Of a stretch of DNA of 21,786 nt, positions 1 to 21,786 are shown one piece after another. Source of the DNA: a virus. Under the pieces are notes generated by a model that was given only the letters and a program-made list of their open reading frames with translations, had not been told where the DNA came from and did not search any database. The stretch is from the IMG/VR virus record IMGVR_UViG_3300009146_000045, positions 1-21,786 of that record, one strand, 5' to 3'. A program made the translations under genes and the position numbers. How positions within the stretch are numbered: the first letter of the stretch is position 1; each line of letters starts with the position of its first letter.

Positions 1-3000
1 CGACATGAGTGCCCTTGGCAGCACCCACCGAATGCAAAAGCGGCTTGGCAATCGTGGGTACCAGTGCATTGGCCAGGAAACCTATCTCCTGGTTGGTCAT
101 CCCGAAGGTCTTCCAGTCAGGGTTGTCACTCCGCCTGTTGGCAGCCGCAGCTCTACTGGCAGGAGAGGCCTTGTTCTGCTTAAGCCACTTGCTGGTACCA
201 GTGCGCTTTCCCTGCTTGTCTTTTACAACCCAGAGGAAGTGACTTGTCAGCAGATCCAGGAATCCTACGGTTCCCCGTCCCGAGTCCTTAAGCTCACCAT
301 CTGCTCGACCTACATAATTTCTATACAGCCTCCTGGCTTCCTCAGGACTGAGGTCAGCCTTCTTGGCATCCCTGAAGAAGAGCACGAAAGGATCTTCCCT
401 GGAACCAGCAGCCTGAGCCCTGACTACGTTGTTGGCTCGCTTGATCAGCTCCTCATTCATTTCCCTGGCCAGGGACACAGCCAGGTTCTTGTACCCTACC
501 CCATAGTTACCCTTGGTCATCGGGTCCTTCATAAAGGACCTTAAAATATCAACCCAATTCTTCTTGCGCTCCTGCCTGTCATGAGGCGCTACAGACCCAC
601 CATCCTGCTCACTGACCTCGTCACCACCAGAAGTGAGCGGCTCATCCTCTGCCGTAATCACAGGACCGAGCTCACGCGCCACGTCCATGCCCATCCCGAA
701 CTGAGCCAGGAAATGCACCATACCAATAACGCGCTTCCGCTCATTCTCGGTAAGGGTGGGACTTCTTGACAGCCGCTCGAGGATATCACTCAGGGCTGTA
801 CCACCAACCTGGTAGGAATCCAGCTTGTCAACAAGATTACGATAGGTTGACAGACCCTCATGCTGCGCCAGCTCCAGTGCTTCCAGTCCCTCGATCATGA
901 ACCCGGACCTGACCATCTGGGCCACCTGGTCAGCCGTAAACTCTCCCTGGCTGTAGAGCATGATCGAGTTGGACACGCCGTTCACGAAGCCATCAGCCTC
1001 GAGGTAAAGCGCCGTCTCGAAGCTGCTGGGATCCTTGCTGCTCTTGTATTGAGCCCAACTCAAAAGCGCATGCAGCGCCAGCTCCGTGTTCTGGTCTTCC
1101 AGACCCTCCCTGAGAGCGTCCACGAAGCCTGTAACACCCTGAGCCCCACCAGGCAGCTCTCCCGTCTCCAGGAAGCCCTGCAGGCTCCCTGTGACGCCTT
1201 CCAGACGCTCCAGGATCCCCTCGACCTGCTCGATCACCGCGTCGTTCGTGCCGAGGTGGATCTTCACCCCGAGCGCCTGACCGATCGCCAGCTTGAAGAG
1301 CTGCATGTGCAGCCCCTTCGGATCACTCAGATCCAGCGTGCTCCAGGTCGGCAGTGACACTTCCCTGACCAGCTTGTCAGCCTGCTCGTTGCTGGGTCCC
1401 ACCATCTGCAGGCGACCAACCGAGTTGATCACGTAGTCCCTGTAATACTCTACCTTCTCCGGAGTTATCCCCAGCTTTGTCCCTGCTTGTTCTACAGTAT
1501 TGGAGATGATCTCCATCGTCGCCAGACCCCTGGCCACCTGGTCGAGCTTGCTCCTCTCGCTGAGAATGACGTTTTCGTTGGAAGCCTCTGCTACCTTGGG
1601 ATCACCAACATTGGCGATACCCTTGAAGCGAGCCAGACCCTGGACACCCAGAGCCCTGTAGAGATTCCGCATCGTCGTATTGAAGCGCGTCGGGACATTC
1701 CTGGCCCTGGTTATGACCTCCTGCTCCGTGGGAGTGAGAGGAACCTCTCCTCTCCTGCTCCTATGGGTTACAGGCTTGCTCGGGGCTTCCCCAATATAGA
1801 TACCATGGACGCCTGTCTCAGGATCCACCACGAAAGCATCTTCAATGGCATTGGGGTATCGACCCAACTGCTTGAACATTTCATCCAGACGCTTGGTACG
1901 ATCACTCCTGTTATCAGCCTCATTACCCAGAGGCGCTCTCTCGGGTCCTACCGAAAAATTATACAAGGGTGTCCTGGTCTCATTGCGTCCACTATTATAG
2001 TGGATGATATAAGTCTCAGGAGCATTCTTATCGATGGTCACTCCTGTCCGGCTATCCTCAGCTCCATCCTGCAATATGTATGTATGGCGCGTAAGGATGT
2101 CCTTGAGAGGACCATTGGGATCCTGGGTCAGATCCAGCAGGTCCTTGGCCAGCGATTCCGCTATGCCATCCACGTAGCCCTGAAGGGCTCCCGTCTTGGC
2201 GCTCAGTCCCCAGAACTTGTTGATCTCATTCCCGATCAACCCACTAATAGTGGACAGATCCAGTCCCTTGCTGAAAACCGACACCTGACTAGGAGTCACC
2301 TTGTCCTCGTCGATGCCCAGGGTAGCCCCCACCCTTTTGGCATCTATCTTGGCAGAGCTGTTCCGGTTGGCTCCAATCCACTGGACCATGGCCAGAACAG
2401 CAGGACCCAACAGCTCAGGCGCAAACGCCACAGAGGTCGTGCCGTCCTCGTTCTCGGTGACGTTGACCAGATTAAAAGTCTTGCCATTGGTCCATGCATT
2501 GATCGGCTTACCATCAGCATAATATTTGGAGAAGTTCCGACCCTTGGTCCAGTTGCTCTGCATCCTGTCCTGCAGGACCTTGTAAAGCCTTGTCGCAAGG
2601 GTGTCGCTGAACGCCTTCCAGTTATCGGCAACCTCCTGGTCAGGCATGGACCTGCTGGCAGCTCCCTTGCCCTTTTCCAACTTATTATAATCTTCGTAGC
2701 TGGTGAATATCTCACCCACCCAGGTCAGGAGCTTCTTGCCCCCTTCCGTGATCTGGGCATATCGGGTCTTCGCTTCCTTGGGATAGGTGAACGACTCATC
2801 CAGCTTGTTGCCCTCACCCTCGGTCTCCATCAGGTTAGGGTATCTGCCCTTTACCGATGGGGACGTAGGATCCGCTTCTACAACCTCTGCAACCTCAGAT
2901 TCTGTAACTGTTTTAGCTCCAGCTCGCTTGGCAAGTTCCGCCCGGATGCGGTGATACTCTTCACGATCCTCCCCCTGTAGCCCTTCGCTCTGGCCCTGCT

Positions 3001-6000
3001 GATAAAGCGCGTCAGCTCTTTTCTGGAGAGCCACTGTGTCGGCTTCGGCTACAGCCTTGTTCAGCTCAGCATCGTAAGCCTTCTGCCATTCAGCCTTTTG
3101 CTCAGCTGTGAAGACGGACGGGGGACCACCCTTGTACCTTCTGCGCGCATCTTCCCGACCAAGCTCAGTCGGGGACTTGGGGACATTGTCGTCCTTGGCC
3201 GCAGCCTCCGCAGCGTTCTCAGCACGCGCCTGCAGCACATCAGGATCGGTAGTTTCGGACGTCGACGTTTTAGTCGCAGGAGCAGTCGCCTTCAGGCGAT
3301 CAGCCAGCGCCTGCAACGTGCTCGCTGCATCGCGTGCAAGAGCTTCCTTGAGCTGAATCAGTGTGCCAGTACCAAGCCGCTGCGCGAAGGGCGACTGGCT
3401 GAACCAATCCAGGCTAAACTTACCACGCGCGAGCTGCGCCTGCGCCGCCTCGATGCTGATAAGTGCTTCTTCGTGATCAAGCGGCACATCATCAGGTTTT
3501 GTCGGATCAGCGTTGGTCGCTTCGTAAGCCGCACGCTGTACCGCAGAGTTAGTTTGAGTCCTGGAAGGAGTGGATGCAGGCGTAGGAGTTGGTGTCGGCG
3601 TAGGACTGGGCGCAGGCGTAGCCGTGGAACCAGTGGAACCAGGAGCTCTGCTCTTCCCGACAAACTTATTATACCTGGCCTGGATATCCTCGAAGGTACC
3701 AGACAGACCAGCAGGCAGCTCATCCACCTGCAGGTTGCCCTGCTTCAGTATGGCCTTCAGCTTGGGATGCGCATCAGCCAGCTTGTTATAGGTGGCTGCC
3801 ATGGCAGCAGCTTCCCTGGCCTCCGCCTGCATCAGATTTACAGACTTTTCACTTTTCACATTGAGATGCCGCGTCCCAGTCAGCATCTGATCTCCAGTCT
3901 TTGCCAATGGGCTCCAAGCTTTATAGGGCTTCTTCTCCGAGGTATGGGCACCAGGATTAGCCTTGATATCATTATATGATTCTGTCCAGGCTCTAACCTT
4001 ATTATTCTGTCCCTGGGTAAACCGCTGTAGCCTGCCCATCAATGCAGCAGCTTCCTTGAGCCTCCCTTGGCTCATCAGCTGATGCACTCCTGTTATATAA
4101 TTATGAAGACTCTTGTACCGACTGTTCTTCTCATCCTTGTTGCCGAAGATTTCCGCATCGACTTGCTGGGGATCCAGATCAGTCTTACCCACCACCTTCT
4201 GGTCAAAATCTGTCATCCCCTGCTTGACCGCACCCATGGTGACAGCGCTCTGCAGAGCTGCTTTTTCGGGCTTGCTCAACTGACCCGGCTGTCCAGGCTT
4301 CCTGGTTCGGGCCTGCTCCAGAATGGCTCCAGCTTCCTCGGAACTTACCGAAGCCGGATCAACCAGTGCCCTGGCGATAACCTGGGAATCACTGGTTCCA
4401 CCCTCCTGGGCTTCCCTCTGGGCTTTAAGATGATCCCGTACACTCTGGTTCAGGTCCAGCATCTCCCTGGAACCAACAGCCATCCTGAAGCCCTTGCGAA
4501 CTTCACTTATACCCTGACTGAAATTATTCCTGATTTCCTCCAAAGCTTCAGGCGTAGCATCCTCACCCACCTGGCTCCTGATATATTGGTCCAACAGCTG
4601 CTTATCACCAAAATGCCGATGCAAGGTATCAGCATTATCCATCTGACCATACATTTCCCGAAAAGCTGTAGCCAGCTCCTCAAGGGTTCCTGCATCATCT
4701 TCTGTACCCAGCTTATCCTTGAGAGCCTGGACCTTATTATAGGCCTCTTCAAACCTGTCCGGGTCAAACTCCTGACTGGCTCTCTCCAACCGAGCCAACT
4801 GATCAGTACCAGCATCACCCTCGTCGTCCTGGTCGAGCGCCTGTTCCTGCTGGCTCTGCTCCCGCTGGAACTGTGTCTCCACTGCCTCAAGCAACTGGTC
4901 CGGATCCATACCCGTGGCCGCCAGCTCATCGGCGATCTCTTCCCGACGTGCCATATCCCTGGCAGCACGCTCGGGTCCAGCCATCTGCTGACCAAGATCA
5001 GCCACCGAAGCGACGCCCATGGTCGCCAGCCCACCCCGGATGCCTGCAAGGCCTCCAGCGACCGTGCCGTTCTCTGCCTCGAGCTCTTCCCTAGTACGAG
5101 CACCCCGGCCTGCGAGTCTCTTCACAGCGCCCACAGCAGCCTTCACAGGCTCCTTGATGAGCGCCTGGGGGGCAGACATCACCCCGGCTGCACCAAAGCC
5201 TCCCAGCGCGCCTGAAACGGCTTCCTCGCCCACTCCCTCGGCCAGTCTCTGCTCGGGGTCGTACTCCTGGAGGATGGCGTTGGAGATCAAAGCTCCCGAG
5301 GTGCCCTGCGCCGTCTCCTCGACCGCTTCCTTGAGCGGATCCACCACGAGACCTCTGCCAATGGCCCTGCCAAGAGCACCTCTGCCGGTACCTCTCGCAG
5401 CTACCCGCTCAGCCACCGTGGCCAACGGATTGACCTGGAAACGGCTGACACCAGCACCCAGGATCGCTGCTGTCGGCCCAACGATCGCTGCAGCCGTTAG
5501 CCCTGCTTCCCGTGCCAGAATTTCCTTGGCTCGGTCAGGAGGTATGTCCTGCTCGAGCAGCTCCCGGTACTCGGGAGAATTCTTGAGCAGATCGTTGTGC
5601 TCCATGTCCATGATTTCACCATAGGTCTGGGAGAAGGCTCCTCCGCCTTCACCCAGGCCAATGGCAGCAGTTCCAACGATTCCCCTGGCCCACTTCCCGG
5701 CTTCCCTGACACCTCCTGCCTTGAGCGCCTTGACCAGCAATGGCCCACCAAACTTCATGCCGCCTCTGGCCAGGCCACCGATACCACCAAAGGAACCAAA
5801 GGCATTGGCCACGAACTCAGGTATCTCACTAGGGTACCTGGCAAAGTCCTTGACGGTAGACAGGGTATCTCTGCCCACCTCACGCAGACCTATGGTAAAA
5901 CCATCTACGCCCTTGGCCCTGTAGGCTTCAGCCGTGTTGACGTTGTCGATGGCCTGGAGATCATCGATCTCGGTCTGCGCCCGCTTATGCGCCCGCCAGG

Positions 6001-6541
6001 CATCAGACTTCAGGTTATCGTCGATACCCTTGGACAGGATATTGTTGATCGCATGGACCTTGGGCGTGACATTCGTACCCAGAGCCTTGTCCCACAGGCT
6101 GGTGCTAACCCCGGTCACGCCACCCGCTATGCCCAGCAATCCCTGGAGAGCACCCCCACCCAGATCATCAAGCTGATCGTTGAAGAAGCCTATCCGCTCA
6201 TGGGCCCTGTCGACCTTGTAGCTTCTGTCACCCGTGGTCTGACCCCGAGCCAGCTGGGTCCCTACCTCGGGACCATACTTGAGGATCAGCTCGTTCGGGC
6301 TCAGATCCCGCATGTCCTGAAACACAGGATCATCGATCGTATTACCTGCTCCCGAGTCCCTGGCAGCAGTCGCAGACCTGCCCAGCCTGACAAGCTGCTC
6401 ATAGTCCAGCCTGGCTGGGTCTACCGTAGCCTGTGGAGCTATAGGCGTGACCGGAGGGGCAAGCCTGTCCCGCACCGTATCCAGAACAGACTGGACAAGC
6501 TCAGCTGCTGACGCTCCAGAGGAACCAGAAGGAGGAGGCAA
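1..6541 (-). CDS. Giant virion-associated single-subunit RNA polymerase (N4 gp50-like), partial, runs off left edge
   Basis: One minus-strand frame stays open from 6541 to the left edge (2180 codons) with no stop in the window, so the C-terminus is missing. Seen: NSVGR (R1710) at the place of the TxxGR motif, DGFVNGVSN (motif A, D1850), and R-SFM-K-DPMTKGN-YG (motif B, R2001, K2005, Y2013), which fits the T7-type R-x3-K-x6/7-Y-G rule. Motif C with the second catalytic Asp must lie beyond the edge. A Pro/Thr-rich linker (about residues 966-1000) separates an N-terminal region with Gly/Ala-rich stretches (about 125-360) from the rest. Known: N4 packages such a polymerase in the virion and injects it to transcribe early genes from hairpin promoters. 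It is the last visible late gene, 15 bases after the muralytic-protein gene. There is no ATG near the 5' end. I chose TTG at 6541 because AAAGGA lies 8 bases upstream; the first in-frame ATG would be about residue 77. Family assignment is strong; the exact start is uncertain. Confidence 0.9.
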   Translation of the reverse strand, partial: MPPPSGSSGASAAELVQSVLDTVRDRLAPPVTPIAPQATVDPARLDYEQLVRLGRSATAARDSGAGNTIDDPVFQDMRDLSPNELILKYGPEVGTQLARGQTTGDRSYKVDRAHERIGFFNDQLDDLGGGALQGLLGIAGGVTGVSTSLWDKALGTNVTPKVHAINNILSKGIDDNLKSDAWRAHKRAQTEIDDLQAIDNVNTAEAYRAKGVDGFTIGLREVGRDTLSTVKDFARYPSEIPEFVANAFGSFGGIGGLARGGMKFGGPLLVKALKAGGVREAGKWARGIVGTAAIGLGEGGGAFSQTYGEIMDMEHNDLLKNSPEYRELLEQDIPPDRAKEILAREAGLTAAAIVGPTAAILGAGVSRFQVNPLATVAERVAARGTGRGALGRAIGRGLVVDPLKEAVEETAQGTSGALISNAILQEYDPEQRLAEGVGEEAVSGALGGFGAAGVMSAPQALIKEPVKAAVGAVKRLAGRGARTREELEAENGTVAGGLAGIRGGLATMGVASVADLGQQMAGPERAARDMARREEIADELAATGMDPDQLLEAVETQFQREQSQQEQALDQDDEGDAGTDQLARLERASQEFDPDRFEEAYNKVQALKDKLGTEDDAGTLEELATAFREMYGQMDNADTLHRHFGDKQLLDQYIRSQVGEDATPEALEEIRNNFSQGISEVRKGFRMAVGSREMLDLNQSVRDHLKAQREAQEGGTSDSQVIARALVDPASVSSEEAGAILEQARTRKPGQPGQLSKPEKAALQSAVTMGAVKQGMTDFDQKVVGKTDLDPQQVDAEIFGNKDEKNSRYKSLHNYITGVHQLMSQGRLKEAAALMGRLQRFTQGQNNKVRAWTESYNDIKANPGAHTSEKKPYKAWSPLAKTGDQMLTGTRHLNVKSEKSVNLMQAEAREAAAMAATYNKLADAHPKLKAILKQGNLQVDELPAGLSGTFEDIQARYNKFVGKSRAPGSTGSTATPAPSPTPTPTPTPASTPSRTQTNSAVQRAAYEATNADPTKPDDVPLDHEEALISIEAAQAQLARGKFSLDWFSQSPFAQRLGTGTLIQLKEALARDAASTLQALADRLKATAPATKTSTSETTDPDVLQARAENAAEAAAKDDNVPKSPTELGREDARRRYKGGPPSVFTAEQKAEWQKAYDAELNKAVAEADTVALQKRADALYQQGQSEGLQGEDREEYHRIRAELAKRAGAKTVTESEVAEVVEADPTSPSVKGRYPNLMETEGEGNKLDESFTYPKEAKTRYAQITEGGKKLLTWVGEIFTSYEDYNKLEKGKGAASRSMPDQEVADNWKAFSDTLATRLYKVLQDRMQSNWTKGRNFSKYYADGKPINAWTNGKTFNLVNVTENEDGTTSVAFAPELLGPAVLAMVQWIGANRNSSAKIDAKRVGATLGIDEDKVTPSQVSVFSKGLDLSTISGLIGNEINKFWGLSAKTGALQGYVDGIAESLAKDLLDLTQDPNGPLKDILTRHTYILQDGAEDSRTGVTIDKNAPETYIIHYNSGRNETRTPLYNFSVGPERAPLGNEADNRSDRTKRLDEMFKQLGRYPNAIEDAFVVDPETGVHGIYIGEAPSKPVTHRSRRGEVPLTPTEQEVITRARNVPTRFNTTMRNLYRALGVQGLARFKGIANVGDPKVAEASNENVILSERSKLDQVARGLATMEIISNTVEQAGTKLGITPEKVEYYRDYVINSVGRLQMVGPSNEQADKLVREVSLPTWSTLDLSDPKGLHMQLFKLAIGQALGVKIHLGTNDAVIEQVEGILERLEGVTGSLQGFLETGELPGGAQGVTGFVDALREGLEDQNTELALHALLSWAQYKSSKDPSSFETALYLEADGFVNGVSNSIMLYSQGEFTADQVAQMVRSGFMIEGLEALELAQHEGLSTYRNLVDKLDSYQVGGTALSDILERLSRSPTLTENERKRVIGMVHFLAQFGMGMDVARELGPVITAEDEPLTSGGDEVSEQDGGSVAPHDRQERKKNWVDILRSFMKDPMTKGNYGVGYKNLAVSLAREMNEELIKRANNVVRAQAAGSREDPFVLFFRDAKKADLSPEEARRLYRNYVGRADGELKDSGRGTVGFLDLLTSHFLWVVKDKQGKRTGTSKWLKQNKASPASRAAAANRRSDNPDWKTFGMTNQEIGFLANALVPTIAKPLLHSVGAAKGTHV
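500..1426 (-). other. Polymerase core motifs of the giant RNA polymerase (TxxGR-like, A, B)
   Basis: The TxxGR-like motif NSVGR is at 1412-1426, the motif A Asp codon at 992-994 (sequence DGFVNGVSN), and motif B from its Arg (539-541) to its Gly (500-502). Spacing is 140 residues from the TxxGR Arg to the motif A Asp, and 4 then 8 residues from the motif B Arg to its Lys and Tyr. I recall about 135, 4 and 8 for the N4 mini-polymerase. The frame of all three motifs agrees with the start at 6541. Confidence 0.85.
3545..3646 (-). other. Pro/Thr/Ser-rich interdomain linker in the giant RNA polymerase
   Basis: Residues about 966-1000 are almost only Pro, Thr, Ser, Ala and Gly, including an alternating Thr-Pro run. 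Such sequence is typically extended and disordered. It divides the N-terminal region of about 960 residues from the region leading to the polymerase core. N4 also has an N-terminal domain of about 1000 residues before its polymerase domain. Confidence 0.75.
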
Positions 6542-6549
6542 GAGACATA

Positions 6550-6555
6550 TCCTTT
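6550..6555 (-). promoter_or_regulatory. Ribosome binding site deciding the TTG start of the giant polymerase
   Basis: The minus strand reads AAAGGA here, 8 bases before TTG at 6541. An out-of-frame ATG at 6548 is only 1 base from this site and opens a 15-codon frame, so it is a poor start. The stop of the preceding gene is just upstream. Confidence 0.6.
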
Positions 6556-6556
6556 A

Positions 6557-9124
6557 TTATCTACGAAGCCGATCAATCTGAGCACGTATGGCATTTGCCT
6601 GCTGCTGATAATAGACTCTGTCTTTACCAGATAGCTGTCCGCTACTGAGTCGATTCTCAGCCGCTCTCAACTGACGATCAAGCTCATTCACTCTCACAGA
6701 ATTAGGTCCATGCTCTGCCTGAGCCCGCTTGCCAGCATCATTGGCACGGGTAAGTGCCCTGCTAACCGCACCTGGACCAGCAGTCTCACTCTTGATCCGC
6801 TGCAAGGTAGCCAGGTTACGGCTTATCCTGGCCTTCTTGCTTTCATACTCAGCTGTAGCTGCTTTCCACCCAGCCTCATTATTCAGATATTCTTTACGAT
6901 TGGGATATTCCTTGGCTATGCTATTAAATCTCCTGTTCAGGTTTTGGATATCCCTATTCAGCCTGTCTGGATCCTGCTTGTAGGCATTAAAGGCCTGAGC
7001 ATCAGCAGAGGGAACCGTACCAGCAGGTGCCCTGGCAGGAGCAGCTCTGGGCGCAGCCCTAGCCGCAGGAGGAGCAGCCGCTGGTTTAACGGGTGTAGCC
7101 GCCTTGGCCGTACCACCCCCCAGTCCCACGGTTTCCAGGATGGAAGCTATGATTCCTGGCTCAGGCTTTGCCGGTTGGAAGTCCCGACCCTGTCTCGCAC
7201 CTATCTGGCCCTGCTGGGTCTGGGACTGGTTGACCGCCCTGTCAGCCGCAGCAACCTGGTTCTCGAGAGCCTTTAGTGTTTCAGGAGGTAGACCACGCAC
7301 CCGACCCAATCTCAGCTGCTCCACAGCCTGAGCCCTGAGAGCTATATCTCTCTCCGTTACTGCTTTCGAGGTACCTAGTGCTGCCTCCTCACCGATAGCT
7401 CCCTGCTGCCCTCCGGCAGCAAAGAAGTCTATCATCTGACCCATCCTATTTTCATCAAAATAGGGCATACCGGTTATACCAGTACGCTGCGACTGCTTCA
7501 GTATATATCCTGCCTGCTCATCCGTAAGATCAGCGTTCCTGCCTCTGGCTCTGGCAGCTTCCGTGTACCTCTGCCTGACACCAGCCAGCTGATTTTCAAT
7601 AAAATTAACATCGCTGAAGTTAAGCCCCCAGTTCTTACCTCCCTCTATTTCAGTGGCAATTGCAGTAATGCCTCTTTCACTACCCACCACCTTGGGATCG
7701 ATAAAACCCTTGTAGAGATTTCCCAGCTCACCCGTGGCCTGCCGGGTTGCCACATCGGTGATGGTCTTTGCCGCTGCCTCGGCGGGCAGGTCACGCCTGG
7801 CAGGAGTGGTAGCAGTAGCATCAGCACCAGCATCCCCTGTCGATGCCGTAGCATAATCAGGAGAAACGTTGCTTTCCCGATCCAGAATAATCTTACGGGC
7901 CTGTTCCCAAGGCATCTTACCATTGTACATGGCATTGGCATCAGCCTGGGTAAGACCTGCCCATTCATTCCTCAGACCTGCAGCACTGCCTTCCTTGAGC
8001 CTGTTCTCATAGAGACGCTTGCCCATAGCCTCATGAACGTCTGCAGACCTGTAATCCTTGTTTACCCAATCATCGCCCCAGATTTGCTTGGCAACTCCTT
8101 CCATAGTCTTACCAACAATCTGGTAAGGACCCATGGCACTGGAAGCCACACCTGCAGCATTGATCTTTTTTGCAAACTGACGAGCCTGACCCAGATTCGT
8201 TACCTCTGCAGGCACTTCCGCAAAACCACCAGCTCTGGCCTCATAGTTCATAATGCCAAAGGGATCACCAGTACGGGTGCCTCCACCACCACCCCCACCA
8301 GTGGCTGCTCCACCACCTGCAACACCACCCCCAGTGCCACCTCCAGCACCACCAACGCCTCCACCTCCGCCAGCGCCACCACCACCTGCTCCTCCGGCTC
8401 CAGGAAACCCGGAATAATACTGCATAGTCATCATGGCAGTCTTGGGATCCATGCCTCCACGGATCAGCTCTCGCATGGCAGATTCCGAGCCGCCTTCCAG
8501 GTAGTCGACACCCGACTCCCACATCTTGGCAGCCGCAGCCCTGGCATCCGTGTCTCTTACAAGCTCCTCGGCCTTCAACCTGCGATTGAGCCGTGCGTCC
8601 TCAAACTCTCCCACCCCCGAGGCTGCATCCAGCGTACCCTTCAGAGCCGAAGCCAGGTCCCTGGGATTGAGCCTGCTCCTGATCTCGGGAGGCATGCTCG
8701 CAATCCGCGCGGTGGCCTCATCGAACTTGCCCTGGCCAGCCAGAAGATTGGCTTCACCCAGGGCCGGTCCAGCTTCCTGGAAAGCCCGGCTGTAGCCCTC
8801 GGTCCGGTTGATGTCCTCGCGCTGCAGCTGCTGGTCCGAGAAGTTGAAAGCCTCGAGCCTCGCCTTGGGCGTCAGGTACCGCGAGTCCAGTCCCAGGTTG
8901 GGATCAGCCGTCAAAGCCGCCTGCAGCTCATCGCCCTTCTGGAAGCGCATAGCGCTCTCGAGCAGGCGATTGGTCTCCAGCTCCTGCCGATCGTCGCGCA
9001 TGCCCTCCACGCCCGTCTGAGCGCCTTCCAGGGCCTTTCCAATCAGGTCGGCTGCCAGCTTGTTGCCGTAGAGAGCCTGGCTGAAGTCAGGCGCGTCGAC
9101 GTTCCTCCAGGTGATCTGGGCCAT
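6557..9124 (-). CDS. Virion protein with lysozyme/lytic-transglycosylase-like domain (N4 gp51 position)
   Basis: 855 aa. Residues 1-240 are mainly helical and charged. Residues 241-284 are an almost pure glycine/alanine spacer. Residues about 288-415 look like a phage muramidase fold: NYEA with candidate catalytic Glu295, then SSAMGPYQI (328-336), resembling the xxAxGxYQ signature of soluble transglycosylase and lambda-R-type enzymes. An Ala/Pro-rich stretch lies at about 685-725 and the C-terminus is charged and helical. The likely role is local cutting of peptidoglycan during DNA entry, as for other internal or tail-associated virion hydrolases. The start ATG has TAGGAGG 8 bases upstream, and that TAG is the stop of the previous gene. 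The position between the gp52-like gene and the polymerase matches N4 gp51. The enzymatic call rests on motifs only. Confidence 0.75.
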   Translation of the reverse strand: MAQITWRNVDAPDFSQALYGNKLAADLIGKALEGAQTGVEGMRDDRQELETNRLLESAMRFQKGDELQAALTADPNLGLDSRYLTPKARLEAFNFSDQQLQREDINRTEGYSRAFQEAGPALGEANLLAGQGKFDEATARIASMPPEIRSRLNPRDLASALKGTLDAASGVGEFEDARLNRRLKAEELVRDTDARAAAAKMWESGVDYLEGGSESAMRELIRGGMDPKTAMMTMQYYSGFPGAGGAGGGGAGGGGGVGGAGGGTGGGVAGGGAATGGGGGGGTRTGDPFGIMNYEARAGGFAEVPAEVTNLGQARQFAKKINAAGVASSAMGPYQIVGKTMEGVAKQIWGDDWVNKDYRSADVHEAMGKRLYENRLKEGSAAGLRNEWAGLTQADANAMYNGKMPWEQARKIILDRESNVSPDYATASTGDAGADATATTPARRDLPAEAAAKTITDVATRQATGELGNLYKGFIDPKVVGSERGITAIATEIEGGKNWGLNFSDVNFIENQLAGVRQRYTEAARARGRNADLTDEQAGYILKQSQRTGITGMPYFDENRMGQMIDFFAAGGQQGAIGEEAALGTSKAVTERDIALRAQAVEQLRLGRVRGLPPETLKALENQVAAADRAVNQSQTQQGQIGARQGRDFQPAKPEPGIIASILETVGLGGGTAKAATPVKPAAAPPAARAAPRAAPARAPAGTVPSADAQAFNAYKQDPDRLNRDIQNLNRRFNSIAKEYPNRKEYLNNEAGWKAATAEYESKKARISRNLATLQRIKSETAGPGAVSRALTRANDAGKRAQAEHGPNSVRVNELDRQLRAAENRLSSGQLSGKDRVYYQQQANAIRAQIDRLRR

Positions 9125-9136
9125 CTGTCGTGCCTC

Positions 9137-9799
9137 CTACTTGCCGAATTTCTCGAGCCGGTTCTCGTCCACCCAGCTCGACTGGTCCGTGCCTTCCACC
9201 GCTCCCCTAGTCCTGCCGATGTCACTGATGCGGCGGTTATATTCGGACGTCTGGTTGTTGAGGTTGGCGGTAGCAAACTTCTCCTGGAACTTCTGCGCCC
9301 GCTTGGCCAGTCCCAGCTGCTTGAGCCCCATCCCCAGACCAGCGATAGTCTGCAGCCCACCCAGGATGGTACCGATCTTCTGGTAAGGATCCATCTGGCC
9401 AAAACCAAGGAAGCCTCCACCAACCCTGGATCCTCCAGGACCTCCCATGAGGTTACCCATGTCCAGGTTCTGACCATCAAACTCAAACATGCTATCTGTA
9501 GGATTAACATCCCCGAACTTACCAAAGTTGAAAGCCTTACCAAAATCAAACATACTGGTAGGATCGGATCCCTTTAACAGAGACCAGATATCAGGCACCT
9601 GATTGGTGATATTGAACCCTCCCGCAGGAGAAGCTGGATTCCCTAAACCAAAATCATCCGGAGCCGTATTAAACGGCGACGGGAAAGGACTCTTACCCCA
9701 ACCTCCGCCCCAGGAGCTCTGCTGCGGTACACCTCCTCCTGCGACATAATCGCTGGCCGACATATTATCGTAAAATCCAGAGCCATAAGCCATAGCCAT
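9137..9799 (-). CDS. Small virion-associated protein (N4 gp52 position)
   Basis: Up to 220 aa. The N-terminal 75 residues are rich in Gly, Ser, Asn, Pro and aromatic residues and look disordered. From about residue 130 a GG-rich helix (GTILGGLQTIAGLGMGLKQL) leads into a charged helix (LAKRAQKFQEKFATANLNNQ). This helical half resembles small internal or tail-associated podophage proteins. The first ATG (9799) is nearly on top of AGAGGA; the second in-frame ATG (9793, two codons later) has a better spacing of about 8 bases and may be the true start, giving 218 aa. The gene begins 5 bases after the preceding stop and ends 12 bases before the hydrolase gene. Its function is not known from sequence. 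Confidence 0.75.
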   Translation of the reverse strand: MAMAYGSGFYDNMSASDYVAGGGVPQQSSWGGGWGKSPFPSPFNTAPDDFGLGNPASPAGGFNITNQVPDIWSLLKGSDPTSMFDFGKAFNFGKFGDVNPTDSMFEFDGQNLDMGNLMGGPGGSRVGGGFLGFGQMDPYQKIGTILGGLQTIAGLGMGLKQLGLAKRAQKFQEKFATANLNNQTSEYNRRISDIGRTRGAVEGTDQSSWVDENRLEKFGK

Positions 9800-9804
9800 A
9801 TCCT

Positions 9805-12039
9805 CTAATTCAGATCTGTTCCAGGCAAGGTATTAGAAACAGTATACTGTGGGAATTCATAAAGAGAATCCATGGACAGATCGATGATATCAGACCCTAC
9901 CATCAATGTCCTTTCAAGAAACTCTCCAGGCAGCTCTCCGATGGAACCAACGAAGGAACCAAGGGAATCCACTATACCAAACAGGTCCCCAAAGATATTC
10001 CCCGTTATCGACATCGGATTCAGCAGCGTGTCCCCGAAGCCTCCCAGAGCCGCATAGGCCTTCTGCAGCTCCTGCATCTTGCGGCCATACTCCTCGGCTG
10101 CTCGCTGGGTCTCAAGCACCGTGTCATGCACTTCAGCAGCGATCATCCTGGTCGCCAGCTGGCCTGTAGCCTCGGTAAGCCGCAGCAGGTTGTCCGCCTT
10201 GAAGAAAGCCTCGAAGCCGACCGAGAAGGTTCCTGTAGTTGCCAGGTTGGATAGCCCCTGGGTCACGGCGATCGTAGCCAGGAAGCCGATGATCGTCCCC
10301 AGCTTCTCGCCAAAGATCGCCACAGCACCCTTGGTGATGAGGCTGGCCACCAGCATGGAACCAAAGGTGACAACCAGGGTCCCGATGATCAGCGCTGCAA
10401 CGCCCGTCAGCCCCAGAAGTGCACCCGTCGTAGCTGCCAGCTTGACCAGGCCCGGTGCCAGCTGCGGCGCAAACAGCACCACGGCAATGACAACCAGAAC
10501 AGCCAGGACCTTAAGGAACTTACCCAGGAAGCTCTGCTTCTTGACCTCATAGGTGTTGATAACGATAAAACAACACTGGGTCGTAAGCTGGGTAGAATCC
10601 ACCAGAGGCATATCCCTGAAAATGGGAAAATGCAAAGGTAGCAAGAAACCAGACTCATCCGCATCCAGCAGAGCATCAACTGCTTTGGTTTCTACGTTCT
10701 TATCCCTGTAGATATAATTCCTGTGAACCAAACCAGTTACAGCTACAGCTCTCCAGCTGGTGTTGGTCTGCTGCCAATAGACTGTTGTCACATCTCCTGC
10801 CTGGACCAGCCAGATCGCGTCGGCTTTGGCGGGATTCCCCGTGTCGGCATTGGTCAGTACGCCGGTTCCCTCGGTCTCGGTTATGTCGAGCCAGGAAACC
10901 TGCATCCAGAAATTGCTGGGAGATGTCTCTGCTGCCAGGCCTACAGCCTGGGCAGTCCTGATCTCGACGATCTTCTCGGCGGCAGTGGTACCACCCAAAA
11001 GAGCCTCCGTCCTGTCCTGGAGAAACTTGAAGAACCTGAATATATATTTCCTCGAGGACTGCTCAAGAGCATTCAGGGGAACCCCGAAAACCACATAGGC
11101 ATAATCAATATCATCCTTGTCCGGATGCTCCTCCAGTTGCTGGATGATCTCGTCCAGGTTACCCCCCACAGCCTTCTTGTAAGCCGTCTTGGACTGCTCG
11201 TAGGCGTCGGCGATGTGGGTATCCGACAGAAACTGATTATCCAGCCTTATAGGAATAAATGGATAAAACTCTGCCTCCGAGATGGTAGCATCTTCTATGT
11301 TATCGTCGATATCATCATTGCCTGAACCAACCAGATAGATATCTATGTAGGGTCCTTCCAGCACGCCTGGTGTAGTCGCCCGCTCCAGCTGGAACACCGA
11401 GTAGACGTAGCTATCCTCTCCTGTGGTGTCATAGTCGGGAGCTCCCACCACGTCAGCCGGATCGAAGCTGGCAACCGCAGGTGTCCCACTTCCGATGTCT
11501 ACATAATATACCTCGATCAATCCGGTGCTGATTATATAATCTGCGGACCATACCGAGTTATAAGGCGTAGGGGCTGAGCCTGCTTCCTGGATCAGCCAGG
11601 CTCCAGCCCACCAGCCTGGGTTGGCCTTGTCCAGCTTGATCCCCTCGAGGGGCCCAGGTGGTGGAGGCGTAAACACAGCATCGTCATTGGCTGGATCCAC
11701 AGTGGGATCCAGGACAGCAAGCGCCGTCAGCACCTGCTCTTCCATGATAGCTTCGGTGACATTCACCGCCGACTGCAGCTTGGCCGTAGGATACCCTACG
11801 GTGTCATAGTTGGTGCCACCACCCAGGTCGTCCCTGAGACCCCACCTGAAGAAGCTTCTCCAGGTCATGCTGGGACCAGACAGATAGGATTTATTCAGAT
11901 GTGGGGACAGGCCATCCTTCTTGCGGGAAGACCCAAGATTCATGGCATTGGAGAGAATGGTACTACGTAGAAAGTTAGGCCGTGTGTTGAAATCACCCGC
12001 CAGGTTGGTCAGGGTCGAAGCTACCAGAACCGTAGACAT
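9805..12039 (-). CDS. Large virion protein with a hydrophobic membrane-type segment (N4 gp53 position)
   Basis: 744 aa from ATG at 12039; the frame extends to a TTG at 12048, which is less likely. The N-terminus has a conserved-looking block (NLAGDFNTRPNFLR, then LSPHLNKSYLSGPSMTWRSF). The middle part is acidic and beta-rich. Residues about 505-597 contain several consecutive strongly hydrophobic stretches (for example VLAVLVVIAVVLFAPQL and GVAALIIGTLVVTFGSMLVA), unusual for a soluble structural protein. About 150 mostly helical residues follow. I infer a tail or ejection protein that inserts into a membrane or lines the DNA path. It lies between the gp54- and gp52-position genes and has a short 5' gap of 21 bases. 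No enzymatic motif was seen. Confidence 0.75.
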   Translation of the reverse strand: MSTVLVASTLTNLAGDFNTRPNFLRSTILSNAMNLGSSRKKDGLSPHLNKSYLSGPSMTWRSFFRWGLRDDLGGGTNYDTVGYPTAKLQSAVNVTEAIMEEQVLTALAVLDPTVDPANDDAVFTPPPPGPLEGIKLDKANPGWWAGAWLIQEAGSAPTPYNSVWSADYIISTGLIEVYYVDIGSGTPAVASFDPADVVGAPDYDTTGEDSYVYSVFQLERATTPGVLEGPYIDIYLVGSGNDDIDDNIEDATISEAEFYPFIPIRLDNQFLSDTHIADAYEQSKTAYKKAVGGNLDEIIQQLEEHPDKDDIDYAYVVFGVPLNALEQSSRKYIFRFFKFLQDRTEALLGGTTAAEKIVEIRTAQAVGLAAETSPSNFWMQVSWLDITETEGTGVLTNADTGNPAKADAIWLVQAGDVTTVYWQQTNTSWRAVAVTGLVHRNYIYRDKNVETKAVDALLDADESGFLLPLHFPIFRDMPLVDSTQLTTQCCFIVINTYEVKKQSFLGKFLKVLAVLVVIAVVLFAPQLAPGLVKLAATTGALLGLTGVAALIIGTLVVTFGSMLVASLITKGAVAIFGEKLGTIIGFLATIAVTQGLSNLATTGTFSVGFEAFFKADNLLRLTEATGQLATRMIAAEVHDTVLETQRAAEEYGRKMQELQKAYAALGGFGDTLLNPMSITGNIFGDLFGIVDSLGSFVGSIGELPGEFLERTLMVGSDIIDLSMDSLYEFPQYTVSNTLPGTDLN

Positions 12040-12060
12040 AAGACCCAACCAATCTAAACA

Positions 12061-12963
12061 TTAGGGCGTAACCTGCAGAGGTCCAAAACCATTGTTCACC
12101 TTGATCACCTCGAGCACATCATCAAGGTTGGCATTGCTGAAACCTTCAGGTGGCAACAGTCCCTCGTCGATGGTCTTCTGGGTAATCCAGGCATCGATCC
12201 AGAGCCTGCCAGATCTCACTTCTGCGTCGCGTTTGTAGCTATCGATCTGCTGGTTGTAGAGCTGGATCTGGGTATCGGCCACATCCATCTGCTTGTCCTG
12301 ATACTCTTTCTGCTTCCCGAGAATACCTAGCACAGGTGTGCCATCAGACCTGGTGTCCAGGGTCTGGGCTCTTGCGGCCTCGTACTGCTCCGGCAGCAGG
12401 TAATCGAGCTGGAACTTGCCCGCGCAGTAGGCCACCTCCTGGGTCATCAGCTGCGCCTTGGAGAGGGCGTAGCGGGCCTTGGAGTTGAGCGCCATGAACT
12501 GGGCTTCAACCAGCTGGTACTTGGCGATCTCGAGCTGTGTGAGCGCCACCAGGGCCTGCACCTGGGCCTGCTGCGCCTGCCAAAAGGCCTGGTCCCGACC
12601 CAACAGGAACTGCACCGCAGAGGACATGGAGTTGGCGCTGATGGCGATGTAGGCTTTGGTATATTCAGCCCCGGTAATGCGCCCCTTCTCGAACTCCACC
12701 TTGAGGTGCGCCAGATGCCCATCCATGATGGCATCGAACGTACCCTTGCCACCAACGATCCGCTCCGTAAGAGCTTCATTGGTCAAGGGTGTAACCGCAC
12801 CATAGATCGGATCGGTAGGATCAAACGGAAACTGCCACTGAGGATCATCGAAGTCTATTACCGGGATGTCAAAACTGACATCCGAGGTAAGACCATCCAT
12901 CAGGTCATTGGCATCTTCCGTGATGTCACAGGTGAACTCCGAGGGAGGAACCAAAGCCGCCAT
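12061..12963 (-). CDS. Helical virion protein (N4 gp54 position)
   Basis: 300 aa. After an acidic N-terminus, residues about 90-225 form long Ala/Gln/Leu-rich helices (for example QAQQAQVQALVALTQLEIAK) and suggest a coiled-coil or helical-bundle protein. The C-terminus contains a Pro-rich turn and NGFGPLQVTP. The ATG overlaps the stop of the upstream gene by one base (TAATG), which points to translational coupling. GGAGG lies 11 bases before the start. Place in the order and size fit the N4 gp54 family of structural proteins that I recall; a role as an internal or neck/tail-tube protein is inference. Confidence 0.75.
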   Translation of the reverse strand: MAALVPPSEFTCDITEDANDLMDGLTSDVSFDIPVIDFDDPQWQFPFDPTDPIYGAVTPLTNEALTERIVGGKGTFDAIMDGHLAHLKVEFEKGRITGAEYTKAYIAISANSMSSAVQFLLGRDQAFWQAQQAQVQALVALTQLEIAKYQLVEAQFMALNSKARYALSKAQLMTQEVAYCAGKFQLDYLLPEQYEAARAQTLDTRSDGTPVLGILGKQKEYQDKQMDVADTQIQLYNQQIDSYKRDAEVRSGRLWIDAWITQKTIDEGLLPPEGFSNANLDDVLEVIKVNNGFGPLQVTP

Positions 12964-13760
12964 TACAGCATCTGCCTCCCACCAGTACCAACCGTCGTGT
13001 CACCCCTGGACAGCTGTGCCTGAGCCAACTGATCGATCTCAGCCTTGCTCAGGGGCGGCAGCACCTCGAGATTGAACTCCGAAGACAGATATCTTTCAAC
13101 CTGCTCCGTGTTGGTCCGGTCATTCTTGGTGGTCTTGATCACCTGGTACTTCTTGTTCTTGAGCATCTTGAACATGCAGTAGGGGACATGCCAGCCATTG
13201 GCCCCTGCCTCCCCATAGGGAATAAACCGCTTCACCGCCCCCAGCAGCTTGTTGCTGAAGGTAAAGATCTCTCCATGGAGATCATTTTTGGCCGGGTTCA
13301 AATTCGTGATGCGGCACCGGATGAGCTTCATCTCCCGCTGCGTCAGCCTCTTCCTGAACTGCCCCTGGGCCAGCTCCATGCGCTGTTTCTTGGAGAGCTG
13401 GCGCTCCTTGCGGAGCTCCTCCCAACGCTGCGGCTTGAGGTCGTCATCCAGGAAATCATCGAGTCGCAAGACCTCCTCGACCTGGGCCTGGGCAGCTTCG
13501 ATCAGGTCATCCTCAACCTCAGGGTAATCACTAAGGTCGTCAACCTCATCATCGTTCTCACCAGGATCATAGGAGACGTCCCCGTCTTCATCCTCGTCTG
13601 GATCCTCAGGCCCTTCTCCCTGCGCCCTGAGCTTCTCGTTGATGCGATCCCTGAGCGTCTCGATCTTGATATTCCCAACGATGGGAATACCCATAAGCTT
13701 GGCCCGCTGCTTCAGCATCTCAAGCTCGGTCGCTTCATTTTCCAAATCAGAACGACTCAT
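12963..13760 (-). CDS. Conserved N4-like late protein with acidic segment (gp55 position)
   Basis: 265 aa. Residues 1-45 are charged and helical (SRSDLENEATELEMLKQRAK). Residues about 46-90 are dominated by Asp and Glu (EGPEDPDEDEDGD). The C-terminal half is compact and mixed: a block with CRITNLNPAKNDLHGEIFTF and then WHVPYCMFKMLKNKKYQV. Acidic segments of this kind occur in DNA mimics, chaperones and scaffold-type proteins, but I cannot assign a function. AGGA lies 9 bases before the ATG. It is the first gene after the capsid-proximal hairpin, so its expression may be lower than that of the capsid gene. Confidence 0.75.
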   Translation of the reverse strand: MSRSDLENEATELEMLKQRAKLMGIPIVGNIKIETLRDRINEKLRAQGEGPEDPDEDEDGDVSYDPGENDDEVDDLSDYPEVEDDLIEAAQAQVEEVLRLDDFLDDDLKPQRWEELRKERQLSKKQRMELAQGQFRKRLTQREMKLIRCRITNLNPAKNDLHGEIFTFSNKLLGAVKRFIPYGEAGANGWHVPYCMFKMLKNKKYQVIKTTKNDRTNTEQVERYLSSEFNLEVLPPLSKAEIDQLAQAQLSRGDTTVGTGGRQML

Positions 13761-13787
13761 GTTTTCAGATCCTGTCTATAATATATA

Positions 13788-13811
13788 CCCCTCCAGGTTT
13801 CCCTGGAGGGG
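13788..13811 (-). terminator. Hairpin terminator or processing site after the capsid gene
   Basis: A perfect 10-bp inverted repeat has left arm 13788-13797 and right arm 13802-13811. On the minus strand the loop is GAAA, a stable GNRA tetraloop. It starts 17 bases past the capsid stop in the direction of transcription and is followed by TATATATTATAG rather than a clean T-run. A partial terminator that lets some transcripts continue into the gp55-position gene is likely; an RNA-stabilising 3' hairpin is the alternative. Confidence 0.75.
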
Positions 13812-13827
13812 CTCGGGTTATATCTTG

Positions 13828-15030
13828 TCAGAGAGGCGCAAGCGTCTTGATCACGGCAATGCGTTCCGGCCTCTTGGCCAGGAACCCATAGTACCACTTG
13901 ATCGAGCTGAACCCGGTCTCGCCATAGGGATCATTGCGATCAGCCGTCTCACGTCCCGGCATCTTGGTCATGATGGTGAAGTTGACCGTCTTCCCCTGGC
14001 TCTGGAAGCCGATGGTCGAGAAGCTGTCATCACCCACGATCAGGATGGGATAGATATTATAGTTACCCCCCGACTCGCGATAACCAGGATTGGTCGTAAC
14101 CGCCCCACCGGCATCTGCCCAGTGCAGCATCTCGGGAACCTCGATGACCCGGAAGAAGCCGATCGAACCCACCTCGCCATTCAGGATCGTGCCTGCCTCG
14201 GCGTAATGCTGGATCGGAATGAACGCCGGGTTCTCGAAGCTGTCCTCCATGGTCCGCAGCAGCGGAGTCAGCTCCGAGCCAACATACATGATCCGGGCCG
14301 AAGGCAGCACTCGGGTATCGATGTTGCGAGACCCGCTGATGATCTTGGTGTGTCTCGGGGTCCGGTTGTCGGTCAGGATCTGGTCCACCCGCATCAGGTC
14401 CGCGTAGTCGACCACCGAAGGCGTAGCGCCCTCGCCCGTCATCTCGCTGTCCTGGGTGGCCGCACCAGCGTAGTGGATGACACCCGCGCTGTTCAGCAGG
14501 TCGATCTGCAGAACGGCCTCAGTGAGCTGCACAGCGCCATTCAGGAGCTCTCTGGACAGATGGTCCATGAGCATGTCGTCCGAGTCGAAATCGATGCTCT
14601 CCTGGGTGAACTCCATGAAGAAGCCAAACTTGTGGAGCGTACCCGACCGCATGATGCGGCTGAAGCCGACACGGTTCACCCGTCCGCCATTCTCCGTCAG
14701 CGCAGGCAACCGGGCCGTGATGGTCCCGATGTCCTTGCTCGAGCCGTAAAGGTTGCCGTTGACGATGGCCACGCCAGCCGCATCGATGCCCTGGTCGTTG
14801 ACGTTACGATCATCCAGCAGAGGGATGTATTCGTAGATCCTGATCTCCTTGCCCATGTGCTTCGGCATATCGATCACCGGAGCCAAAGGCATGAAATACT
14901 GATCTTTCCTCGCCGTGATGATCGCCTTCTTGAGGTAATGGAAGGTGCGCATCTGCTCCGAGGTGTTGGGAGCCAGCTGACCCGCATCAATGGTCGAAGG
15001 AGTCGTATTCGGTGCATTATAGTTAAACAT
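13828..15030 (-). CDS. Major capsid protein (N4 gp56-like)
   Basis: 400 aa, close to the roughly 401 aa I recall for N4 gp56. The sequence matches the N4-like capsid family as I remember it: an N-terminal FNYNAP, then [75 protein letters not shown] and the central [10 protein letters not shown]. It is expected to have the HK97 fold and form the icosahedral shell. AAAGGA lies 7 bases before the ATG, a strong ribosome site that suits the most abundant virion protein. The scaffold-like gene is immediately upstream and the hairpin at 13788-13811 immediately downstream. Confidence 0.93.
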
Positions 15031-15068
15031 GACCTAGTCCTTTGAATCCGGCCCCTAGCTGGAATAAA

Positions 15069-16235
15069 TCACAGTCGGCCTTCCATCTGCTTGAGGAAAT
15101 CATCATCCGACATTTCCAGCGGATTCTTGAATTCCTCGCGAGTGCCACGAGAAGATTTGGAGGAGCTAGTCCCCTTCAATCGTCGATCAACATCCGGGTC
15201 AGAGCTGACCCTCTTTTGCTGAGACGGAGCAATCCCTTTATCCACTACCCTCGACCTGGGAGCATCGCCCGTTTTATGGGCCGGATTCCCATTGCCATTG
15301 GCAGGAAACATCTGGTTGCCCAGCTCCTGATAGGCCTGAAGGAAAGACGTAGTCTCGGGAATCTGACCCAAGGTCCTAAGCCTCTCAACCTCATCAGCTA
15401 TCTTATCATATACACCATTCAGCCGGTGAGTGTGGATGATCTCCATCACGCCTGGATGTTTCCAGATCATCCCCTTGCTTTCGGCATCCCAGGTACGATT
15501 GATGATCGCTATCGTTTCGGAACCTCCATCAGTGTCATTCAACTGATCGAGAGCTTCCCTGAAGCTGGTCTCTTCATCGCTTACCTGGTAATAGCCCGGC
15601 TCATAGGTGGGATTGTCCGCATCTCCGATATCCATCGGGTCGATGCCGGATTCCTTCACCAGCTTCCGTATAGCTCCCTCATTCTTTTTTTCCAAGTCGA
15701 TAAGATAACTGAGCTTGTCCTCATCCAGGAGCTCATGCTTCTCCAGCATGGTCAAGACCCGCTTATAGGGCTTGAGCCGCTGCATGGTCTTGGCGTAGTT
15801 GGCTCCCTTCTGCATCAGGGAGATGGCTTCCTCGGGCGTCTTGATCTCTATCGTCCGGCCATTGGCCTTGAACGGGGCCATGATCTGGCCATAGAGCTTC
15901 TTGTAATCCACCGCCTCCGAAGGCGCATCAGCCTTAGCCTCAACAACCTCCTCCTCAGCGTCATCCTTAGCCAGCCCTGGATCCTTCCTGGGTGGCTCAA
16001 CCTTCTCCGGTTCACTCTCTTCTAGTTCACCCCCACCATCATCCTCGTCCTGAGCCTCATCCTCCTGCTGCTCGTCCTGCTCAGGCTCCTGCTCTCCGTC
16101 CTCCTGCTTCTCCTCCTTCTCTGCCTTCTTTGGATCATCAAGCCCATCGTACCGGCTTGGATCCAAACCCAAAAACTCCTCATCAGACATCACCAGGATG
16201 TCTTCTCCCATCACGGTCTCTGCGTCGGGGTTCAT
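15069..16235 (-). CDS. Acidic scaffold-like capsid assembly protein (N4 gp57 position)
   Basis: 388 aa. Residues about 31-100 are Glu/Asp/Gln-rich low-complexity sequence (EKEEKQEDGEQEPEQDEQQ). The middle is helical (GRTIEIKTPEEAISLMQKGA). Residues 305-370 are Ser/Lys/Arg-rich and probably disordered. The same short motif is present near both ends: MSDEEFL at 16-22 and MSDDDFL at 375-381. A gene directly before the capsid gene, acidic, with disordered regions and a short helical end, is typical of phage scaffolding proteins, so I infer that role. The ATG overlaps the preceding stop (ATGA), so translation is probably coupled. No protease motif was seen. Confidence 0.75.
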   Translation of the reverse strand: MNPDAETVMGEDILVMSDEEFLGLDPSRYDGLDDPKKAEKEEKQEDGEQEPEQDEQQEDEAQDEDDGGGELEESEPEKVEPPRKDPGLAKDDAEEEVVEAKADAPSEAVDYKKLYGQIMAPFKANGRTIEIKTPEEAISLMQKGANYAKTMQRLKPYKRVLTMLEKHELLDEDKLSYLIDLEKKNEGAIRKLVKESGIDPMDIGDADNPTYEPGYYQVSDEETSFREALDQLNDTDGGSETIAIINRTWDAESKGMIWKHPGVMEIIHTHRLNGVYDKIADEVERLRTLGQIPETTSFLQAYQELGNQMFPANGNGNPAHKTGDAPRSRVVDKGIAPSQQKRVSSDPDVDRRLKGTSSSKSSRGTREEFKNPLEMSDDDFLKQMEGRL

Positions 16236-16624
16236 GCATTGTCTCCCCGATCCAGGACATGGACCACATTATCCCTGTAATCCTTGTGATCCTCTTCCAC
16301 CCGAGCCTGGGCCAGCCTGCCCTCGAGATCGTCCAAATCGTCATCGGCGTTCTCACCCAGCTTGATCTGGATCGACAGAAACCTCTTCAGGTGTCCTGCC
16401 GCCTGGGCCATCAGCATGGCGTCGTCACGACGCTTCTGATCGAGAGCAGGATCTCCTGCCATATGAGCCAGACGAGCACACTCATCCACCACGAAGAATT
16501 CCATGATCAGCTTCTTGAAGTCAGGATTCTCCGTCAGCCTCAAGGCCATCTTCCGGCGTTCGATCTGCGCCTGAAGTTTCTCTTTCTGGCTCTCAAGCTC
16601 AAGAATGTCAGATGTAATATACAT
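16232..16624 (-). CDS. Small coiled-coil protein next to portal (N4 gp58 position)
   Basis: 130 aa, helical throughout. Residues 8-30 (LELESQKEKLQAQIERRK) form a short coiled coil. A conserved-looking central block follows (ENPDFKKLIMEFFVVDECARL), and the C-terminus is acidic (GENADDDLDDLEGRL). The start lies 9 bases after the portal stop with AGGA 7 bases upstream, and the stop overlaps the next start by 4 bases (ATGA). Small proteins in this position occur beside podophage portals. A role in portal or scaffold assembly is inference from position only. Confidence 0.75.
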   Translation of the reverse strand: MYITSDILELESQKEKLQAQIERRKMALRLTENPDFKKLIMEFFVVDECARLAHMAGDPALDQKRRDDAMLMAQAAGHLKRFLSIQIKLGENADDDLDDLEGRLAQARVEEDHKDYRDNVVHVLDRGDNA

Positions 16625-16633
16625 AATATTATC

Positions 16634-18958
16634 CTACTGTTGCGGGTTTATATCATACAGGTCTGGACCCGTGATCGACTGGAAAGGATCATCAGGACTA
16701 TACGTAGGAGCCAAAGGAGCCCCTGGTCCCATAGGTGCCACAGGTGGTCTTACATTACCGTTGGGCCTCGATTCTCCATCCTTCTTGGACAACTGCCGAT
16801 ACCCCACAGCCGCAGGCACATCAGGCTCTGTCTCATTGTATCTTCTGGGTTTCAGGAACGACTTGGTAATCTCGAGATCCTGGTTGCCGCGTGACTGCGC
16901 CTTCTGCTTCTCGATGTCGCGGGCATGGTTGGTCCCCGTCTCCTGCTCGACATACTCGAGATCGGTCAGCCGGGCCTTGGCCTCGGCCTCCTTGGCCTGA
17001 GCCAGCTTCAGCTGGGCACTAGCCTGGTTCTCAGCCGCCTCAGCCTTCATCCCCTCGATCTCGGCCTGCTTGTAAGCTTCTTCCAGCGGATTGGGCTCCG
17101 GCTTAAACACCCTGAGTGCCTGGGCCAGATGCGGCATCCGTTTCAGGTCAGCGATCTCGGCCAGGATCATCGTCGAGATCTGGGGATGGCTGCCTGGTCC
17201 GATCGTCTGCAGCATGAAGCCCAGATCGTTGGCTTTCACATTGTCCATCTCTGCGGTCGAGATGTCGACCACATAGTCAAAACTCCCCTTGAGGTCCTCC
17301 TTCCTGATCGTCACGAACTCGGAGTTGGTGACCCGCACCACCTCCTCTTCCGACAGGAAGACCGAGTTCATCGAGACGATCTTGCGGGCCACCTTGGCCA
17401 TACCGTTCGACATCCGCCGCATGATGGCCATCTCGCGCTTGGCAGCGGCGTCTATGGCCCCCCGCATGCCGGTGGCGACACTCCCGTAGGCCTCGCTGGT
17501 AATGCCCCCAGAGAAGCTCTTGACGCCTGTCAGGGCCTCTGCCTCCTGGTTCTGGATCAGCGACATCTGCAGGGCCGACTCGGACAGCTCGGGAAACTTG
17601 TGCTGAATCTGAGCCCGCGTGGGATCGATGTTGGGGTTGAACTCGTAGTCCTCCCCATTCTCGTACCTGCGCTTGTTGAGCGCATCGAGAGCCCCCTTGG
17701 CCATCCCTGTCTGGGCATTGGCGCTACGTCCCAGCAGGTCGATCATGCCCCTGGTGATGGCTCCCTGGATGCGCTGGTTGTCCTCGAGCAGCTCCGCGTC
17801 AGTTTCACCCCAGAGCTCCCGCTTGACCGGCAGGTAAGGCACCATGATGAAAGGGATCTTGTTATCCGGGAAAGGATTCTCCTCCATCCGGATCATCACA
17901 TTCCCGATCCAGGTAGCAACTATAGGGACCAGTTTCCCTTCATTATGAATATCGTAAAACCCCCAATACTCATAGGCTATGATCTTACGCCGCAAGCTAT
18001 CGGGAAACTGAAAGTCACCGGGTGTAGCAGTGTCATGATCAGGATCCGTCAATGGCCCTGCATCCTGCCAGATCACCTTATCCAGGTTCTTATAGATCTC
18101 ATTCTTCTTCAACTCGGCCTGACTGGTCTCAAACGACAGAACCAGAAAGTTAGCCTTATCCAAATCTCCCTCACATGAGGGATCCGGGTAAACATTCTCT
18201 GGGCTATATATGTCTATCGTGGGACGGTTATCAATAATCGTCTCTCGTTCAATCTCCTTGGTTCCAGTCTCAATTGCAACAGTAGGTATTTCCTTTTCCA
18301 GAAAATATTCCACTGAAGCCTTGATCTCTTCTGGAACCTTCTCCTCATATTGCCGTCTGTTTTCCTTCCTCATCTGCAGTCCCACCTGCAGTCTCTGGAC
18401 CTCTTCCGGATTTTCGATAGGCGTAATCTCATGGTACTCGTATACAGGAACTTCCACCTTCTCTTTGACCGTATAGCGACACCAGCCTACCTTGATAATG
18501 GATGTCCCATCATCCACCGTAGACCTTACGTAGTCATCCATGAGTTTAACCAGATCTATCTGGGTCTTGAACTGCCAGTTGATCAGCAGCTCATTCTGCC
18601 TGGCTCCCTCCACATCCTCAAATGTCTTGGGCTTGATCTGGAATACCTTGTCCGTATTCAAAAAAGGTTCGGTAAGAGCCGAGTATCTCCACTCCGCCTG
18701 ACGCCTGATCAGCTTGGGCTGTACCCCTGACCGGCCCTTGAGCTTCTTGGGCTTGGCCTGGTTCCGCACATAGAGCAGATCGTTCCATCGCTCGATCTTG
18801 CTCATCTGCGCCTGATGGGAATTTCTCGCCTGCTCGAAATCCCGCTTGAGCTGCCTGACACTGGGCTCGTTGGCCCACTTGGTCAGGGCCTCGCCCTCCT
18901 GGCGGGCGTTCTCCAGATAGCCCTGGAGTTCCTTGTCTTTCTCTTGTGCAGAGTACAT
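16634..18958 (-). CDS. Portal protein (N4 gp59-like)
   Basis: 774 aa, close to the roughly 763 aa I recall for N4 gp59. The N-terminus is charged and helical. It is followed by PKLIRRQAEWRYSALTEPF, VDDGTSIIKVGWCRY, a cluster of Glu-rich helices (185-250), TIDIYSPENVYPDPSCEGD and IPFIMVPYLPVKRELWGETD, all typical of large podophage portals. Residues about 640-690 are an Ala/Lys/Glu helix (QASAQLKLAQAKEAEAKARL) that matches the crown or barrel helix region. The C-terminal 60 residues are Pro-rich and probably disordered. The portal forms the dodecameric DNA channel at one capsid vertex and docks the terminase. The ATG has AGGAG 6 bases upstream. It is the first gene of the leftward operon visible here and faces the divergent control region. 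Confidence 0.9.
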   Translation of the reverse strand: MYSAQEKDKELQGYLENARQEGEALTKWANEPSVRQLKRDFEQARNSHQAQMSKIERWNDLLYVRNQAKPKKLKGRSGVQPKLIRRQAEWRYSALTEPFLNTDKVFQIKPKTFEDVEGARQNELLINWQFKTQIDLVKLMDDYVRSTVDDGTSIIKVGWCRYTVKEKVEVPVYEYHEITPIENPEEVQRLQVGLQMRKENRRQYEEKVPEEIKASVEYFLEKEIPTVAIETGTKEIERETIIDNRPTIDIYSPENVYPDPSCEGDLDKANFLVLSFETSQAELKKNEIYKNLDKVIWQDAGPLTDPDHDTATPGDFQFPDSLRRKIIAYEYWGFYDIHNEGKLVPIVATWIGNVMIRMEENPFPDNKIPFIMVPYLPVKRELWGETDAELLEDNQRIQGAITRGMIDLLGRSANAQTGMAKGALDALNKRRYENGEDYEFNPNIDPTRAQIQHKFPELSESALQMSLIQNQEAEALTGVKSFSGGITSEAYGSVATGMRGAIDAAAKREMAIMRRMSNGMAKVARKIVSMNSVFLSEEEVVRVTNSEFVTIRKEDLKGSFDYVVDISTAEMDNVKANDLGFMLQTIGPGSHPQISTMILAEIADLKRMPHLAQALRVFKPEPNPLEEAYKQAEIEGMKAEAAENQASAQLKLAQAKEAEAKARLTDLEYVEQETGTNHARDIEKQKAQSRGNQDLEITKSFLKPRRYNETEPDVPAAVGYRQLSKKDGESRPNGNVRPPVAPMGPGAPLAPTYSPDDPFQSITGPDLYDINPQQ

Positions 18959-19058
18959 TACCCGCTCCTGGTGGACAGCACCCTATACCCCTTATAAACT
19001 TTCCAGATAAACCAGGTTTTTCAAACCAACCATCTTTCAGGAAAAGGGGCTCCACTCC
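18959..19058. promoter_or_regulatory. Divergent intergenic control region
   Basis: 100 bases separate the portal start (leftward) from the 131-aa gene (rightward), so promoters for both directions probably lie here. On the plus strand TGGACA (18972-18977) and TATAAA (18993-18998) resemble sigma-70 elements, but the spacer is only 15 bases. Facing the portal, the minus strand reads GGGGTATA at 18984-18991, an octamer also present upstream of the gp55-position gene. An inverted repeat is described separately. No start site can be fixed from sequence. Confidence 0.4.
19009..19027. repeat. Small inverted repeat, 5-bp stem with 3-nt loop
   Basis: GGTTT (19015-19019) and AAACC (19023-19027) enclose TTC; on the minus strand the loop is GAA. 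A second AAACC at 19009-19013 could pair with the same GGTTT, giving two exclusive pairings. The 5-bp stem and 3-nt purine loop on the template strand for rightward transcription match the format of N4 virion-polymerase promoters, though the central loop base is A, not G. It may be coincidence. Confidence 0.35.
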
Positions 19059-19065
19059 ATGAGCC
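19048..19065 (+). promoter_or_regulatory. Possible hairpin over the start codon of the 131-aa gene
   Basis: GGCTC (19048-19052) can pair with GAGCC (19061-19065). The 8-base loop holds the first two bases of the ATG and the third is in the stem. In mRNA this could limit initiation. The stem is short, so this is weak evidence. Confidence 0.3.
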
Positions 19066-19454
19066 ATAAAGCCAAAAACCTAGCAATTCAATCATCCCCA
19101 GAATCCGGTACCCTATCCGACCGTGTGGTCTACGTTCCCTCCCTCCGCTACATCCGCGAAGGCAACACCTATATCCCCAGCGTAGATATCTCCTCCGCAA
19201 AAGCCTATGGTCAGATCCAGTACATGACCACCCCAGGCAACGGCTTTGCCTCGGATGCAGCCGTCACCGAAGTCGAGAACCATGCCGACGATTCCCATGC
19301 CTCGGACCTGCTGATGATGGTCGGCGACATGATCCTGTTCGCTGCTGCCTTCCGGGTCATCGCCAACCGCTGGGGTCACGTCAACGTCCTGCGCTGGGAC
19401 AACCGCAGAATGTCCTACATCGAACAATGTGTGAAGGTAGGTTCCCATGGCTAA
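19059..19454 (+). CDS. Conserved hypothetical phage protein, 131 aa
   Basis: 131 aa, soluble. The N-terminal 60 residues carry DRVVYVPSLRYIREGNTYIP and SVDISSAKAYGQIQYM and look like a small beta domain. The middle is rich in His and Asp (VENHADDSHASDLLMMVGDM) and the C-terminus is helical and basic (FRVIANRWGHVNVLRWDNRR). I do not recognise a named family. A purine-rich stretch (GGAAAAGGGG) lies before the ATG, and a 5-bp inverted repeat covers the start codon. It is the first gene of the rightward cluster and overlaps the next gene by 8 bases, so the pair is probably co-translated. Confidence 0.75.
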   Translation: MSHKAKNLAIQSSPESGTLSDRVVYVPSLRYIREGNTYIPSVDISSAKAYGQIQYMTTPGNGFASDAAVTEVENHADDSHASDLLMMVGDMILFAAAFRVIANRWGHVNVLRWDNRRMSYIEQCVKVGSHG

Positions 19455-19620
19455 GTGGATCAAGAAAGCAATCAAGAATCCTGGTGCCCTGCGCAAATCC
19501 CTCGGCGTCAAAAAGGGTGAAAAGATTCCCGAAGCCAAACTCAATGCTGCAGCCAAGAAACCAGGCAAGCTAGGCCAACGAGCTCGACTCGCTAAAACCC
19601 TCAAGAAGATGCATAAGTAA
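19447..19620 (+). CDS. Very basic small phage protein, 57 aa
   Basis: 57 aa with 19 Lys or Arg residues, and highly structured in sequence: MAKWIKKAIKNPGALRKSLG, then VKKGEKIPEAKLNAAAKKPG, then RARLAKTLKKMHK. The pattern (WI-KAIK-PGALRK-LGV-GEKIP-KL-AA-RA-LA-TLK) is that of a small protein I recall from many unrelated tailed phages, usually annotated hypothetical. The charge suggests binding to nucleic acid or to an acidic partner, which is inference. The ATG lies inside the end of the upstream gene (8-base overlap), in a different frame. It is shorter than most ORF cut-offs and easily missed. Confidence 0.85.
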   Translation: MAKWIKKAIKNPGALRKSLGVKKGEKIPEAKLNAAAKKPGKLGQRARLAKTLKKMHK

Positions 19621-19648
19621 ACTTTCTCATTTCTTTTTGCTCGGGTGT

Positions 19649-19665
19649 CCAGAAACAGCTTCTGG
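19649..19665. repeat. Short inverted repeat in the gap after the 57-aa gene
   Basis: CCAGAA (19649-19654) and TTCTGG (19660-19665) form a 6-bp stem with a 5-base loop within the 86-base gap 19621-19706. No T-run follows on either strand, so a classic terminator is doubtful. The rest of the gap shows nothing clear except the upstream sequence of the next gene. Confidence 0.3.
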
Positions 19666-19706
19666 AGCTGCTACTCCTTTGCTTAGGAACCAGAGAGAAT
19701 CACAAG

Positions 19707-19943
19707 ATGATAACCCTGCTCAATGAACCACTCGATCATGACTACCGTGTTCGCCTGACTGCATGGCCAATCAACGAACGCCCAATCTACAAGATCGAGC
19801 TCTATCATCCCGCCAGTGACTGGGTCCACCGCTATGGCTGTGGCTCCCTGCGCAAGGCCCTGACGATGATCGACGTAACCATCCCCGCCGAGATAGCCCT
19901 GGAAGCCCGCCAGAAGGCCCAGGAGAGCGACAACAACACTTGA
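19707..19943 (+). CDS. Small hypothetical phage protein, 78 aa
   Basis: 78 aa. It contains a beta-type N-terminal half (YRVRLTAWPINERPIYKIEL) with several aromatic residues (YHPASDWVHRYG), and a helical C-terminal half (LRKALTMIDVTIPAEIALEA). I do not recognise a family. A purine-rich but imperfect ribosome site (AGAGAG) lies about 9 bases before the ATG. Same strand and similar base composition as its neighbours support a real gene; there is no strong independent evidence. Confidence 0.6.
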   Translation: MITLLNEPLDHDYRVRLTAWPINERPIYKIELYHPASDWVHRYGCGSLRKALTMIDVTIPAEIALEARQKAQESDNNT

Positions 19944-19967
19944 AGCCATCCCAACCTGCCCCCGCCT

Positions 19968-19980
19968 GAGCAAGCTGCTC
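19968..19980. repeat. Small inverted repeat, 5-bp stem with 3-nt loop
   Basis: GAGCA (19968-19972) and TGCTC (19976-19980) enclose AGC within the 67-base gap 19944-20010. The geometry is the same as the repeat at 19015-19027, but the purine-rich loop with a central G is on the plus strand here, which would suit leftward transcription in the N4 scheme. No T-run follows. It may be coincidence. Confidence 0.3.
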
Positions 19981-20010
19981 TACGGCGCTTAAAACCAAGG
20001 AGAACAACCA

Positions 20011-20478
20011 ATGGGTCTCGACATGTATCTCAACGCGAAACGCTACGTCAGCCAGTACGACAGCGGTGAGAGCCTGGAGCTGTTCACCAAGATCAAGGGC
20101 CTCAACGTCGCCTGGCCTGGCCAGACCTCGGGCTTCGACGCCTACCTGCTGCAACGCACCTGTGCCTACTGGCGCAAGGCCAACCAGATCCACGCCTGGT
20201 TCGTCAACAATGTCCAGGGCGGGGTCGACGACTGTCGTGAGTATAACGTCAGCATCGAGCAGCTGACCGAGCTGCGCGACCTGTGCGTCCAGCTATTAGC
20301 AGACAGGACACCTGAAAAAGCGCTCGAGCTGCTGCCACCGCAGGATGGGTTCTTATTCGGCGGGACCGAGATCGACGAATGGTACTGGTCGGACCTCCAG
20401 GACACGGTCGACATGCTGACTGCGATCCTCGAACACCCCCAGGTCGAGGAGTTCAGCTTCACCTATCGAGCAAGCTAG
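20011..20478 (+). CDS. Conserved phage protein of the MGLDMYL / YWRKAN family, 155 aa
   Basis: 155 aa. It starts MGLDMYLNAKRY and carries YWRKANQIHAWFV with GVDDC (53-75), then PPQDGFLFGGTEIDEWYW in the second half. This signature is familiar from a widespread family of phage hypothetical proteins of about 150 aa; I recall members mislabelled phosphoglycerate kinase with no real basis. Function is unknown; no catalytic motif is evident, but the conserved His, Cys and acidic residues could bind a metal. AAGGAG lies 8 bases before the ATG, the best ribosome site of the cluster. It is followed after 4 bases by the DUF4326 gene. Confidence 0.85.
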   Translation: MGLDMYLNAKRYVSQYDSGESLELFTKIKGLNVAWPGQTSGFDAYLLQRTCAYWRKANQIHAWFVNNVQGGVDDCREYNVSIEQLTELRDLCVQLLADRTPEKALELLPPQDGFLFGGTEIDEWYWSDLQDTVDMLTAILEHPQVEEFSFTYRAS

Positions 20479-20482
20479 TAAC

Positions 20483-20812
20483 ATGACTACCGTCGTCAAC
20501 AAGCATCATGGTCACCTGGCCGATGGTAACCGCAAGATCTACATCGGCAGAGGATCCCCTCTGGGAAACCCTTATCCAATCAACGCTCAAACCACTCGGA
20601 AGAAAAGCGTAGATCAATACAAAATATCGTTGAACCAAAAGATCAAGAACCAGGATCCTCAGGTCATCGAGGCTCTCAACAATATAACCAACAAAGCAGA
20701 AACCGGAGATGTAGACCTTATATGCTTCTGTGCTCCCAGGCTATGCCATGGAGAGATCATCAAGGCAGTGGTTGAAAACACTATGAACCAAGAGCAAGAA
20801 GGTAACCCTTGA
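20483..20812 (+). CDS. DUF4326 family protein, 109 aa
   Basis: 109 aa. VVNKHHG at the N-terminus, IYIGRGSPLGNPYP (19-32) and DVDLICFCAPRLCHGEII (76-93) match the DUF4326 pattern I know from phages and bacteria: a G-R-GSPLGNP loop and a C-C-P-CH-G cluster. The function of the family is not established. The three cysteines and one histidine in CFCAPRLCHG could bind metal or be redox active, which is inference. The stop overlaps the next ATG by one base (TGATG), so it is coupled to the phosphatase gene. Only a weak ribosome site is visible before its own ATG. Confidence 0.85.
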   Translation: MTTVVNKHHGHLADGNRKIYIGRGSPLGNPYPINAQTTRKKSVDQYKISLNQKIKNQDPQVIEALNNITNKAETGDVDLICFCAPRLCHGEIIKAVVENTMNQEQEGNP

Positions 20813-21246
20813 TGTTCGTGATCTTCGACCTCGACGGTACGCTCGCCAACGTCGAGCACCGACTCCACCACATCAAGGGAGCCAAAAAGAACTGGGATGC
20901 CTTCTTCGAGGCCTGCGTCGACGACACACCGATCATACCAATTATCCAGATCTTTGGTCTGCTCCGATCCAACGGTGTCAAGTTAGAGATCTGGTCAGGT
21001 AGGAGTGATAGTGTTCGAGCCAAAACCTGTACCTGGCTTATCGAACACCACCTATACCCCGACCAACTACTAATGCGTTCAGACGGGGACTATCGTCCTG
21101 ACCATGAGCTCAAGGAGCTCTGGCTCCACCAGGCCATTGAAGCTGGCCACAAGCCTGACCTGGTGTTCGACGATCGCTCCAGCCTAGTCGAGATGTGGCG
21201 ACGTAACGGTATCCAGTGTTGTCAGGTAGCCCCAGGAGAGTTTTAA
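20812..21246 (+). CDS. HAD-superfamily phosphatase (polynucleotide 3'-phosphatase-like)
   Basis: 144 aa. All four HAD motifs are visible: DLDGT (nucleophile D6, acid/base D8), SGRSD (S62), a Lys in RPDHELKELW (K101), and FDDR (D120, D121). HRLHHI, DWDAFF-like NWDAFFEAC and MRSDGDYRPD are typical of the phage group related to the 3'-phosphatase domain of T4 polynucleotide kinase; no kinase domain is attached. The likely reaction is removal of a phosphate from a nucleic acid end or nucleotide; the substrate is not shown by sequence. An in-frame TTG exists one codon earlier, but ATG at 20812, overlapping the previous stop, is the better start. The stop overlaps the next gene by one base (TAATG). 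Confidence 0.88.
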   Translation: MFVIFDLDGTLANVEHRLHHIKGAKKNWDAFFEACVDDTPIIPIIQIFGLLRSNGVKLEIWSGRSDSVRAKTCTWLIEHHLYPDQLLMRSDGDYRPDHELKELWLHQAIEAGHKPDLVFDDRSSLVEMWRRNGIQCCQVAPGEF

Positions 21247-21509
21247 TGACCGACCCCACCCATGGCCCCATCGAGACCGAACAACGCGCCAAGATGAACG
21301 TCATCGCCGAGGTGCTCGATGAAACATTCAACGGTAATGAGAAACCAAGGAAAATCGCCTTCGTCCTGTTGACCGCCCATTTCGGCGACTATGGCGGAGG
21401 CAGGGTCAACTACATTTCCAACGGTGACCGACCCGACATCATCGCCATGATGAAGGAACTGATCGCCCGCTTCGAGGGGAGATACTCGCAGGAGGAAGGG
21501 CATGGCTGA
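21246..21509 (+). CDS. Conserved small phage protein, 87 aa
   Basis: 87 aa from ATG at 21246; the frame is open further upstream, but AGGAG lies 8 bases before this ATG and the ATG overlaps the previous stop. KIAFVLLTAHFGD, then RVNYISNGDRPDIIAMMKEL and ARFEG, match a small family I recall from many phages (FVLL-FGD-NYISN-R-D-MLKE-IARFEG), of unknown function. The overlap with the HNH gene is 8 bases. Confidence 0.82.
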   Translation: MTDPTHGPIETEQRAKMNVIAEVLDETFNGNEKPRKIAFVLLTAHFGDYGGGRVNYISNGDRPDIIAMMKELIARFEGRYSQEEGHG

Positions 21510-21786
21510 GGACGTGACGCAGGCGGTGATTTCACCTGAGATCGAAGCGCGCTTCTGGGCCAAGGTCGATAAACGCGGCCCGGATGATTGCTGGCCCTGG
21601 CTCGGCGGCATGACCGGCGCCATGTATGGCAGCATCAACATCTCGCACAACAGGGCCCGGCCTGCCCAACAAGTCTCATGGGAAATCGCCAACGGCGCGC
21701 CGTTCCCGCAAGGCAAGAACGGCTGTCACTCATGCGACAACCCAAGTTGCGTCAATCCGAACCACATCTGGCCCGGTACGCAGGCG
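21502..21786 (+). CDS. HNH endonuclease, partial, runs off right edge
   Basis: 95 codons are visible and open at the edge. FWAKVDKRGPDDCWPWLGG (18-36), a central RARPAQQVSWEIANG, and CHSCDNPSCVNPNHIWPGT (75-93) are the standard layout of phage HNH_3-type endonucleases. His76, Asn80 and His88 are candidates for the active site, with Cys pairs for zinc. Such genes are often free-standing homing endonucleases. GGAGGAAGGGC precedes the ATG, and the first 8 bases overlap the end of the 87-aa gene in another frame. Base composition is a little more GC-rich at codon ends than the preceding gene, in keeping with separate acquisition; this is a visual impression. Confidence 0.88.
   Translation, partial: MAEDVTQAVISPEIEARFWAKVDKRGPDDCWPWLGGMTGAMYGSINISHNRARPAQQVSWEIANGAPFPQGKNGCHSCDNPSCVNPNHIWPGTQA

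Follow-up and report, generated by a model that had tools for sequence, protein, structure and literature searches.

A truncated N4-type virion RNA polymerase gene in the genome fragment of a distant schitovirus

Introduction

The question raised by the virus record IMGVR_UViG_3300009146_000045 is what is encoded by the very long open frame that runs off its left edge, and to what kind of virus it belongs. The window, that is, the whole stretch of DNA analyzed here, is the entire record of 21,786 bases and is classed as linear. A preliminary description had proposed that the frame encodes a virion RNA polymerase (vRNAP) of the phage N4 type. The vRNAPs are giant single-chain polymerases that traverse a narrow tail channel and act on arrival in the host, and N4 is the only phage for which we found solved vRNAP structures.

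Genomes of the Schitoviridae are 59-80 kb long, carry terminal repeats and encode three RNA polymerases. A vRNAP of ~3,500 amino acids (aa) is common to the entire family (PMC7650795), and 17 conserved proteins, including vRNAP, gp52, gp54, the major capsid protein gp56, gp57 and the portal gp59, have been listed for it (PMC7650795). In N4, the ejection proteins are gp50 (the vRNAP), gp51 and gp52, while gp53 plugs the tail and gp54 forms its tube (PMC12633501). The N4 mechanism has been described, including vRNAP ejection and its autoinhibition by the C-terminal domain (CTD) (PMC12633501), and so has the use of hairpin promoters in early transcription, in which the host gyrase and SSB take part (PMC4496689).

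Results

Inspection of the minus strand from 6541 to 2 showed 2,180 codons without a stop, in agreement with the preliminary description of an open frame of at least 2180 codons at the left edge, where the 3′ end of the gene is directed. The frame is open there because the contig itself ends, the window being the entire record, and the absence of a stop codon is thus an assembly end and no biological oddity. An exact 42-base probe taken at the left edge matched none of the other viral contigs, and hence gave no leftward extension. At the other end of the frame, the sequence points to TTG at 6541 as the likely start, preceded by AAAGGA at the distance given in Table 1; an ATG at 6548 is in a frame other than that of the vRNAP and closes after 15 codons. 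The stretch 6541-6555 (minus strand) also contains a TCC/TCT-rich run, beside the out-of-frame ATG and the TTG with its good Shine-Dalgarno spacing.

Table 1. Coordinates of the vRNAP frame, its parts and the neighboring genes in the window
Feature	Position	Strand	Evidence
vRNAP, N-terminal 2180 residues, N4-gp50 type, truncated by contig end	2..6541	-	PHROG, Pfam, PDB, fold
N-terminal domain (NTD), ~residues 59-987, aligns to N4 gp50 N-terminal (lipid-binding, ejected) domain	3581..6367	-	phmmer PDB
Pro/Thr-rich linker (from ~975) and extra stretch to ~1210, without N4 counterpart	2912..3619	-	alignment break
Polymerase (mini-vRNAP-like) domain, from ~residue 1211, ends before motif C	2..2911	-	phmmer, fold
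R1710 (N4 mini-vRNAP R424, VGR motif)	1412..1414	-	alignments
D1850, motif A Asp (N4 mini-vRNAP D559)	992..994	-	alignments
Motif B R2001, K2005, Y2013 (N4 R666, K670, Y678)	503..541	-	alignments
Shine-Dalgarno-like AAAGGA	6550..6555	-	~8 nt 5′ of TTG
gp51 homologue, 855 aa; ejection protein, periplasmic tunnel in N4	6557..9124	-	
gp52 homologue; ejection protein, outer-membrane channel in N4	9137..9799	-	
gp53 homologue; tail plug in N4	9805..12048	-	
gp54 homologue; tail tube in N4	12061..12963	-	
gp55 homologue	12963..13760	-	
gp56 major capsid protein, TIGR04387 N4-gp56 family	13828..15030	-	
gp57 homologue; tape measure protein by relatives' annotation	15069..16235	-	
gp58 homologue	16232..16624	-	
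gp59 portal protein	16634..18958	-	

The translated frame matched phrog_2206 of PHROGs, "virion RNA polymerase", over residues 55-2054 (E = 4.9e-174), and Pfam vRNAP_dom_2 above the cut-off (3.3e-10), while vRNAP_plug appeared on the frame only below the cut-off. When the whole frame was compared with the PDB by phmmer, N4 gp50 was matched in three collinear blocks including the NTD (E = 2.7e-85), and the polymerase part alone matched N4 mini-vRNAP (2.2e-52). A tblastn search returned 221 phage records, the matches listed being N4-like phages, and none exceeded 60% identity. Homology with N4 gp50 extends from the NTD into the polymerase domain, up to and including motif B. The frame covers the N-terminal ~60% of an N4-type vRNAP. 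Together with the predicted fold, the motif residues and the synteny of ten genes described below, the sequence families and PDB matches support the identification that had been proposed, and the frame is almost certainly a schitovirus gp50 gene, truncated where the contig ends. The length seen is at least 2180 aa; the remainder, expected to comprise motif C, the C-terminal ~1,300 residues and the autoinhibitory CTD (C1 HExxH, C2), lies outside the record.

The NTD alignment block covers query residues 59-1010 and N4 residues 50-967, and the alignment is then interrupted between query residues 1010 and 1211 (N4 967-1000), so that, compared with N4, ~200 extra residues separate the NTD from the polymerase. 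No Pfam family was found in this extra stretch. The linker together with the extra region contains GGPPSVFTAEQKAEWQKAY.

In an 11-way alignment of the window protein and ten reference vRNAPs, R1710, D1850, R2001, K2005 and Y2013 correspond to N4 gp50 R1421, D1556, R1663, K1667 and Y1675, respectively. The same five residues are invariant in 37 vRNAPs (R450, D590, R741, K745 and Y753 when the segment is numbered from residue 1261), and the preliminary description, which had picked them by motif spacing, was therefore right. We take R1710 to act in the TxxGR motif, D1850 in motif A and R2001/K2005/Y2013 in motif B, the roles that Kazmierczak and colleagues reportedly assigned to these residues in 2002. 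The T/D position of TxxGR is N1706 in the window vRNAP. The interval between motifs A and B is 153 residues, compared with 105-127 in 86 relatives, and its extra part was modeled with very low confidence (pLDDT ~40), as for disordered stretches. From the Arg of motif B to motif C, which is D951 in N4 and IFDG in relatives, the spacing is 251-329 residues at the 86 loci that have all three motifs. Since 179 residues follow R2001 in the window, motif C should be located ~75-150 residues past the left edge of the record. A first alignment had paired D2096 with D951 of motif C. This match is an artefact: in a better alignment, the final residues of the window fall at approximately N4 1785-1807, upstream of motif C.

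That the record ends before motif C, and that the vRNAP core has diverged to ~27% identity, would also fit a broken gene or a catalytically dead polymerase, the protein serving only as a giant ejection protein as T7 gp16 does. We consider this very improbable: the 2,180 codons contain no stop, the five tested polymerase residues are retained in a protein in which most positions have changed, and the extent of divergence is in keeping with that of the portal and capsid proteins (see below).

A model of residues 1261-2180 was obtained with AlphaFold2 using an alignment with 36 relatives (pLDDT 78, pTM 0.75). Foldseek placed N4 vRNAP structures at ranks 1-10 (E 2.9e-31 to 2.6e-27, TM 0.61-0.68; TM 0.67 for the top match, at E 2.9e-31), followed below by mitochondrial RNA polymerase (1.6e-6) and T7 RNA polymerase (RNAP) (4.2e-6). 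The fold comparison that had been suggested, in which the absence of a polymerase fold would count against the identification, thus matched both N4 vRNAP and T7 RNAP. Because N4-like vRNAPs were among the rows of the alignment used for modeling, the fold match and the sequence match are not entirely separate lines of evidence. The matches to T7 and mitochondrial enzymes might also be expected if another single-subunit RNAP, either the non-virion N4 RNAPII or a T7-type enzyme, had been fused to a long protein. However, these matches are ~25 orders of magnitude weaker than that to N4 gp50, the NTD matches N4 gp50 as well, the frame lies beside gp51, which is the position of gp50, and in N4, gp15 and gp16 form two distinct genes (~270 and 400 codons). 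The probability of such a fusion is accordingly close to negligible, and the frame is read below as an N4-type vRNAP.

The ten consecutive minus-strand genes from the portal (gp59) to the vRNAP (gp50) are homologous to those of N4 and in the N4 order, each matching its positional counterpart in N4 with a phmmer value of 1.8e-10 or better, so that the N4-like gene order claimed from inspection alone is borne out gene for gene. The same ten-gene order was found in ort11, phi1_146050, PB119, Axy24, Philippe, HN02 and others. Two further observations were made in this block. Residues ~281-423 of the gp51 homologue (7856-8284, minus strand) are predicted with high confidence (pLDDT 93) to fold into a helical domain, which bears a GPYQI motif. 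This mid-domain is present in many schitovirus gp51 proteins, with canonical transglycosylase-like motifs in Philippe, ZC03 and locus L023 and without them in N4. Its viral matches included gp51 relatives, a phage baseplate hub and, weakly (E 0.03), a SAR endolysin transglycosylase model, and a search of the PDB for a solved lysozyme fold gave no significant match. A perfect 10-bp hairpin, CCCCTCCAGG-TTTC-CCTGGAGGGG, occurs at 13788-13811 in the gap between gp55 and the major capsid gene, and is possibly a late-operon terminator or a processing site.

Six of the 17 conserved Schitoviridae proteins, namely the vRNAP, gp52, gp54, gp56, gp57 and gp59, were found as homologues, the others being outside the record or not seen in it. 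The best identities to known schitoviruses were ~59% for the portal, 72% for the capsid and ~27% for the vRNAP core. In a portal tree of 70 rows, the window formed a lone long branch (0.92) with no supported sister. A single-sequence search of IMG/VR gave no close vRNAP relative, a profile search reached 33% identity at best, and nothing closer to the window virus turned up when contigs of viral and bacterial genomes were scanned. One record, IMGVR_UViG_3300027675_000076 (L013; 5,862 bases), encodes a portal protein identical to that of the window and stops short of the vRNAP end; it presumably derives from the same virus. Divergence of the vRNAP relative to the portal or the capsid was within the range of other schitoviruses. 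A discordant origin of the vRNAP by gene swap was considered and rejected, as the vRNAP/portal and vRNAP/capsid divergence ratios are ordinary. The window virus is a distant new schitovirus whose vRNAP gene is ordinary for the family, and the picture of the family is unchanged; as the vRNAP is a hallmark of Schitoviridae, the window adds a distant member to a known group.

Beyond the portal, positions 18959-21786 of the plus strand, divergent from the portal gene, encode a Pam3_gp32-like protein, a DUF4326 protein, a PNKP-type HAD phosphatase and an HNH endonuclease. In relatives, lysis genes are located upstream of the portal on the same strand, whereas the window has divergent early-type genes there and no lysis genes adjoining the portal. 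The DUF4326 gene is homologous to N4 gp12, which is itself in the left-end early region of N4. Among 79 loci with enough sequence, the divergent layout was seen only in the window and its duplicate L013; three others (L004, L024 and L061) were flagged as sharing it, but have lysis-type genes there by annotation or inspection. Genes for lysis, tail fibre and terminase must be elsewhere in the genome or absent.

A scan of the 21,786-base window for N4-type hairpin promoters (stem, C-GNA-G loop) found none. The same scan on N4 detected sites at 90-102, 557-573 and 4546-4562, in the left-end early region beside the early genes, and a fourth match at 21168, which is likely due to chance. The early region of the window virus is probably outside this record. 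With respect to the N4 residues that contact the hairpin, W129 has a Trp counterpart, W1350, in the window vRNAP, R119 aligns with a Tyr, and the counterpart of K114 is ambiguous. The latter two positions suggest that promoter recognition may differ from that of N4.

Discussion

Homology to N4 and the neighboring gp51 and gp52 homologues lead us to infer that this phage packages and injects its vRNAP. By analogy with N4, several copies of the vRNAP would be packaged in the head and threaded through the tail and then the gp51/gp52 channel, and the NTD would anchor the protein in the cell envelope. The T7-like polymerase domain would recognize early promoters that gyrase supercoiling extrudes as DNA hairpins of the template strand and that host SSB keeps in this form. 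The first phage RNAs would be made by the vRNAP before any phage protein synthesis. Autoinhibition by the CTD would likewise be expected from N4.

A bolder reading is that the virus represents a deep schitovirus lineage in which the ~200-residue module between NTD and polymerase and the early-type genes divergent from the portal go with a route of early transcription and a promoter type unlike those of N4. We hold this only tentatively and consider it rather unlikely. A homologue with ~27% identity, an enlarged connection between NTD and polymerase and an early region that seems to have been rearranged would make it easier to tell which features of ejection, hairpin recognition and autoinhibition are essential and which are specific to N4.

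Compared with N4 gp50 (PDB 9pnr, 9pnq, 2po4, 3c2p), the window protein has the same arrangement of NTD, linker and T7-like polymerase domain in one chain, equivalents of R424, D559, R666, K670 and Y678, and gp51-gp59 neighbors alike in order and strand. It differs in that the core is ~26% identical, the polymerase motifs come ~290 residues later, the A-B interval is longer, the start is TTG, and motif C and the CTD are outside the record. The ten-gene block is also alike in ort11 (Huelvavirus), RHEph16 (Demetervirinae), PB119 (Pokkenvirus), Axy24 (Dongdastvirus) and unclassified IMG/VR schitoviruses. In comparison with these viruses, the window has a portal gene without adjoining lysis genes and stands as a lone portal branch, with at most ~59% identity in the portal and at most 72% in the major capsid protein.
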